Below, piece after piece: positions 1 through 64,000 of a stretch of 64,000 nucleotides of DNA. Each line of letters starts with the position of its first letter. Position 1 is the stretch's first letter. A program made the position numbers and the translations under genes. Source of the stretch: Paraburkholderia sp. FT54. Its GTDB lineage: Bacteria; Pseudomonadota; Gammaproteobacteria; Burkholderiales; Burkholderiaceae. Location: the NCBI RefSeq assembly GCF_031585635.1, contig NZ_CP134195.1, forward strand, positions 2,232,001 to 2,296,000, in the 5' to 3' direction. Below the pieces are notes generated by a model. That model had not been told where the DNA came from. It did not search any database and saw only the letters and a program-made list of their open reading frames with translations.

Positions 1-1
1 G

Positions 2-232
2 AGCGACCAGGCCGGCACCGTGCCGCGCTTCGGCGAAACGGTCGTCAATGTGCCGCTGACCGTGCCCGCTTTCGCCGCGGTTCGCCAGGCCTTCGCCTTC
101 GCGGGCGCGACCCAGTCGGGCCAGATTCCCTACATTCTGCGTGGCAAGCTCGCGGGTGGACTGACGGGCACGACGCGATTCATCGATCAGGGCAGCTTGA
201 GCCTGCCATCGTCCGGCATGGCTTTGCCTTGA
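2..232 (+). CDS. C-terminal part of a LEA type 2-like protein (partial)
   Basis: An open frame runs in from the left edge and stops with TGA at 230-232, giving about 76 residues of a C terminus. The segment is a beta-rich stretch typical of LEA14/WHy (water stress and hypersensitive response) proteins: NVPLTVP, then a G-rich strand with IPYILRGKLAGG, then a terminal strand FIDQGSLSLP. In proteobacteria these are usually small periplasmic lipoproteins, but the signal peptide lies outside the window. Function is not known from sequence; the family link is by pattern only. Confidence 0.6.
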   Translation, partial: SDQAGTVPRFGETVVNVPLTVPAFAAVRQAFAFAGATQSGQIPYILRGKLAGGLTGTTRFIDQGSLSLPSSGMALP

Positions 233-350
233 AAGCGGTTCATCGGACCGCCATCGCGCCTGAATGAAAAAACGGGCGCCGTGTGGTTCACCGCTCTCGC
301 GCTGCACCACACGACACCCGCCGTTCATTACCGCCCGAGCCGGATCACGA

Positions 351-1529
351 TCACACCACTTCGAACAAACCTGCTGCGCCCTGCCCGCCGCCGATACACA
401 TGGTCACGACGACCAGTTTCGCACCGCGCCGCTTGCCTTCGATCAGCGCATGGCCGGTCAGCCGCGCGCCCGACACGCCATAAGGATGGCCGACCGCGAT
501 CGCGCCGCCGTTCACGTTCAGACGGTCTTGCGCAATGCCGAGCTTGTCGGCGCAATACAGCACCTGCACCGCGAACGCTTCGTTCAGTTCCCACAGGTCG
601 ATGTCCTCGACCTTCAGCCCCGCCTGTTTGAGCAGTTTCGGCACCGCGAACACCGGGCCGATGCCCATCTCGTCCGGCTCGCAACCCGCCACCGCGAAGC
701 CGCGGAAAATGCCGAGCGGCTGCAGCCCTTCACGCTCAGCGACCTTCGCGTTCATCACCACGCAAGCCGATGCGCCATCCGAGAACTGGCTCGCATTGCC
801 CGCGGTGATGACCCCGCCCGGCATCGCGGTGCGAATCTTCGACACGCCTTCGAGCGTCGTGTCGGCGCGAATGCCTTCGTCGCTGCTGACGGTGACTTCC
901 TTCGTGAAGAGACGTCCGCTCGCTTTGTCGGCGACACCGGCGAGCACCGTCAACGGCACGATCTCGTCCTTGAACTTGCCGGCTTCGAGCGCGGCAGCGG
1001 CGCGCTGTTGCGAACGCACACCATATTCGTCCTGGCGTTCCTTCGAGATCGAATAGCGTTTCGCGACGTTCTCCGCGGTCTGCAGCATCGACCAGTAGAT
1101 TTCCGGCTTGTTCTGGCTGAGCCAGCCTTCGGTCAGCATGTGGTGGTTCATCTCGTTCTGCACGCACGAGATCGATTCGACGCCGCCCGCCACATACACC
1201 TCGCCTTCCCCGGCGATCACGCGTTGCGCGGCCAGCGCGATAGTTTGCAATCCCGATGAACAGAAACGGTTCACCGTCATGCCCGGCACGCTGACCGGCA
1301 AACCGGCGCGCAGCGCGATCTGCCGCGCGATGTTCATGCCCGTCGCGCCTTCCGGATTGGCGCAGCCCATGATCACGTCTTCGACACGCGCCGGGTCGAG
1401 CTTCGCGCGCTCGACGGCGGCCTGGGTCACGTGGCCGCCAAGCGTCGCGCCATGCGTCATGTTGAAACCGCCGCGCCATGATTTGGCGAGACCCGTACGG
1501 GCGGTCGATACGATTACGGCGTCAGTCAT
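351..1529 (-). CDS. fadA: acetyl-CoA acyltransferase (thiolase)
   Basis: The 392-residue protein is a full-length thiolase that would cleave 3-ketoacyl-CoA with CoA to acetyl-CoA plus a shortened acyl-CoA, the last step of beta-oxidation. The catalytic residues are visible: nucleophile Cys90 in [14 protein letters not shown], His348 in [10 protein letters not shown], and Cys378 in CIGGGQG. The ATG at 1527-1529 (minus strand) follows an AGGAGA ribosome site 7 bases upstream. It lies 87 bp downstream of the multifunctional hydratase/dehydrogenase gene on the same strand, an arrangement like fadBA, so it is probably cotranscribed from the promoter near 3800. Chain-length preference cannot be judged; fadA is a family-level symbol. 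Confidence 0.9.
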
Positions 1530-1616
1530 GCAAGTCTCCTACTTCCAGATGTCGATGATGGCGCGCGGCCGGTTCGCCGCACAGCGCCACCTCAGTCAAT
1601 TCACTCGCGCTATAGC

Positions 1617-3701
1617 TCAGCCATTGAACCCACGGCCCTTGGCCGCCAGTTCCGCGATGCTCGGCGCCAATTGCCAGGCATCGCCGTTCGGCCGCGCCGC
1701 ATAACGGCGAATCGCGCGCTCGACGTTGTAGAGGCCGACCGTGTCCGCGTACAGCATCGGGCCGCCGCGATAGAGCGGGAAGCCGTAGCCGGTCAGATAG
1801 ACCATGTCGATGTCCGACGCCTTCGACGCAATGCCTTCTTCGAGAATCTTCGCGCCTTCGTTCACGAGCGCGAACACGAGGCGCTCGACGATTTCCTCGT
1901 CGCTGATCTTGCGGCGCTCGGCGTTGGCTTCCTTCGAGTACGCAACGATCATGTCGTCGACCACTTTCGACGGATACGCGGTGCGGTCGCCCGCCTTGTA
2001 GTCGTACCAGCCGCCGCCGGTCTTCTGGCCGAAGCGCCCCGTCTCGCAGAGACGGTCGGCGATCTTCGAGTAGTGCATGTCGGGATGTTCCTGATAGCGG
2101 CGCTTGCGGATCGCCCAGCCGATGTCGTTGCCGGCCAGATCGCTCATGCGGAACGGACCCATGGCGAAGCCGAACTTCTCGATGGCGCGATCCACCTGCG
2201 CGGGCAACGCACCTTCTTCGAGCATGAAGAGCGCCTGGCGGATGTACTGCTCGATCATCCGGTTGCCGATGAAACCGTCGCACACGCGCGAGACCACGGC
2301 GGTCTTCTTGATCTTTTTGGCGAGCTTCATCACGGTGGCGAGCACGTCTTTCGCCGTCTCCTTGCCGCGCACTACCTCAAGAAGCTTCATCACATTGGCC
2401 GGGCTGAAGAAGTGCAGGCCGACCACGTCCTGCGGACGCTTCGTGAAAGCGGCGATCTTGTCGACGTCGAGCGTGGAGGTATTCGAGGCGAGGATCGCGC
2501 CTTTCTTGGCCACTTCGTCGAGACGCGTGAACACCTGCTCTTTCACGCCGAGTTCTTCGAACACGGCTTCGACGATCAGGTCGGCGTTCTTCAGGTCGTC
2601 GTATGAAAGCGTGGGTGTGATCAGCGCCATGCGCTGTTCGAGCGCTTCGGGCTTGAGCTTGCCCTTCTTGACGGTGGCTTCGTAGTTCTTGCGGATCGTG
2701 GCGAGGCCGCGCTCGAGCGCGTCCTGCTTCGTTTCCAGCAGCGTGACCGGAATGCCCGCGTTAATGAAGTTCATCGCGATGCCGCCGCCCATCGTGCCCG
2801 CGCCGATCACGGCCACCTGCTTGATCTCGCGCACCGGCGTGTCCGAGAGCACGTCGGGAATCTTGCTCGCCGCGCGTTCACCGAAGAACGCGTGACGCAG
2901 CGCGTGGCTTTCCGGCGTCTGCACGAGCGCCATGAAGCATTCGCGTTCGAATGCGAGACCCTTGTCGAAACCTTTCTGCACGCCCGCTTCGACCGCGTCG
3001 ATGCACTTTAACGGCGCCGGGAAATTCTTCGCCAGACCCGCAACGCTATTGCGTGCGAACTGAATGAAACCGGCAGCGTTTGGATGCTCGATCTTGCGAT
3101 CGCGCACTTTTGGATGCAGGCCGTCTTTCGCGCCCACCTTGCGGGCAAACGCGAGCGCCGCTTCGGCCAGATCGCCGTCCACCATCTCGTCGAACAGACC
3201 GGAGTCCGCGAGTTGCTCCGACATGACCGGCGTGCCGGAAACGATCATATTGAGCGCGGCTTCGAGGCCGATTGCGCGCGGCAAGCGCTGCGTGCCGCCC
3301 GCGCCCGGCAGGATGCCGAGTTTCACTTCCGGCAGCGCGATCTGCGCGCCAGGCGCGGCGATGCGGTAATGCGCGCCGAGCGCGAGTTCGAGCCCGCCGC
3401 CCATCGCGACGCTGTGAATGGCGGCGACCACCGGCTTCGCGCTGCCCTCCACAGCCTGGATGACCGTGGCGAGCGAGGGCTCCTGAAGTGCCTTCGGCGT
3501 ATTGAACTCGGTGATGTCGGCGCCGCCCGAAAAGGCCTTGGCCGCGCCCGTGAGGACGATGGCGCACACTTCCTTGTCGAGCGCCGCGCGCTCGATGCCC
3601 GCGACGATGCCAAGCCGCGTGGAATGCCCCAGGCCGTTGACCGGCGGGTTGTCGAGCGTAATGACGGCGATGCCGTCGCGGACCGCGTAATCCACTGCCA
3701 T
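1617..3701 (-). CDS. fadB: enoyl-CoA hydratase / 3-hydroxyacyl-CoA dehydrogenase fusion (FadB-like)
   Basis: This 694-residue bifunctional enzyme would hydrate enoyl-CoA and oxidise the 3-hydroxyacyl-CoA with NAD. Residues 1-190 form a crotonase domain (FSGGADITEF oxyanion-hole segment; PEVKLGILPGAGGTQRLPRAIG-type signature). From about residue 295 an NAD-binding Rossmann fold starts with VIGAGTMGGGIA, followed by two 3HCDH C-terminal domains. Start: the frame is open further upstream, but ATG at 3699-3701 has a GGGAGG ribosome site, so it is chosen. It precedes the thiolase gene in a probable two-gene beta-oxidation operon. Its size and order resemble the peroxisomal multifunctional enzyme type rather than E. 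coli FadB, which ends in a longer tail. Confidence 0.9.
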   Translation of the reverse strand: MAVDYAVRDGIAVITLDNPPVNGLGHSTRLGIVAGIERAALDKEVCAIVLTGAAKAFSGGADITEFNTPKALQEPSLATVIQAVEGSAKPVVAAIHSVAMGGGLELALGAHYRIAAPGAQIALPEVKLGILPGAGGTQRLPRAIGLEAALNMIVSGTPVMSEQLADSGLFDEMVDGDLAEAALAFARKVGAKDGLHPKVRDRKIEHPNAAGFIQFARNSVAGLAKNFPAPLKCIDAVEAGVQKGFDKGLAFERECFMALVQTPESHALRHAFFGERAASKIPDVLSDTPVREIKQVAVIGAGTMGGGIAMNFINAGIPVTLLETKQDALERGLATIRKNYEATVKKGKLKPEALEQRMALITPTLSYDDLKNADLIVEAVFEELGVKEQVFTRLDEVAKKGAILASNTSTLDVDKIAAFTKRPQDVVGLHFFSPANVMKLLEVVRGKETAKDVLATVMKLAKKIKKTAVVSRVCDGFIGNRMIEQYIRQALFMLEEGALPAQVDRAIEKFGFAMGPFRMSDLAGNDIGWAIRKRRYQEHPDMHYSKIADRLCETGRFGQKTGGGWYDYKAGDRTAYPSKVVDDMIVAYSKEANAERRKISDEEIVERLVFALVNEGAKILEEGIASKASDIDMVYLTGYGFPLYRGGPMLYADTVGLYNVERAIRRYAARPNGDAWQLAPSIAELAAKGRGFNG

Positions 3702-3797
3702 GTGACTGCCTCCCTTGATGCGTAGGCGATGCCGCACCCCGGCCGGATGGCCGCGCGCACGGCTTCTCTAGTGCGAACTATTGTGAGTTACGGGAAG

Positions 3798-3826
3798 AGA
3801 ATACACAAAAAAGAACGATCGTTCAA
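3798..3826 (-). promoter_or_regulatory. sigma70-type promoter with overlapping palindromic operator for the fadB-fadA pair
   Basis: On the minus strand TTGAAC (3821-3826) and TATTCT (3798-3803) are separated by exactly 17 bp, about 95 bp upstream of the fadB-like start. A perfect 12-bp palindrome GAACGATCGTTC (3813-3824) overlaps the -35 box. Such AACGATCGTT palindromes are typical TetR-family operators, so repression by a TetR-type acyl-CoA sensor is a reasonable inference. No matching regulator gene lies beside it. Confidence 0.7.
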
Positions 3827-3952
3827 TTCTGCGAGAAAAGATTCAGGCGGAAGGAGGGTCGGCCGCCCCCCCCCAAGCGCACAAGATTCTTCCAATTCTG
3901 GAGAGGAGGCAAAAGACGTGCATAAGCAGATGGTGTTAGCCGATCTTTATGC

Positions 3953-4957
3953 CTAGATTGCGTGTGTCAGCTCATCGGGTGCGGGAAACCATCGGCGAAG
4001 CTCATTCCAGAGATTCGGATCGGCATCGTGGAGTTGCTTGTTCGTGCCGATTGTCGTCGACGACCCGTTAGCCGCCGCGGCATTGAACCATGCCTGTACG
4101 CCCTCAGCCCAATATTCACTAGGGTTCGAAGCTGCATAGGAGTTTTGGAGATAGCCGTTTGCCTTTGCATCAGCGAACAAGTTGTTCAGGCGGCTGCGTG
4201 CCTCCGGGTCACGACTGGCGATACCCGCATCGAACACGGCATGTGCAAACTCGTGGATATAGATTGACTCGTCAGGGTACTTGTCCTGAGGGCTCCCGGA
4301 GTGCAACAGGTTTGCTTCACTAGCACTGACATAGGGCAGAGACGGCGTCCAGCCTATGCCTTGCGCTCTGTCGTTCCAGGATTGACCCGGGAGCGGATTC
4401 GTTTTGTCGAGATTGGCATACTCTGGAAGTGTGGTCATTCCCTTGTCCTTGGGAATGATGAGAATGCCCTTGAGATTCTTCGCCAACGCCTCTCGGGTCG
4501 CCGGATCTTTTTTCAACATCGTATCGACGACGTCTCGCATTTTGAGCAGTGCTTTGTCGCCTACCTCGGCAGAGGCAACGATCGGAATGCCGCTGGCCTC
4601 GACATACTTCTTATAGTAATTCTGATCAAACGGAAGGTTACTGCTCTGGTCGAGTTGCTTCACAGTGCCGGACGCCTCGCGCTCCTTCTCAAGGTCCTTT
4701 CCCGCCGTAGTCTGCGTGCTGTCGGGGGTCTGGCTCACGTCCTCATCCCCGGTCGGCGTCGTCTGCGTGCTGTCGGGGGTCTGGCTCACGTCTCCTTCCG
4801 CGGTCGTGTGGTAATTCCAGGCAATCGTCCTCTCATTGCCATCGGGAGGGGTAATCGTGGGCGTTTGCTGAACGGCCTGACCATCGCTGGCGACCTGCTC
4901 ATTATTGTCCGGCTGCCACGCAAAGGCGGGGGCTTGGCTTACGGTGTCGATCGGCAT
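3953..4957 (-). CDS. predicted zinc metallopeptidase with HEFAH motif, possible effector
   Basis: The 334-residue protein is not one I recognise by name. Residues 1-110 are hydrophilic, rich in T, Q, D and P, and carry an imperfect 17-residue tandem repeat (DVSQTPDSTQTT at 56-67 and 73-84). Residues 115-334 look folded and contain HEFAH at 235-239, matching the HExxH zinc motif, followed 46 residues later by SEYWAEGVQAWF, whose Glu285 (or Glu281) could be the third gluzincin ligand. There is no signal peptide or membrane segment. Base composition is visibly more AT-rich than the neighbours, and the gene sits alone between beta-oxidation genes, suggesting acquisition by transfer. A secreted (type III or VI) effector or a toxin-like protease is possible, but nothing nearby proves delivery. 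ATG at 4955-4957 is preceded by a weak TGGAAA site. Confidence 0.7.
   Translation of the reverse strand: MPIDTVSQAPAFAWQPDNNEQVASDGQAVQQTPTITPPDGNERTIAWNYHTTAEGDVSQTPDSTQTTPTGDEDVSQTPDSTQTTAGKDLEKEREASGTVKQLDQSSNLPFDQNYYKKYVEASGIPIVASAEVGDKALLKMRDVVDTMLKKDPATREALAKNLKGILIIPKDKGMTTLPEYANLDKTNPLPGQSWNDRAQGIGWTPSLPYVSASEANLLHSGSPQDKYPDESIYIHEFAHAVFDAGIASRDPEARSRLNNLFADAKANGYLQNSYAASNPSEYWAEGVQAWFNAAAANGSSTTIGTNKQLHDADPNLWNELRRWFPAPDELTHAI
4710..4792. repeat. in-frame 51-bp tandem repeat (32 bp identical) in the metallopeptidase gene
   Basis: A 32-bp stretch at 4710-4741 recurs identically at 4761-4792. The period is 51 bp, so each unit encodes 17 residues of the low-complexity N-terminal region. 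The near identity at DNA level points to a recent duplication, and copy number could vary between strains. Confidence 0.85.
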
Positions 4958-5209
4958 GTGTTTTTCCAGTTGAGTTCAAAAAACGAGTGCGCCAAATTCA
5001 TTTCCGGCCCACGAGTCATTAAACGGTCAATGTCCGCTCAACAGGAAACACACAGCTACTACATGATGGCCGGCAATGCCCTGCGCGCGCGATTGACTGC
5101 CGAGCGGCCCGGCGAAGGCGAAGCCGTCGCAACCCAACTTCCAGCGGCGATCACGGTCCTGGATGGCGATCAAGTTATTCAGTTAAAAGCCCGACGGCGC
5201 GAAAGCGGC

Positions 5210-6856
<1,647 letters not shown>

Positions 6857-7051
6857 AAAGAGTGGTCTCCTCGGCTTGATCGTTTCAATTGGTTTTGCAG
6901 CTCGGGGGGCGCGCCTCGACGCGCCATCGGCGAAAAGCGCAAAGCCGGCAAACGACCCGGACAGGATCGGTACGGGACAGACGTACGTACGGCCGGCCAG
7001 CAGCTCCGCGGGCGCGGACTTACAATATCGGTTAATCCAGAGGCGCTCAAC

Positions 7052-8608
7052 ATGTCGTTTTCCCCAAGCATTGCAGGGTTATCCGGGCCTTTGACGGCTC
7101 TTTCCGATGCGCTCACCACGTTGCACGAGAGCGCGTTCGCACGGCTCGGCAGCGTGTTTCTGACGCGTTTGCCCGCGGCGCCGCTCAGCGCGCCCTACCT
7201 TGTCGGGTTTTCCGCGGAAACCGCCGCGCTGCTCGGTTTGGAACCGGGGCTCGAGAACGATCCGGGCTTTGCCGAACTGTTCTCGGGCAACGTCACGCGC
7301 GAATGGCCTGCCGAAGTGCTGCCTTATGCGTCGGTCTATTCGGGGCATCAGTTCGGCGTATGGGCCGGCCAGCTCGGTGACGGCCGCGCGCTCGGCCTCG
7401 GCGAAGTCGAACACCACGGCCAGCGCTTCGAGTTGCAGCTCAAAGGCGCCGGGCGCACGCCCTACTCGCGCATGGGCGATGGCCGCGCCGTATTGCGTTC
7501 GTCGATTCGCGAGTATCTATGTTCGGAGGCGATGCACCACCTCGGCATTCCGACCACGCGCGCGCTGTGTGTAATCGGCTCCGATCAGCCGGTGCGCCGC
7601 GAAACCGTCGAAACAGCCGCGGTGGTCACGCGCGTGGCGCCGAGCTTCGTGCGCTTCGGCCACTTCGAGCACTTTTATTCGAACGACCGCACCGATGCGC
7701 TGCGCGCGCTTGCCGATCACGTGATCGAGCGTTTCTATCCGCATTGCCGCGAAGCCGACGATCCCTATCTCGCCTTGCTCAATGAAGCCGTCATATCGAC
7801 CGCCGACCTGATGGTCGAGTGGCAGGCGGTCGGCTTCTGCCACGGCGTGATGAACACGGACAACATGTCGATCCTCGGCCTCACCATCGACTACGGTCCA
7901 TTCGGTTTCATGGACGGCTTCGACGCCGGCTACATCTGTAATCACTCCGATTCGCAAGGCCGTTACGCATACAGGATGCAGCCGCAGATCGCTTACTGGA
8001 ACCTCTTTTGCCTCGCGCAAGGGTTGCTGCCGCTGCTGGGCGAAAAGCATGAAGAAAGCGTGCGCAGCGAGAAGGCGATCGAAGACGCGCAGCGCGTGCT
8101 CGGCGGCTTCAAGGACCGTTTCGCCCCGGCGCTGGAGCGGCGCATGCGCGCGAAGCTCGGCCTCGAAACCGAACGTGCCGGCGACGATGCGCTTGCGAAT
8201 CGCCTGTTCGAAGTGATGCACGCCAATCGCGCGGATTTCACGCTGACCTTCCGCAATCTGGCGCGCGTGTCGAAGCATGACGCGAGCGGCGACGCACCCG
8301 TGCGCGACCTGTTTCTCGACCGCGCCGCGTTCGACGCCTGGGCGAACGACTACCGCGCGCGGCTGTCGGAAGAAACACGGGACGACGCCGCGCGCGCCAT
8401 TGCAATGAACCGTGTGAACCCCAAATTCGTACTTCGCAATCATCTGGCGGAAACGGCGATCCGCCACGCGAAAGAGAAGGATTTTTCCGAAGTGGAACGA
8501 CTGGCGGCCGTGCTGCGCCGTCCGTTCGACGAACAGCCCGAGCATGAAGCGTATGCGGGGCTGCCGCCGGATTGGGCGAGTTCGCTGGAAGTGAGCTGCT
8601 CGTCGTGA
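7052..8608 (+). CDS. selO: protein adenylyltransferase SelO (YdiU family)
   Basis: The 518-residue protein belongs to the SelO pseudokinase family, which transfers AMP from ATP to protein hydroxyl groups. The [18 protein letters not shown] segment, the [11 protein letters not shown] nucleotide-binding motif and the metal-binding NTDNMS...[11 protein letters not shown] region are all present. It ends in SCSS, placing Cys516 where animal SelO carries selenocysteine. The frame is open for 900 bp further upstream, but the family N terminus and ATG at 7052 fix the start. It lies 98 bp upstream of msrB on the same strand, and both have redox-linked roles. Confidence 0.93.
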
Positions 8609-8706
8609 GGCGCTAATCGACTTCTGATTGTGCGTAGTGAAGTAGTGACCCGAATCCACCTGACCATCCAGCTGCCCTCAAAACAAGCCCGAGACAGGAA
8701 CCGACC

Positions 8707-9129
8707 ATGAACAAGCCCGACGAACTCAAGACCGACGCCCCCGCTGTACAGAAAGACGACGCCGAGTGGCGCAAGCAGCTCTCCGACATCGAATATCAGG
8801 TGACGCGCCACGCCGCCACCGAGCGCCCGTTCACCGGCCGCTATCACGATCACTGGGACCGCGGCGTCTATGACTGCGTCTGTTGCGGCACGCCGCTGTT
8901 CGAATCGGACACCAAGTTCGACGCCGGTTGCGGTTGGCCTAGCTACTTCAAGCCGATCAACGGCGAAGTGATCACCGAGAAGACCGACCGCTCGCACGGC
9001 ATGCTGCGTATCGAGGTGGAGTGCAAGAACTGCGGCGCCCATCTGGGTCATGTATTCGAAGACGGACCCGCGCCGACCGGCCTGCGCTACTGCATCAATT
9101 CAGCTGCGTTACAATTCGAGCCCAAGTAA
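8707..9129 (+). CDS. msrB: peptide-methionine (R)-S-oxide reductase MsrB
   Basis: The 140-residue enzyme reduces the R epimer of methionine sulfoxide in proteins, repairing oxidative damage. The zinc-binding pairs are Cys57/Cys60 and Cys106/Cys109; the catalytic cysteine is Cys129 in RYCINSAAL, with Cys75 in FDAGCGWPS available for resolution. GHVFEDGP is also conserved. ATG at 8707 is preceded by an acaggaaccgacc leader containing a usable AGGA. It sits between selO and yciB. Confidence 0.96.
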
Positions 9130-9282
9130 CGCAGCGCGGAGTCCGGCGCGTTGCCGGCCGGCGTCTGCTCACACGTGCGCGCGCCGGCCGCGACACCCTT
9201 CATCCAGCTTGCGAACCGGTTGCCCCGACGGTTCGCACCGCGCCCTTATTCTCCGCTCATTTTCCGACTTCCCGACCAGATA

Positions 9283-9813
9283 ATGAAATTCCTGTTCGAT
9301 CTGTTCCCGATCATCCTGTTCTTCGTCGCCTTCAAGATCTGGGGCATTTTCACGGCGACGGCAGTGGCGATCGTCGCCACGCTGGTGCAGATCGCGTGGG
9401 TGGCCTTTCGCCACCGCAAGGTCGATCCGATGCTGTGGGTGAGTCTCGGCGTCGTCACGGTGTTCGGCGGCGCCACGCTCGTGCTGCACAACGACACGTT
9501 CATCAAGTGGAAGCCGACCGTGCTGTATTGGGCGTTTTCCGTCGCGCTGATCGTCTCGCAACTGGCCTTCAACAAGAACCTGATCGAAGCGATGATGGGC
9601 AAGCAGATCACGCTGCCGCACGCGATCTGGGGCAAGCTGAATGTCGTGTGGGCGGTGTTTTTCGTGCTGCTCGGACTCGTCAATCTGTTCGTCGCGTACA
9701 ACTACACGACCGATCAGTGGGTCAACTTCAAGCTGTTCGGGGCCACCGGGTGCCTGGTGGTGTTCATCGTTGGACAGAGTTTGTGGCTGTCGAAGTATAT
9801 GAAGGAAGAATGA
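9283..9813 (+). CDS. yciB: inner-membrane septation protein A (YciB/IspZ)
   Basis: The 176-residue polytopic membrane protein begins [18 protein letters not shown], the signature start of the YciB/intracellular septation A family, and has about five hydrophobic helices with the conserved WKPTVLYW and [10 protein letters not shown] loops. Family members affect cell-envelope integrity and division in enterics and Shigella. The frame continues upstream to 9151, but ATG at 9283 gives the family-typical N terminus. The bolA-like gene follows after one base, implying cotranscription. Confidence 0.92.
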
Positions 9814-9814
9814 C

Positions 9815-10129
9815 ATGACAACCGATGTGTTCATGCACGCCACCACTGCCGAGCGCGCCGCACTGATCGAGGCACGCCTTGCCGCCGCGCTGGCGCCGGT
9901 CACTTCCATCCAGATCACAGACGACAGCGCGCAGCACGCGGGCCACGCCGGCGCCTCCGCCGGCGGTCATTTCAGTGTCACGATCGTGGCTGTCGCATTC
10001 GCCGGCAAGGCCCGCGTGGCGCGGCATCGCATGGTGTATGATGCGCTGGCCGATGCCATGCAGCGCGGCATTCACGCCCTTGCCATCACGGCGTATACGC
10101 CCGAAGAATTCGCTTTGTTGCCCCGCTAG
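9815..10129 (+). CDS. BolA family protein
   Basis: The 104-residue protein carries the BolA fold pattern, including the F-V-x-I-V-A strand and the HRMVYDAL segment that corresponds to the conserved HRLVY helix-turn region. BolA proteins bind monothiol glutaredoxins and Fe-S clusters or act as DNA-binding regulators. An extra glycine/alanine/histidine-rich loop (HAGHAGASAGGH) near residues 41-52 lies where the glutaredoxin-contacting loop of the family is, offering histidine ligands. The ATG follows the yciB stop by one base and an adjacent GAAGGAAGAA ribosome site lies inside yciB, so translation is probably coupled. Confidence 0.88.
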   Translation: MTTDVFMHATTAERAALIEARLAAALAPVTSIQITDDSAQHAGHAGASAGGHFSVTIVAVAFAGKARVARHRMVYDALADAMQRGIHALAITAYTPEEFALLPR

Positions 10130-10140
10130 GAAAATTTTCG

Positions 10141-10920
10141 ATGACCTTGAAGAAAACCCACCTTTGGGTATTGCTGGCTGCATTTGCAGCCGCACCTGCA
10201 TTCGCACAGAACATCGCCGTCGTGAACGGCACGCCGATTCCCAAAGCACGTGCCGATGCGCTGATCGACCAACTGGTTCATCAAGGTCAGCAAAATACGC
10301 CGCAACTGCAACAAGCCGTGCGCGAGGAACTGGTAAACCGCGAGATCCTGATGCAGGAAGCGCTGCGCCGTGGTTTGCCGAATCGTACGGACATCAAGGC
10401 GCAAATCGCCGTGGCACAGCAGACCGTCGTGCTGCGCGCGCTGATCGAAGACTTCGTGAAGAACAACACGCCTAGCGACGCCGAAGTCACCGCGCGTTAC
10501 AACGCGCTGATCAAGGATGCGGGCGGCAAGGAATATCACCTGCACCACATTCTCGTGGACAACGAACAGCAGGCGAAGGACCTGATCGCGAAGATCAAGG
10601 CCGGCGCAAGCTTTGAAGATCTGGCCAAGCAATATTCGAAGGACCCGGGATCGGGCAAGAACGGCGGCGATCTGGACTGGTCGGACCCGAAGGCCTACGT
10701 GCCTGAATTCGCGGACGCCGCCACGCATTTGCAGAAAGGTCAGATGACCGACACGCCGGTGCATACGCAATTCGGCTGGCACATCATCCGTGTGGACGAC
10801 GTGCGCAACATCACGCCGCCGCCGCTGGAACAGGTGCGCCCGCAGATCGTGCAGCAGATCCAGCAGGAAAAGCTGCAGGCGTTCGAGGAAGGTCTGCGCA
10901 AGAACGCGAAGATTCAGTAA
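10141..10920 (+). CDS. periplasmic parvulin-type peptidylprolyl isomerase
   Basis: The 259-residue precursor starts with a cleavable signal peptide (hydrophobic core WVLLAAFAAAPAFA, cut near residue 22). An N-terminal SurA/PrsA-like helical chaperone region runs to about 120, and a rotamase domain spans about 131-225 with YHLHHILV, DPGSGKNGGDLDW and TQFGWHIIRV. It would help outer-membrane or periplasmic proteins fold. It follows the bolA-like gene by 11 bp and the run is closed by the terminator at 11006-11044. It is a single-parvulin protein, shorter than SurA, and separate from PpiD encoded at 24.4-26.3 kb. Confidence 0.92.
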   Translation: MTLKKTHLWVLLAAFAAAPAFAQNIAVVNGTPIPKARADALIDQLVHQGQQNTPQLQQAVREELVNREILMQEALRRGLPNRTDIKAQIAVAQQTVVLRALIEDFVKNNTPSDAEVTARYNALIKDAGGKEYHLHHILVDNEQQAKDLIAKIKAGASFEDLAKQYSKDPGSGKNGGDLDWSDPKAYVPEFADAATHLQKGQMTDTPVHTQFGWHIIRVDDVRNITPPPLEQVRPQIVQQIQQEKLQAFEEGLRKNAKIQ

Positions 10921-11005
10921 GCGGGTTTTGCCGCTTCAAGATTGCGCTTCGGTTTAATGCTTCGGTTTAGCGCTTTTCTTGATCAGCGGTCTTCGCTTCT
11001 GCGCC

Positions 11006-11044
11006 AAGGCGCTGTTCAGTCAATGATTGAACAGCGCCTTTTTC
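11006..11044 (+). terminator. rho-independent terminator after the PPIase gene
   Basis: A perfect 13-bp stem (AAGGCGCTGTTCA at 11006-11018, its complement at 11028-11040) with a 9-base loop is followed by a T run on the plus strand. It ends the selO/msrB/yciB/bolA/PPIase direction, 86 bp downstream of the last stop codon. Confidence 0.92.
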
Positions 11045-11087
11045 ATGCGGGATCGAACCTGTCTGGCGAAACCGAGGCGTTCATCTC

Positions 11088-12380
11088 TCACTTGCGCAAA
11101 GCGCGGCTCATCTCCGCAAGCGGCATCGCGACAATCGAGTCGAGCAGCCGCACTTCGCCGGCATTCGGCTGTGCGATCCGCTCGACGCCGCGCCGGGTTT
11201 CCGCCACGCGGACGTCGAGCGTGGCCAGCATGTCGTCCAGCAACTTTTCCGAGCCTTTCGACGAGAGACGAAGCGCTTCGCCAAATGCGAGCATGTTCTT
11301 TCTGGATATCTGCGCGAACTGCGTGGCGTCCCCTACGGGCATGGTCAGATCGCAGTGCGGCCAACGGTCCCGCTGCTGCGGCTGGTAGGTCGGCGTGTGG
11401 TAGACGACCGTACTGACCAGATCGTAAAACGGCGCCAGCATGTAGCCGCGAGGGCTGACGAAGAACGAGAGATTTTTCAGATGTGAGTCGGCGTTGCCGA
11501 TCAGCACATTGAAGATCGCCCATCGGAATACATCGAGACGCGCCACTGCCCGCGTACTCGTTTTCTCGATAGCGTCCCTGAGTACCTGCGCCGTCGCGTT
11601 CTGGTATTTGAAGCTGCGGTCGTAGTTCAACAGTTGCATGGCGTCGACGGTATGCAGCCGCCGGGCCGGCTCGCCGCTCGTGTCACGGTCGAATCGATCG
11701 ATCAGGTAGCAGGCCGAAGGCACACGCATAAAATGCGTAGGCGGTACGCGCACACCCATCGCACGCGCCAACCGCATGCAGAAAAACTCGTTGATCGCCG
11801 AATGCGGATAGCCGGTGCTTCGCATGTCGGGCTTGAGCAGATGCATGGACGGTTCACTGCCCACGGGCTCCAGGAGTTCGTACTCCGGCGCGTCGCCGCG
11901 CAAGGTCAGGAGCAGCTTCTGTTGGGCGCCCGCCGCGGACATGCGCTTAGGCGCCGTGGCAGTGAGCGCATGCTGCGGCATCGCCTGTATGCGAGCCTCC
12001 AGATTCGCGTTCGACAAAGGCTGCAGGCCGCCAGGCGCCTCCCGCTCGCCCTCGGCAAGCAGCGTCAGGGCGCCAGCCGATTCCCGGCCGTAGTAGGCCA
12101 GCAAACCCCACGCATCGCTCGCATCGACTTTGGCCTCGCGGGCGAGCGCGCTGCGCATTTCCTCTTCAGGCAGGAGGTTGTCGAAGAACCATTGCACCGG
12201 CCGCTGGCTCGAGCCGTCGATGAAAGGCTGGGGATCCAGCGGGAAAGCAGGTGACAGCGCGAACGCATCTTCATGACCGAGCCAGTCCTTGTCGTAGGTG
12301 AATGACCAGACGCCGCTGTCATCGCTCACGATGCCCACGCGCCGGCCGTTCGCATAAGCGACGAGCGTTCTAGCCGCCAT
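11088..12380 (-). CDS. hipA: HipA-like serine/threonine kinase toxin
   Basis: The 430-residue protein is a full-length HipA-family kinase. Family toxins phosphorylate aminoacyl-tRNA synthetases (GltX in E. coli) and induce dormancy. An N-terminal couple_hipA domain spans about 1-110. The kinase core has the autophosphorylation loop with Ser148 in MSAAGAQQK, a nucleotide segment LKPDMRSTGYPHSAINEFF, catalytic Asp298, His300 and Asn303 in GNADSHLKN, and metal-binding Asp320 in FYDLVST. All key residues look intact, so the toxin is probably active. Its ATG overlaps the end of hipB by 11 bp, so toxin translation depends on antitoxin translation. The kinase target cannot be read here. Confidence 0.93.
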   Translation of the reverse strand: MAARTLVAYANGRRVGIVSDDSGVWSFTYDKDWLGHEDAFALSPAFPLDPQPFIDGSSQRPVQWFFDNLLPEEEMRSALAREAKVDASDAWGLLAYYGRESAGALTLLAEGEREAPGGLQPLSNANLEARIQAMPQHALTATAPKRMSAAGAQQKLLLTLRGDAPEYELLEPVGSEPSMHLLKPDMRSTGYPHSAINEFFCMRLARAMGVRVPPTHFMRVPSACYLIDRFDRDTSGEPARRLHTVDAMQLLNYDRSFKYQNATAQVLRDAIEKTSTRAVARLDVFRWAIFNVLIGNADSHLKNLSFFVSPRGYMLAPFYDLVSTVVYHTPTYQPQQRDRWPHCDLTMPVGDATQFAQISRKNMLAFGEALRLSSKGSEKLLDDMLATLDVRVAETRRGVERIAQPNAGEVRLLDSIVAMPLAEMSRALRK

Positions 12381-12657
12381 GGGGATTCCGCCTGCGATGG
12401 AGCGCCTTGGTGGTCACGGCCGCGGGAATATCTACGGAAACTTGCGCCCGCAGAGCAATGCCCAGTTCGCTGAGGAGATGCAGTACCTTGCCGATCTGGG
12501 CGGTCGGTTTGCCCGCCTCGATGTGCGTGATGAACTTGGGGGACAGGCCCGTCGCGATGGCGACGTCGTCACGCGTCAATCCTTGTGCGAGCCTCGATGC
12601 CCGCACAAGATCGCCTAACTCCATCATATTGCCGATGAGAACGTTGGATTCCGGCAC
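12370..12657 (-). CDS. hipB: HipB-like antitoxin, XRE-family DNA-binding protein
   Basis: The roughly 95-residue protein carries an XRE helix-turn-helix (LGDLVRASRLAQGLTRDD, then ATGLSPKFITHIEAGKPTA), as in HipB, which neutralises HipA and represses the operon. The start is uncertain: GTG at 12655-12657 has an AGGGGGA ribosome site just upstream and is chosen; ATGs at 12627 and 12624 lack one and would give an 84-85-residue protein. The basic tail HRRRNPHGG overlaps the hipA start. Four palindromic operator copies lie directly upstream. Confidence 0.88.
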   Translation of the reverse strand: MPESNVLIGNMMELGDLVRASRLAQGLTRDDVAIATGLSPKFITHIEAGKPTAQIGKVLHLLSELGIALRAQVSVDIPAAVTTKALHRRRNPHGG

Positions 12658-12676
12658 TCTTCCCCCTGTGTCCGTT

Positions 12677-12847
12677 CGTACCCGCTCGGGAACATTATGC
12701 CACGAGACAGAACGGCAGACGCTATTTCGTACCCGAGCAGGTACGAAATGGCGAATTGGCTCTTTATATGCGGGGTTTCGTACCCGATCGGGTACGAAGG
12801 AATGAACAAATTGGAAATATCGCGGTTGACGTACCCGAGCGGATACG
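12677..12847. promoter_or_regulatory. four phased HipB-type operators upstream of hipBA
   Basis: The motif CGTACCCGNNCGGGTACG occurs four times at 12677-12694, 12728-12745, 12779-12796 and 12830-12847, each exactly 51 bp from the next. Copy 3 extends to a perfect 22-bp palindrome (12777-12798); copy 2 has perfect 10-bp arms ATTTCGTACC/GGTACGAAAT around six bases (12724-12749); copies 1 and 4 each have one degenerate arm. A TATAAA on the minus strand at 12763-12768, between copies 2 and 3, could be the hipBA -10 box, putting its -35 region inside copy 3. E. coli HipB also uses four operators, with the different core TATCCN8GGATA. Confidence 0.88.
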
Positions 12848-12990
12848 AAAAAGATGCCGTCTATCTGGGTCATCGCCCTGAGACGGACCGGCGCGTTTGC
12901 CGTCCACGCTCCTTCCGCGTCACACGGCCCTGTGGCCGCAGCACGGCAAGGCTGCCGCGCGCGAACTGCACGGCAGCCTGTCTCACACCA

Positions 12991-15900
12991 TCACCCCAAC
13001 CAGCGACGCGCGTTCTGGAACACGCGCATCCAGGGGCTGGCGTCCGTGCCGCCTTCGCCCCAACCTTCCGGATGCCAGCTCATCTGCACCGCGCGATGCA
13101 CGCGCTCCGTATGCGGCATCAGCACCGTGAAGCGGCCGTCCGGCGTCGTCACCGACGTGATGCCGTTGGGCGAACCGTTCGGGTTGAACGGATATTGCTC
13201 GGTCGCCTGACCACGGTGATCGACATAACGCATCGCCACGGCGACCTTCGACGCATCGCCTTGCTGCGAGAAGTCCGCGTAGCCTTCGCCGTGCGCGATC
13301 GCCACCGGAATGCGCGAGCCTTCCATGCCGTTGAAGAAGAGCGACGGTGAAGCCTGCACTTCGACCAGCGAGAAGCGCGCTTCGAACTTCTCCGACTTGT
13401 TGCGCGTGAACTTCGGCCAGGCTTCGGCGCCCGGAATCATCGAGGCAAGGCTGCTCATCATCTGGCAGCCGTTGCAGATGCCGAGCGCGAACGTGTCTTC
13501 GCGGCCGAAGAACGCGGCGAACATGTCGGCCAGTTGCGAGTTGAAGCGCATCGCCTTCGCCCAGCCTTCGCCGGCGCCCAGCGTATCGCCGTACGAGAAA
13601 CCGCCGCACGCCACCGCGCCGGCGAAATCCGCGAGGTTCGCGCGGCCGGCCAGCAGGTCGCTCATGTGAACGTCGTGCGCGTCGAAGCCGGCGCGGTCGA
13701 ATGCATAGGCTGTTTCAAGGTGCGAGTTGACGCCCTGCTCGCGCAGGATCGCGACGCGCGGACGCGCGCTCCCGCCGATGAACGGCGCCGCGACGTCGTG
13801 CGCCGGATCGAACGTCAACACAGGCGTGATGCCCGGATCGGCCGCGTCGGACAGCGCGTCGTATTCGGCGTCGGCGCAAGCGGGGTTGTCGCGCAGACGC
13901 GCGATACGCCAGCTCACTTCGCTCCACGTACGATGCAATTCGGTGCGCGGCGCTTCATAGATCTTCTTGGCGTCGCGATAGATTTCGATCGTGTCGCGCT
14001 CGTTGAGCTTGCCGATCACATGCGAGCACGCCGACAACCCATGCTCGCGCAACGCTCCGAGCACCGCGTCGCGCTCAGACGCGCGCACCTGAACGACGGC
14101 GCCGAGTTCTTCGGTGAAAAGCGCGCGGATCGTGCGATCTTCACGGCGGCCGCTGGTCTGCTTCGCCCAGTCCTTGGCGTCGCCGTAATCGGATTCATGG
14201 TTCGGATCGAGCACCAGCATGTCGACGTTCAACGACACGCCGACGTGCCCCGCGAACGCCATTTCGCACACGGTCGCCCACAGGCCGCCGTCGGAACGGT
14301 CGTGATAAGCGAGCAGCTTGCCGTCCTGATTCAGTGCCTGGATCGCGGTGAAGAAACGCTTGAGGTCTTCCGGATCTTCCACGTCCGGCACCGTGTCGCC
14401 GACCTGCTGCGTGACCTGCGCGAGAATACTGCCGCCCAGACGATGCTTGCCGCGGCCGAGATCGATCGCGATCAGCACGGACTCGCCCACGTCGCTGACG
14501 CGACGCAGTTGCGGCGTGAGGTGGCGGCGCACGTCCTGAACCGGCGCGAACGCCGAGATGATCAGCGAGACTGGCGCGACCACTTCCTTCGCGACGCCGC
14601 GATCTTCCCACTTGGTGCGCATGGACAGCGAATCCTTGCCGACTGGAATGCTGATGCCGAGCGCCGGGCACAACTCCATGCCGATCGCCTTGACCGTGTC
14701 GTAGAGCGCGGCGTCTTCGCCCGCTGCGCCGCAAGCGGCCATCCAGTTCGCCGACAGCTTGAGCTTGTCGAGCGACGCGATCGGCGCCGCCGCAATGTTG
14801 GTCACGGCCTCGCCGACCGCCATGCGGCCCGACGCCGGTGCGTCGATCACGGCGAGCGGCGTGCGCTCGGCCATGGTCATCGCCTCACCGGTGAAGCCCG
14901 CGTAGTCCATGGTGGTGATCGCGACGTCGGCCACCGGCACTTGCCACGGGCCGACCATCTGGTCACGCGCGGTCGTGCCGCCCACCGAGCGGTCGCCGAT
15001 CGTGATCAGGAACGACTTGCTCGCCACCGTGGGATGACGTAGCACGCTGGTCGCCACATCCGCGAGCGCAATGCCGGTCACATCCACCGGTTCGAGCTTC
15101 TGCTCGACGCGTTTGACGTCGCGATGCATGCGCGGCGCCTTGCCGAGCAGCACTTCCATCGGCATGTCGACCGGCTGGTGCGCAGTGTCGTCGTTCAGTT
15201 CGGAGTCGATCAGCTTGAGCTGGCGCGCGGCGGTGGCCGTGCCGATCACCGCGAACGGGCAGCGCTCGCGCTCGCACATGGCGGCGAAGGCCGGCAGATC
15301 GGCCGGCGCGATGGCCAGCACGTAGCGCTCTTGCGCCTCGTTCGACCAGATTTCGCGCGGCGACAAACCGCTTTCTTCCAGTTGGATCTTGCGCAGATCG
15401 AACAGCGCGCCCTTGCCGGCGCCGTCGACCACTTCCGGGAAGGCGTTCGACAGACCGCCCGCGCCCACGTCGTGAATGCTCAGAATCGGATTCTTTTCAC
15501 CAAGCTGCCAGCACGCGTTGATGACCTCCTGCGCACGGCGTTCGATTTCCGGGTTGCCGCGTTGAACCGAATCGAAGTCGAGTTCAGCGGTGTTGGTGCC
15601 GGTCGCCATCGAGCTTGCCGCGCCGCCGCCCATGCCGATGCGCATGCCTGGACCGCCGATCTGGATCAGCAGCGAGCCTTCCGGCAGATCGTGCTTATGC
15701 GTGTGCTGGTCCGAGATATTGCCGATGCCGCCGGCGATCATGATCGGCTTGTGATAACCGCGCACCAGGCCCGCGACATTCTGCTCGTAAGCGCGGAAAT
15801 AGCCGCCCAGGTTGGGCCGGCCGAATTCGTTGTTGAACGCGGCACCGCCGAGCGGGCCGTCGATCATGATCTGCAGCGGCGAAGCGATCCGATCGGGCCG

Positions 15901-17076
15901 ACCGTACGCTTCGTGCTGGTCGGCCGGATTGCGGTGCGCGAGCGGCTGCGCGGCGTCGCGCGCGTTTTCCCATGCTTCGACGCCGTCCGGCAGTTCCAGA
16001 TTCGACACGGTGAAGCCCGCCAGACCCGCCTTGGGACGCGCGCCGCGGCCGGTCGCGCCTTCGTCGCGGATTTCGCCGCCCGCGCCGGTCGCGGCGCCCG
16101 GGAACGGCGAGATCGCGGTGGGGTGGTTGTGCGTTTCCACCTTCATCAAGGTGTGCGTGAGTTCGTTGCTGCGGCGGTAGTGCTCCGGCAACTCACTCGC
16201 CCCCAGGTCGGCCGGCGTGCGCGGGAACCAGCGCTCGGCCATGCCGCCCGCCATGATCGCCGAGTTGTCCGAATACGCGACGATCGTGCCTTGCGGATTG
16301 AGCTTCTCAGTATTGCGGATCATGTTGAAAAGCGAGATGTCCTGCTTCTCGCCGTCGATGGTCCAATCCGCGTTGAAAATCTTGTGGCGGCAGTGTTCGC
16401 TGTTGGCCTGCGCGAACATCATCAACTCGACGTCGGTCGGGTTGCGGCCGAGCTTCGTGAAAGCCTCGACCAGGTAGTCGATTTCGTCGTCGGCGAGCGC
16501 GAGGCCCAGTTCCGTGTTCGCCGTTTCCAGCGCGCCGCGGCCATTGGCCAATACGTCGACGGTCTGCAGCGGCTTGGCCGGCAGTTCGTCGAACAGATGC
16601 AGCGCATGGTCGCGCGACGCGGACACGCTTTCGGTCATGCGATCGTGCAAGGCTGCCGCGACAGCCGCGCGGGCTTCGTCGGAGAGCGCCTTCTTGCCGC
16701 CCAGCAGGCCGCTTTTCAGCGTGACCGTGTATTCGACGCCGCGCTCGATGCGGCGCACCTGCGTGAGGCCGCACAGATGCGCGATATCCGTCGCCTTGCT
16801 GGCCCACGGCGACACCGTGCCGAAACGCGGCACCACGAGGAACGTCTCGGCCGTGCCGCGCTCTCTGGTTTCTTCGAGCGGATCGCCGTAGTGCATCAGC
16901 GCTTCGATCTTCGCGTTGTCTTCAGCGGAAAGCGGCGTCTGGGCGTTGACGAAGTGCAGATATTGCCCGCGCACGCCGGTAATGTTCGGATCGATGCGCG
17001 TGAGCGTTTCGAGCAGGCGGGTTTGACGGAAATCGGAAAGGGCCGAAGCGCCGGGGAAACACGAGAAGTGGGCCAT
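12991..17076 (-). CDS. purL: phosphoribosylformylglycinamidine synthase
   Basis: The 1361-residue single-chain FGAM synthase makes formylglycinamidine ribonucleotide from FGAR, glutamine and ATP, the fourth step of purine synthesis. The N-terminal domain starts [16 protein letters not shown]; the tandem AIR-synthase-like ATP regions follow ([43 protein letters not shown]); a class I glutaminase domain closes the protein, with nucleophile Cys in LGICNGCQM and the HGEG segment. Length matches the large proteobacterial type rather than the PurLQS type. It is monocistronic, divergent from the DadA-like gene, and ends about 140 bp before the hipBA operators on the same strand. Confidence 0.97.
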
Positions 17077-17469
17077 GGACTTGACGTTGCGTCGCTAATG
17101 ATGCCGATGAGTGATGCCGATGAGTCGCGCGTGAAGGCGACGTGAGGCGCAAAGGAAGTCCGGGATTATACCCCGGGAAGAGGCTTCCAGCGGGCTTGGC
17201 GGTGCGGTTTCGGGCGCGTTTCGAGATAGTTTCGCGCGGGTTCCACATGGGCTCCGGGCACGTTCCGGCCGGCCTCGGACACGCCCGCGGCACGCACGGC
17301 GGCGGCGCTCAGGCGTTGCATCCGCGTGGCCGCGCCAGCGGTTTGACTGCTATCATTCGCCCTTTCACCAGATCGGCGCGAGCGGCCTGAACAGGCCGGC
17401 AGCGCGCCGCATGTCACGCTCAACGGGAATGCGCCGCTTCGGCGTCCCGTCGGCCATTCGAATCAGAAC
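17077..17469. other. intergenic region between divergent purL and DadA-like gene
   Basis: This 393-bp gap must hold both divergent promoters. A TATCAT at about 17350 could serve the rightward gene, but no convincing -35 box pairs with it. I see no gene, tRNA or clear palindromic operator. Confidence 0.4.
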
Positions 17470-18768
17470 ATGGATGTCATTGTCATCGGCGGCGGGATCG
17501 CGGGCGTCGCCACCGCTTATCAACTGCGCGCGGCCGGCCATCGGGTATGCGTCGTCGAGCGCCACGCCACGGTCGCGCAGGGCGCCACCTATGGGCACGG
17601 CGGCACCATCCTGCCGACCCCGCTGGACACCTGGTTCGGTCCGACTTTCATGGCGAGCCGTCAGAACGCCAGAAACGGCGTCGTCAACAAGACCGGCTTC
17701 AACGGATCGGCGCGCCAGTTCGTCAAGCAGCTCGCCGAGCTGCAGGAACCCGACGCGTTCGGCCGTCAATACGGACTGCTGCGGCCGCTGATCGAGCTGT
17801 CGCGCGACACCATGGCGGACATGGAGGCGCGCTTCGGCCTCGAGTTTGAACAGACGAGCGGCGTGCTCTATCTGGTGCGCTCCGAACAGGAGTGGCAGCA
17901 GATGCGGCCCGCGCGCGCTTTGCTGCAGCTTTTCGAAGTGCCGCACCACGAGTTGACACCCGAGCAATGCGCCGCCTTCGAGCACTCGGTGCGCACCGAA
18001 CCGGAATTCGCCGGCGGCGTGCTGTTCGACCAGGAGCGTACGGCCAATGCGCCGCTCTTCGCCAAGCTGATCAAGCAGACGCTGGATGGGCAAGGCGGCG
18101 TGCAATTCATGCTGGGCTGCGAAGTCTCGTCGATTCGCCTGGAAGGCCAGCGCGCCTCGGTGGAACTGGCGCCGCGGCCGGGCACGAACTCCCGTTCGCG
18201 CGAGGTGGATGTGATCCACGCCGACGCCGTGGTCGTGACTGCCGGCCATGGCAGCCTGCCGCTGCTCGAGCAACTCGGCTTGCGCCTGCCGCTGCATCCG
18301 CTGCGCCTGCACACGCTGGTCGCACCGATCGCGCATGAGGAATGCGCGCCGCACGTCGCGATCGTGGACGCCGTGAAGCGGATCGCGATCAGCCGCATGA
18401 ACCATCGCCTGCGGATCGCGGGCGGTGCGGTTTTGCAAAGCGCCGGCCAGATCGACAAGCCGCTGGGCGAAGCGGTGACGAAAGAAGCCCTCGCGCTGCT
18501 CGGCCAGGCTACGCACGACTGGATCCCGGGCGCCGCACGGATCTCCGCGGCCTTGCCGTGGGAAGGCGTCAAACTGCTGTCGCCGGACGGCTTGCCGGTA
18601 ATCGGCAACGCACTGCATCCGCGTCTATTCGTCAATGTGGGCCACGGCCCCGCGGGCTGGGGTCTCGCCTGCGGAGCGGGCAAGCTCATGGCCGACCTGA
18701 TTTCGGGCGGCACGCCGGACGTCCCCGCGGACACGCTGGCCGCCCTACGCCCGGATCGGTTCAGGTAA
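17470..18768 (+). CDS. D-amino acid dehydrogenase-like FAD oxidoreductase
   Basis: The 432-residue flavoprotein begins directly with the dinucleotide-binding fold MDVIVIGGGIAGVATAYQL and an ERH acidic end to the second strand. It ends with the second FAD-contact segment VNVGHGPAGWGLACGAGKLMAD, as in the DAO/DadA family. DadA-type enzymes oxidise D-amino acids to 2-oxo acids at the membrane and pass electrons to the respiratory chain. It stands alone without a dadX racemase gene, so the substrate may differ from D-alanine. Two GC-rich hairpins without T runs follow the stop (18774-18795 and about 18801-18817). Confidence 0.82.
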   Translation: MDVIVIGGGIAGVATAYQLRAAGHRVCVVERHATVAQGATYGHGGTILPTPLDTWFGPTFMASRQNARNGVVNKTGFNGSARQFVKQLAELQEPDAFGRQYGLLRPLIELSRDTMADMEARFGLEFEQTSGVLYLVRSEQEWQQMRPARALLQLFEVPHHELTPEQCAAFEHSVRTEPEFAGGVLFDQERTANAPLFAKLIKQTLDGQGGVQFMLGCEVSSIRLEGQRASVELAPRPGTNSRSREVDVIHADAVVVTAGHGSLPLLEQLGLRLPLHPLRLHTLVAPIAHEECAPHVAIVDAVKRIAISRMNHRLRIAGGAVLQSAGQIDKPLGEAVTKEALALLGQATHDWIPGAARISAALPWEGVKLLSPDGLPVIGNALHPRLFVNVGHGPAGWGLACGAGKLMADLISGGTPDVPADTLAALRPDRFR

Positions 18769-18885
18769 ATCGCCGGCCCGCGCACGAGCGGGCCGCAAGA
18801 GGCGCCCGCCGGGCGCCCATCGGCACTACCATAGCGATTCCCCAAGCTTTTTCGCCTGCCAACGGGCGAACCGCCAAGCCTCGCC

Positions 18886-20475
18886 ATGACAGAAGCCGAT
18901 AACACGCCGCCGACGCTCATCAACCCGCACAGCCGGGCACTGCCGCTCCTGACGCTTACCGACCTGCGGATCGCCGAATCCCAGGCGGCCGCCGCCTTGC
19001 CGAAACACACGCTGATGGCGCGCGCCGGCAAATCCGCCGCGAGCTTCCTGCGCGAGCAGATCACGCGCGATACCTCGATCGGGAAATCCAGCCAGAAGGT
19101 GTGGCTCATCGCCGGGCCGGGCAACAACGGCGGCGACGCGCTGATTCTCGCGACGGAGCTGCACGAAGCCGGCATCGCCGTCGAGCTCTGCATGCCGGTC
19201 GAAGTGAAACCGGAAGACGCGCGCTGGGCACTCGACACGGCCCGCGCGGCAGGCGTTGCGATCACCACCGCACCGCCCGCCTCACTGGACGGCTACACCT
19301 GGCTGGTGGACGGCATGTTCGGCATCGGCCTGACACGTCCGCTCGAAGGCGTGTTCGCGGCGCTCGCCCGGCAGCTGTCGCAACGAGCCAAAGCCCGGCC
19401 GCGCAAAGGCGGCGTGCTGGCGCTCGACGTCCCAAGCGGCCTCGACAGCGACACCGGCACGGTGGTGGGCAACGGCGACGGCGCCGCCGTCCACGCCACC
19501 CACACGGTCAGCTTCATCGGCGCCAAACCCGGGCTTTTCACCGCGCAAGGGCGCGACCTCGCCGGCACCGTCACCGTCGCGCCGATCGGCGTCGACACCA
19601 GCGGCCGCGCGGCCGTGCAACTGAACGCGCCCGAACTCTTCGCCGCCTTCCTGCCGGCGCGCGATTTCGCGACCCACAAGGGCAGCTTCGGCAGCCTCGC
19701 GGTGGTCGGCGGCGACACCGGCATGTGCGGCGCGCCGATCCTCGCCTCGCGCGCGGCGCTGTTCACCGGCGCGGGCAAGGTGCACGTCGCGTTGCTGGGC
19801 GAAGGCGCTCCGCCCTACGATCCGCCGCATCCCGAGCTCATGCTGCATGCCGTCGACGATCTGCCGCTCGATCAGATGGACGCGCTCGCCGTCGGCTGCG
19901 GCATGGGTCATCGCGAACGCGCCACGCAGGTGATGCACGACGTGCTGCGACTCGACGTGCCCAAGCTGTTCGACGCGGACGCGCTGAACCTGATCTCGAA
20001 AGATCCCGCGCTCGCGGCCGACGTCACCGCGCGCGGCGTGCAAGGCGATCCGTGCATCCTCACGCCACACCCGCTCGAAGCCGCGCGTCTGCTCGGCACC
20101 GACGCGCCGGGCGTGCAGCGCGACCGGCTCAGCGCGGCGCGCTCGCTCGCCGCGCGCTTTGCCAGCGTGGTGGTGCTCAAAGGCGCCGGCACCATCGTCG
20201 CGGCTCCGGATGGGCGCCTCGCCATCAATCCGACCGGCAACGCCGCGCTCGCGACGGGCGGCACCGGCGACGTGCTCGGCGGCATCATCGGCGCCCTGCT
20301 CGCGCAGCATCTGCCGCGCTACGAAGCGGCGCTCGCGGGCGTCTATCTGCACGGCCTCGCCGCCGACACGCTGAGCGCGCAAGGCCACGGTCCCGCGGGC
20401 CTGACGGCGGGCGAACTGGCGCCGATGGTGCGAACCTTGCTGAACCATTTGTTCTATCCGGCGGCGCAGTCCTGA
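18886..20475 (+). CDS. nnr: bifunctional NAD(P)H-hydrate epimerase / ADP-dependent NAD(P)H-hydrate dehydratase
   Basis: The 529-residue fusion repairs hydrated NADH and NADPH. The N-terminal YjeF_N epimerase domain (about 20-235) has the GPGNNGGDALILA motif; the C-terminal ribokinase-like dehydratase domain (about 250-520) has KGSFGSLAVVGG, LTPHPLEAARLLG and the NPTGNAALATGGTGDVLGG signature. The E. coli homologue has the same domain order. The ATG is 118 bp after the DadA-like gene; pgi follows by 232 bp. Confidence 0.94.
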   Translation: MTEADNTPPTLINPHSRALPLLTLTDLRIAESQAAAALPKHTLMARAGKSAASFLREQITRDTSIGKSSQKVWLIAGPGNNGGDALILATELHEAGIAVELCMPVEVKPEDARWALDTARAAGVAITTAPPASLDGYTWLVDGMFGIGLTRPLEGVFAALARQLSQRAKARPRKGGVLALDVPSGLDSDTGTVVGNGDGAAVHATHTVSFIGAKPGLFTAQGRDLAGTVTVAPIGVDTSGRAAVQLNAPELFAAFLPARDFATHKGSFGSLAVVGGDTGMCGAPILASRAALFTGAGKVHVALLGEGAPPYDPPHPELMLHAVDDLPLDQMDALAVGCGMGHRERATQVMHDVLRLDVPKLFDADALNLISKDPALAADVTARGVQGDPCILTPHPLEAARLLGTDAPGVQRDRLSAARSLAARFASVVVLKGAGTIVAAPDGRLAINPTGNAALATGGTGDVLGGIIGALLAQHLPRYEAALAGVYLHGLAADTLSAQGHGPAGLTAGELAPMVRTLLNHLFYPAAQS

Positions 20476-20707
20476 CGCTGTCCGTCCCAACCTATGGATG
20501 GACGGCCCAAACCGCTGCCGTCTGTCACGCAACGCCGTTATACTGACTGACCGCGCCGCGCGTCGGAGCCACGACGGGTGACGGCGAACTTTCGCCGCCA
20601 CTCACGGCGAACCCGGCCGCGCGGCATCTCTAACAGCATCGTTGCATCATCCTCGGCAGCGCTTCACGCGCGCGCCTTTCTTCGTGCTACTTGGTTAGAC
20701 GGACGCT

Positions 20708-22330
20708 ATGACCCAGAACTCGCTCCCCTCCTGGTCCTCGCTGCAAACGCATTACGAGAAGATTCGCGATGCGCACATGCGCGACTGGTTCGCCCCCGAG
20801 AACGATCCCGCCCCTACCCGTGCTGAGCGCTTTGCGTTCGCGGGCGGCGGTCTCGCGGCCGATTTCTCGAAGAACCGCATCACCGAAGAAACGCTGAAAC
20901 TGCTAGTGCAACTCGCGCGCGAAGCCGGCGTCGAGAAACGCCGCGACGCCATGTTCGCGGGCGATATCGTCAATCCGACCGAAGGCCGCGCCGTGCTGCA
21001 CACCGCCTTGCGCGCCACCGATCCGAAAGCGCCGTTCTACGCGCAAGTCCAGGCCGAGCGCAAGAAGATGGCCGCGTTCGCCGAGCAGGTGCGCAGCGGC
21101 GAATGGAAAGGCTATACCGGCAAGCGGATCCGCTATGTCGTGAACATCGGCATCGGCGGCTCGGACCTCGGGCCGAAGATGGTCGTGCATGCGCTGCATC
21201 ATCTGGCCATGCCGGAGATCACCACGCACTTCGTGTCGAACGTCGACGGCGCCGATCTGTACAACGTGATGCAGCAGATCGATCCCGAAGAAACGCTCGC
21301 GATCATCGTCTCCAAGACCTTCACCACGCTCGAAACCATGACCAACGCGCGCTCGCTGCGCGACTGGTTCATCGAGAAAGGCTGCCCGGAAAGCGCGTTG
21401 GCGAAGCACTTCGTCGGCGTGTCGGCCAATCCCGCGGAAGTGGTCAAGTTCGGCATCGCGAAAGAGAACGTGTTCGAGATGTGGGACTGGGTCGGCGGAC
21501 GCTATTCGCTGTGGTCGGCGGTGGGCCTGTCGATCATGATCGCGATCGGACCGCAGCAGTTCGACGAACTGCTCGCCGGCGCCAACGAGATGGACCAGCA
21601 TTTCCGCGACGCGCCGCTGGAGAAGAATCTGCCGGTGCTGCTCGGCATGATCGGCATCTGGTATCGCAACTTCTTCGGCTCGCAAAGCTATCTGGTCGCG
21701 CCGTATTCGCAAGCGCTGCATTTCCTGCCTTCGTATCTGCAACAGCTCGAAATGGAGAGCAACGGCAAGTCCGCGCGTCTGGACGGCGCGACGGTCGACT
21801 ATCCGACCGCCGCTGTGACGTGGGGCGAACCGGGCACGAACGGTCAGCACGCGTTCTTTCAGATGCTGCATCAAGGTCCGACGATCGTGCCGATCGACTT
21901 CATCGCCGTGTTGACGCCGGAGCATCCGCTCGTCAGCCATCATCCGAAGCTGCTCGCCAATTGCTTTGCGCAAAGCGAAGCGCTGATGGTCGGCCGCACG
22001 CTCGAAGAAGCGAAGAAAGTGGCCGGCGCCGACAAGCCTGAACTCGCACCGCACCTGGTGTTTCCAGGCAACCGTCCGACCAGCACGCTGCTGGTCGACG
22101 CGCTCACCGCACGTTCGCTCGGCGCATTGATCGCGTTGTACGAGCACAAGGTGCTGGTGCAGGGGACGGTGTGGAACATCAACTCCTTCGATCAGTGGGG
22201 CGTGGAGTTGGGCAAGATTCTCGGCAAGGTGGTCGAAGCCGATCTGACGGCGCCGAGCGCCGATGTGAAGAAGCACGATTCGTCGACGTCCGCATTGATC
22301 GCGCGGGCGCGCGCGGCGTTGAAGAAGTGA
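20708..22330 (+). CDS. pgi: glucose-6-phosphate isomerase
   Basis: The 540-residue enzyme interconverts glucose-6-phosphate and fructose-6-phosphate. Both phosphoglucose isomerase signatures are readable: [14 protein letters not shown] with SKTFTTLET, and [17 protein letters not shown] followed by the C-terminal [10 protein letters not shown]. Length matches the proteobacterial type. A TATACT at 20539-20544 may be its -10 box, though no good -35 box is seen. It is monocistronic and followed by the terminator near 22418. Confidence 0.96.
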
Positions 22331-22417
22331 TGGTGAGCGGCGCGGTGGGCCGCGCCGCTGAAGTTACGCTGACTTGATTGGGGCACTCACCTTTTGGCGA
22401 GGTGAGCCGGAATGAAA

Positions 22418-22440
22418 AAGCGGGCCCTTGTGGCCCGCTT
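22418..22440. terminator. bidirectional terminator between pgi and the LolD-like ATPase gene
   Basis: A 9-bp stem AAGCGGGCC (22418-22426) pairs with 22432-22440 around a 5-base loop. An A run on the left gives a T run for leftward transcripts; a shorter TTTT lies to the right. It suits the convergent genes on either side. Confidence 0.85.
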
Positions 22441-22468
22441 CGCTTTTGTAGCGACGCTCGACATCCGC

Positions 22469-23155
22469 TCAGGCGAGACGTCCCGCCTCGATCGTCACCG
22501 TCGTATCGCAGCGGCGCGCCAGTTCGATGTCATGCGTGACGAGAATCAACGTGGCGCCGTTCGCGCGGTTCATCTCGAACATCAGATCGATCACCGCATG
22601 ACCGGTGGCGGCGTCGAGACTGCCTGTCGGTTCGTCGGCGAAGAGGATCGCCGGATGCGTGACGAACGCGCGCGCGAGCGCCACGCGTTGCTGCTCGCCG
22701 CCCGAGAGCAGCTTCGGATAGTGACCGGTGCGCTTGCCGAGACCCACCTGTTCCAGCAAGCGGCGCGCACGCGTTGCAGCCTCGCGCGTGCCAATGCCGC
22801 CTTGCAGCTCCAGCGGCAACGTAACGTTTTCGAGAGCCGTCAAATGAGGCATCAGTTGAAACGACTGGAACACGAAGCCGACCGAACCGCTGCGCAAGGC
22901 GGCGCGCTCGTCTTCGTTCAGTTCACCGAGTTCGCGGCCGAGCAACCGAACCGAGCCCGAGCTCGCGCTGTCCAATCCTGCGAGCAAGCCGAGCAGCGTA
23001 GACTTGCCCGACCCGGATGCTCCGACGATTGCCACACTGCTGCCGGCATCGATAGCAAGATCGATGTCGTCGAGAATCGTCAGTTCGCCCGTTGCATCCT
23101 TAACCTTCTTGGATAAACCCCGCACTTCAATGACTGGATCAGTTTTGTTTAGCAT
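22469..23155 (-). CDS. LolD/YbbA-like ABC transporter ATP-binding protein
   Basis: The 228-residue ATPase has Walker [10 protein letters not shown], signature [14 protein letters not shown], Walker [13 protein letters not shown] and the H-loop VTHD, in the compact style of LolD/YbbA/MacB-type ATPases. The frame is open upstream, but ATG at 23153-23155 precedes [17 protein letters not shown], the normal N terminus. In E. coli ybbA is followed by the FtsX-like permease ybbP and lies divergent from tesA. Here the divergent tesA-like gene is present, but a terminator follows the ATPase and no permease gene is adjacent, so its partner must lie elsewhere. Confidence 0.88.
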
Positions 23156-23183
23156 GGTGAAGCGTAGGTTGAAAGTGCGTGCC

Positions 23184-23858
23184 ATGACGTCTCGCGCCAC
23201 GGCGTTGACAACGGCATGCAGCTGCGCCGTTGTGGCCGCCACCCTGTTTTCAGTGAGCCTCGCGGCCCGGGCCGCCAACGCGCCCGAACCGGCCAGGCCG
23301 GTGATCGTCGTGCTCGGCGACAGCATCTCCGCCGAATACGGCCTGCCCCGCGACACGGGCTGGGTCGCCTTGATGCGCCAACGCCTCACCGACGAGCGAA
23401 TCGATTATAGCGTTGCCAATGCGAGCATCAGCGGCGACACCACGAGCGGCGGACGAGCCCGCTTGCCCGCGCTCATGCAACGCCTGAAGCCGAGCATCGT
23501 GATTGTCGAACTCGGCGCCAACGACGCCTTGCGCGGCGTGCCGCTCTCCACCACCGAGGACAACCTGCGCACGATCATCGAGCAGGCTCAGCAAGGTCAC
23601 GCGAAGGTCGTGCTGGTAGGCATGTATGTCCCGCCTAATTACGGCCCGGACTATACGCAAAAGTTCCACGGCTTGTACGGCGAACTGTCGAAGCAGTTGG
23701 GTGTGCCCCTCGTGCCGTTTCTGCTCGCCGGCATCGCCGACAAACCGGACATGTTCCAGGCCGATCAGCTTCATCCCACACAGCAGGCACAGCCAGTGCT
23801 ACTCAACAACGTGTGGCCGGCAATCAAGCCACTCCTTCGCACAAGTTCGCCGCACTGA
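23184..23858 (+). CDS. tesA: SGNH-hydrolase arylesterase/lysophospholipase, TesA-like
   Basis: The protein (224 residues from ATG 23184) is a periplasmic SGNH esterase/thioesterase. A signal peptide with hydrophobic core ending near AARA is followed by block I VVLGDSIS (nucleophile Ser47), Gly in the GDTTSGG block, Asn113 in GANDALRG, and the Asp194/His197 pair in DQLHPT. Start is ambiguous: ATG 23154 would add ten residues but overlaps the start codon of the divergent ATPase gene and has no ribosome site. The divergent ybbA-tesA order is conserved in enterics. Confidence 0.88.
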   Translation: MTSRATALTTACSCAVVAATLFSVSLAARAANAPEPARPVIVVLGDSISAEYGLPRDTGWVALMRQRLTDERIDYSVANASISGDTTSGGRARLPALMQRLKPSIVIVELGANDALRGVPLSTTEDNLRTIIEQAQQGHAKVVLVGMYVPPNYGPDYTQKFHGLYGELSKQLGVPLVPFLLAGIADKPDMFQADQLHPTQQAQPVLLNNVWPAIKPLLRTSSPH

Positions 23859-23976
23859 AAAGCCTGCTAACAACTTGTTTCCAGAACTTCGGGAACGCGG
23901 ATCGGTAAGGTCTCTCTGACACTTTCGTAATCCCGTGTAACCCGGCTCGATTTTGAGCGACTTATGAGGAGATAAC

Positions 23977-24318
23977 GTGAAATATTTACCGTTAATCGCT
24001 TTGACCGTGGCAATTTCCGCCTGCGCCGCTCAACCGCCCGCTGGCGTTCAATCCGTTGGTCAAAGCCAGCAACCGCCGAAGGCTGTCGCTACCTGCATCG
24101 CGCAAAAATGGGCCGACACCTCGCAGCAACAAGTCGTTTCGCAAGACACGTTGGCTAACGATCAAGCCATGGATGTGTATGTTCCGGGTCAGCAGCCGCC
24201 TAGCGGCGCCGCCGCTGTCGTACGTCCGTCGTACACCGGCAAGGGCACGTGGGTCGGCTTCCGCGCGAATGGCGCTGCGGGCAGCGAGGCCACGGGTGCA
24301 ATCAGCGGCTGCCTGTAA
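23977..24318 (+). CDS. small conserved lipoprotein
   Basis: The 113-residue precursor has a short signal with lipobox VAISAC, giving a lipidated Cys16. The mature part is Q/P/A-rich, then VATCIAQKWADTSQQQ and a C-terminal KGTWVGFRANG segment ending GAISGCL; two further cysteines (in VATC and SGC) could form a disulfide. The start is GTG at 23977 with a strong GAGGAG ribosome site. Function is unknown. It is monocistronic, closed by the terminator at 24375. Confidence 0.82.
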   Translation: MKYLPLIALTVAISACAAQPPAGVQSVGQSQQPPKAVATCIAQKWADTSQQQVVSQDTLANDQAMDVYVPGQQPPSGAAAVVRPSYTGKGTWVGFRANGAAGSEATGAISGCL

Positions 24319-24371
24319 TAGCTCCAGAGTGTCGCAGCAAACCGTTTGATGAGGCTTGCCCTCGTCAAACG

Positions 24372-24399
24372 AAAAGCCCCGCAATTGCGGGGCTTTTTT
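24372..24399. terminator. bidirectional rho-independent terminator
   Basis: AGCCCCGC (24375-24382) pairs with GCGGGGCT (24387-24394) around AATT, flanked by an A run on the left and six T on the right. It serves both the lipoprotein gene (rightward) and ppiD (leftward). Confidence 0.95.
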
Positions 24400-24413
24400 G
24401 TGTCAGCGCGGTG

Positions 24414-26351
24414 TTACTCGCCGCTCGCCTGTGCATTGCTGCTGTCAAGCGAACCGTAGAACTTCACCTTCGAGCGCGCACGCACGGCTTCGACATACGC
24501 CTCTGCTTCGGACTGCGCATCGACCTGCGCGATCTGTTGTTGCGCCGCGGCCAGATGTTGCGGATCGACCGTCGAACCCGCCACCACCGAGTTCACGCGA
24601 TAGATCGCATAGCCGTCGTCGCCGAGATCCACGCCGACGTAGGCCGGCAATTTTTGCGCATCCGCCTTGTAGATTGCACTCAATGCGGCCGGCGGCACGC
24701 CTTGCGCGTCGTTGCGCGACACCTTCAGCGGCGACGAGAAGCCCGTGGTCGCCTTCGACTTTTCGAACTCGGCCAGTTTGGCCACGCCGTCCTTGTGAGC
24801 CGCCTCGTTCGACTGAACCGCGATCACCTTCTGACGCACGGCATCCTTGACGGCGTCAAGTGCCGGCACCGCCGCGGCCTTGTAGTCGGTCACGCGCGCC
24901 GCGATCAACGTGTTGCCGCCGACGTCGATGGCCTGCGTGTTGTTGCGTGCCGTCGTGGCGTCAGTCGCGAACACCGCGGCGAGGAACTTCGCGTTGTTCA
25001 GCGGGCTGTCAGGCGCGAGCTTCGGATCCGGCTGCGGCGTGACCGTGGCGGTCTGAACTTGCAGCTTGTACTTGTCGGCAGCCGGTTGCAGGCTCTTGGC
25101 CTTTTCGTAGACGATCGAGGTGAAGCCTTCCGAATCGTCGGTGAAAGCCTTGCTGGCCAACTGCGTCTTCAGGTCTTTCGAGATCTGATCTTTCACTTCG
25201 TCGAACGGCCTCGTGACCGCCGGCTTCACGTCCGTCACCTTGACGATGTGATAGCCGAAATCGGTCTGCACGATGCCGCTGACTTCGTCTTTCTTCAGCG
25301 CGAACACGGCGTCGTCGAACGCCTGGCCGCCCGCGATCATGCCACGGCCGAAGTAACCCAGATCGCCGCCCTTCGACGCCGACCCCGGATCCTGCGAATT
25401 CTGTTGCGCGATCTGCGCGAACTGGTCCGGATGCGCCTTGATCTGCGCGAGCAAGTCTTCGGCCTTCTGCTTCGCCTTGGCCTTGTCGGCCGCGCTCGCG
25501 TCTTTCGGTGCCGCGATCAGGATATGGCTCGCGCGCACCTGTCCGTCGGTGCGGTAGTGCGCGAGGTTGTCGTCGTAGTACTTCTTCAGATCGGCGTCGC
25601 TCGGCTGCGCGGAAGCGGCGAGCGTGGCCGGCGACATCACGAGATACTGGATCGTGGCCGTAGCGGGCGTGGCGAATTCGTTGCGATGCGCGTCGTAATA
25701 CGCTTGCAGTTGCGCGTCGGTGGGCTGCACCTTCGCGGCGTAGTCGCGCGGATGGAACGCGATGCCCTGCACTTCGCGCTGCTGTTCCGCGAGTTCGGTC
25801 AGATGCTGCGCGAGCGTTTTCGACGTGAACGCGCTGCCTTGAATGGCGGCCGGCAACTGCTGCGTGGCGATGCTGTAGCGCACGCGTTCGTCGTACTGGT
25901 CAGGCGTCATGCCCTGCATGGCGAGCAACTGCTTGTAGCGGTCGACGTCGATCGTGCCGTCGGGATTCTTCAGCGACGAGATCACCGGATCGTTGAGCAG
26001 CACACGGCGCACGGCGTCGTCGGACGCGGTGAGGTGCAGGCGCTGAGTTTCATCGGCCAGCACGCGTTGCTCGATCAGACCGTCGAGCATCTGACTGCGG
26101 CGTTCGGGCGTGTCGAACGACTTCATGTCGAACTGCGCGCCGAGCATCTGACGGGCGCGGTCGAGCTGCTGACGCATCGCGTCGTCGTATTCAGCGCGCG
26201 TGATCTTGTGACCGTTGACGCTCGCGACGTTTGCACTTTCGTCAAAGAAGCCGCGAAAGCCCTGAATACCCACAAAACCCAACCCCGGCACAATGACGAG
26301 GATGAGCATGAACATCATCAGGCGTTTGTGATTGCGGAAAAAATCGAGCAT
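24414..26351 (-). CDS. ppiD: inner-membrane periplasmic folding chaperone PpiD
   Basis: The 645-residue protein has an N-terminal membrane anchor (MLDFFRNHKRLMMFMLILVIVPGLGFVGI), a SurA_N-like chaperone region, a parvulin domain around residues 265-365 (VRASHILIAAP, DPGSASKGGDLGYF, QTDFGYHIVKV) and a long C-terminal region. PpiD sits at the SecYEG exit and helps newly translocated proteins. E. coli ppiD lies in the clpX-lon-hupB neighbourhood; here those genes are about 6 kb upstream on the same strand. Length matches the family. Confidence 0.93.
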   Translation of the reverse strand: MLDFFRNHKRLMMFMLILVIVPGLGFVGIQGFRGFFDESANVASVNGHKITRAEYDDAMRQQLDRARQMLGAQFDMKSFDTPERRSQMLDGLIEQRVLADETQRLHLTASDDAVRRVLLNDPVISSLKNPDGTIDVDRYKQLLAMQGMTPDQYDERVRYSIATQQLPAAIQGSAFTSKTLAQHLTELAEQQREVQGIAFHPRDYAAKVQPTDAQLQAYYDAHRNEFATPATATIQYLVMSPATLAASAQPSDADLKKYYDDNLAHYRTDGQVRASHILIAAPKDASAADKAKAKQKAEDLLAQIKAHPDQFAQIAQQNSQDPGSASKGGDLGYFGRGMIAGGQAFDDAVFALKKDEVSGIVQTDFGYHIVKVTDVKPAVTRPFDEVKDQISKDLKTQLASKAFTDDSEGFTSIVYEKAKSLQPAADKYKLQVQTATVTPQPDPKLAPDSPLNNAKFLAAVFATDATTARNNTQAIDVGGNTLIAARVTDYKAAAVPALDAVKDAVRQKVIAVQSNEAAHKDGVAKLAEFEKSKATTGFSSPLKVSRNDAQGVPPAALSAIYKADAQKLPAYVGVDLGDDGYAIYRVNSVVAGSTVDPQHLAAAQQQIAQVDAQSEAEAYVEAVRARSKVKFYGSLDSSNAQASGE

Positions 26352-26400
26352 GCGTGAGGAGTGCCAAAAACAGAACGCCCGATCTTACAACAGCGGGCAA

Positions 26401-26428
26401 TAAAAAAGGCGAACCGGAGTTCGCCTTT
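26401..26428 (-). terminator. rho-independent terminator after tRNA-Asp
   Basis: A perfect 10-bp stem AAAGGCGAAC (26405-26414) with its complement at 26419-26428 and a four-base loop is followed by a T run on the minus strand. It lies 10 bp past the tRNA 3' end. Confidence 0.93.
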
Positions 26429-26437
26429 CGAGGATAC

Positions 26438-26514
26438 TGGCGGAGTGGACGGGACTCGAACCCGCGACCCCCGGCGTGACAGGCCGGTATTCTAACCGAC
26501 TGAACTACCACTCC
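26438..26514 (-). tRNA. tRNA-Asp (GTC anticodon)
   Basis: A 77-base tRNA with encoded CCA (26438-26440 on the minus strand). The acceptor arm pairs GGAGTGG with CCACTCC; the anticodon loop reads CCTGTCACG with GTC; the T arm GGGTTCGAGTCCC is standard. Confidence 0.97.
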
Positions 26515-26856
26515 TTATACTGCACTGAAACACTTAACCGGATCTGAAACCAGTGGTGCCGAAGGGCTCGAAAACTCCCAACAAAGCCTTGAGACAAGCG
26601 CTTCCACGCGATTCGATTGGTTGACTGCAACGAAAAATACAACAGACGGAAATTGTAACCGAAAGCGTCGCATGACTGCAACACTTCCGAAGTGCGACCG
26701 TGTTGCCCAACAGTAAGGAAGCCTTGGCGGGAGCGTTGGGCTCGCTCCGCGCGAGCCAGAGCGGCGCATGCGTACCATCGCCGCAATTCTGGGTGTGGTC
26801 GTAGACAGCCTGCGGGCAATCGCGGACACGTCCCTGTCCGGCCCGTGCCGCAAGCG
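26515..26856. other. intergenic region upstream of tRNA-Asp
   Basis: This 342-bp stretch separates the LysR gene end from the tRNA. On the minus strand TTGCAG (26676-26681) and TACAAT (26652-26657) with 18 bp spacing form a possible tRNA promoter, though it would leave a leader of about 130 bases. No gene is seen. Confidence 0.35.
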
Positions 26857-27804
26857 TCAATTCGACGCCCCACTCTTTATCCGCTCCAGCGAAGCCAGAA
26901 CCGGCGCGACTTTCGCCAGCTCCGCGCGCATCTCGTCGACCAGCCATTGCGCCACCTGGCGCACCGATCCCGACGGCTCGCGCGAGCGGCATTCCAGCAC
27001 GTAATTGCAGCCCGTCTCCACCATCCGGTCCGATGCGGGGACGACCGCCCCCGTATTGAGCGGCGCGGCGACCGCGAGCAGCCAGCCGAGCAGCACCCCG
27101 TGCCCGAGCATGGCGCCCTGCAGCGCGAGACCCGGATCGGAATAGCTGGCGTGTTTCGCCGATGCGTGGTTCATCACTCGTGTCAGCTCGAAATAGTCGG
27201 CCCACGTATGCGTGGTCGGCTCGAGGTGAATCAGCGTGTGACCGCCCGCCTGACGCGGCGCGTCGAGGGGGCCGTGCTGCGCGAGATAGTCCGGGCTGCA
27301 TACGGCGACGATCAGCTCCGGACAGAAACAGAGCGCATCGTGCTCCGAGCCGGGCTTATGCAGACGGATACCGAGATCGGCGCCATCGAGCGGACCGTAC
27401 AGGCGGCTCGCCATCACCTGCAAGCGCAGGTTCACCGACGGAAACGCATGCTGAAAGCGCTCATGGCGCGGCAGCAGCCACTGCGACGCGAACCCGCTGG
27501 AGATGGAGAGCGTGACCGTCTCGCTCTCTTCCTTGCGGCTCTTCAGTTCGGTGATCGTGTCGCTCACCTGGCCGAAGCCCGAAGCCACCGCGACGCGCAG
27601 TTTCACGCCTTCGTCGGTGAGGGCCAGGCCGGTCTTGGTGCGCGCGAACAGTTTGAAGCCGAGCGCGTCTTCGAGACGCGTCACCATGCGGCTCACCGCG
27701 ACCGGTGTGACGTTCAGTTCGAGCGCCGCGCGCGTGAGGCTCATGTGACGCGCGGCGGCCTCGAAAACGAGCAGCGCCTGAAGCGAAGGAAGCCTAAGTC
27801 CCAT
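26857..27804 (-). CDS. LysR-family transcriptional regulator (GcvA-like)
   Basis: The 315-residue regulator has the LysR winged helix in the first 65 residues (LPSLQALLVFEAAARHMSLT, then LNVTPVAVSRMVTRLED), followed by a periplasmic-binding-like effector domain. The MGLRLPSLQALLVFEAAAR opening resembles GcvA-type members. It is divergent from the FMN/FAD oxidoreductase gene across 97 bp that hold an inverted repeat, so it most likely controls that gene and the solute-binding protein gene after it. Confidence 0.9.
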   Translation of the reverse strand: MGLRLPSLQALLVFEAAARHMSLTRAALELNVTPVAVSRMVTRLEDALGFKLFARTKTGLALTDEGVKLRVAVASGFGQVSDTITELKSRKEESETVTLSISSGFASQWLLPRHERFQHAFPSVNLRLQVMASRLYGPLDGADLGIRLHKPGSEHDALCFCPELIVAVCSPDYLAQHGPLDAPRQAGGHTLIHLEPTTHTWADYFELTRVMNHASAKHASYSDPGLALQGAMLGHGVLLGWLLAVAAPLNTGAVVPASDRMVETGCNYVLECRSREPSGSVRQVAQWLVDEMRAELAKVAPVLASLERIKSGASN

Positions 27805-27814
27805 CTGCTAACAC

Positions 27815-27839
27815 CATGTTATCCGCGTTGACGAACATG
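27815..27839. promoter_or_regulatory. candidate LysR operator
   Basis: CATGTT (27815-27820) and AACATG (27834-27839) form a perfect 6-bp inverted repeat with a 13-bp spacer and contain the T-N11-A-type layout of LysR sites. It lies 10 bp upstream of the LysR start, in the shared regulatory region of the divergent oxidoreductase gene. Confidence 0.6.
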
Positions 27840-27901
27840 TAAATTGACGCGCCTTCAGGGCAACTCTACTTTGTCGGCAGACCCATCGAGAGAGTCCCGA
27901 C

Positions 27902-29959
27902 ATGACAGAACAAAACGCGGACCAAGCGCGGCCGGCCGCTTCGTCCGATCCCCTGCTGCAACCGCTGACGCTCAGGCATCTGGTGCTGAAGAACCGCGTG
28001 ATGAGCACGAGCCACGCGAGCCGTCTCATTCAAAACGAATTCCCGCAGGAAGTCTATCAACGCTATCACGAGGAAAAGGCTCGGGGAGGCATCGGGCTCA
28101 CCATGTTCGGCGGCTCGTCGAACGTGAGCATCGACAGTCCCAACACGTTCCAGCAGATCAACATGGGTGTCGACGAAGTCGTCCCGCATCTGCGGCGCTT
28201 CTCCGAACGCGTGCACGCCCACGGCGCCGCGCTGATGTGTCAGATCACCCATCTCGGCCGGCGCGGCGATCCCTACGCCGAACCGTGGCTGCCGATGCTC
28301 GCGCCGTCGCCGCGCCGCGAAACGCTGCACCGCGCGATCCCGCAAGCGATGAACGAGCACGACATCAAGCGCATCGCGGCCGACTTCGGACGCGCGGCGC
28401 GCCGCTGCATGGAAGGCGGACTCGACGGCCTGGAAACGCACGCGGGCGGGCATCTGATCGGGCAGTTCCTCAACCCGGCCGTCAACCTGCGCAGCGATCG
28501 TTACGGCGGCTCGGCCGCGAACCGGTGCCGCTTTGCGATCGAGGTTCACGAGGCGATCCGCAAGGAAGTCGGCGACGCCTATCCGGTCGGTCTTCGCTTC
28601 GCGCTCGAAGACGGCTGCAGCTTCGAAGAAAGTCTGGAAATGGCCCGCATCCTGCAGCAAAGCGAGCTTCTCGACTTCTTCAACGTGGTCTACGGCCGCA
28701 TGGACACGAAGATGTCGCTGGTCGTCAACAGCATGCCCGGCATGTTCATGCCGTCCGCGCCCTGGCTCGCCAAGGCCGCCGCGTTCCGGCGCGCGGTGCG
28801 GCTGCCGGTCTTTCACGCCGCCAAGATCGCCGATCTCGCCACCGCGCGCTATGCGATCGGCGAGGGCCTCATCGACATGGCCGGCATGACGCGCGCGCAC
28901 ATCGCGGAGCCGCATCTCGTGCGGCTCATCGAGACGGGCCGCGAGGCGGCCGCGCGCCCTTGCGTCGGCGGCTCGCATTGCCGCAATACGAAGGCGACCT
29001 GCATCCACAACCCGGCGACCGCGCGCGAAACCTTCCTGCCGCACGACATCGAGCCGGCCGCGACGCCTCGTCGTGTGCTGGTCGTCGGCGCGGGGCCGGC
29101 CGGTCTCGAAGCGGCGCGCGTGTGCGCGAGCCGGGGCCATCGGGTCACGCTACTCGAAGCGGCCGACCGCGCAGGCGGACAAGTGCTGCTGGCAGCGTCG
29201 GGAAGCTGGCGCAAGGATCTGATCGGCATCGTCGACTGGCGTCTCGCCGAACTGGAACGGATGGGAGTCGACATCCGCTACAACCAGTACGCCGAACTCG
29301 CCGACGTGCTCGAACAGCGCCCGGACGTGGCGATCGTGGCAACGGGCGGCACGCCCGATCTCGACGCGCTGCCAGGCGGCGAATCGTGCCGCTCGGTGGT
29401 CGATGCGTTGTCGGATACGCCGCCCAGAGCGGGGCGCGTGCTCGTCTACGACGGCACCGGCCGTCACAACGCGTATCTATGCGCCGAGCGCTTCGTGTCG
29501 GCGGGACTCGACGTGCGCCTCGCCGTGCTCGACGCGTTGCCCGCGCAGGAAACCGGCGGCAAGGGCGACGACCTCGTGTGGATGCGCAACCTCGAAAAGT
29601 GGCAGGTGCCGGTGCGCACCCATCTCGAACTCGTCGAAGTGCGGCACGGCGACGCCGGCATGCTGCGCGCGATCTTCAGGCATCAGTTGACCGATGAACT
29701 CGTGGAAATGGAAGCGGAGCATATGGTCGTCGAACGCGGGACCCTCGCCGCGGACGATCTCTTCGAAGCCGCTCGCGTGCATTCGGTCAACGACGGCCAG
29801 ATGGACCTCGCGGCGTTCGCGCGCGCGCAGGCGCAGCCGGTCCTGCGGAGCGCGACCGGCGATGCGCAGTTTCATCTTTACCGGATCGGCGACGCGGTGG
29901 CTTCGCGCGACATCCATACCGCGATCTATGACGCGTATCGCCTCTGCGTCGCGATTTAG
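27902..29959 (+). CDS. NADH:flavin oxidoreductase, dienoyl-CoA reductase / N-demethylase-like
   Basis: The 685-residue protein has an OYE-type FMN TIM barrel (about 15-350), a cysteine segment, and a C-terminal FAD/NAD domain starting RRVLVVGAGPAGLEAARV at about 390. This is the layout of trimethylamine dehydrogenase, FadH and the dimethylglycine or stachydrine demethylases. The barrel holds QITHLGRRGD and the NPAVNLRSDRYGGS signature. The Fe-S segment is unusual: Cys354, Cys360 and Cys367 remain, with Gly357 where FadH has the second cysteine of CxxC. This may mark a demethylase-type clade. Substrate is unknown; control by the divergent LysR and partnership with the next binding protein suggest a transported N-methylated or peptide-like compound. 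Confidence 0.82.
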   Translation: MTEQNADQARPAASSDPLLQPLTLRHLVLKNRVMSTSHASRLIQNEFPQEVYQRYHEEKARGGIGLTMFGGSSNVSIDSPNTFQQINMGVDEVVPHLRRFSERVHAHGAALMCQITHLGRRGDPYAEPWLPMLAPSPRRETLHRAIPQAMNEHDIKRIAADFGRAARRCMEGGLDGLETHAGGHLIGQFLNPAVNLRSDRYGGSAANRCRFAIEVHEAIRKEVGDAYPVGLRFALEDGCSFEESLEMARILQQSELLDFFNVVYGRMDTKMSLVVNSMPGMFMPSAPWLAKAAAFRRAVRLPVFHAAKIADLATARYAIGEGLIDMAGMTRAHIAEPHLVRLIETGREAAARPCVGGSHCRNTKATCIHNPATARETFLPHDIEPAATPRRVLVVGAGPAGLEAARVCASRGHRVTLLEAADRAGGQVLLAASGSWRKDLIGIVDWRLAELERMGVDIRYNQYAELADVLEQRPDVAIVATGGTPDLDALPGGESCRSVVDALSDTPPRAGRVLVYDGTGRHNAYLCAERFVSAGLDVRLAVLDALPAQETGGKGDDLVWMRNLEKWQVPVRTHLELVEVRHGDAGMLRAIFRHQLTDELVEMEAEHMVVERGTLAADDLFEAARVHSVNDGQMDLAAFARAQAQPVLRSATGDAQFHLYRIGDAVASRDIHTAIYDAYRLCVAI

Positions 29960-30001
29960 GCGAACACCCTTCCCGCTCGATCAGAACTCAAAGGACAAAC
30001 C

Positions 30002-31591
30002 ATGGCCACGACTCCGGACACAAATACCCCCGACCTCGAACGCAGGCGCGCCGTGAAAACGCTTCTCGCGGCGGGCGCCGCCGCGACCGCGGGCTGGTCC
30101 GCCCTGGCCGGCGCGGCCGCCACTGCGACGGCGACCGCCGCGGCGAAGCCGCGTCAAGGCGGCATCATGCGCGTCGCGACGGCCAACCAGTCGCAGTCCG
30201 ATTCGCTCGACCCCGCGAAAGCCTCGCACACCGCGGACTATTCGCGCATGTTCATGTTCTACAGCGGCCTCACTGAGTTCGACAGCAACTTCAAGGTGCA
30301 GAACGCACTCGCCGACGCGTTTGACACCAGCGATCACAAGCGGTGGATCGTCAAGCTCAAGCCGAACGTGCATTTCCACGACGGCAAGCCGCTCACCGCG
30401 GACGATATCGTGTTCTCGCTCTTGCGTCATAAAGATCCGGTGACGGCGTCGAAAGCCAGATCGATCGCCGATGCAATCGACTCTGTCAAGGCGACCGGAC
30501 CGCTGCAAGTGGAGATCGTGCTGAACGCGCCCAACGTCGATTTGCCCGCGCTGTTCGCCGTGCCGCATTTCGTCATCGTCGCGGCCGGTACGAAGGATTT
30601 CTCAAAGGGCAACGGCACGGGCCCGTTCGTTTGCAAGGAATTCACGCCGGGCGGCCTATGCGTCGGCACGCGCAATCCGAACTTCTGGAAACCGGGACTG
30701 CCGTATCTCGACGAAGTGCAACTCGTCGGCATCGTCGACGATGCCGCGCGCCTGAACGCCCTGCTCGCCGGTGACATCCAGCTCGTCTCGCCGGTGCCCG
30801 CGCGCGACGTCGAGCGCCTCAAGCGCGCCGGCGGCTTCGGCGTGCTCGAAAGCCAGTCGGGTCTCTACACCGATCTCATCCTGCGTCAGGACGCGGCGCC
30901 CACCCGCAACCCCGAGTTCGTCCAGGCGATCAGGTCCCTGCATGACCGCGAGCGCATTCAGAAGACGCTGCTGCGCGGCTATGCGACGATTGGCAACGAT
31001 CATCCGGTTCCCGCGTGGCACCCCTACTATCTCGCAGGACTGCCGCAGCGCACTTACGACCCCGAGCGCGCGAAGTCGCTCATCAAGAAAGCGAATCTGT
31101 CCGGCACGGCGGCGGAAATGGTGGTCCCTCCTTCGATCGAATCCGCACTCGATTCCGCGCTGATGTTGCAACAAGCCGCGATGCAGACCGACCTCACACT
31201 CGACGTGCGCCGCGTGCCCGCTGACGGCTACTGGTCGACGCACTGGATGAAGCATCCCATGACCTACGGCTCGATCCTGCCGCGGCCGACGCTCGATCTG
31301 CTCTATACGCAATTCTTCAAGTCCGATTCCGTGTGGAACGAGTCGGGCTGGAAGAATGCGCAGTTCGACCAGCTGCTGGTGCTGGCGCGCCAGGAGAAGG
31401 ACGACACCAGGCGCAAGCAGATTTACGGCGACATGCAGACCATCGTGTACGAGAAAGGCAGCATCATCATCCCTGCATTCATCAACTTTATCGATGCGCA
31501 TAGCAGCCATGTCAAAGGGCTGGCCGGTTCGCCTTCGGGACGCTTGATGGGCTACCGCTTTGCGGAATTTGCATGGCTCGACGCTGCGTGA
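30002..31591 (+). CDS. family 5 extracellular solute-binding protein (ABC importer), probable Tat substrate
   Basis: The 529-residue protein resembles peptide/opine/nickel binding proteins of the DppA/OppA class: GGIMRVATANQSQSDSLDPAKAS at the start of the mature part, then VHFHDGKPLTADDIVFSLLR and a C-terminal HSSHVKGLAGSPSG region. The N terminus ERRRAVKTLLAAGAAAT followed by an alanine-rich stretch looks like a twin-arginine signal, although the consensus is imperfect. It starts 42 bp after the oxidoreductase gene with an AGGACA leader, so the two are likely cotranscribed. No permease or ATPase genes are adjacent, which is unusual for this class. Confidence 0.85.
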   Translation: MATTPDTNTPDLERRRAVKTLLAAGAAATAGWSALAGAAATATATAAAKPRQGGIMRVATANQSQSDSLDPAKASHTADYSRMFMFYSGLTEFDSNFKVQNALADAFDTSDHKRWIVKLKPNVHFHDGKPLTADDIVFSLLRHKDPVTASKARSIADAIDSVKATGPLQVEIVLNAPNVDLPALFAVPHFVIVAAGTKDFSKGNGTGPFVCKEFTPGGLCVGTRNPNFWKPGLPYLDEVQLVGIVDDAARLNALLAGDIQLVSPVPARDVERLKRAGGFGVLESQSGLYTDLILRQDAAPTRNPEFVQAIRSLHDRERIQKTLLRGYATIGNDHPVPAWHPYYLAGLPQRTYDPERAKSLIKKANLSGTAAEMVVPPSIESALDSALMLQQAAMQTDLTLDVRRVPADGYWSTHWMKHPMTYGSILPRPTLDLLYTQFFKSDSVWNESGWKNAQFDQLLVLARQEKDDTRRKQIYGDMQTIVYEKGSIIIPAFINFIDAHSSHVKGLAGSPSGRLMGYRFAEFAWLDAA

Positions 31592-31821
31592 TCGGGCATT
31601 CGCGCAAGCGAAAGCCTGCATGCGCCGCGGCCTTCGAACCGCTGTCGTTGGCCCGGCGTCGACACCGCCGGGCCCTGTTCGCGGAGCCGGATCTGTCCGA
31701 GGTGGTTCTGCAGCGCCATCCGCACGGTCGTCGCTTGAAGAATGCAGGCACCGTATAGGCCGCAGAGCGCGTATGGCTTTGATTGGATGCCAATAAGCAT
31801 CCCTTGACATCTGAAGCCATG

Positions 31822-31855
31822 AAAAAACCCGCAGAGCCATTAGCCATGCGGGTTT
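31822..31855 (-). terminator. rho-independent terminator after tRNA-Val
   Basis: A 9-bp stem AAACCCGCA (31825-31833) pairs with TGCGGGTTT (31847-31855) around a 13-base loop, with a T run on the minus strand. The remaining sequence between 31592 and 31904 shows no gene. Confidence 0.85.
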
Positions 31856-31904
31856 CCGGGTACTACCATGAGCGCCTTCAGACAAACTTGGACGCGAAAC
31901 GGAA

Positions 31905-31980
31905 TGGTGGGTGCTGAGAGGCTCGAACTCCCGACCTACGCCTTGTAAGGGCGCCGCTCTACCAACTGAGCTAAGCACCC
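31905..31980 (-). tRNA. tRNA-Val (TAC anticodon)
   Basis: A 76-base tRNA with encoded CCA. The acceptor arm GGGTGCT pairs with AGCACCC, the D arm contains AGCTCAGTTGGTAGAGC, the anticodon loop reads CTTACAA with TAC, and the T arm is GGGAGTTCGAGCCTC. It directly follows hupB by 60 bp on the same strand. Confidence 0.97.
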
Positions 31981-32040
31981 GTTTCGCAATTCAGCGCTTC
32001 TGCTTGCCGCTTGATTTTGCTTTCCCAAGCAGCAAGCGCG

Positions 32041-32313
32041 TTAGTTTAGCGCATCCTTCAGGGCTTTGCCAGGCCTAAATTTAGGAACCTTCGCCGCTTT
32101 GATTTTGATGGCGGCGCCGGTGCGCGGATTGCGACCGGTGCGCGCGGTGCGCTTGCCGACCGCGAACGTGCCGAAACCGACCAACGTCACTGAACCGCCC
32201 TTTTTCAACGTACCTTTGACACCACCGATCACAGCATCGAGTGCGCGGCCTGCCGCTGCCTTCGAAATGTCGGCTTGCTGTGCAATGTGATCGATCAATT
32301 CCGTCTTGTTCAT
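32041..32313 (-). CDS. hupB: DNA-binding protein HU
   Basis: The 90-residue histone-like protein bends and compacts DNA. It starts [20 protein letters not shown] and has the beta-arm signature [21 protein letters not shown]. It lies downstream of lon on the same strand, the conserved hupB position, but has its own strong promoter at 32403-32431 and is separated from lon by the terminator at 32599. Confidence 0.97.
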
Positions 32314-32402
32314 TCCAACCCCCGAGAATGTTTATGGCAATCGTGACGGCGCTCTCTTAGCGCCTGGCATCACGCGGCCGGCGGCCAACGCCGGGCGCAA
32401 TC

Positions 32403-32431
32403 ATTAGAATTGTCCGAAACCCTTGTGTCAA
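32403..32431 (-). promoter_or_regulatory. sigma70 promoter of hupB
   Basis: On the minus strand a perfect -35 TTGACA (32426-32431) and a -10 TCTAAT (32403-32408) are separated by 17 bp, about 90 bp upstream of the hupB start. Confidence 0.82.
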
Positions 32432-32595
32432 GCGGGATTGAGCCTGATTCGCGAGGTTTTTGAGGGGGTTGCCTATAACGAAATGTTGCCGCACATCGAT
32501 GCACACACAACCAGTCGGCAAGCGCACGGCAGCTTTACTCAATAGGTGGGAAAACGCGTCTCGCGAGACGCTAGACGGAGGCGGCGTGGGAAATA

Positions 32596-32625
32596 AAAAA
32601 ACCCGCGGCCGTGACCGCGGGTTTT
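32596..32625 (-). terminator. rho-independent terminator after lon
   Basis: AAACCCGCGG (32599-32608) pairs with CCGCGGGTTT (32615-32624) around a 6-base loop, preceded on the plus strand by an A run that becomes the T run for the leftward lon transcript. Confidence 0.93.
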
Positions 32626-32656
32626 CTTCAAACAAACAGCTTCGTTGCCGACTGTC

Positions 32657-35080
<2,424 letters not shown>

Positions 35081-35161
35081 TTCATTTCCCCATGAGTGGA
35101 ATCAGTTCGTTCGATAGGTGAGGCCAGCAGAAAAGATTGCAAGCCTCCGCGTGTGGGAAAA

Positions 35162-35191
35162 GTTCAGTGACTCCGAAGGTTCAGTGACTCC
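35162..35191. repeat. 13-bp direct repeat upstream of lon
   Basis: GTTCAGTGACTCC occurs at 35162-35174 and again at 35179-35191, with start-to-start spacing of 17 bp, between the lon start and the clpX terminator. A role as a regulator site is possible but unproven. Confidence 0.6.
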
Positions 35192-35227
35192 ATAGTGAAA
35201 ACAACCAGCCTGACCACACGATAAACG

Positions 35228-35265
35228 AAAAAAGCCGTTCACGTTGCCATGAACGGCTTTTTTTG
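35228..35265 (-). terminator. rho-independent terminator after clpX
   Basis: AAAGCCGTTC (35231-35240) pairs with GAACGGCTTT (35251-35260) around a 10-base loop. T runs flank both sides in the appropriate sense; the orientation matching clpX is leftward. Confidence 0.93.
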
Positions 35266-35282
35266 CAGAACCCGAAAGCCGA

Positions 35283-36554
35283 TCAGTTCGAACCCGCCAC
35301 TTTGGGCGCGTCTTCGTAGATCAGTAGCGGTTTGCCGTCGCCGTCAATCACGTTGTCGTCAATGATGACCTTGCTAACGCCTTTCATTTGCGGCAGGTCG
35401 TACATCACATCAAGCAACGCCTGTTCCAGGATGGAGCGCAGACCACGCGCGCCCGTCTTGCGACGAATTGCCTTGCGCGCGACAGCTTGCAACGCGGCCG
35501 GGCGAATTTCGAGCTCGACGCGTTCCATGTTGAACAGCTTGTGGTACTGCTTCACCAGCGCATTCTTCGGTTCGACGAGAATTTTCATCAATGCGACTTC
35601 GTCGAGCTTGCCGAGCGTGGCCACCACCGGCAGACGGCCGATCAGTTCGGGAATGAGACCGAACTTGATCAGATCTTCCGGCTCCACTTCGCGCAGCACT
35701 TCGCCGGCGTCGCGGTCCTGCTTGCTCTTCACGCTCGCGCCAAAGCCAATGCCGGTCTTCTCGGTACGATCGACAATCACCTTTTCGAGGCCGTCAAACG
35801 CACCACCGCAGATGAACAGAATGTTGGTCGTGTCGACCTGGATGAAGTCCTGATTCGGATGCTTACGGCCGCCTTGCGGCGGCACCGACGCCATCGTACC
35901 TTCCACCAGCTTCAGCAAGGCCTGCTGCACGCCCTCGCCCGAGACGTCGCGGGTGATCGAGGGGTTGTCTGACTTGCGGCTGATCTTGTCGATTTCGTCG
36001 ATGTAGACAATGCCGCGCTGGGCCTTGTCGACTTCGTAATTGCAGTTCTGCAACAGCTTCTGGATGATGTTCTCGACGTCTTCACCGACGTAGCCGGCTT
36101 CCGTCAGCGTGGTTGCATCGGCAATCACGAACGGGACGTTCAGAAGGCGCGCGAGCGTTTGCGCGAGCAGCGTCTTGCCGGAACCGGTCGGGCCGATCAG
36201 CAGGATGTTGCTCTTGGACAACTCGATTTCGTCCTTCTTGTCGAGATGCTTGAGGCGCTTGTAGTGGTTGTACACCGCGACCGCGAGAATCTTCTTCGCG
36301 CGTTCCTGACCGATCACATACTGGTCGAGGATTTCACGGATTTCTTGCGGACTCGGCAGATCGGACTTGGACAAGCCCGCTTCGATGCCCGCACCTGCAG
36401 CCTCATCGCGGATGATTTCGTTGCACAGGTCGATACATTCATCACAGATGAACACCGACGGGCCAGCAATCAATTTTTTGACTTCATGCTGGCTCTTGCC
36501 GCAAAACGAGCAATACAACAGCTTTTCGCTGTTAGAACCTTTCTTGTCCGCCAT
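35283..36554 (-). CDS. clpX: ATP-dependent Clp protease ATP-binding subunit ClpX
   Basis: The 423-residue AAA+ unfoldase feeds substrates to ClpP. The zinc-binding domain uses Cys15, Cys18, Cys37 and Cys40; Walker A is GPTGSGKT, Walker [11 protein letters not shown], pore loop GYVGEDV, and the IGF-type ClpP-contact loop is represented by TGIGFGA. Between clpP and clpX there are 183 bp, so clpX may be read from clpP or have its own promoter. The terminator at 35231 separates it from lon. Confidence 0.97.
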
Positions 36555-36737
36555 AGATGTGTGAGCCTCCGGACACTCGATTACATGATACGCCGTTTGC
36601 CCTGGCCTCGCAGTTGGGGCGGGGCCGGGCTTGAGCCAAGGTGACGGCGTTTGCCGCAGGCACTCGGACGAAGTTTGATTATTTCACAACCGATCCGGCG
36701 CTGTTTTTGCCCCATTTCGGGGCAAAAACGCACCATT

Positions 36738-37391
36738 TCAAGGACGCTTGTGCGCCACCTGGTCGACGAGGCCGTAAGCTTGCGCGTCGTCGCCGGACAT
36801 GAAGTTGTCGCGGTCGGTGTCGCGTGCAATACGTTCGACCGGTTGGCCGGTGTGATGCGCCAGCAGATGATTCAGCCGTTCCTTCAAATACAGGATTTCA
36901 CGCGCCTGAATTTCGATGTCCGACGCCTGACCGCGCGCGCCGCCGAGCGGCTGATGAATCATCACGCGCGAATTCGGCAGAGCAAAACGCTTGCCTTTCG
37001 CGCCGGCCGCCAGCAGGAATGCGCCCATGCTGGCTGCAAGGCCCATGCACAGCGTGGAGACGTCCGGCTTGATGAATTGCATCGTGTCATAAATCGCCAT
37101 GCCTGCGGAAACCGAACCGCCCGGGCTGTTGATGTAGAAACTGATGTCCTTGTCCGGGTTTTCGCTTTCGAGGAACAGCATCTGCGCGACGACGAGATTG
37201 GCCGTCTGGTCGTTCACTTCACCGACCAGGAACACAATGCGTTCCTTCAGCAGACGGGAGTATATGTCATACGAGCGCTCGCCCCGGCCGCTCGTTTCCA
37301 CGACGATCGGCACCAGTCCGAGCGCCTGCGCTTCGAGATCCCGCGACGACTGGGAGGTCAACGTGTCCAGCATTTGAGCGCGAAAGGTCAT
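36738..37391 (-). CDS. clpP: ATP-dependent Clp protease proteolytic subunit ClpP
   Basis: The 217-residue serine protease carries catalytic Ser121 in [10 protein letters not shown], His146 in [10 protein letters not shown] and Asp195 in DTDRDNFMS. The frame is open upstream, but ATG at 37389-37391 has an AAGGAT ribosome site and gives a family-typical length, with the N-terminal stretch likely removed by self-processing. Its promoter must lie in the 130 bp between its start and the tig terminator, where an AT-rich TAGAAT is visible. Confidence 0.96.
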
Positions 37392-37523
37392 GCAGTTGAT
37401 CCTTGTCTGAAATATTCTAAATATTAGATGCTGGACAGGTGTGGTCGACGACCCCGTATTCAAGTGCGCGATAAGTGCGGCACGATGCGTGACACAATGC
37501 AAAACGCGGCGCCCATTCACAGC

Positions 37524-37571
37524 ACAAAAAAACGGCGTGCGGGCCGTCGCTCCGACAGCCGGCACGCCGTT
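37524..37571 (-). terminator. rho-independent terminator after tig
   Basis: AACGGCGTGC (37531-37540) pairs with GCACGCCGTT (37562-37571) around a 21-base loop, followed on the minus strand by seven T. It starts 10 bp after the tig stop codon and separates tig from clpP. Confidence 0.85.
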
Positions 37572-37581
37572 GCAGCGACGC

Positions 37582-38928
37582 TTACGCTTGCGCCGTTGCG
37601 CTTGCCAGTTCTTCGAAGCTCACTTCCTTGTCCGTCACCTTGGCCTTGCTGAGGACGAAATCGACGACGTTGGCTTCAACGACGTACGCTTCCATTTCGG
37701 CAAGACGTTGCTGGTTGGAATAATACCAGCGGACGACTTCCTTCGGGTCTTCATAGCTTTTCGCGAATTCGTCCACTTCGGCACGGATCTGCTCGGGCTT
37801 GGCCTGCAGCTCATTGGCCTTGACCAGCTCGGCCAGCACGAGGCCCAGCTTGACGCGGCGCTCAGCCTGTTCCTTGAACATTTCAGCCGGGATCGGCGCA
37901 TCTTTGGCGTTCGGCACGCCGCGTTGCTCCAGATCCTGACGCGCCATCGCGACGAGACGCTCCTGATCCTGTTCGATCAGTGCGTTCGGCACGTCCAACT
38001 CGGAAATCTTCAGCAGCGCGTCCATGACCTGGTTCTTGACGATGGCTTGCGTGCGGCGCTTCGCTTCGCGTTCGAGATTGTCTTTGATCTCAGCGCGCAT
38101 CTTGGTCAGATCGCCGTCTTCGATGCCGAGCGACTTCGCGAATTCAGCGTCGATTTCCGGCTGGTGCGGCCACTCGATCTTTTTCATAATGATCGTGAAT
38201 TGTGCGGTCTTGCCAGCGACGTCCTTGCCGTGATAATCCTCAGGGAACGCCAGATCGAATTCCTTCGATTCGCCGACCTTCAGGCCCGTGGCAGCCTTTT
38301 CGAATTCCGGCAGCATGCGGCCCTCGCCCAGCACGAACGCGAAATCGTCCGCGCTGCCGCCCTGGAACACTTCACCTTCGATCTTGCCGACGAAGTCGAC
38401 CGTTACGCGATCGCCTTCTTTCGCTGCCGTGTCGGCGCCGCCGTCACCATGCTCGCCGGCTTCGCCGCGAGCGTGGAAGTGCACGCGCTGCTTGCGCAGG
38501 ATGTCCAGCGTGCGGTCGATTTCCGCTTCGCTGATGGTGGTCGTGGTGCGCTCGATTTCGGCGGTGGCGACGTCGCCCAGCTTCACTTCCGGATACACCT
38601 CGAACGTCGCGTCGAACGCGTAGTCGCCTTCGACGGCGTCGCTCTTCGGCGCGAAGCTCGGTTGACCGGCGACGCGCAGGTTTTCGGCGCGGCTGATGTC
38701 GAAGAATTCCTTGCCGACCTTGTCGCTCAGCACTTCGGCTTCCACCTGGCCCGAATACTGTTGCGTCACCATCTTGAGCGGCACCTTGCCCGGGCGGAAA
38801 CCCGGCATACGCACGTTCTTCGCGAGTTGACGGATACGCGAGTCCACTTCCTTCTGGACGGCGTCCTTCGGCAGGGAAATCGTGACGCGGCGTTCGAGCT
38901 TGCCGAGGTTTTCAACAACGTTAGCCAT
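37582..38928 (-). CDS. tig: trigger factor, ribosome-associated chaperone
   Basis: The 448-residue chaperone binds at the ribosomal exit tunnel. The N-terminal domain carries the GFRPGKVP ribosome-binding signature near residue 45; an FKBP-type isomerase domain spans about 160-245 ([20 protein letters not shown]); the C-terminal helical arms follow. It heads the conserved tig-clpP-clpX-lon order. Confidence 0.96.
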
Positions 38929-39480
38929 GGCTTCAATCGTCCTAAAATTATTCGAGCGAATCAGTTATCTTCTCCGTGCCGCTTGTCGATGCCGCGCGAT
39001 CTCGCGTTTTTCGGTCGCGTTTGAGTCGCTTCGCATCGATTGCGCGCCTGCGCCGCGGGCCTGCAGGCCGCCGGCAGCACGGTTGAGTCCAAAGAGCCGA
39101 ATATTTTAGCAAACTATTTGCGCGCCTAGCCGGGATTCGATGAATGCGCGCGTTTTTGTCGGCGTTTTGATCGGATTCCGGCCGCTTTCCGTGCTGTTTC
39201 AGGCGCGTTTGCGCACTGCTCCGGTGCGCCCCGGGCGCCGCGCCGCTGCTACGCCGTGCCGGTCCGCATGCATCGTTTCCGGTGGCTTCGCACCGATCAT
39301 CCAGCGCGGACTGCCGCACGCGCCGCGCGTGCGCGCTTTGCCCGCGACGATGCCGGCTATGCCATTCGACATATTCAGTCGGCGCGCCCATGCTGATAAG
39401 CTAATGGACGCGCTCGGGGCTGCGCCCGCCTCCAGTCAGTTCACCCGCCCTCGCAACGATTCCAACTCTTTAGAGACACC
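38929..39480. promoter_or_regulatory. intergenic region with extended -10 promoter for tig
   Basis: In this 552-bp gap the minus strand carries TGCTAAAAT (39103-39111), an extended -10 element about 175 bp upstream of the tig start; no good -35 box pairs with it. The rest, upstream of glycerate kinase on the plus strand, shows no believable gene. Confidence 0.5.
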
Positions 39481-40626
39481 ATGCCGAATTCGCCGTCCTC
39501 GCCCGTCGTCGTCATTGCTCCCGATTCCTTCAAAGGCTCGCTCAGCGCGGAACAGGTCGCGCAAGCGATCGCGGCGGGCATCAAGCGCGCCCGTCCCGCC
39601 GCGCAGGTGCGCATCTGCCCGATGGCCGACGGCGGCGAAGGCACGCTCGACGCCATGCTCACGAGCGGCGGCGAACGCCGCGCGCTGAGCGTGCGCGGCG
39701 CAGCCGGTCCGGTGCGCGAAGCGCTCACGGGCCTGCTTGCCGACGGCAGCGCGATCATCGAGACAGCCGAGGTCGTCGGCATTACCGATCCGGTGGGAAT
39801 GGGCGTGCCCGTCGAGGCACGCAGCACACGCGGCATGGGCGAGGCGATTCGCGCGCTGATGGACGCCGGCGTGCGGCGCTTTTTCGTCGCGCTTGGCGGC
39901 AGCAGCACGAACGACGGCGGCGCCGGCTTGCTGGCCGGCCTCGGCCTCAAACTGTTCGACGCTCAGGACAATGAACTCGACGCCACGCCGGAACAACTCG
40001 CGCGTCTCGCGCGAGTGGACGTGTCGCAACTCGACGCGCGGCTCGTCGACACGCAGTTCGTCGGTATGTCGGACGTGGACAATCCCCTCACCGGCGAACA
40101 CGGCGCAACCGCGGTGTTCGGTCCGCAAAAGGGCGTGAAACCGGAGCAGGTTGCCGCGATCGACGCAGCGCTTGCCCGCTTCGCCGATTTGCTCGAACCG
40201 GCACTCGGCCGCACGGCGCGCGAACAACCCGGCGCGGGCGCGGCCGGCGGCCTCGGCTTCGCGCTGCATATGCTCGGCGCGCAGTTCGAACCGGGCGCGG
40301 AAACCGTCGCGCGGCAAATCGGTCTGGACGCCGCGCTCGAAGGTGCCGACTGGCTGATCACCGGCGAAGGCCGTTCGGATGTGCAAACGCTGCACGGCAA
40401 GGCGCCCTTCATCGCCTGCCGCCACGCACAGGCAGCGGGCGTACCGGCCACGCTCCTCTCTGGCGGCGTCGACTCCGCCGCTTTGCCGCGTCTTGCCGAA
40501 TATTTCAGCGGCTGCTTCTCGCCGGCGCCGGGGCCGATCACGCTGGACGTCGCAATTCGCGACGCGGCGCGCCTCCTGGCGGACGAAGCCGAACAGTTGA
40601 CGCGCCTGAAGTACGGCACGCGTTGA
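39481..40626 (+). CDS. glxK: glycerate kinase (GlxK/GarK family)
   Basis: The 381-residue type I glycerate kinase phosphorylates D-glycerate. The family start VVVIAPDSFKGSLSAEQVA, the CPMADGGEGT motif, GGSSTNDGGAG and the C-terminal ITGEGRSDVQT are all present. It has no glyoxylate-pathway neighbours; a MarR regulator follows by 62 bp on the same strand and may belong to the same unit. Confidence 0.93.
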   Translation: MPNSPSSPVVVIAPDSFKGSLSAEQVAQAIAAGIKRARPAAQVRICPMADGGEGTLDAMLTSGGERRALSVRGAAGPVREALTGLLADGSAIIETAEVVGITDPVGMGVPVEARSTRGMGEAIRALMDAGVRRFFVALGGSSTNDGGAGLLAGLGLKLFDAQDNELDATPEQLARLARVDVSQLDARLVDTQFVGMSDVDNPLTGEHGATAVFGPQKGVKPEQVAAIDAALARFADLLEPALGRTAREQPGAGAAGGLGFALHMLGAQFEPGAETVARQIGLDAALEGADWLITGEGRSDVQTLHGKAPFIACRHAQAAGVPATLLSGGVDSAALPRLAEYFSGCFSPAPGPITLDVAIRDAARLLADEAEQLTRLKYGTR

Positions 40627-40688
40627 CCGGCAAGACGGTTGCGGCAACAATCACAGCGCCGCGACCGCTCACACACTACGGGAAAACT

Positions 40689-41138
40689 ATGAAGGACACC
40701 AAAGCCGGGCTCGAACAGTTCCTGACGTACCGTCTGCATGTCCTCAACAAACTCGCCGAACGCGGCATCAGCGAACGCTATCAGGACAGACTCGGCGTGA
40801 CCTTGCCCGAAGCGCGCGTGATTGCGTCGGTGGGATCCTTCGGGCCGTTCTCGATCATGGAACTCGCAAGGCATGCCAATCTCGACAAAAGCCAGGCAAG
40901 CCGCGCCGCCGAAGCGTTGATCAAGCAAGGCCTCGTGAAGCGCGAGGCGAGCGCCGACGACGGCCGCGTCGTGCTGGTCTCGCTGACTCCGGAGGGTCGC
41001 GCGTTGTATCGAAAGGTGATGCCGATCGCGCGCAAGTGGAACGGCGACCTGTTCGACTGTCTCGACGAGCAGGAAAAGCTCGCCTTCAGCCTCGCGCTCG
41101 ACAAGATCATCGCCACGATGATGGCGCGTGACGAGTGA
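40689..41138 (+). CDS. MarR-family transcriptional regulator
   Basis: The 149-residue protein has the MarR winged helix: a recognition helix in FSIMELARHANLDKSQASR and the wing VKREASADDGRVVLVSLTPEG. The frame opens earlier, but ATG at 40689 after GGGAAAAC gives the normal length. Ligand and targets are unknown. It lies between glycerate kinase and the convergent DUF3999 gene. Confidence 0.88.
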   Translation: MKDTKAGLEQFLTYRLHVLNKLAERGISERYQDRLGVTLPEARVIASVGSFGPFSIMELARHANLDKSQASRAAEALIKQGLVKREASADDGRVVLVSLTPEGRALYRKVMPIARKWNGDLFDCLDEQEKLAFSLALDKIIATMMARDE

Positions 41139-41165
41139 CATGCGCGCCGTATGCGGGCGTTGAAC

Positions 41166-42629
41166 TCAGCTCTTGCGGTCGCCCTGCCCGTTCACCTCGC
41201 CCGCGCCGGGATCGTTAGCCGTAGCGCCGGCTACCCCCGACCCTGCTGACCCGCGAGGTGCGCCCTCGGGCGCGACGCCCGCCTGCGCATGAGCACCACG
41301 CGCGAGCCGCCACGCGATCGCTCCAAGCGAACCGACTGCCAGCAGCAGCGCCGCCCATAGCAAATAGCGGCGCATCGCATCCGGATCCTTGCTCGCGGAC
41401 TGCGCCCTCGCGGCCTGCTCGGGCGACAGCGCCTCACCCAGGCGTGCCGTCGCGGGGACCACTGAGGCGCCCATCAACAGATCGTCCCGGCTCACCGCCG
41501 AGGACGCCGTCGTCGCACTGCCCACCGCCAACGTGAAGGGCGCCGTCCCACGCGCGACGAAAGTCAGCGTCGCCGGACGCCAGCCCGCGGCCACGGTCAG
41601 TGCCCCGCTGCCAAGTCCGCCGTTGCGCGTGTCGACCACCACACGCCATTGACGATCCGTGTCGGGCGTCAATTCGAGCGAAGGATTGCTTTGCTCCACC
41701 GCGCCGTTGTGCAAGCGGAACAATGTGGCGCCCGCCACTTCACGCCACGGCGTATCCAGCCCCGTTCGCGAATAGACGACCGCGGGCGCAACCGTATTCG
41801 GCTGAGGCAGGTTCAGGCGCAACCGGTCGACGGGATACGGGCCGCCGGTGCTGAAGAAATACTCGCCGGCTTTCGGTCCCGCGTGCGCGACGATGCCTTC
41901 GCGCCACGCCCGGTCCGCGCGTTGCGCCGGGTCGGCGGCAGTCGCCTGCACCTCCATGTCCATCGACTCGACATACGGCGAGCCGTCGAGCCAGCGCAAA
42001 CGCAGGTAACGCACACGCGTGCCGTCCAGTTCGATCCGGTCCTGACTCAGCGTGCTGCCGTTGTAGCTGACCTTGAGAAGCTGCGCATCGCCGGCGGGTT
42101 GCCAGTGACGCAAATCGTCACTGGCTTCGACCGTGACGCGCCCCTGGTAATTGTCGTCGCGCAGGTGCACGAGCAGCGCGCTCACCTGGCCTGTATGCGA
42201 CGCGCGTCCAAGGTCGATCAGGTCGGTGTCGTGTTGCGCGCGGGACGGCGGAGCCGAGGTCGCGCGCAGCGAACCGTCGGCGGCGATCGTCACGCCGAGC
42301 GGCACGCCGGAACTGCCGGCGGCCGCGGGTGGCAACGGAAACCAGCGCGCCGGATGCAGCGTGGGCGGCGTGCGGGCGGGCTCGCGTGGCGCATCGAGCG
42401 AGTACGGCACGGGTTCGCCCGTGCCGTTGAAGATGCGCACGTCGCCCAGATCGTGGCGCTGGCTTGCCGCGTAGACGGCAGCGGGCAGTGTCACGCTGTA
42501 GTACGCGGCGCCGTCGTCGAGTTGAAGCGCAAAATGCTGCGCGAAGTCGTCGGCCGCGAGCGCGGACGCGGGCGCCCACGTCGTCAGGATCGCAAAACAC
42601 CAGCCGGTCAAGGTAAGAACACGCGTCAT
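41166..42629 (-). CDS. DUF3999 family protein
   Basis: The 487-residue protein has a signal peptide ending near ASALA, a large beta-rich periplasmic region (QLDDGAAYYSVTLPAAVYA, RIFNGTGEPVPYSL) and one C-terminal membrane helix (YLLWAALLLAVGSLGAIAW), so it is probably anchored in the inner membrane facing the periplasm. This matches DUF3999, whose function is unknown. Its ATG overlaps the stop of the DUF2339 gene by 3 bases (ATGA), implying coupled translation and joint function. The tail is rich in A/G/P. Confidence 0.88.
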   Translation of the reverse strand: MTRVLTLTGWCFAILTTWAPASALAADDFAQHFALQLDDGAAYYSVTLPAAVYAASQRHDLGDVRIFNGTGEPVPYSLDAPREPARTPPTLHPARWFPLPPAAAGSSGVPLGVTIAADGSLRATSAPPSRAQHDTDLIDLGRASHTGQVSALLVHLRDDNYQGRVTVEASDDLRHWQPAGDAQLLKVSYNGSTLSQDRIELDGTRVRYLRLRWLDGSPYVESMDMEVQATAADPAQRADRAWREGIVAHAGPKAGEYFFSTGGPYPVDRLRLNLPQPNTVAPAVVYSRTGLDTPWREVAGATLFRLHNGAVEQSNPSLELTPDTDRQWRVVVDTRNGGLGSGALTVAAGWRPATLTFVARGTAPFTLAVGSATTASSAVSRDDLLMGASVVPATARLGEALSPEQAARAQSASKDPDAMRRYLLWAALLLAVGSLGAIAWRLARGAHAQAGVAPEGAPRGSAGSGVAGATANDPGAGEVNGQGDRKS

Positions 42630-45600
42630 TGCTTGGTTTCCACGACCAGATCCTTGGGCGGTAACGGCGAGAAGTAGCCGATCAGCAACAACATCAAGCC
42701 GATGCCGATAAACGAAACGATCCGTTCGATCCCGGTCACGTGAGACAGGTCGAACAGGAACAGCTTGACCACGGTCGCCGCCAGCAGCGCGCCGCCGATG
42801 AACCAGAACATCCGGCTCGCCTTGCGCGTCGCCCAGATCATCATGGCAAGCGCGCACACTGTCCAGAATACCGATATTGAGGCCTGCACGAGCATCGAGT
42901 GTGACATCGCATCGAACTCGTACGGCACGCCGGTCCAATGATGCAACGTGCGCAGCAACATGGCGTTCAGCCAGAAAAATCCGGTCGCGCCGGCCACCGC
43001 CTGCAACGGCACGCGATATTCGCCGATCGGCACGCCGAGCCGGTGAATACGCACGAGCCAGAACGCCGCCAGTGCGAACACCACCGCCTGCACCAGGTCG
43101 AGCGGATTGAGCAGAGGCAGGCGCGCCCACGTGCCGCCATCCTGCGTCAGGTTCGCGTAGAACGTCCACACCCACATCACCAGCACGAGCGGCGTCGACG
43201 CGATCGCGCACAGCCGCACGATACTGTCGCGGCGCGCGAGCCACAGCCCGGCAAAGGCAAACGCGCTCCAGCCCACCAGAAACACCTGCTGCAGATTGAA
43301 CGACGCGAGCACCGCATCGATATCGTACGCCGCGTGAAAGTGATGATGCAGCGTGCGCAGAAGCAGCGCGTTGAACCATAGGAACAGTGTGGCGAGCACC
43401 AGGTAGTCCAAGGCGCGCGGATGCCATTGCACACTCAACGCGCGCAATCTGCGCAGCCATACCGCGCAGGCGACGAACGCAAGGATCTGCGCGACGTCGA
43501 GCGGATTGAGGATCGGCAGCCACATGAGCGGCGCTGCGCTGCCGTCGCTCGTCACGCTCGCGATACTCCACGCCCACAGCAGGCCGGCGAGCGGCGCCGC
43601 GGCCCATACCTGATACGCCCGCGTGAAGCGCGCAACCGGCCAGCGCAGACGGTGCCCGGCGGCCGCCAGCAATAACAGCAGCACGCCGAAGCCGTATGCC
43701 CACGCGCTCCAGCTCCACGCGCCTTCGGGCACGTAGGCCCGCAAACCCCAATAGCCTGCGAGGGCGGCGAGCGCGCCGCCCGTCCAGAACATCAGCGTAT
43801 GCAGCGGCGCGAGCGGCATGTCACTGACGTCGCGCTGCTGGCGCCACAACAGCCCATACGCCGAGAGCGCGGCGAGCGCGCAAACCAGCCAGCCATAGCC
43901 GCTCACCGGCGCCACGCCCAATGTGAAGAGACCCGCTGTCAGCAACGCGAGGACCGGCACGAGCGCCAATGCCGGCAGTTCGGCGAGCGGCCAGCGTAAC
44001 GTGCGGCGCACGGCGTGCGCGAGCCACGCGCTCAGCACGGCGAAGAGCGCGACGGCGGCGGTATCGAAACGGGCGTGGTCGTAAGCGAGATGGGCGCTCG
44101 CGTACGCATGGATTTCGTAAAGGCCGCCGAAAGTCCACCACAGCAAACCCCACACGCTGGCGACGAGGCCAATCTGCGGCATCCACGGGTGCCACTCCCC
44201 TGCTTCGCTGCGGCCGTGCAGACGCCATCCCGTGAAAATGCCCGCGACCGCGATCAGCACGGACGCGATGTACGCGCCGTTCAGCACCGGCCAGACGCTC
44301 GCGTCGTGGCCCTGCGTGATCGTGCCGAGCGCGTACGCACCTGCCGCGGCCAGTTGCAACAGCAGGCCGAAGGCAAACGCGGTCAGGCGCCGCTGACGCA
44401 CGGCCAGCCAGGTGATCGCAGCGCCTTCGATGGCCCAGGTCGCGCTCGTCGTCGGTCCCGTGAACGCGAGCGGCACGGCGAGCGTCGCGAAGATCACCGC
44501 CAGCGCGAGGATGGCCTCGAACATCATGCCGAGGCGCTCGCGGCGTCGCGAGAGCCAGCCCGCAATCGCAAGGTAGAACGCGGCCAGCGCCACCGCGCTC
44601 CACGCCAGGCCGAACTCGGTGTTTTTCATCAACGCGGCTTGCAGGCCGATCGCCACCAGCGGCGTGCCGAACACCAGCGTGCCGTCGACGTAGTGCTTGA
44701 GCGCGATTTCGCGCCGCACCGCGTAGAGCAGCGCGATGCCGACGTACATCATGAAAAACAGGATCAGGAACGGCTCGGTGCTCGCGAGCAACTCGGGGCG
44801 GTAGGCCATCGCGCCCCACGCTGCACCGATCGAAAACGTGAACACGAAGCCGAGCAGATTCAACGGGCGCCACGCCTTGAACCAGGCAATCGCGAAGATG
44901 CCGGCGTTGAGCAGCGCGTAGTAGCTGAACAGCATCACATGACTGCCACCGCCGGTCGACAGCAATACCGGTGCGAGAAAGCCGCCCGCGCTGCCCATGA
45001 AGGCCAGCGACGAAGCGTTTTGCCGGACTGCCAGAAATGCGCTGAGCGTGCAGATCGCGACCATCAGCGGCAAGGCCGCGCCCACCGGCAGCAGATGGTA
45101 GAGCCTCGTGGCCGCGAACACGGTCAGATATAGCGCGCCGACGCCGCCGCCTTGCAGGGTCAGTCCATACGCGCCGCGTCGCTCGCCGATGCGCCAGCCG
45201 AGCACGAGCAAGGCGGTCGCGGCCAGCGCCACACCGGCGAGGCGCAATTCGATCGGCAGCAGGCTGTTGTCGGCGGCGTATTTGAGCAGGAAGGCAATGC
45301 CGAAGAACAGCACGATGATGCCGACCCGCACGACCGTGTTGCCGCCTAACAGCCAGTCGCGGCCCGCTTTGAAGAGGCGCTCCGCGAGACCCGGGCCGCG
45401 CGGGGGCGCGGCTGGCGGCGGCGCAACGGGTTGCAGCGGCGCTGACGCTGCCGGCTCGGCGGAAACGGGGTGTGCGGACGCGGCGGCCGGAGCGGTTGCT
45501 GGTGTACCTGGTGTCCTTGATGCGCTTGATGCGCTTGATGCGCTTGGTGTCCCTGGTGTGCCTGGTGTGCTCGGTGTGCTTGACGCGCTTGAAGTGCGCG

Positions 45601-46087
45601 GGCCAGCCGGCGCCATAGCTTCGGCGGTGCTCGAAGCCGAAGCGCGCGCGGCGACGATTTGCATGGCGGGCACCGAACCCTGTGGCCGTGCCACCTGCTC
45701 ATTTGCAGGCGGGATCGCATACGGGCTCGATGCCGCGTCCGATGACCGCGGCTTGAACGCCGCGGTCTCGGCGGCCTGCGCATTGGTATCCGCAGCGCCC
45801 TCCGCGCCTCCTGCGCGCAACTGACCAATCTCGCCGCGCAACGCGACGATCTCCCGTTCGAGCCGTTCGACACGCGCCGCCAGTTCGCCCGGAGGATTCC
45901 AGCTATCAGTCGTGGCCGCTTCGGCCGCAGGTTCCGTCGCGGCACCCGAAGGCTTCTTTTGCAGCAGACGCGAAAGCGCAAAACCAGCCGCGCCGCCCAG
46001 CAGTGCACCGAGGCGGATCGAGAACTCATTCGACAGGGCGGCCAGCATGCCGACCACCGCGCCAAGCACGGTGAATATCACGCTCAT
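42626..46087 (-). CDS. DUF2339 polytopic membrane protein
   Basis: The 1153-residue protein has an N-terminal membrane segment, a short coiled-coil-like ARVERLEREIVALRGEIGQL, a low-complexity S/T/P/A linker at about 165-200 and then more than 20 predicted membrane helices from residue 250 onward. This is the DUF2339 layout; the function is unknown, and pairing with DUF3999 is common. ATG at 46085-46087 begins MSVIFTVLGAVVGMLAAL. The protein is among the largest in the window. Confidence 0.9.
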   Translation of the reverse strand: MSVIFTVLGAVVGMLAALSNEFSIRLGALLGGAAGFALSRLLQKKPSGAATEPAAEAATTDSWNPPGELAARVERLEREIVALRGEIGQLRAGGAEGAADTNAQAAETAAFKPRSSDAASSPYAIPPANEQVARPQGSVPAMQIVAARASASSTAEAMAPAGPRTSSASSTPSTPGTPGTPSASSASSASRTPGTPATAPAAASAHPVSAEPAASAPLQPVAPPPAAPPRGPGLAERLFKAGRDWLLGGNTVVRVGIIVLFFGIAFLLKYAADNSLLPIELRLAGVALAATALLVLGWRIGERRGAYGLTLQGGGVGALYLTVFAATRLYHLLPVGAALPLMVAICTLSAFLAVRQNASSLAFMGSAGGFLAPVLLSTGGGSHVMLFSYYALLNAGIFAIAWFKAWRPLNLLGFVFTFSIGAAWGAMAYRPELLASTEPFLILFFMMYVGIALLYAVRREIALKHYVDGTLVFGTPLVAIGLQAALMKNTEFGLAWSAVALAAFYLAIAGWLSRRRERLGMMFEAILALAVIFATLAVPLAFTGPTTSATWAIEGAAITWLAVRQRRLTAFAFGLLLQLAAAGAYALGTITQGHDASVWPVLNGAYIASVLIAVAGIFTGWRLHGRSEAGEWHPWMPQIGLVASVWGLLWWTFGGLYEIHAYASAHLAYDHARFDTAAVALFAVLSAWLAHAVRRTLRWPLAELPALALVPVLALLTAGLFTLGVAPVSGYGWLVCALAALSAYGLLWRQQRDVSDMPLAPLHTLMFWTGGALAALAGYWGLRAYVPEGAWSWSAWAYGFGVLLLLLAAAGHRLRWPVARFTRAYQVWAAAPLAGLLWAWSIASVTSDGSAAPLMWLPILNPLDVAQILAFVACAVWLRRLRALSVQWHPRALDYLVLATLFLWFNALLLRTLHHHFHAAYDIDAVLASFNLQQVFLVGWSAFAFAGLWLARRDSIVRLCAIASTPLVLVMWVWTFYANLTQDGGTWARLPLLNPLDLVQAVVFALAAFWLVRIHRLGVPIGEYRVPLQAVAGATGFFWLNAMLLRTLHHWTGVPYEFDAMSHSMLVQASISVFWTVCALAMMIWATRKASRMFWFIGGALLAATVVKLFLFDLSHVTGIERIVSFIGIGLMLLLIGYFSPLPPKDLVVETKQ
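45505..45600. repeat. short tandem repeats in the DUF2339 gene linker
   Basis: Nine-base units such as TGATGCGCT and TGGTGTGCC recur in series, encoding S-A-S and T-P-G triplets of the linker. Such arrays can expand or contract by slippage while keeping frame, so linker length may vary between strains. Confidence 0.75.
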
Positions 46088-46538
46088 CGCATCCCTCTTT
46101 TTATTGTGTTCTGTAGCGAGATCTGTTTAGTCACGCACGGATTAATCCGCGAGTATTACTTCAACCATAGGGCGAAATTCGGCGCGCAGAATACCATGTA
46201 AATCGCGCTTTCGAACCAGCACTGAAGTGAATGGCGCATATCCAGCGATGCTTGATGATTTTTCCGCCGACATTTCGCCATCGATATTCACCAGATCGAT
46301 TCCCGCAGCCGCGCAAATCAGCGCCCGCGAATACCCGGATTAGATCAGCCGGCGCATTAGCAAACTGTGGCAATGACCACTACCGGAGCGCATCTCAAAT
46401 GGGCATCCGGCGCGTTACGTGGGGTCGTTAATACGGCCTCGCACTGGCGGGCGCTCACAGCAAGCGGCCAACCATGTCAAAATTCGGCACCGGCCACCGG
46501 GCCTTCAATCTCCCACATTTCATCCAAGGAAAGTCGCA
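46088..46538. other. intergenic region between DUF2339 and a small hypothetical gene
   Basis: This 451-bp gap is somewhat AT-richer than its surroundings and must hold the DUF2339 promoter (leftward) and that of the small gene (rightward). No gene or strong inverted repeat is seen. Confidence 0.35.
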
Positions 46539-46826
46539 GTGGATATCAACAAACAGGTCGCGGCCCTCACCGCTTCAGAACTTCAGACGGCCGGCGCGAG
46601 CCAGGCCACGGCGATTGCGGTCAGCGTGCTGCTGCGCCATCTGCGCTCGCCTGAGCTGGCGAAGCTGTTGTCGTCGGCGTTCGAAAACCATCAGGCGGTG
46701 ATGCTGAAAACGCCGTGGCCCGATCAGATGCTGCAGGCATTCGAATCGACCCGCCGTTTTCTCGAAGGCGCCGCGCAAGCGGATCTGCCGGGCACGCAAA
46801 CACCCTCGCAAACGCCGGACGCATGA
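46539..46826 (+). CDS. small conserved hypothetical protein
   Basis: The 95-residue protein is chosen from GTG at 46539 because an AAGGAAA ribosome site sits 7 bases upstream; the frame is open further. It is alpha-helical in character (VAALTASELQTAGASQATA, LLRHLRSPELAKLLSSAFENH) and ends in a T/P/Q-rich tail. I do not recognise the family. It could be a small helical accessory protein, but no function is supported. Confidence 0.65.
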   Translation: MDINKQVAALTASELQTAGASQATAIAVSVLLRHLRSPELAKLLSSAFENHQAVMLKTPWPDQMLQAFESTRRFLEGAAQADLPGTQTPSQTPDA

Positions 46827-47570
46827 GCGCGGCCAGTTTCTACCCGAGGCGAACGGAGTAAGGCGACCTCAAACTTTCGCTTGAACTTCTAAAAAACGGT
46901 CATTCGGACCGCACCTAAAAAGGTGCGATAAAAACCGCCATTCGAATTGAATTCTGTCGCCTCGAATGTCAAGCCAAATGACGGCAACGGCCTCCTCGTC
47001 GAGTGCGTTGCCGGGGCTTATGGACACTTGTGACTTTGATTCGCGGAAAGCGCCACCTGCCGCCACGTCGGCGCGGGCGACTTGAGCGCGACACTACATC
47101 ATCGAGACTACGCGCCTCCCTGTATCAAACGCGACACAGTCGCCGCGTGTATGCAGTTGCATGCCGCGCGTGGCCCGTGAGCTTCCGTTTCCGCGCCAAA
47201 CTCGCGCACCGTCTCGATGACTCGACATCGATGAGCATCGAAATTTCTTTCAAACAAAAAACTAACATTACTTTTAGCTTTCATCTATAAAGGCAGAAGC
47301 ATGTTGCGAACACGCCTTGTCTCGCTGCATGTCCTCGGCCCGCCGGCATTGCCAGCGGGCTTTTTTTTTGCGGCGAACCCATGCTGGCGCTTACATACGA
47401 TCAGCTTTCGTTCCCAGCCCTACGTGGTGACAACCCTAATTATTCTTTCACTTGACTTACTTGATATATCACATACTGTATGGGGTAGATCACCAGCTAA
47501 CAAGCCGGTGGCGGGCGGAGAAGCCACGTTGGCCCCGCAAACATCAGGTAGCCAGGCCTAGGAGACAGTC
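46827..47570. other. long intergenic region upstream of the oxalate/formate transporter
   Basis: This 744-bp stretch holds no believable protein gene. It contains an orphan terminator at 47338-47369. Near the transporter are TTGACT (47452-47457), the palindrome TGATATATCA (47462-47471) and CATACTGTATG (47472-47482), which look like promoter and operator elements. A pair of small hairpins lies near 46893-46930. Confidence 0.5.
47338..47369 (+). terminator. orphan strong rho-independent terminator, possible small RNA end
   Basis: GCCCGC (47338-47343) and GCGGGC (47355-47360) enclose an inner GGC/GCC stem and are followed by nine T. No plus-strand protein gene ends nearby. A TATAAA at 47286-47291 in an AT-rich stretch could start a transcript near 47298, giving an RNA of about 70 bases. 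Alternatively it is an attenuator in the leader of the transporter gene. Confidence 0.75.
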
Positions 47571-48908
47571 ATGAGCACGGATCATCAGGGAGGGGCGTCG
47601 TCGTGGAGGGCGTCGCCGTGGGTGCAGCTCGTATTTGGTGTGATTTGCATGGCAATGATCGCGAACATGCAGTACGGCTGGACGTTGTTCGTGAATCCGA
47701 TCAACGAGAAATACCAGTGGGGTCGCACCGCGATCCAGGTTGCATTCACGATCTTCGTGGTGACGGAAACGTGGCTTGTGCCGATCGAAGGCTATCTCGT
47801 CGACAAGTACGGTCCGCGTCCCGTCGTGGTCGTCGGCGGCCTGCTTTGCGCCGTGGCATGGGCACTCAACTCGGTGGCGTCGTCGCTGCCGCTGCTGTAT
47901 ATCGCGGCGGCCATTGGCGGCGTCGGCGCGGGCGCGGTATATGGCACTTGTGTGGGCAACGCGTTGAAGTGGTTTCCGAATCGCCGCGGACTCGCCGCGG
48001 GGATAACCGCGGCCGGCTTTGGCGCAGGGTCGGCGGCCACCGTCGTGCCGATTGCCAGCATGATCAAGAGCAGCGGCTACGAAGCCACGTTCCTCTGGTT
48101 CGGTCTTGGCCAGGGTGTCATCGTCTTCGTACTCGGTCTCGCGCTGCTCGCGCCGCCGGCCACTCTGCTCGCGACGGCGAAGAGCGCGGTGCAGCGCGTG
48201 GTCTACAACGCGACGCCACGCGAAGTAATTGGCTCACCGGTGTTCTGGGTCATGTACCTGATGTTCGTGATGATGGCGGCGGGCGGCCTGATGGCGACCG
48301 CGCAGCTCGGACCGATCGCAAAAGACTTCGGTCTGCACGATTCGCCGGTTTCGCTGCTCGGATTGACCTTGCCCGCACTGACCTTCGCGCTGACCATCGA
48401 CCGCGTGCTGAACGGTTTGACCCGGCCGTTCTTCGGCTGGATCTCGGATCGCATCGGCCGGGAAAATACGATGTTCATTGCGTTCGCCATCGAGGCGGTC
48501 GGTATTCTGGCGCTGTCGAAGTACGGCCAAAGCCCGGTGGCGTTTGTGCTGCTCACCGGCATCGTGTTCTTTGCATGGGGCGAAATCTACAGCCTGTTCC
48601 CCGCCACTTGCGGCGACACGTACGGACCGAAATTTGCCGCCACCAACGCTGGGCTGCTGTACACGGCGAAGGGAACGGCCGCGCTGCTGGTGCCGTTCAC
48701 CAGCGTCGTCACGGCGATCACGGGCAGCTGGCACGCGGTGTTCATGCTCGCATCCGGAATGGCCGCAGTGGCGGCGCTGCTCGCGCTGTTCGTGCTGAAG
48801 CCAATGCGTCGCGCGTACGCGGAACAGCACGCCGCGCCGGCTCTGGAGATGCCGTATGGTGCGTCGTTCGTCAGTGACTCGGCTCGAGTTTCGGCCGACG
48901 GTGGTTAA
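47571..48908 (+). CDS. oxalate/formate-type MFS antiporter
   Basis: The 445-residue carrier has 12 predicted helices and the OxlT-like opening VQLVFGVICMAMIANMQYGW...NPINEKYQW, with the MFS loop YLVDKYGPRP and a second-half loop FGWISDRIGREN. OxlT exchanges oxalate for formate; in proteobacteria related carriers move various small carboxylates. It starts just 3' of the regulatory sequences at 47452-47482 and has a GGAGACAGTC ribosome site. No oxalyl-CoA genes are adjacent. The AcnX gene is 15 kb away. Confidence 0.88.
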   Translation: MSTDHQGGASSWRASPWVQLVFGVICMAMIANMQYGWTLFVNPINEKYQWGRTAIQVAFTIFVVTETWLVPIEGYLVDKYGPRPVVVVGGLLCAVAWALNSVASSLPLLYIAAAIGGVGAGAVYGTCVGNALKWFPNRRGLAAGITAAGFGAGSAATVVPIASMIKSSGYEATFLWFGLGQGVIVFVLGLALLAPPATLLATAKSAVQRVVYNATPREVIGSPVFWVMYLMFVMMAAGGLMATAQLGPIAKDFGLHDSPVSLLGLTLPALTFALTIDRVLNGLTRPFFGWISDRIGRENTMFIAFAIEAVGILALSKYGQSPVAFVLLTGIVFFAWGEIYSLFPATCGDTYGPKFAATNAGLLYTAKGTAALLVPFTSVVTAITGSWHAVFMLASGMAAVAALLALFVLKPMRRAYAEQHAAPALEMPYGASFVSDSARVSADGG

Positions 48909-49077
48909 TCGGCGAGGCAGTTGAGCGGTTTCCGGTCGACTGTGAGCGCCAGGGTCCGGGCAGTCCTTTCCTGACCGGACCGAGACGAATCACGAACGTT
49001 TCGACGGACTGGAACCGGAAAAACATTGGGCCGCCTAGCGGTGCCTGGTCGGGGCCGCTAGTTGGCGGCCGCCCGAT

Positions 49078-50040
49078 TCAAAGCCTGTCTCCTCCCGCCT
49101 CGGCCCGCGACCGCCCTCGTCCTGCCGCGCTGCGCGCCGGCGCCACGACCTCTGCGAGCAGTTCCTCGTGCAGCCCGCGCAAGACTTCGACGAACGCCGA
49201 CGCCAGCCGCTCTCGCGGCCTGTGCGGAGGAAACAGCAGATAGGTCTGAAAACGCGTGGCCGGCAGGAACGGGCGAATCGCGATATCCGGCCCGGCGAAG
49301 TCGCGCGCGACGATCGGGTGCGCGAGCGTCACGCCCATGCCGTGGCGAACCATCTCGCAGCACATCGCGGTGTATTGCGCCTCGATCGCCATGACGCGCT
49401 GCACGCCCGCGCGCTGGAACACCTCGTCCATCAAGGTGCGCGTGCCGTCACCGTGACACAGCGAAATGAACGACTCGCCCTCCAGGTCCTCCGGCTTGAT
49501 GTTGCGCTTCTTCGCCAGCCGATGCGATGCCGGCATCACGCAAACCGCAGCCACGTCCGCTAGCTGTTCGACCTCGCAATCGGACGCCTCGCTGACATAT
49601 ACCGCCACGCCGAGATCGCAAAACTGCGACGCGGTCCAATGATTGACCGTGCCCGACGTATTCACGTGCAGCGACACGGTGACATCAGGAAACAGCTCGA
49701 CAAAACGTTTGATGGCGTGCGGCACCAACGTCATGCCCGCCGAAGGCATCGCCGCGATGCGTAGACGCCCGCTGCCGAGATTGCGAATCTGCGCCGCGGC
49801 ATTCGCCAACCCTTGCAAGCCGACAAAGGCGCGTTCGACTTCGCGAAAGAACGCCTCACCCTCGCTCGTTGGAATCAGCCGCACGCCGCTGCGCTGAAAG
49901 AGTTGCAGCCCCGTGTCGCGCTCGAGTTGCGCGATCAGACGGCTCACGTTCGGCTGCGACGTGAAGAGCGCCTTGGCCGCGGCGGTCATCGACCCCGACA
50001 CCATCACCGCGCGGAACGCCTCGATGTGCTTGAGATTCAT
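49078..50040 (-). CDS. LysR-family regulator (OccR/NocR-like)
   Basis: The 320-residue protein has the LysR DNA-binding domain (MNLKHIEAFRAVMVSGSMTA, then QPNVSRLIAQLERD) and an effector domain. The opening and the neighbouring genes resemble octopine/nopaline catabolism regulators. It is divergent from the ABC importer operon across 158 bp that hold the inverted repeat at 50083-50098, so it most likely activates that operon in response to the transported compound. Confidence 0.9.
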   Translation of the reverse strand: MNLKHIEAFRAVMVSGSMTAAAKALFTSQPNVSRLIAQLERDTGLQLFQRSGVRLIPTSEGEAFFREVERAFVGLQGLANAAAQIRNLGSGRLRIAAMPSAGMTLVPHAIKRFVELFPDVTVSLHVNTSGTVNHWTASQFCDLGVAVYVSEASDCEVEQLADVAAVCVMPASHRLAKKRNIKPEDLEGESFISLCHGDGTRTLMDEVFQRAGVQRVMAIEAQYTAMCCEMVRHGMGVTLAHPIVARDFAGPDIAIRPFLPATRFQTYLLFPPHRPRERLASAFVEVLRGLHEELLAEVVAPARSAAGRGRSRAEAGGDRL

Positions 50041-50082
50041 CCGTATTCTCCCTTAGACGACGCCCTTCAACCCATATCATCC

Positions 50083-50098
50083 ATACATAGATAGGTAT
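50083..50098. promoter_or_regulatory. candidate LysR site for the catabolic operon
   Basis: ATAC (50083-50086) and GTAT (50095-50098) form an inverted repeat with an 8-bp spacer in an AT-rich stretch between the divergent LysR and binding-protein genes, a layout seen at OccR/NocR-type sites. Confidence 0.45.
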
Positions 50099-50198
50099 TT
50101 TATTCGTATTGGACGACATGACCAGCCAGCGCGACACTGCATTCTAACGACGGGCAGCGAAGCCCGCCTCCCCCACACCGGTACTGGAGATCGTCGTC

Positions 50199-51266
50199 AT
50201 GAGAAGAGCGCTGCATCGCCGCCTGTCCGCCCCGTCCCACACCGCCGTCGCTGCGCTTATATGCGCTTGCGCCGTGGCCGCTCCGCGCTTCGCGCAGGCC
50301 GAGACAACGCTCTATGTCGCCAACGTCGGCGGCTCGAACGAGCAGATCTACCGGCAGAAAATCATCCCGCCGTTCGAGAAAGCGCATAACGTCAAGATCG
50401 TTTACGTCGCCGGCAATTCGAGCGATACGCTCGCCAAGCTGCAGGCGCAGAAAGGCCATCAGCAGATCAACGTCGCGGTGATGGACGACGGTCCCATGTA
50501 CCAGGCGATGCAGCTCAACCTGTGCGCGAAGCTCGACGACGCGCCCGTGATGAAAGACGTCTACCCGCTCGCGAAGCTCGGGCCGAGCGCGATCGGCGTC
50601 GGCATGGTGGCCACGGGCATCGGCTACAACGAAGAGGCGTTCAAGAAGGCCGGCCTGCCGCCGCCCGACTCGTGGAAGGCGCTCACCGACAGCCGCATCA
50701 AGGGCAAACTCGGTGTGCCGCCGATCACCAACACCTACGGCCTGCATACGCTCGTAATGCTCGCGCGGCTTTCCGGCGGCGGCGAGAAGAACATCGATCC
50801 GGGCTTTGCCGCGATGACGAAGCAAGTCGCGCCGAACGTGCTGTCGTGGGCGCCGACACCCGGCGAGATGGACGGCCAGATGCAGTCCGGCGACGTGATC
50901 CTCGCGCCGTATGGCAGCGGCCGGGCGGTGGCCTTGCAGAACACGGGCTTCCCGCTCAAGTTCATCTACCCGAAGGAAGGCGCGGTCGCGTTGCAGGTGG
51001 CGGCCTGCGCGGTCGCAGAGAACGCCCAGCCGCAGTTGTCGCAGCAGTTCGTGCAGTACCTGTTGAGCCCGGAAGTACAGATATTGCAGGCGCAAGGCAT
51101 CGGACTGGGTCCGGTCAACAAGACCGTCAGGCTCACGCCCGACATCGCCGCACGCGTGCCCTATGGTCCCGAACAGGTCTCGAAGCTGACCGCGATGGAC
51201 TGGGCCACGATCAACCAGCATCGGACCGAATGGACCGAACGCTGGAACCGTTCGGTGGAACGCTGA
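50199..51266 (+). CDS. ABC importer substrate-binding protein, spermidine/putrescine-like
   Basis: The 355-residue precursor has a signal peptide (AVAALICACAVAAPRFAQA) and a type II periplasmic-binding fold like PotD or AfuA-type proteins: TLYVANVGGSNEQIYRQKII near the start, GIGYNEEAFKKAGLPPPDSW in the middle. It captures the substrate for the transporter encoded by the next three genes. It is the first gene of the operon and follows the LysR site. Confidence 0.9.
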   Translation: MRRALHRRLSAPSHTAVAALICACAVAAPRFAQAETTLYVANVGGSNEQIYRQKIIPPFEKAHNVKIVYVAGNSSDTLAKLQAQKGHQQINVAVMDDGPMYQAMQLNLCAKLDDAPVMKDVYPLAKLGPSAIGVGMVATGIGYNEEAFKKAGLPPPDSWKALTDSRIKGKLGVPPITNTYGLHTLVMLARLSGGGEKNIDPGFAAMTKQVAPNVLSWAPTPGEMDGQMQSGDVILAPYGSGRAVALQNTGFPLKFIYPKEGAVALQVAACAVAENAQPQLSQQFVQYLLSPEVQILQAQGIGLGPVNKTVRLTPDIAARVPYGPEQVSKLTAMDWATINQHRTEWTERWNRSVER

Positions 51267-51323
51267 AGTGCGGCACCAGCAGGTTCCTCGCGCGGCGCGC
51301 GATCTGATGAAGGAGCGAGGCGC

Positions 51324-52403
51324 ATGGCCTTCCTGACTCTGCAAGGCATCTCGAAACGCTACGGCGATTTCACGGCGGTCGATCAACTCGATCTTGCCGT
51401 CGAACGCGGCGAACTGCTCTCGCTGCTCGGACCCTCCGGATGCGGCAAGACCACCACGCTGCAAATGGTCGCGGGCTTCGTCACGCCGACCACGGGCCGC
51501 ATTCTGCTCGATGGCCGCGACATCACTTACGAGCGTCCTGAGAAGCGCGGCATCGGCGTGGTGTTCCAGAGTTATGCGCTGTTTCCGCACATGACGGTGG
51601 CGGGCAACGTCGGCTTCGGGCTGGAGATGCGCAAGGTCAGGCGCAAGGAGCGCGACGAGCGCGTCGCCGAAGCGCTTTCCCTCGTGCGTCTGAAAGGCCT
51701 CGGGCACCGCTATCCGAAGGAACTGTCCGGCGGCCAGCGGCAGCGTGTGGCGATCGCGCGCGCCATCGCGATGCAGCCGGAACTGCTGCTGCTCGACGAA
51801 CCGATGTCCAATCTCGACGCCAAGCTGCGCGAAGAGATGCACATCGAATTGCGCGCGATCCAGAAGCGCCTCGGCATCACGACGATTCTCGTCACGCACG
51901 ATCAGGTCGAAGCGATGACCATGAGCGACCGCATCGCGGTGATGCATCGCGGCGCCATTGCGCAACTCAGCACGCCGTATGACGCGTACGAGCGTCCCGC
52001 CACGCCGTTCGCCTCGACGTTCCTCGGGCGCACCAACGCGTTTTCCGGCGAAGTGCTGCGGCGCAATCCGCGCTGCGCGGAAGTCGCCGTCGCCGGCACG
52101 ACGCTGCATGTGCCCCACGAAGGCCGTCATGTCGACGGCACGGTGAACGTCTATATCCGTCCGGAAAAGGTTCATCTGGCCAATGGCGATGCCCGCCTGC
52201 GCGGCCGCATCGCGACGCGTGTCTTCGTCGGCAATCAGTGGCTGCTCGAAGTGGACACCGAACTCGGCAAGCTGCGCGTCGCGCAACCGAACCACGGCGC
52301 ACCGCCGCCCGAGGAAGGCCACGAAGTCGGCCTCGCGTGGACCGACGACGATCTGCGCGTGCTCACGCAGGATAATCCGGAGAGCGCTCATGGCCACGCT
52401 TGA
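51324..52403 (+). CDS. ABC importer ATP-binding protein, PotA-like
   Basis: The 359-residue ATPase has Walker A GPSGCGKTTT, signature LSGGQRQRVAIARA, Walker B LLLLDEPMSNLD, the H-loop VTHDQ, and a C-terminal TOBE region from about 270. This is the PotA/CUT1-like class. It starts 57 bp after the binding-protein gene, and its stop overlaps the next permease start by 14 bp. Confidence 0.93.
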   Translation: MAFLTLQGISKRYGDFTAVDQLDLAVERGELLSLLGPSGCGKTTTLQMVAGFVTPTTGRILLDGRDITYERPEKRGIGVVFQSYALFPHMTVAGNVGFGLEMRKVRRKERDERVAEALSLVRLKGLGHRYPKELSGGQRQRVAIARAIAMQPELLLLDEPMSNLDAKLREEMHIELRAIQKRLGITTILVTHDQVEAMTMSDRIAVMHRGAIAQLSTPYDAYERPATPFASTFLGRTNAFSGEVLRRNPRCAEVAVAGTTLHVPHEGRHVDGTVNVYIRPEKVHLANGDARLRGRIATRVFVGNQWLLEVDTELGKLRVAQPNHGAPPPEEGHEVGLAWTDDDLRVLTQDNPESAHGHA

Positions 52404-53262
52404 CGACGCCCGTCCCGGCGCCGCGCCGTGGCTGCTGTCGGGGCCCGCGCTGCTGCTGTTCGTCGGCTTGCTGTTAGTGCCGCTGCTGCTCACGCTGATG
52501 CTGTCGTTCCGCGTCTTCAGCGATACGGCGGGCGTGACCGCCGCCTATACGCTCGCGAACTACTGGGAAGTCGTCAGCGACCCGTACTACGGCACGATCT
52601 TCCTGCGCACCGCCGGCCTCGCCTTCGCCGTCACGCTGCTGTGCATCGTGCTCGGCGTGCCGGAGACCATCGTGCTCGCGCGCATGAAGCGTCCGTGGCA
52701 GTCGCTGTGTCTGTTGGTCGTGCTCGGCCCGCTGCTCATCTCCGTGGTGGTGCGCACGCTCGGCTGGCAGATTCTGCTCGGCAACAACGGCGTGCTGAAC
52801 AACCTGCTGCAGGCACTGCACGTCACCGACGAACCCATCCGCCTCGTCTTCACGATGACCGGCATGATCATCGCCCTTACGCACGTGCTGGTGCCCTTCA
52901 TGGTGATGTCGGTGTGGGCGACCATGCAGAAGCTCGACCCGCAGGTGGAATGGGCCGGCCGCTCGCTCGGCGGCTCGCCGTTCGCGGTGTTTCGCCGCGT
53001 GGTCCTGCCGCAGATCATGCCGGGCGTGCTGTCGGGTTCGATCATCGTGTTCGCCTTGTCGGCATCGGCGTTCGCCACGCCGGCGCTGATCGGCGGCAGG
53101 CGCCTCAAGGTGGTCGCCACCGCCGCCTACGACGAGTTCCTCGGCACGCTCAACTGGCCGCTCGGCGCGAGCATCGCCGTGCTGCTGCTGATCGCCAACG
53201 TGGCGATCGTGATGGGTTGCAGCCGCCTCGCCGAACGCCGCTTCAAGCACATCTTCGATTGA
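52390..53262 (+). CDS. ABC importer permease, PotB-like
   Basis: The 290-residue membrane protein has about six helices and the EAA loop (EWAGRSLGGSPFAVFRRVVLP). Start: ATG at 52390 inside the end of the ATPase gene gives the typical N terminus; the frame is open earlier. It pairs with the following permease to form the channel. Confidence 0.92.
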   Translation: MATLDDARPGAAPWLLSGPALLLFVGLLLVPLLLTLMLSFRVFSDTAGVTAAYTLANYWEVVSDPYYGTIFLRTAGLAFAVTLLCIVLGVPETIVLARMKRPWQSLCLLVVLGPLLISVVVRTLGWQILLGNNGVLNNLLQALHVTDEPIRLVFTMTGMIIALTHVLVPFMVMSVWATMQKLDPQVEWAGRSLGGSPFAVFRRVVLPQIMPGVLSGSIIVFALSASAFATPALIGGRRLKVVATAAYDEFLGTLNWPLGASIAVLLLIANVAIVMGCSRLAERRFKHIFD

Positions 53263-53278
53263 GCCACGGAGAGCGATC

Positions 53279-54076
53279 ATGAAACAGAACGGCATTCTCG
53301 GCCTCGTCTACAACGCGTTCTTTCTGACCTTCATCCTCGCGCCGCTCGCGGTGGTGATGCTGGTGGCGTTCACCGACAAGGGCTTCATCTCGATGCCCTT
53401 CGATGGCGCGTCGCTGCGCTGGTTCCGCGCGATCATCGAGAACGGCGACATTGTCGCGGCCTTCTGGCTGTCGGTGCGGCTCGCGTTCGCCGCGGCGAGC
53501 ATCGGCGTGCTGCTCGCGGTGCCCGCCGCGCTGGCGATCGCGCGCTATCGCTTCCCGGGCCGCGCCGCGCTCACGAGCTTCTTCCTCTCGCCGATGATGA
53601 TTCCCGCGGTCGTGCTCGGCATCGCGTTCCTGCGCTTTCTGTCGCTGCTGCATCTGTCGGGATCGTTCTGGTCGCTGGTCTGCGCGCACGTCGTCATCGT
53701 GCTGCCGTATGCGTTGCGGCTCGCGCTGTCGTCGGCGGCCGGGCTCGATCGCGATGCCGAACGCGCCGCGCTCTCCTGTGGCGCGAGCCGCTTCACCGCG
53801 TTTCGCCGCGTGGTCCTGCCGATGATCCGCACCGGTGTGGCGGGCGGCTGGGTGCTCTCGTTCATCCAGAGTTTCGACGAACTGACCATGACCATCTTCG
53901 TCGCGACGCCCGGCACGACCACGCTGCCCGTCGCCATGTACAACCAGATCGCGCAGACGATCGATCCGCTGGTCGCTTCGGTGTCGGCGGTGCTGATCGT
54001 CGGCACGGTCCTCCTGATGATCCTGCTCGACCGCATGGTCGGACTGGATCGCATTCTGATCGGAGAAACCCGATGA
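53279..54076 (+). CDS. ABC importer permease, PotC-like
   Basis: The 265-residue membrane protein has six predicted helices and the EAA loop (DAERAALSCGASRFTAFRRVVLP). It follows the first permease by 16 bp with a CGGAGAG ribosome site. Its stop overlaps the start of the FAD oxidoreductase by 4 bp, directly linking uptake and oxidation genes. Confidence 0.92.
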   Translation: MKQNGILGLVYNAFFLTFILAPLAVVMLVAFTDKGFISMPFDGASLRWFRAIIENGDIVAAFWLSVRLAFAAASIGVLLAVPAALAIARYRFPGRAALTSFFLSPMMIPAVVLGIAFLRFLSLLHLSGSFWSLVCAHVVIVLPYALRLALSSAAGLDRDAERAALSCGASRFTAFRRVVLPMIRTGVAGGWVLSFIQSFDELTMTIFVATPGTTTLPVAMYNQIAQTIDPLVASVSAVLIVGTVLLMILLDRMVGLDRILIGETR

Positions 54077-55221
54077 CATTGATAAGCAGCGCCAGCCCCA
54101 ACGTCCTGGCGGATGTGGTGGTCGTGGGCGGCGGCCTCGTTGGTTCGGCCGTGGCCTACGGGCTCGCCCGCGAAGGCGCGCGCGTGACCGTACTCGACGA
54201 GGACGACGGCGGCTTTCGCGCATCGCGCGGCAATTTCGGCCTCGTCTGGATTCAGGGCAAGGGCTATGGCCTGTCGCCTTATGCACGCTGGTCGCGCAGT
54301 TCGGCCACGCGCTGGCCGGGACTCGCGCAAGCGCTCCTGAAGGAAACGGGCGTGGACGTCGCGTTGCGTCAGCCAGGCGGCTTTCACTTCTGCTTCAACG
54401 ACAACGAACTCGCCGAACGCGAGAAACGCCTCTCGACGCTGCAAGCCGAGCTCGGCGATTACCCGTACCAGATGCTCGATGCCGCCGAAGTCCGCGAACG
54501 CATTCCGCAAATCGGCCCTGCGGTGATCGGCGCGAGCTATTCGCCGATGGACGGTCACGTGAATCCGCTCAAGCTCCTGCGCGGCCTGCATACCGCCATG
54601 CAGGCGCGAGGCGTGCGGCTCGTGTCGGGCGAACGCGCGGAGCGCATCGAACCGCAAGCGCAGAGCTTCGTCGTGCACGGAAAGCGCGGGACGTATCGCG
54701 CGGCGCGCGTCGTGCTCGCCGCGGGGCTCGGCAATCGTTCGCTCGCGCCGTTTGTGGGACTCGACGCACCGGTCGCGCCGAATCGCGGGCAGGTGCTGGT
54801 GAGCGAGCGCGTCGCGCGGTTTCTCGACTATCCGACGCTCAACGTGCGCCAGACCGACGAAGGCAGCGTGCAGTTCGGCGATTCGATGGAGGAAGTCGGC
54901 TTCGACGATTTCACCACCACGCACGTGCTTGCCGACATCGCCCGGCGCGGTGTGCGCGCGTTCCCGATGTTGCAGCACGTGCGGCTCGTGCGCATGTGGG
55001 CCGCGTTGCGTGTCTACAGCCCCGACGGCTTTCCGATCTACGACCACTCCGAGGCGCACCCCGGCGCGTTCGTCGTCACCTGCCATAGCGGCGTGACGCT
55101 GGCGGCCGCGCATGCGCTGCGCGTCGCGCCGTGGATCATGGGCGCGCCGATGCCCGAGGAACTGCCCCATTTCTCCGCGCGCCGCTTCGAGCATGCCGGC
55201 GAACTGATTCACGCTCATTGA
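54073..55221 (+). CDS. FAD-dependent amine/imino-acid oxidase subunit (OoxB/HcnC-like)
   Basis: The 382-residue DAO-family flavoprotein has the FAD fold DVVVVGGGLVGSAVAYGLA, followed by a DED acidic end, and a C-terminal FAD contact VVTCHSGVTLAAAHAL. In opine oxidases, HcnABC and D-hydroxyproline dehydrogenase, such a subunit carries the active site and works with a [2Fe-2S] subunit and a second flavoprotein; the next two genes encode exactly these. The GNFGLVWIQGKGYGLSPYA segment likely lines the active site. Start ATG overlaps the permease stop. Confidence 0.87.
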   Translation: MTLISSASPNVLADVVVVGGGLVGSAVAYGLAREGARVTVLDEDDGGFRASRGNFGLVWIQGKGYGLSPYARWSRSSATRWPGLAQALLKETGVDVALRQPGGFHFCFNDNELAEREKRLSTLQAELGDYPYQMLDAAEVRERIPQIGPAVIGASYSPMDGHVNPLKLLRGLHTAMQARGVRLVSGERAERIEPQAQSFVVHGKRGTYRAARVVLAAGLGNRSLAPFVGLDAPVAPNRGQVLVSERVARFLDYPTLNVRQTDEGSVQFGDSMEEVGFDDFTTTHVLADIARRGVRAFPMLQHVRLVRMWAALRVYSPDGFPIYDHSEAHPGAFVVTCHSGVTLAAAHALRVAPWIMGAPMPEELPHFSARRFEHAGELIHAH

Positions 55222-55228
55222 ATTCGAC

Positions 55229-55609
55229 ATGACTACCCAATCGACTCACACGCTTTTCAAGCCACTGCCGGGCGCGCAAGGCGCGGCCGCCACGCATGTC
55301 GGCATCTGGTTCAACGATCAGCCGCTGTCCGTGCCGGGCGGCTGCTCCGTCGCGGCCGCCCTGCTCGGCGCGGGGATATCGCGCTTTCGCGCGACGCCCG
55401 TGTCCGGCGCAGCGCGCGCGCCCTTCTGCATGATGGGCGCGTGCTTCGAATGCCTCGTCGAGATCGACGGCATGCCGAGCCGCCAGGCCTGCATGGTCGA
55501 AGTCAAAGCCGGCATGCGCATCCGCTCGCAGGAAGGCGCGCGCGATCTGCCGCCCTTCGGCACGGCTGGCATCACCGACGCACCGCTGGAGAACGCCCAT
55601 GACCGCTGA
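55229..55609 (+). CDS. [2Fe-2S] ferredoxin-like subunit of the amine dehydrogenase
   Basis: The 126-residue protein has a ferredoxin-like beta-grasp fold with cluster ligands Cys67, Cys72 and Cys75 (FCMMGACFEC) and Cys88, the pattern of HcnA, OoxX or the gamma subunit of D-hydroxyproline dehydrogenase. It would relay electrons between the two flavin subunits. Its end overlaps the next gene start by 11 bp. Confidence 0.88.
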   Translation: MTTQSTHTLFKPLPGAQGAAATHVGIWFNDQPLSVPGGCSVAAALLGAGISRFRATPVSGAARAPFCMMGACFECLVEIDGMPSRQACMVEVKAGMRIRSQEGARDLPPFGTAGITDAPLENAHDR

Positions 55610-57005
55610 TTTCGCTTCGCAAGCCGTCGACGTCGTCGTAGTCGGCGCCGGACCCGCCGGCATGAGCGCGGCGACGCGCGCGGCGCGCGCCGGCCTCACG
55701 ACCGTGCTGATCGACGAACAGGACGCCGTGGGCGGCCAGATCTATCGCGCCATCGGCCGCGCCGATGCGCGCCGCAAGGAGATTCTCGGGCCGGACTACG
55801 CGGCGGGCGCCGCCGTCGCCGAAGCATTCGCCGCCTCCGGCGCGCGCCACCTGACGAATGCGAGCGTGTGGCAGGTCACGCGCGAGCGCGGCGTCAATTA
55901 TTTGCAGGACGGCAAGATCGGCAGCTTCGACGCGCAGCGCGTGATTCTCGCCAGCGGCGCGCTGGAGCGGCCCTTTCCGATTCCCGGCTGGACGCTGCCC
56001 GGCGTGCTGACGGCGGGCGCGGCGCAGATCCTGTTGAAGAGCGCGGGCGAAGTGCCCGCCGCGCCGCCGGTGCTCGCGGGCTGCGGACCGCTGCTGTATC
56101 TGCTCGGCTGGCAATACGTGCGTGCCGGCGTGCCGATCCGCGCGCTGGTCGATACCACGCGTCACGAAGACCGCTGGCGCGCGAAGCGCCATATGCTGGC
56201 GGCGCTGCGCGCGTGGCCGTTCCTGAGCAAAGGCTTGCAACTGATCCGCACGCTGCGCGAAGCGAAGGTGCCGATCTTCGAGGCGGCGGACGATCTGCGC
56301 GTGGAAGCGCGCATCGGCACGGATCACGTCGAGCGCGCCGCCGCGCTGCACTTCACGACGCAAGGCACGGCGCATCGTCTCGAAGCCGATGTGATCCTGC
56401 TGCATCAAGGCGTCGTGCCGAACACGCAATTCACGCAGGCGCTGCGCGCCGCGCACCGCTGGGACAATGCGCAACTGTGCTTCACCCCGAAAGTCGATGC
56501 GTGGGGCGAGCTGGACGTGCCCGGCATCTTCGTCGCGGGCGATGGCGCGGGCATCGGCGGCGCGCAGGCGGCAGCCTTGCAGGGCACGCTCGCGGGCCTC
56601 GCGGCGGCCGCGCAGTTGGGCGCGATCACGTCCGCGGCGCGCGATGCCGAAGCCGTCGCGCAGCGTCGCGCGCTCGCGGACGTCATGCGCATCCGGCCTT
56701 TTCTCGACGCCCTTTATCGTCCGCGCGACATCAACCGCATTCCGCGCGACGAGACCGTCGTGTGCCGGTGCGAGGAAGTCACCGCGGGCGAATTGCGCAA
56801 GTTCGTCGAGCTCGGCTGTGTCGGACCGAATCAGGCGAAGTCGTTCGGGCGCTGCGGCATGGGCCCGTGTCAGGGACGCATGTGCGGTCTCACGGTGACG
56901 GAAGTGATCGCCGATGCGCGCCGTGTCTCGCCCGCCGAAGTCGGCTATTACCGCATCCGTCCGCCGATCAAGCCGCTCACGCTCGGAGAACTCGCCGGTG
57001 AATGA
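55599..57005 (+). CDS. NAD(P)/FAD-type dehydrogenase subunit with C-terminal BFD-like Fe-S domain (OoxA/HcnB-like)
   Basis: The 468-residue flavoprotein begins with DVVVVGAGPAGMSAATRAARAG and an FAD-type second motif FVAGDGAGIGGAQAA. The C-terminal domain has Cys389 and Cys391 in VVCRCEEV and Cys419 and Cys424 in GRCGMGPCQG, the bacterioferritin-associated-ferredoxin pattern. This is the alpha-type subunit of opine oxidase or D-hydroxyproline dehydrogenase complexes. The three genes 54073-57005 thus form a complete heteromeric enzyme. Confidence 0.87.
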   Translation: MTADFASQAVDVVVVGAGPAGMSAATRAARAGLTTVLIDEQDAVGGQIYRAIGRADARRKEILGPDYAAGAAVAEAFAASGARHLTNASVWQVTRERGVNYLQDGKIGSFDAQRVILASGALERPFPIPGWTLPGVLTAGAAQILLKSAGEVPAAPPVLAGCGPLLYLLGWQYVRAGVPIRALVDTTRHEDRWRAKRHMLAALRAWPFLSKGLQLIRTLREAKVPIFEAADDLRVEARIGTDHVERAAALHFTTQGTAHRLEADVILLHQGVVPNTQFTQALRAAHRWDNAQLCFTPKVDAWGELDVPGIFVAGDGAGIGGAQAAALQGTLAGLAAAAQLGAITSAARDAEAVAQRRALADVMRIRPFLDALYRPRDINRIPRDETVVCRCEEVTAGELRKFVELGCVGPNQAKSFGRCGMGPCQGRMCGLTVTEVIADARRVSPAEVGYYRIRPPIKPLTLGELAGE

Positions 57006-58182
57006 CACGACCGGCATCCACGAAGCCGATGTCCTCGTGGTCGGCGGCGGGCTGCATGGCACGAGCAGCGCGTTCCACCTGGCGCGGCGCGGCGCGAAGG
57101 TGATCGTGCTCGAAGCCGATTATGTCGCGCGTCATTCGTCGGGCGTGAACGCGGGCGGCGTGCGCACGCTGGGCCGTCCGTTGGCGGAGATTCCGCTCGC
57201 GCTGATGTCGCGGGAAATCTGGCACGGCATGAGCGAGCTGCTCGGCGAGAATGGCGGCTTCGTTGCGTCCGGTCAGTTGAAGATCGCGGAAACGGATGAT
57301 GAACTCGAAGCGTGCCGCCAACGCGTCGCGCTGCTCGAATCGCATGGATTCACCCACGAGAAAGTGATCGACCGCGACACCGTGCTCGAACTCGAACCGG
57401 CGCTCGCGCGCCATGTCACCGGCGGCATCTGGGTCGAACGCGACGGCTACGCGCTGCCTTATCGAACCACGACGGCGTTCCGCCTCGCCGCGCAGCGGCT
57501 CGGCGTGCGTTTTCAGGAAGGCACGCCGGTGCGCCGCATCGAGCAGCGCGGCACCCGATGGTTCGCGCTCACGCCGCATGGCACGTTCAGCGCGAACCAG
57601 TTGCTCGTCACCGCGGGCGCATGGTCCGGTGAATTGGCGAAGCAGGTCGGCGAGCCCGTGCCGGTGCGTCCCGAAGGTTTGATGCTGATGGTTACGCACC
57701 GCGTCGCGCCCTTCTGTCGTGCGACGCTCGGCGCAACGGGCCGGCCGTTGTCCTTCAAGCAGTTCGACAACGGCACGGTGGTGATCGGCGGCAAACTGAT
57801 CGGCATTGCGGATCTGGCGAATCGTCACGGCGAAGTCGATTTCGTGCGCCTCGTGCGCAGCGCACGCACCGTGACCGATCTGTTTCCTCATCTGCGCAAT
57901 CTCGGCGTCAACCGCGCGTGGGCCGGCGTGGAAGCCTTCACCGACGATGAACTGCCGGTGATTTCCGCGAGCCGCCAGGCGTCGAATCTGTATTACTCGT
58001 TCGGCTATTGCGGCAGCGGCTTTCAGCTCGGGCCGGGTTGCGGCAAGCTCGTGTCCGAACTGATGCTGGACGGCAAGCCCTCGCTTTCGCTCGATGCGTT
58101 TGCCATTGATCGTTTTGGCCGCGCGGCGGCGGCTTCCAGCCTTGGTGCTTCGCATCTCGCTTCGCATCTCGTTACGCACTGA
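56998..58182 (+). CDS. second FAD-dependent oxidoreductase, DAO/sarcosine-oxidase-like
   Basis: The 394-residue protein has ADVLVVGGGLHGTSSAFHLA near the N terminus, HSSGVNAGGVRT, and a C-terminal FAD contact YSFGYCGSGFQLGPGCGKL. It is a paralogue-type relative of the 54073 subunit but clearly different in sequence. The start is GTG at 56998, overlapping the upstream stop by 8 bp with a GGAGA site 10 bases upstream; an ATG at 57002 is out of frame. Two DAO-family oxidases in one operon suggest two successive oxidations or two related substrates. Confidence 0.85.
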   Translation: MNDTTGIHEADVLVVGGGLHGTSSAFHLARRGAKVIVLEADYVARHSSGVNAGGVRTLGRPLAEIPLALMSREIWHGMSELLGENGGFVASGQLKIAETDDELEACRQRVALLESHGFTHEKVIDRDTVLELEPALARHVTGGIWVERDGYALPYRTTTAFRLAAQRLGVRFQEGTPVRRIEQRGTRWFALTPHGTFSANQLLVTAGAWSGELAKQVGEPVPVRPEGLMLMVTHRVAPFCRATLGATGRPLSFKQFDNGTVVIGGKLIGIADLANRHGEVDFVRLVRSARTVTDLFPHLRNLGVNRAWAGVEAFTDDELPVISASRQASNLYYSFGYCGSGFQLGPGCGKLVSELMLDGKPSLSLDAFAIDRFGRAAAASSLGASHLASHLVTH

Positions 58183-58258
58183 CTGATTTTTTCCGCCGCG
58201 CCCTTCAGTCGATGCGCGCGGCGGCTTCGTTCGCCTTTATTCAAATGGAGAGATTGTC

Positions 58259-58612
58259 ATGACCGATATCGTTCGTATCGACACCAACCAGCGTATGAGC
58301 CGCGTTGTCAAAGCCGGCGGCCTCGTGTTCGTCGGCGGCCAGACTTCCGCCGATCACAGCCCGGACGTGAAACTCCAGACCGCCAAGGTGCTGGAGAAGA
58401 TCGACGGCTATCTGGAGAAAGCCGGCATCGACAAGACGCGCCTCGTTTCGGCGCAAGTCTGGCTCGCGGACATTGCCCGCGATTTCGCGGGCATGAACGA
58501 AGTATGGGACGCGTGGATTCCGCAAGGTCATGCACCCGCGCGCGCGACGGTGCAAGCGAAGCTTGCCGCGCCCGAGTTGCTCATCGAAATCGCGGTCGTG
58601 GCGCTGGGTTAA
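58259..58612 (+). CDS. RidA family reactive-intermediate (imine/enamine) deaminase
   Basis: The 117-residue YjgF/RidA-family protein hydrolyses 2-imino acids or enamines formed by flavin oxidases. The family strand pattern (VVKAGGLVFVGGQTSAD) and the C-terminal PARATVQAKLAAPELLIEIAVVAL, with the substrate-binding arginine in ARATV, are present. It lies 76 bp after the second oxidase, fits removal of its imine product and supports the amine-oxidation reading of the operon. Confidence 0.9.
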   Translation: MTDIVRIDTNQRMSRVVKAGGLVFVGGQTSADHSPDVKLQTAKVLEKIDGYLEKAGIDKTRLVSAQVWLADIARDFAGMNEVWDAWIPQGHAPARATVQAKLAAPELLIEIAVVALG

Positions 58613-58671
58613 GAGGCGCTGTCATACAGCGCCACCGGCTGACCGGTGACGGCGCCCGGCCGGGAGGCTAT

Positions 58672-58851
58672 TGCCCGTGATACGCGGCGAGAAACCCGTC
58701 GGACGCCACCTCGTCCGCGAGCGTCCGCAGCATCGCGGCCCTCACCCGGCTGACGCAGGCCGTCATGCCCGCGTTCGTGTCGTGAAACGGAGGCGTGATC
58801 GTCAATATCGCTTCCGTGCTGGCAATCCATTCGTTGCCCGTCAGCGCCGTC
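58672..58851 (-). pseudogene. remnant coding segment, unidentified
   Basis: In the 286-bp gap after ridA the minus strand reads for about 59 codons without a stop, ending at TAG (58672-58674), with coding-like composition; examples are TITPPFHDTNAGMTACVSRV and TLADEVASDGFLAAYHGQ. A TAG at about 58852-58854 cuts it off upstream and no start codon with a ribosome site is seen. It looks like the 3' end of a degraded gene. I do not recognise the family, and chance is not excluded. Confidence 0.4.
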
Positions 58852-58898
58852 TACAGCGGGACTAGCGCGGCCTCAGGCAAGGCGGCGCTCACAAGCGA

Positions 58899-60029
58899 TC
58901 ACGAAGACTTCGCGTCTTCGGCATTGCGCGCCGCACACAGGCGCCATGCAGCCTTTGGCGCAGCGACGCTGGTGGCGAGATGGCGCCACCAGCGTTCACC
59001 GCGATGCGGCGCGTCCAGATCCAGCCGCTCGCCCATGCGGGGCGTCGACAGCGCGACACCGCGCGCGAGGGCCAGTGCCATCACCCTTTCGAATGGCTCC
59101 TGCCAGCGGTGCATCGCGAGGTCGAAGGTGCCGTTGTGGATCGGCACGAGCCAACGGCCGCGCAGATCGATGTGCGCCTGCACGGTTTCTTCGGGCTGCA
59201 TGTGAACGTACGGCCATTGCGCGTCGTAGGCGCCCGTCTCGACCAGCGTGACGTCGAACGGCCCAAGGCGCTCGCCGATCGTCCTGAAGCCATCGAAGTA
59301 ACCGGTGTCGCCGCTGAAAAACACACGCAGATCGTCGTCGACGATCACCCACGACGCCCATAACGTACTGTTGCCGTCGAACAGGTTGCGGCCGGAAAAA
59401 TGCTGCGCGGGCGTAACGGTGAACTGCACACCGTCTACCTCGGCGCCTTGCCACCAGTCGAACTGCCGCACCTTCGACGCGTCGATGCCCCATTCGATCA
59501 GCCGGTCGCCGACGCCGAGCGGTGTCAGAAACACGCCGGTGGTCTGCGCGAGCGCGAGCACCGTTTCGCGGTCCAGGTGGTCATAGTGGTCATGCGACAG
59601 GATCACGCCGCGCAGCGGCGGCAACTCGGCGAGCGCGATCGGCGGCGCATGGAAGCGCTTCGGCCCGAGACGCCGGAACGGCGAGGCACGCTCGGCGAAC
59701 ACGGGATCGGTCAGCCAGAACTGGCCGCGCAGCTTCAGCAGCAGCGTCGAGTGGCCGAGCCGGTAGAGGCTGCGCTCGGGCGCCGCATCGAGCTGCGCAC
59801 GCGTCAGCGCGTCGACGGGCAACGCCCCTGTCGGCGCGGTGCCGCGCGGCTTGTTGAGCAACACGTTCCACGCAATGCCGAGCGTCTTGCGCAGGCCTTC
59901 GGCGGGACGCGGTTTGACGTTGCGAAAGCGTTCGCCGTCATGCTGCGGCGAGGTGCTGGACAACGCGCGACCGCGTTGCGCGGCGTTCACGCCAAGCACG
60001 CGACGGACAAGGGCGGAAAGCGACGTCAT
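58899..60029 (-). CDS. metallo-beta-lactamase-fold hydrolase (RomA/UlaG/NAPE-PLD-like)
   Basis: The 376-residue protein has the zinc motif His146-x-His148-x-Asp150-His151 in LSHDHYDHLD, an early YRLGHSTLLLKLRG strand, FFSGDTGYFDGF and a late VPIHNGTFDLAMH. This is the long RomA/NAPE-PLD-like type, possibly acting on phosphodiester or lipid substrates. The frame extends upstream, but ATG at 60027-60029 is chosen because the upstream part runs through the operator region. It is divergent from tetR and most likely repressed by it. Confidence 0.88.
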   Translation of the reverse strand: MTSLSALVRRVLGVNAAQRGRALSSTSPQHDGERFRNVKPRPAEGLRKTLGIAWNVLLNKPRGTAPTGALPVDALTRAQLDAAPERSLYRLGHSTLLLKLRGQFWLTDPVFAERASPFRRLGPKRFHAPPIALAELPPLRGVILSHDHYDHLDRETVLALAQTTGVFLTPLGVGDRLIEWGIDASKVRQFDWWQGAEVDGVQFTVTPAQHFSGRNLFDGNSTLWASWVIVDDDLRVFFSGDTGYFDGFRTIGERLGPFDVTLVETGAYDAQWPYVHMQPEETVQAHIDLRGRWLVPIHNGTFDLAMHRWQEPFERVMALALARGVALSTPRMGERLDLDAPHRGERWWRHLATSVAAPKAAWRLCAARNAEDAKSS

Positions 60030-60054
60030 GAGGTGGGCCGTCCTGATAGAAATG

Positions 60055-60104
60055 TACACTCGGCAGTGTAGTTTATTTTTGAGAAAAGTAAACTGACCGG
60101 TGTA
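60055..60104. promoter_or_regulatory. two TetR operators and a tetR promoter in the divergent region
   Basis: TACACT-N4-AGTGTA (60055-60070) is a perfect inverted repeat; TAAACT-N4-GGTGTA (60089-60104) is a second, imperfect copy, with centres 34 bp apart. A rightward promoter, TTGAGA (60079-60084) and TAAAAT (60103-60108) with 18 bp spacing, overlaps the second copy, so the regulator probably represses itself and the hydrolase gene. Confidence 0.78.
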
Positions 60105-60114
60105 AAATCCGCTC

Positions 60115-60729
60115 ATGGATCCCAGTGCCACCCACCAACGCCTGACTGACCGCAAGCGGGTCGCCATCGTCGGCGCCGCGATCGAGGAATTCCTCGCGGC
60201 CGGCTACGACGCGACCAGCATGGACCGTATCGCCGCCCGCGCGAACGTCTCGAAACGTACGGTCTATAACCATTTCCCCAGCAAGGAAGTCCTTTTCGCG
60301 GCGATTCTCCATCAACTGTGGGACGCGAGCCAGAGCGGCGATGCGCCCGCCTATCGCGCCGACCAGCCGTTGCGCGCGCAGTTGCTCGACCTTTTGGGCC
60401 GCAAGCTGCGGCTGCTCACCGACGAGTCCTTTCTGTCGCTTGCACGTGTGGCGATCGCGGCCGGCATCCATTCGCCGGAGCGAGCCCGGGACATGGTCGC
60501 CCGCCTCGGCGAACGCGAGGAGGACCTGACCGTGTGGGTCCGGGCAGCCGTCGCCGACGGCCGCCTCAAAACCGACAACCCGCTCCTTGCGGCGTTGCAG
60601 TTGCAGGCGCTGGTGAAGGCCTTCGCGTTCTGGCCACAGGTGACGATGGGTCAGGCGCCGCTCGATGAAAAGGAGCAGAAGCAGGTCGCGGAATCGGCCG
60701 CTGACATGTTCCTCGCATACTATGCGTGA
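60115..60729 (+). CDS. TetR/AcrR-family transcriptional regulator
   Basis: The 204-residue regulator has the TetR helix-turn-helix (RVAIVGAAIEEFLAAGYDAT, then ARANVSKRTVYNHFPSKEVLF) and a C-terminal domain like that of AefR-type members. No ribosome site is visible and the ATG lies 7 bases after the -10 box, so the mRNA may be leaderless. It is divergent from the hydrolase gene with shared operators. The ligand is unknown. Confidence 0.9.
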   Translation: MDPSATHQRLTDRKRVAIVGAAIEEFLAAGYDATSMDRIAARANVSKRTVYNHFPSKEVLFAAILHQLWDASQSGDAPAYRADQPLRAQLLDLLGRKLRLLTDESFLSLARVAIAAGIHSPERARDMVARLGEREEDLTVWVRAAVADGRLKTDNPLLAALQLQALVKAFAFWPQVTMGQAPLDEKEQKQVAESAADMFLAYYA

Positions 60730-60871
60730 GCAGACGTCGGGCGCTTGCCGGCCCGCTTCCGACGTCAGGTCCGACATTGTCCCCGTGGCCGTTTCCACGT
60801 GTGCGAGGGTCGGCCAAACGCCTTGTTCGAGCCTCTGTGCTGTGTATTTTCGACTCATGTAAATTGTACCC

Positions 60872-61552
60872 ATGTCCCAAAAAATCGATTACCTCAACCC
60901 CGCCCTTCCTGCTGGCCTCCGGCGCGTGACGATGCCCGTGGTCGACGCGACCCCAACGACGCTTGATGGATTTGGCAGGCTCGTGACAGACCCGAGCGAG
61001 TGCCCGGTCGAGATTGTGCAGTGGCCAGCGGTCGGAGCAAGGCCCATAGACCCTGGCACCGGTGATGAAGCCGGCACGACCGAAGGCACGTTTGTCAGCG
61101 AATGGCGCGGAGATATTCTCTACGGTCGAAACGAGGCTGTGGGCGGTGACTACATTCTTGCGTACGCAACGGAGCCCGAAGCTGCCCGCGACGACCACCC
61201 CCATGCACCGGAACGGATGCTGCTTTGGCACGCGAACTACCACCCGGATGGCGGACAACTGTTCTTTCCTCTCGACCATCGCCCGTTCTATGTTCCTTTG
61301 GCATTGCCCGGGGACGACATTGCGCCAGAGAAGTTCGTGTGCTTTCGCTTCGATGGACAGCAGGGTCTCTACATCCATCCAAACATCTGGCATGAGGGGG
61401 TGTTCGCTCTTGGAGGCATACAGCGGTTTTTTGATAAGCAGGGCGCCGTCCACGCACGCGTGTCCGTCGACTTTGCCCGCGAGTTTGGTTGTCTTCTCGA
61501 GGCGCCGATCGCGAGCGATGACCGACTGACTGGCCGAGGCGGCGACCTGTAG
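60872..61552 (+). CDS. ureidoglycolate lyase-family protein
   Basis: The 226-residue protein resembles the AllA/ureidoglycolate lyase cupin-like family, with HANYHPDGGQLFFPLDHRPF and the metal-site segment GLYIHPNIWHEGVF near the C terminus. AllA cleaves ureidoglycolate to glyoxylate and urea, but it is shorter (about 160-170 residues) and this protein has an extra N-terminal portion, so another substrate is possible. No allantoin genes are adjacent. It starts at ATG 60872 with no obvious strong ribosome site. Confidence 0.72.
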   Translation: MSQKIDYLNPALPAGLRRVTMPVVDATPTTLDGFGRLVTDPSECPVEIVQWPAVGARPIDPGTGDEAGTTEGTFVSEWRGDILYGRNEAVGGDYILAYATEPEAARDDHPHAPERMLLWHANYHPDGGQLFFPLDHRPFYVPLALPGDDIAPEKFVCFRFDGQQGLYIHPNIWHEGVFALGGIQRFFDKQGAVHARVSVDFAREFGCLLEAPIASDDRLTGRGGDL

Positions 61553-61723
61553 CGGCAGGGAGCGCGCCGCGACGACGGGCAGTAGAATCGCAAGGAGCGC
61601 GTGCGCATTGGCATCGCCAGCCAGGACGCAAGGCGCGGCAGCCAACCGTATCGAGGATTTCTGCAGGAAGGCCCGGCGCGTACCGGCAGGTCACGGACGC
61701 GCCCTTTCTGCCGAGGAGATCTC

Positions 61724-63262
61724 ATGAAGGTACTCGCCGTACATCCCAGTGGCTTGATGTACACCCGCGTGTTCCTGCGACTCGAACCGCTCGGCCTGGA
61801 GACGGTCGCGGCCGTTATCCGCGCGGCTGGACACGAGGTCCGGTTGCTCGACCTGCAAGTGGAATCGCATCGCGATCTGGAGCGGCTGATCCGCAAGTGG
61901 CGTCCTGATGCCGTCTGTTTCTCCGGCAATTACCTCGCCAATATTCCCGAAATCATCGATCTGTCGAAAGCGATCAAGGCGCAGTGGCCCGCCTGCTTCG
62001 TGTTCGTGGGCGGACACAGCGCGTCGTTTACCGCAGCCGATATGCTCAGGCACGCCGAGGGCGCCATCGACTGCGTGCTGAGAGGCGAAGGCGAGGCGAA
62101 GGTCGCCGAACTTCTCGACGCCGTCGCCCGCCAGGCCGATCCGCTGTCGATACCGGGCGTCGTGACCCGCAACGGCGAGGGACCGCTGCCGGGCTTCGCC
62201 GAAAGCCTCGATCAGGTTTGCCCCGCGCGCGATCTGCTGCGACATCGGCGCAAATACTTCATTGGCGTGCTGGATCCGTGTGCGTCGATTGAATTCGCGC
62301 GCGGCTGCCCGTGGGATTGCACGTTCTGCAGCGCATGGACATTCTACGGACGCAGCTATCGTTCACGCAGCCCCACAGTGATCGCCGACGAACTGGCGTC
62401 GATTCGCGAGCCAGGCGTCTTCATCGTCGACGATGTCGCCTTCGTGCATGCGGATCACGGCATGGCGATCGGCCGCGAAATCGAGCGCCGCGGCATACAC
62501 AAAAAGTACTACCTCGAGACACGCGGCGATATGCTGTTGCGCAACAAGGAGGTTTTCGAGTACTGGCGCACGCTGGGCCTGCAATACATGTTTATCGGCA
62601 TGGAGGCGATCGACGCCGAAGGGCTCAAGGCGTTTCGCAAGCGCGTCAATCTCGACAAGAACTTCGAGGCGCTCGCGTTCGCGCGCTCGCTCGGCATCAC
62701 CGTCGCGATCAATCTGATCGCCGATCCCGACTGGGACCATGACCGCTTCGAAGCGATCAGGCAATGGTGTCTGGAGATTCCCGAGATCGTCAACATCAGC
62801 GTGAACACACCTTATCCGGGCACGGAAATCTGGTTGCGCGAGCATCGCCAGTTGACCAGCCTCGACTACCGGCTCTATGACATCCAGCACGCCGTCCTGC
62901 CGACGAAACTGCCCTTGCCCGAGTTCTACCGCGAACTGGTGCGCACGCAACAGGTACTCAACCGCAAGCACCTTGGCTGGCGCGCACTGCGCGGAGCGGC
63001 GAGCGAAGCGGCACATCTGCTGCTGCACGGGCAAACGAACTTCGTGCGAATGCTGTGGCGCTTCAACTCGGTGTTCAATCCGAACCTGCAATTGAACGAC
63101 CACGCGCGCGAAGTCCGGTATTCGATGACGCCGCCTGCCGCATCGGCCGAGCACGCCAATGTCAAGGTACTGTATGTGCACGGGCCGGCGGGACGCAAGG
63201 GCCGCAAGCTCGACGATGCAACGGAAAGTTTCGTCGACGAAACCCGCATGGGTGCGGGCTGA
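61724..63262 (+). CDS. hpnR: B12-binding radical SAM protein, hopanoid C-3 methylase-like
   Basis: The 512-residue protein has an N-terminal B12-binding-like domain (VRLLDLQVESHRDLERLIRK, CFVFVGGHSASFTAADMLRH) and a radical SAM core with CxxxCxxC at Cys195, Cys199 and Cys202 (GCPWDCTFC). The opening MKVLAVHPSGLMYTRVFLRL and the overall layout match my memory of HpnR, which methylates hopanoids at C-3 using cobalamin and SAM. The frame opens at 61601, but ATG at 61724 has a strong GAGGAG site. The usual hopanoid cluster is not in the window, so it stands alone here. Family assignment is by pattern, without a search. Confidence 0.8.
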   Translation: MKVLAVHPSGLMYTRVFLRLEPLGLETVAAVIRAAGHEVRLLDLQVESHRDLERLIRKWRPDAVCFSGNYLANIPEIIDLSKAIKAQWPACFVFVGGHSASFTAADMLRHAEGAIDCVLRGEGEAKVAELLDAVARQADPLSIPGVVTRNGEGPLPGFAESLDQVCPARDLLRHRRKYFIGVLDPCASIEFARGCPWDCTFCSAWTFYGRSYRSRSPTVIADELASIREPGVFIVDDVAFVHADHGMAIGREIERRGIHKKYYLETRGDMLLRNKEVFEYWRTLGLQYMFIGMEAIDAEGLKAFRKRVNLDKNFEALAFARSLGITVAINLIADPDWDHDRFEAIRQWCLEIPEIVNISVNTPYPGTEIWLREHRQLTSLDYRLYDIQHAVLPTKLPLPEFYRELVRTQQVLNRKHLGWRALRGAASEAAHLLLHGQTNFVRMLWRFNSVFNPNLQLNDHAREVRYSMTPPAASAEHANVKVLYVHGPAGRKGRKLDDATESFVDETRMGAG

Positions 63263-63306
63263 TGTTCTAATGCCGATACGAGAGTGACCACAACGAAGAG
63301 GCGCCA

Positions 63307-64000
63307 GTGCTTGAATTATCGGTTCGTGACAAAGCAATGCTCAGTGGTGAGTTGGGTGATGGCGCAGCGCTCGCGATGCGCATAGTTGCCGCCACGGCGC
63401 ATGTGATGAACGCCCAGGAACTCGTCGACATTTCCTCCGCGCACATCGACGGGTGTCTCTATCACGGATCCGTCAGTCTCGATTTCGTCGAACGGTTTGT
63501 CGCGTCCGGAACGCGGGTCGCCGTGCCGACCACACTCAATGTCGGATCGCTCGATCTCATTCATCCGGAGCTGTATCGCGGCAAAACGGCAACCGCGAAT
63601 GCCGCCAGGCGCCTGATGGAAGCGCATCTGGAACTCGGGTGCGAAGCGACCTTCACATGCGCGCCGTACCAGCTCAAGCACCGTCCGCGCATGGGCGATC
63701 AGATCGCATGGGCTGAATCGAACGCGATCGTTTTCGCCAACTCCGTGTTGGGCGCCCGGACAAGCCGCTACGGCGATTTTCTCGATCTTGCGGCGGCAAT
63801 TACCGGCCGCGCCCCGAATGCCGGACTACACGTCACCGAGAACAGGGCCGCCCGCATTGTGCTCGAAGCGCCCAGCTTTGGTGACTCCCCGCGGCGCGAC
63901 GCCTGCTTCGCGGCGCTCGGTTTTCTGCTTGGCCTCAATGCCGGCGCAACGGTGGCGGCCATCACGGGCCTGCCTGCCGACACAACAGAGGACGAGCTTA
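63307..64000 (+). CDS. aconitase X (AcnX) family protein, 5' part
   Basis: The first 231 codons are visible; the gene runs off the right edge. GTG at 63307, with a GAAGAGG ribosome site, gives LELSVRDKAMLSGELGDGAA, a typical AcnX start. AYLG-like landmarks include ISSAHIDGCLYHGS, VPTTLNVGSLDL, TFTCAPYQL and GDQIAWAESNAIVFANSVLGARTS. Bacterial AcnX proteins include cis-3-hydroxy-L-proline dehydratase; archaeal ones are mevalonate-5-phosphate dehydratase. It lies 44 bp after hpnR, possibly in one operon, but the two have no known link. Confidence 0.85.
   Translation, partial: MLELSVRDKAMLSGELGDGAALAMRIVAATAHVMNAQELVDISSAHIDGCLYHGSVSLDFVERFVASGTRVAVPTTLNVGSLDLIHPELYRGKTATANAARRLMEAHLELGCEATFTCAPYQLKHRPRMGDQIAWAESNAIVFANSVLGARTSRYGDFLDLAAAITGRAPNAGLHVTENRAARIVLEAPSFGDSPRRDACFAALGFLLGLNAGATVAAITGLPADTTEDEL

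Follow-up and report, generated by a model that had tools for sequence, protein, structure and literature searches.

The operon and its layout

A 64,000-nucleotide stretch of Paraburkholderia sp. FT54 (contig NZ_CP134195.1, positions 2,232,001 to 2,296,000; referred to here as the window) contains a row of genes in which an uptake system is followed by two oxidases of the DAO family, and this raises the question of what the operon imports and why a second oxidase is part of it. Nine genes on the forward strand (50199-58612) form one tight row, and all genes named in the initial annotation proved to be open and present at their coordinates (Table 1). As had been claimed, the genes from the binding protein (SBP) through RidA are joined by overlaps or small gaps of -14 to +76 bases. 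Specifically, the spacing is 57 bases for SBP/ATPase, -14 for ATPase/permease 1, 16 for permease 1/permease 2, -4 for permease 2/Ox1, 7 for Ox1/Fer2, -11 for Fer2/Pyr, -8 for Pyr/Ox2 and 76 for Ox2/RidA, while the divergent LysR gene is separated from the SBP gene by 158 bases. The first ATG of the Ox2 open frame (56914) is located within Pyr; most likely, Ox2 starts at the GTG at 56998, which is preceded by a GGAG sequence. Scans for promoters and terminators performed no better than chance (one promoter-like sequence against a mean of 0.7, and four terminator-like sequences against 6.1), and no downstream amino-acid gene (for example ocd or an arginase gene) was found within the operon. The reading as an uptake-plus-oxidation operon was supported. 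We conclude, with a probability of roughly 0.85, that the operon serves to take up and oxidise an opine and belongs to the OdhB1-C-A-B2 type.

Table 1. Features of the operon and its divergent regulator (positions in the window)
Feature	Position	Strand	Evidence
LysR-type regulator, OccR-like, divergent	49078..50040	-	HTH_1 and LysR_substrate
Conserved block between the LysR and SBP genes (candidate LysR operator and promoter)	50072..50120	.	alignment; function inferred
Periplasmic binding protein (SBP)	50199..51266	+	SBP_bac_8; 46% identity to SBP of pTiS4 operon
ABC transporter ATPase	51324..52403	+	ABC_tran and TOBE_2
Permease 1 (PotB-like)	52390..53262	+	family profile matches; start ATG 52390
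Permease 2 (PotC-like)	53279..54076	+	family profile matches
Ox1, putative beta1 subunit (OpnDH type 1, OdhB1/OoxB/NoxB-like)	54073..55221	+	44% OoxB, 41% NoxB; beta1 side of tree
Fer2, gamma subunit (OdhC-like), [2Fe-2S]	55229..55609	+	Fer2_4, E 1.4e-25
Pyr, alpha subunit (OdhA/OoxA-like), FAD and BFD-type [2Fe-2S]	55599..57005	+	44% OoxA; Pyr_redox_2, SO_alpha_A3
Ox2, putative beta2 subunit (OpnDH type 2, OdhB2/LecH/SacH-like), GTG start	56998..58182	+	beta2 side of tree; alpha gene upstream in homologues
RidA-family protein (imine deaminase by family)	58259..58612	+	Ribonuc_L-PSP

A probable common core with two beta subunits

The opine-oxidase layout of the three-subunit enzyme was supported: Ox1, Fer2 and Pyr are homologues of OoxB, the small subunit and OoxA, with 44, 50 and 44% identity, respectively. 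The core order in the window is beta1-gamma-alpha-beta2, which matches that of OdhB1-C-A-B2 (PMC4575208). The gamma subunit carries C67-X4-C72-X2-C75-X12-C88, in line with the published C-X4-C-X2-C-X11-12-C. In Pyr, Cys389, 391, 424 and 429 are each at least 90% conserved (73 rows) and are spaced C-X-C-X32-C-X4-C, as opposed to the printed C-X-C-X15-20-C-X4-C (PMC4575208). A GxGxxG motif is present near the start of Ox1, Ox2 and Pyr.

According to Watanabe et al. 2015 (PMC4575208), OdhB1-C-A-B2 was purified from Bradyrhizobium japonicum (bll7193, bll7192, bll7191, bll7190), where the two betas form separate complexes, each with the same alpha and gamma, to yield two octopine dehydrogenases, one of them weak. 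These genes resemble the window in combining a beta1 of the Oox/Nox type with a beta2 of a distant type. The succinamopine plasmid pTiEU6, for whose sac genes the authors consider two complexes likely (PMC6733357), likewise has LysR, DAO1 (41% identity), Fer2, Pyr (43%) and DAO2 (40%) in one row. Unlike in the window, however, a transporter of another type follows directly, there is no RidA, and octopine/nopaline dehydrogenase-family genes are located downstream. The additional oxidase had initially been placed outside the known versions of the enzyme, a view that was not supported, since beta1-gamma-alpha-beta2 has been purified from B. japonicum and described on pTiEU6.

Other Ti plasmids share the operon in part. 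The vitopine-type pTiS4 carries LysR, SBP (46%), ATPase, two permeases, an Ox1-like gene, Fer2 and Pyr, but neither Ox2 nor RidA in the same stretch, and traR follows. The occ operon of the octopine Ti plasmid NC_002377 is similar in OccR (39.5%), OoxB (44%) and OoxA (44%), and this plasmid also has a RidA-family gene, there located after ooxA; the operon differs in its transporter, annotated as occQMPT, its single beta and the presence of ocd. The pTiBo542 genes named lecF-G-H (PMC6733357) correspond to Fer2-Pyr-DAO, but lack a beta1 in the stretch and adjoin a different transporter.

In a tree of the beta subunits (113 rows), each beta group occupied one side of a branch with an SH-aLRT of 99, and some branches were long; the type-2 placement was made relative to Ti-plasmid DAOs as references, without BjOdhB2. 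Both clades contain Ti-plasmid members, and Ox2 is 43.6% identical to the pTiBo542 DAO and 39.6% to the second DAO of pTiEU6. Of 23 places with an Ox2-clade gene, 22 have an alpha gene directly upstream of it, Ti-plasmid triads included, with L153 as the sole exception, and Fer2 and Pyr are missing behind Ox1-like genes at two of 23 places (L115, L116). Arg-x-Trp, which according to Watanabe et al. (PMC4575208) binds FMN between the alpha and beta subunits, is kept in both beta clades (307-309 of Ox1, 306-308 of Ox2). Ox1 carries Arg313, whereas Ox2 has Glu312 at the position where glycine oxidases and Ox1 have Arg. Sarcosine oxidase beta, glycine oxidase and L-proline dehydrogenase beta tied as the nearest matches of the structural model of Ox2, and because glycine oxidase ties with hetero-oligomeric beta subunits, the fold alone is no proof of docking to alpha. 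Ox2 looks like a type-2 beta subunit rather than a separate enzyme.

Conservation of the gene block

The order and strand pattern LysR-SBP-ATP-perm-perm-Ox1-Fer2-Pyr-Ox2-RidA is kept in 68 of the best 80 of 118 loci, which were recruited via Ox2 and from which the frequency of Ox2 absence is not readable. The ten-gene block is retained in 65 of 70 loci of at least 20 kb. Flanking genes were found in few of the 80 loci (MFS in none, MBL and TetR in two each), and we therefore regard the block as more than a chance arrangement. Among the 68, several genes are broken in the symbiont locus L070, matches are split or shortened in L053, and the SBP match is split in L001. More widely, the core beta1-gamma-alpha-beta2 order occurred in 9 of 299 sampled genomes of the phylum, including the window's own, and it was found again on pTiEU6, in Azospirillum and in Palleronia. 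In five genomes of one genus, the encoded beta subunits share 44-49% identity with Ox1 and Ox2; one of these genomes (L171) has all ten genes in the window order, the beta2 match being aligned over 283 residues only.

Deviations from the block concern the beta subunits and RidA. In Robbsia (L058), there is no Ox1 between permease 2 and Fer2, and in Pusillimonas (L072, L073) Ox2 is located outside the operon; at a contig end in L068, Ox2 is likewise apart from alpha. The Robbsia and Pusillimonas loci show that each beta can stand alone with the core. In an alpha tree of 69 rows (26 with beta1, 25 with both, 18 with beta2), the label 'both' changes 10 times, and at least 8 of these changes are forced by starred branches. 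No RidA gene was detected after Ox2 in L057, L058, L067, L074, L172 (another of the five genomes of one genus) and L174, while at several loci where Ox2 is missing RidA directly follows alpha. The best solved relatives of RidA are PSPTO_0102 and PA5083, the latter of which we take to be DguB.

The transporter

The initial annotation had also regarded the polyamine-type transporter as foreign to the known versions, but similar operons with a transporter of this class exist on pTiS4 and in L171 and L173. Both features that had been called non-textbook, transporter and additional oxidase, are thus already known. Instead of the OccQMPT/NocQMPT-type transporter of the textbook occ/noc operon, SBP_bac_8 and PotABC-like parts were matched. 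The ATPase is PhnT2/PotA-like, but for all 25 families listed of 188 its score stayed under the curated cut-off. The AlphaFold2 model of the SBP (mean pLDDT 87.5) gave 4edp and 3pu5 as top structural matches, and among its structural relatives are receptors for GABA, hexose phosphates, mannopine, glucopine, agropinic acid and polyamines, and a putative 2-aminoethylphosphonate receptor. Since receptors for ligands as different as GABA, hexose phosphates, mannopine, agropinic acid and polyamines are among the top matches, the fold does not reveal which ligand is bound. Polyamine uptake as the default was rejected, as no listed polyamine model scored above its cut-off and the SBP matches were of mixed ligands.

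Proposed pathway and substrate

In the proposed pathway, LysR would sense an opine and activate the divergent promoter, and the binding protein, the ATPase and the two permeases would import the compound. Alpha and gamma would form one common electron-transfer core, to which either beta1 (Ox1) or beta2 (Ox2) binds; the outcome would be two alternative dehydrogenases and not a single enzyme of four parts, as shown for the B. japonicum homologue. Each dehydrogenase would act on an N-carboxyalkyl amino acid by oxidising its C-N bond, which would release a 2-oxo acid together with an amino acid, probably via an imine intermediate that RidA may hydrolyse. By analogy with a P. putida homologue, for which the cofactors FAD, FMN and [2Fe-2S] and cytochrome c reduction have been shown, these cofactors would carry the electrons to the respiratory chain.

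The plasmid relatives are about 40-56% identical, and their substrate is therefore not transferable to the window operon. Octopine_DH (PF02317) gave no match in the same genome, nor in any of 14 control genomes, so that absence of the family is not demonstrated. Related core enzymes adjoin several transporter types and MmgE/PrpD, enolase-family or aspartate-lyase genes, and substrates of the family may therefore exceed the crown-gall opines. Possibly, the substrate of the operon is an undescribed compound. Only tentatively do we suggest that the two enzyme forms on one alpha-gamma core serve two opines, or two successive oxidations of one opine that has yet to be described in soil or rhizosphere, and that RidA clears the imine.

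With the same chemistry, the substrate could instead be a secondary amine other than an opine, for example an N-substituted aspartate or a different N-alkyl amino acid. MmgE/PrpD-family, enolase-family, amidase, aspartate ammonia-lyase and amino-acid racemase genes occur in the neighbourhood of relatives of the core, which also adjoin TRAP, TTT-type, His-type and Pot-type transport genes; in L155, an OCD-family gene precedes gamma-alpha-beta2-RidA. However, such neighbours are absent from the window operon, and the closest relatives with published activity use octopine or nopaline, which makes this substrate class unlikely. DguA-DguB of Pseudomonas is a model for the pairing of a D-amino-acid dehydrogenase with a RidA-type protein, and Ox2 and RidA might similarly form a separate step, oxidising the amino acid freed by Ox1-Fer2-Pyr. 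Such a step would agree with the adjacency of the two genes, the kinship of RidA to PSPTO_0102 and PA5083, and the separation of Ox2 from alpha in L072 and L073. It is nevertheless improbable in view of the position of Ox2-clade genes directly behind alpha at 22 of 23 places, the Glu312 of Ox2 in place of Arg, and the occurrence of RidA directly after alpha where Ox2 is missing and after ooxA on the octopine Ti plasmid. Furthermore, BjOdhB2 assembles with OdhA and OdhC (PMC4575208).

A D-hydroxyproline dehydrogenase operon would have an identical subunit layout, and the same contig has a proline-racemase-family gene (G000:C1:2299210-2300178) outside the window, at a distance of about 8.6 kb from RidA on its downstream side. 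The operon itself, however, has no proline-racemase-family (epimerase) or DHDPS-type gene. The same genome contains another triad (DAO at C2:932444, Fer2 at C2:933576) that adjoins a proline-racemase-family gene (C2:931506-932429) and a DHDPS gene, and whose alpha matches share 31-35% identity with Pyr, while its beta shares 26% with Ox2. Because this separate triad is associated with the expected genes, D-hydroxyproline is a very unlikely substrate here. Nor did we count the hydroxyproline-type genes located past the window towards the system; homologues with more than 45% identity occurred in 3 of 80 loci (seven matches in L057, four in L001, one in L002), in a test that covers the near part, about 10 kb past Ox2. 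Fer2-Pyr-Ox2 shares the gamma-alpha-beta order of hcnABC, but a hydrogen cyanide synthase is the least credible reading, given the uptake system, the second beta subunit and a clade that includes Ti-plasmid members.

Distribution and regulation

With the opine system as the preferred reading, the subunit-exchange opine dehydrogenase described from Bradyrhizobium (PMC4575208) and from a Ti plasmid (PMC6733357) becomes a conserved operon in further genera, namely Paraburkholderia, Caballeronia, Burkholderia, Trinickia, Cupriavidus, Variovorax and Pseudomonas. In view of this conservation, opine-type compounds may feed many soil bacteria other than Agrobacterium. The loci also add natural cases in which the operon has been retained except for the loss or relocation of one catalytic subunit; loss of OdhB1 is a step put forward by Watanabe et al. 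(PMC4575208).

The divergent LysR had been described as OccR/NocR-like. Its likeness to OccR of the octopine Ti plasmid was upheld (39.5% identity over 258 aa), whereas that to NocR is weak (25% over 225 aa). In an alignment that took in 27 of 73 extracted intergenic regions, the block between LysR and SBP was strongly conserved in Burkholderiaceae and partially conserved in two Pseudomonas as well.

Gene content and conservation of the operon

The nine operon genes form closely packed open frames in the window sequence, which belongs to a genome of 8.65 Mb. Domain scans returned, in gene order, SBP_bac_8; ABC_tran with TOBE_2; BPD_transp_1 twice; DAO (Ox1, the first oxidase); Fer2_4 (Fer2); Pyr_redox_2 with the sarcosine-oxidase alpha A3 domain (Pyr); DAO (Ox2, the second oxidase); and Ribonuc_L-PSP (RidA). 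These scans bore out the gene identities of the initial annotation from the binding protein (SBP) through RidA. None of the NCBIfam matches listed (up to 25 per operon protein) reached its curated cut-off, so curated models name none of the operon genes.

Conservation was assessed in 80 named loci, the best 80 of 118 Ox2 relatives; since they were chosen via Ox2, the frequency of Ox2 absence cannot be read from them. The nearest relatives among these 80 came from Paraburkholderia and Caballeronia. In 68 of the 80, all ten genes, including the divergent LysR gene, were present with the window's order and strand arrangement; three flanking genes occurred in 0, 2 and 2 of the 80. The gene row is real and well conserved. 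Among the 12 non-conforming loci, L037, L066, L067, L078 and L080 are cut at contig ends, with RidA not found in L067. In L077 the LysR gene adjoins a partial Ox2 and the intervening genes are missing. RidA was not found in L057 or L074, and neither Ox1 nor RidA in L058. Ox2 lies outside the operon on the opposite strand in L072 and L073, and apparently also in L068, where the contig ends. Among 58 genomes sampled within the genus, 24 carried a close Ox2 (E <= 1e-150). An uncultured Paraburkholderia symbiont (L070) has several of its operon genes in fragments.

Between the LysR and SBP genes, a stretch of about 50 bases was conserved (27 aligned of 73 intergenic regions) in Burkholderiaceae, and only in part in two Pseudomonas. 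The OccR-like regulator may have its operator in this block.

Coordinates of the features discussed (G000, the window's own genome; C1, its contig; L numbers, homologous loci)
Feature	Sequence	Coordinates	Strand
Divergent LysR gene	Window	49078-50040	-
Conserved intergenic stretch	Window	50072-50120	
Nine-gene operon	Window	50199-58612	+
553-codon open frame	Window	61601-63262	
Hydroxyproline-type gene set	L093 (G000:C1:2293000-2306000)	from ~63300 of the window	
Proline-racemase-family gene of L093	G000:C1	2299210-2300178	
DAO gene of L093	G000:C1	2301495-2302670	
Second opine-type row	L088 (G000:C1:479001-499000)	7229-15021	
Interval between permease 2 and gamma	L058	8047-8121	
Core with TRAP transporter	L085	10289-19456	
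Second opine-type triad	L086	1-2421	
Second alpha gene	L060	from 1	
Row with OCD/mu-crystallin-family gene	L155 (G044)	5084-9487	

Two probable beta subunits for one core

In BLAST comparisons with annotated Ti-plasmid proteins, Ox1 was 44% identical to OoxB and 41% to NoxB, Pyr 44% to OoxA and 40% to NoxA, and LysR 39.5% to OccR, while the small protein whose gene separates ooxB from ooxA matched Fer2 at 50% over 68 aa. For Ox2, identity was about 26% with OoxB and with NoxB, but higher with other Ti-plasmid DAOs: 45% with that of a Rhizobium rhizogenes triad, 43.6% with that of pTiBo542 and 39.6% with the second one on pTiEU6. The DAO of a paralogous triad in its own genome (L088) was 42% identical to Ox2. 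The Ox1 and Ox2 groups separated in a 113-row tree, made by a quick method and with several long-branched outgroup rows counted on the Ox2 side.

In a phylum-wide sample of 299 genomes, Ox1-like genes (E <= 1e-40) were found in 20 and Ox2-like genes (E <= 1e-55) in 19. In nine, including the window's own, the two lie 2.8-2.9 kb apart from start to start, which is the module size. Fer2 and Pyr follow the Ox1-like gene at 21 of 23 places (exceptions L115 and L116), and Pyr precedes the Ox2-like gene at 22 of 23 (exception L153). Judged from sequence, the simplest reading is that Ox1 and Ox2 are both beta subunits of a common core.

Arg307, Trp309 and Arg313 of Ox1 (53 rows) and Arg306, Trp308 and Glu312 of Ox2 (45 rows) were each at least 90% conserved. 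Arg313 corresponds in the alignment to the Arg in the LR motif of glycine oxidases, a residue that holds the substrate carboxylate. In Ox2 this position is Glu312, and in the solved beta chain of L-proline dehydrogenase it is Tyr; the active sites of the two betas therefore differ. Both betas keep Arg-X-Trp, a motif that Watanabe et al. (PMC4575208) assign to binding of the FMN that lies between the alpha and beta subunits.

P. putida OdhB-C-A is described in the same report as a nopaline dehydrogenase of composition alpha4beta4gamma4 that carries FAD, FMN and [2Fe-2S]; it reduced dyes as well as cytochrome c, whereas oxygen was not reduced. There, B. japonicum OdhB1-C-A-B2 gave two octopine enzymes, the B1 form being poorly active; no complex containing both betas was found, and alpha and gamma favoured B2 (PMC4575208). 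On pTiEU6 the same four genes are sacE-F-G-H, with two complexes thought likely (PMC6733357). An extra oxidase, initially placed outside the textbook versions, is thus a known feature of such enzymes.

Loss and exchange of beta subunits

Robbsia andropogonis (L058) keeps the transporter, gamma, alpha and beta2 without beta1, the aligned ends of permease 2 and gamma being only about 75 bases apart; another Ox1-like gene (56%) lies on a different contig of that genome. This state fits the acquisition-then-loss route put forward by Watanabe et al. (PMC4575208). On an alpha tree (69 rows), the label 'both betas' required 10 changes, 8 of them forced by supported branches, against 20.6 with shuffled labels, where the labels hinge on the E-value limits (Ox1-like 1e-40, Ox2-like 1e-55) and on short-locus ends.

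Further triads were observed. The second opine-type row of the own genome (L088) combines gamma-alpha-beta2 with an SBP_bac_3 binding protein and permeases of the amino-acid type; its LysR and the window's are 33% identical. Small genomes of one genus (G009, G025, G040, G044) carry gamma-alpha-beta2-RidA, preceded in L155 by an OCD/mu-crystallin-family gene. In Burkholderia multivorans (L086) a second triad lies immediately upstream of the operon, and in B. pseudomultivorans (L060) a second alpha gene stands at the locus edge.

Transporter, RidA and substrate

The polyamine-type transporter had likewise been regarded as atypical, yet it is a known companion of this enzyme. Pot-type parts 45-63% identical to the window's adjoin related enzymes on pTiS4 (before traR), on an Agrobacterium fabrum plasmid, where the SBP gene stands apart, and in Azospirillum, Palleronia and L171-L174. 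L171 has all ten genes in the window's order, with beta2 aligned over 283 residues only; L173 has the ten genes with LysR in line rather than divergent; RidA was not found in L172 or L174. The pTiEU6 sac region also holds a Pot-type transporter, together with an mmgE gene (PMC6733357). In Oceanisphaera (L085), the core and a TRAP transporter lie near phosphonate C-P lyase genes.

RidA follows beta2 in all 68 conserved loci and alpha in five plasmid regions, and the RefSeq annotation of the octopine plasmid places a RidA-family gene behind ooxA. From its family membership, RidA would serve in imine hydrolysis.

The operon's interest lies in the question of its substrate and in the naturally occurring cases where a beta was lost or exchanged. 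An octopine oxidase operon is known in a soil Pseudomonas (PMC4432341). The best-studied homologue acts on octopine, but at this distance the activity cannot be transferred. D-hydroxyproline is unlikely, because the own genome holds another triad, one that neighbours proline-racemase-family and DHDPS genes. The neighbour genes of the wider family suggest other N-substituted amino acids. The structures nearest to the SBP model (pLDDT 87.5) were 4edp and 3pu5, entries naming no ligand, followed by receptors for several ligands.

Downstream in the window, a 553-codon open frame resembles by eye a cobalamin-binding radical SAM protein. A hydroxyproline-type gene set (L093) follows just beyond the window end; its members other than the proline-racemase-family and DAO genes were named by eye only, and homologues of the set lie near the operon in L057.
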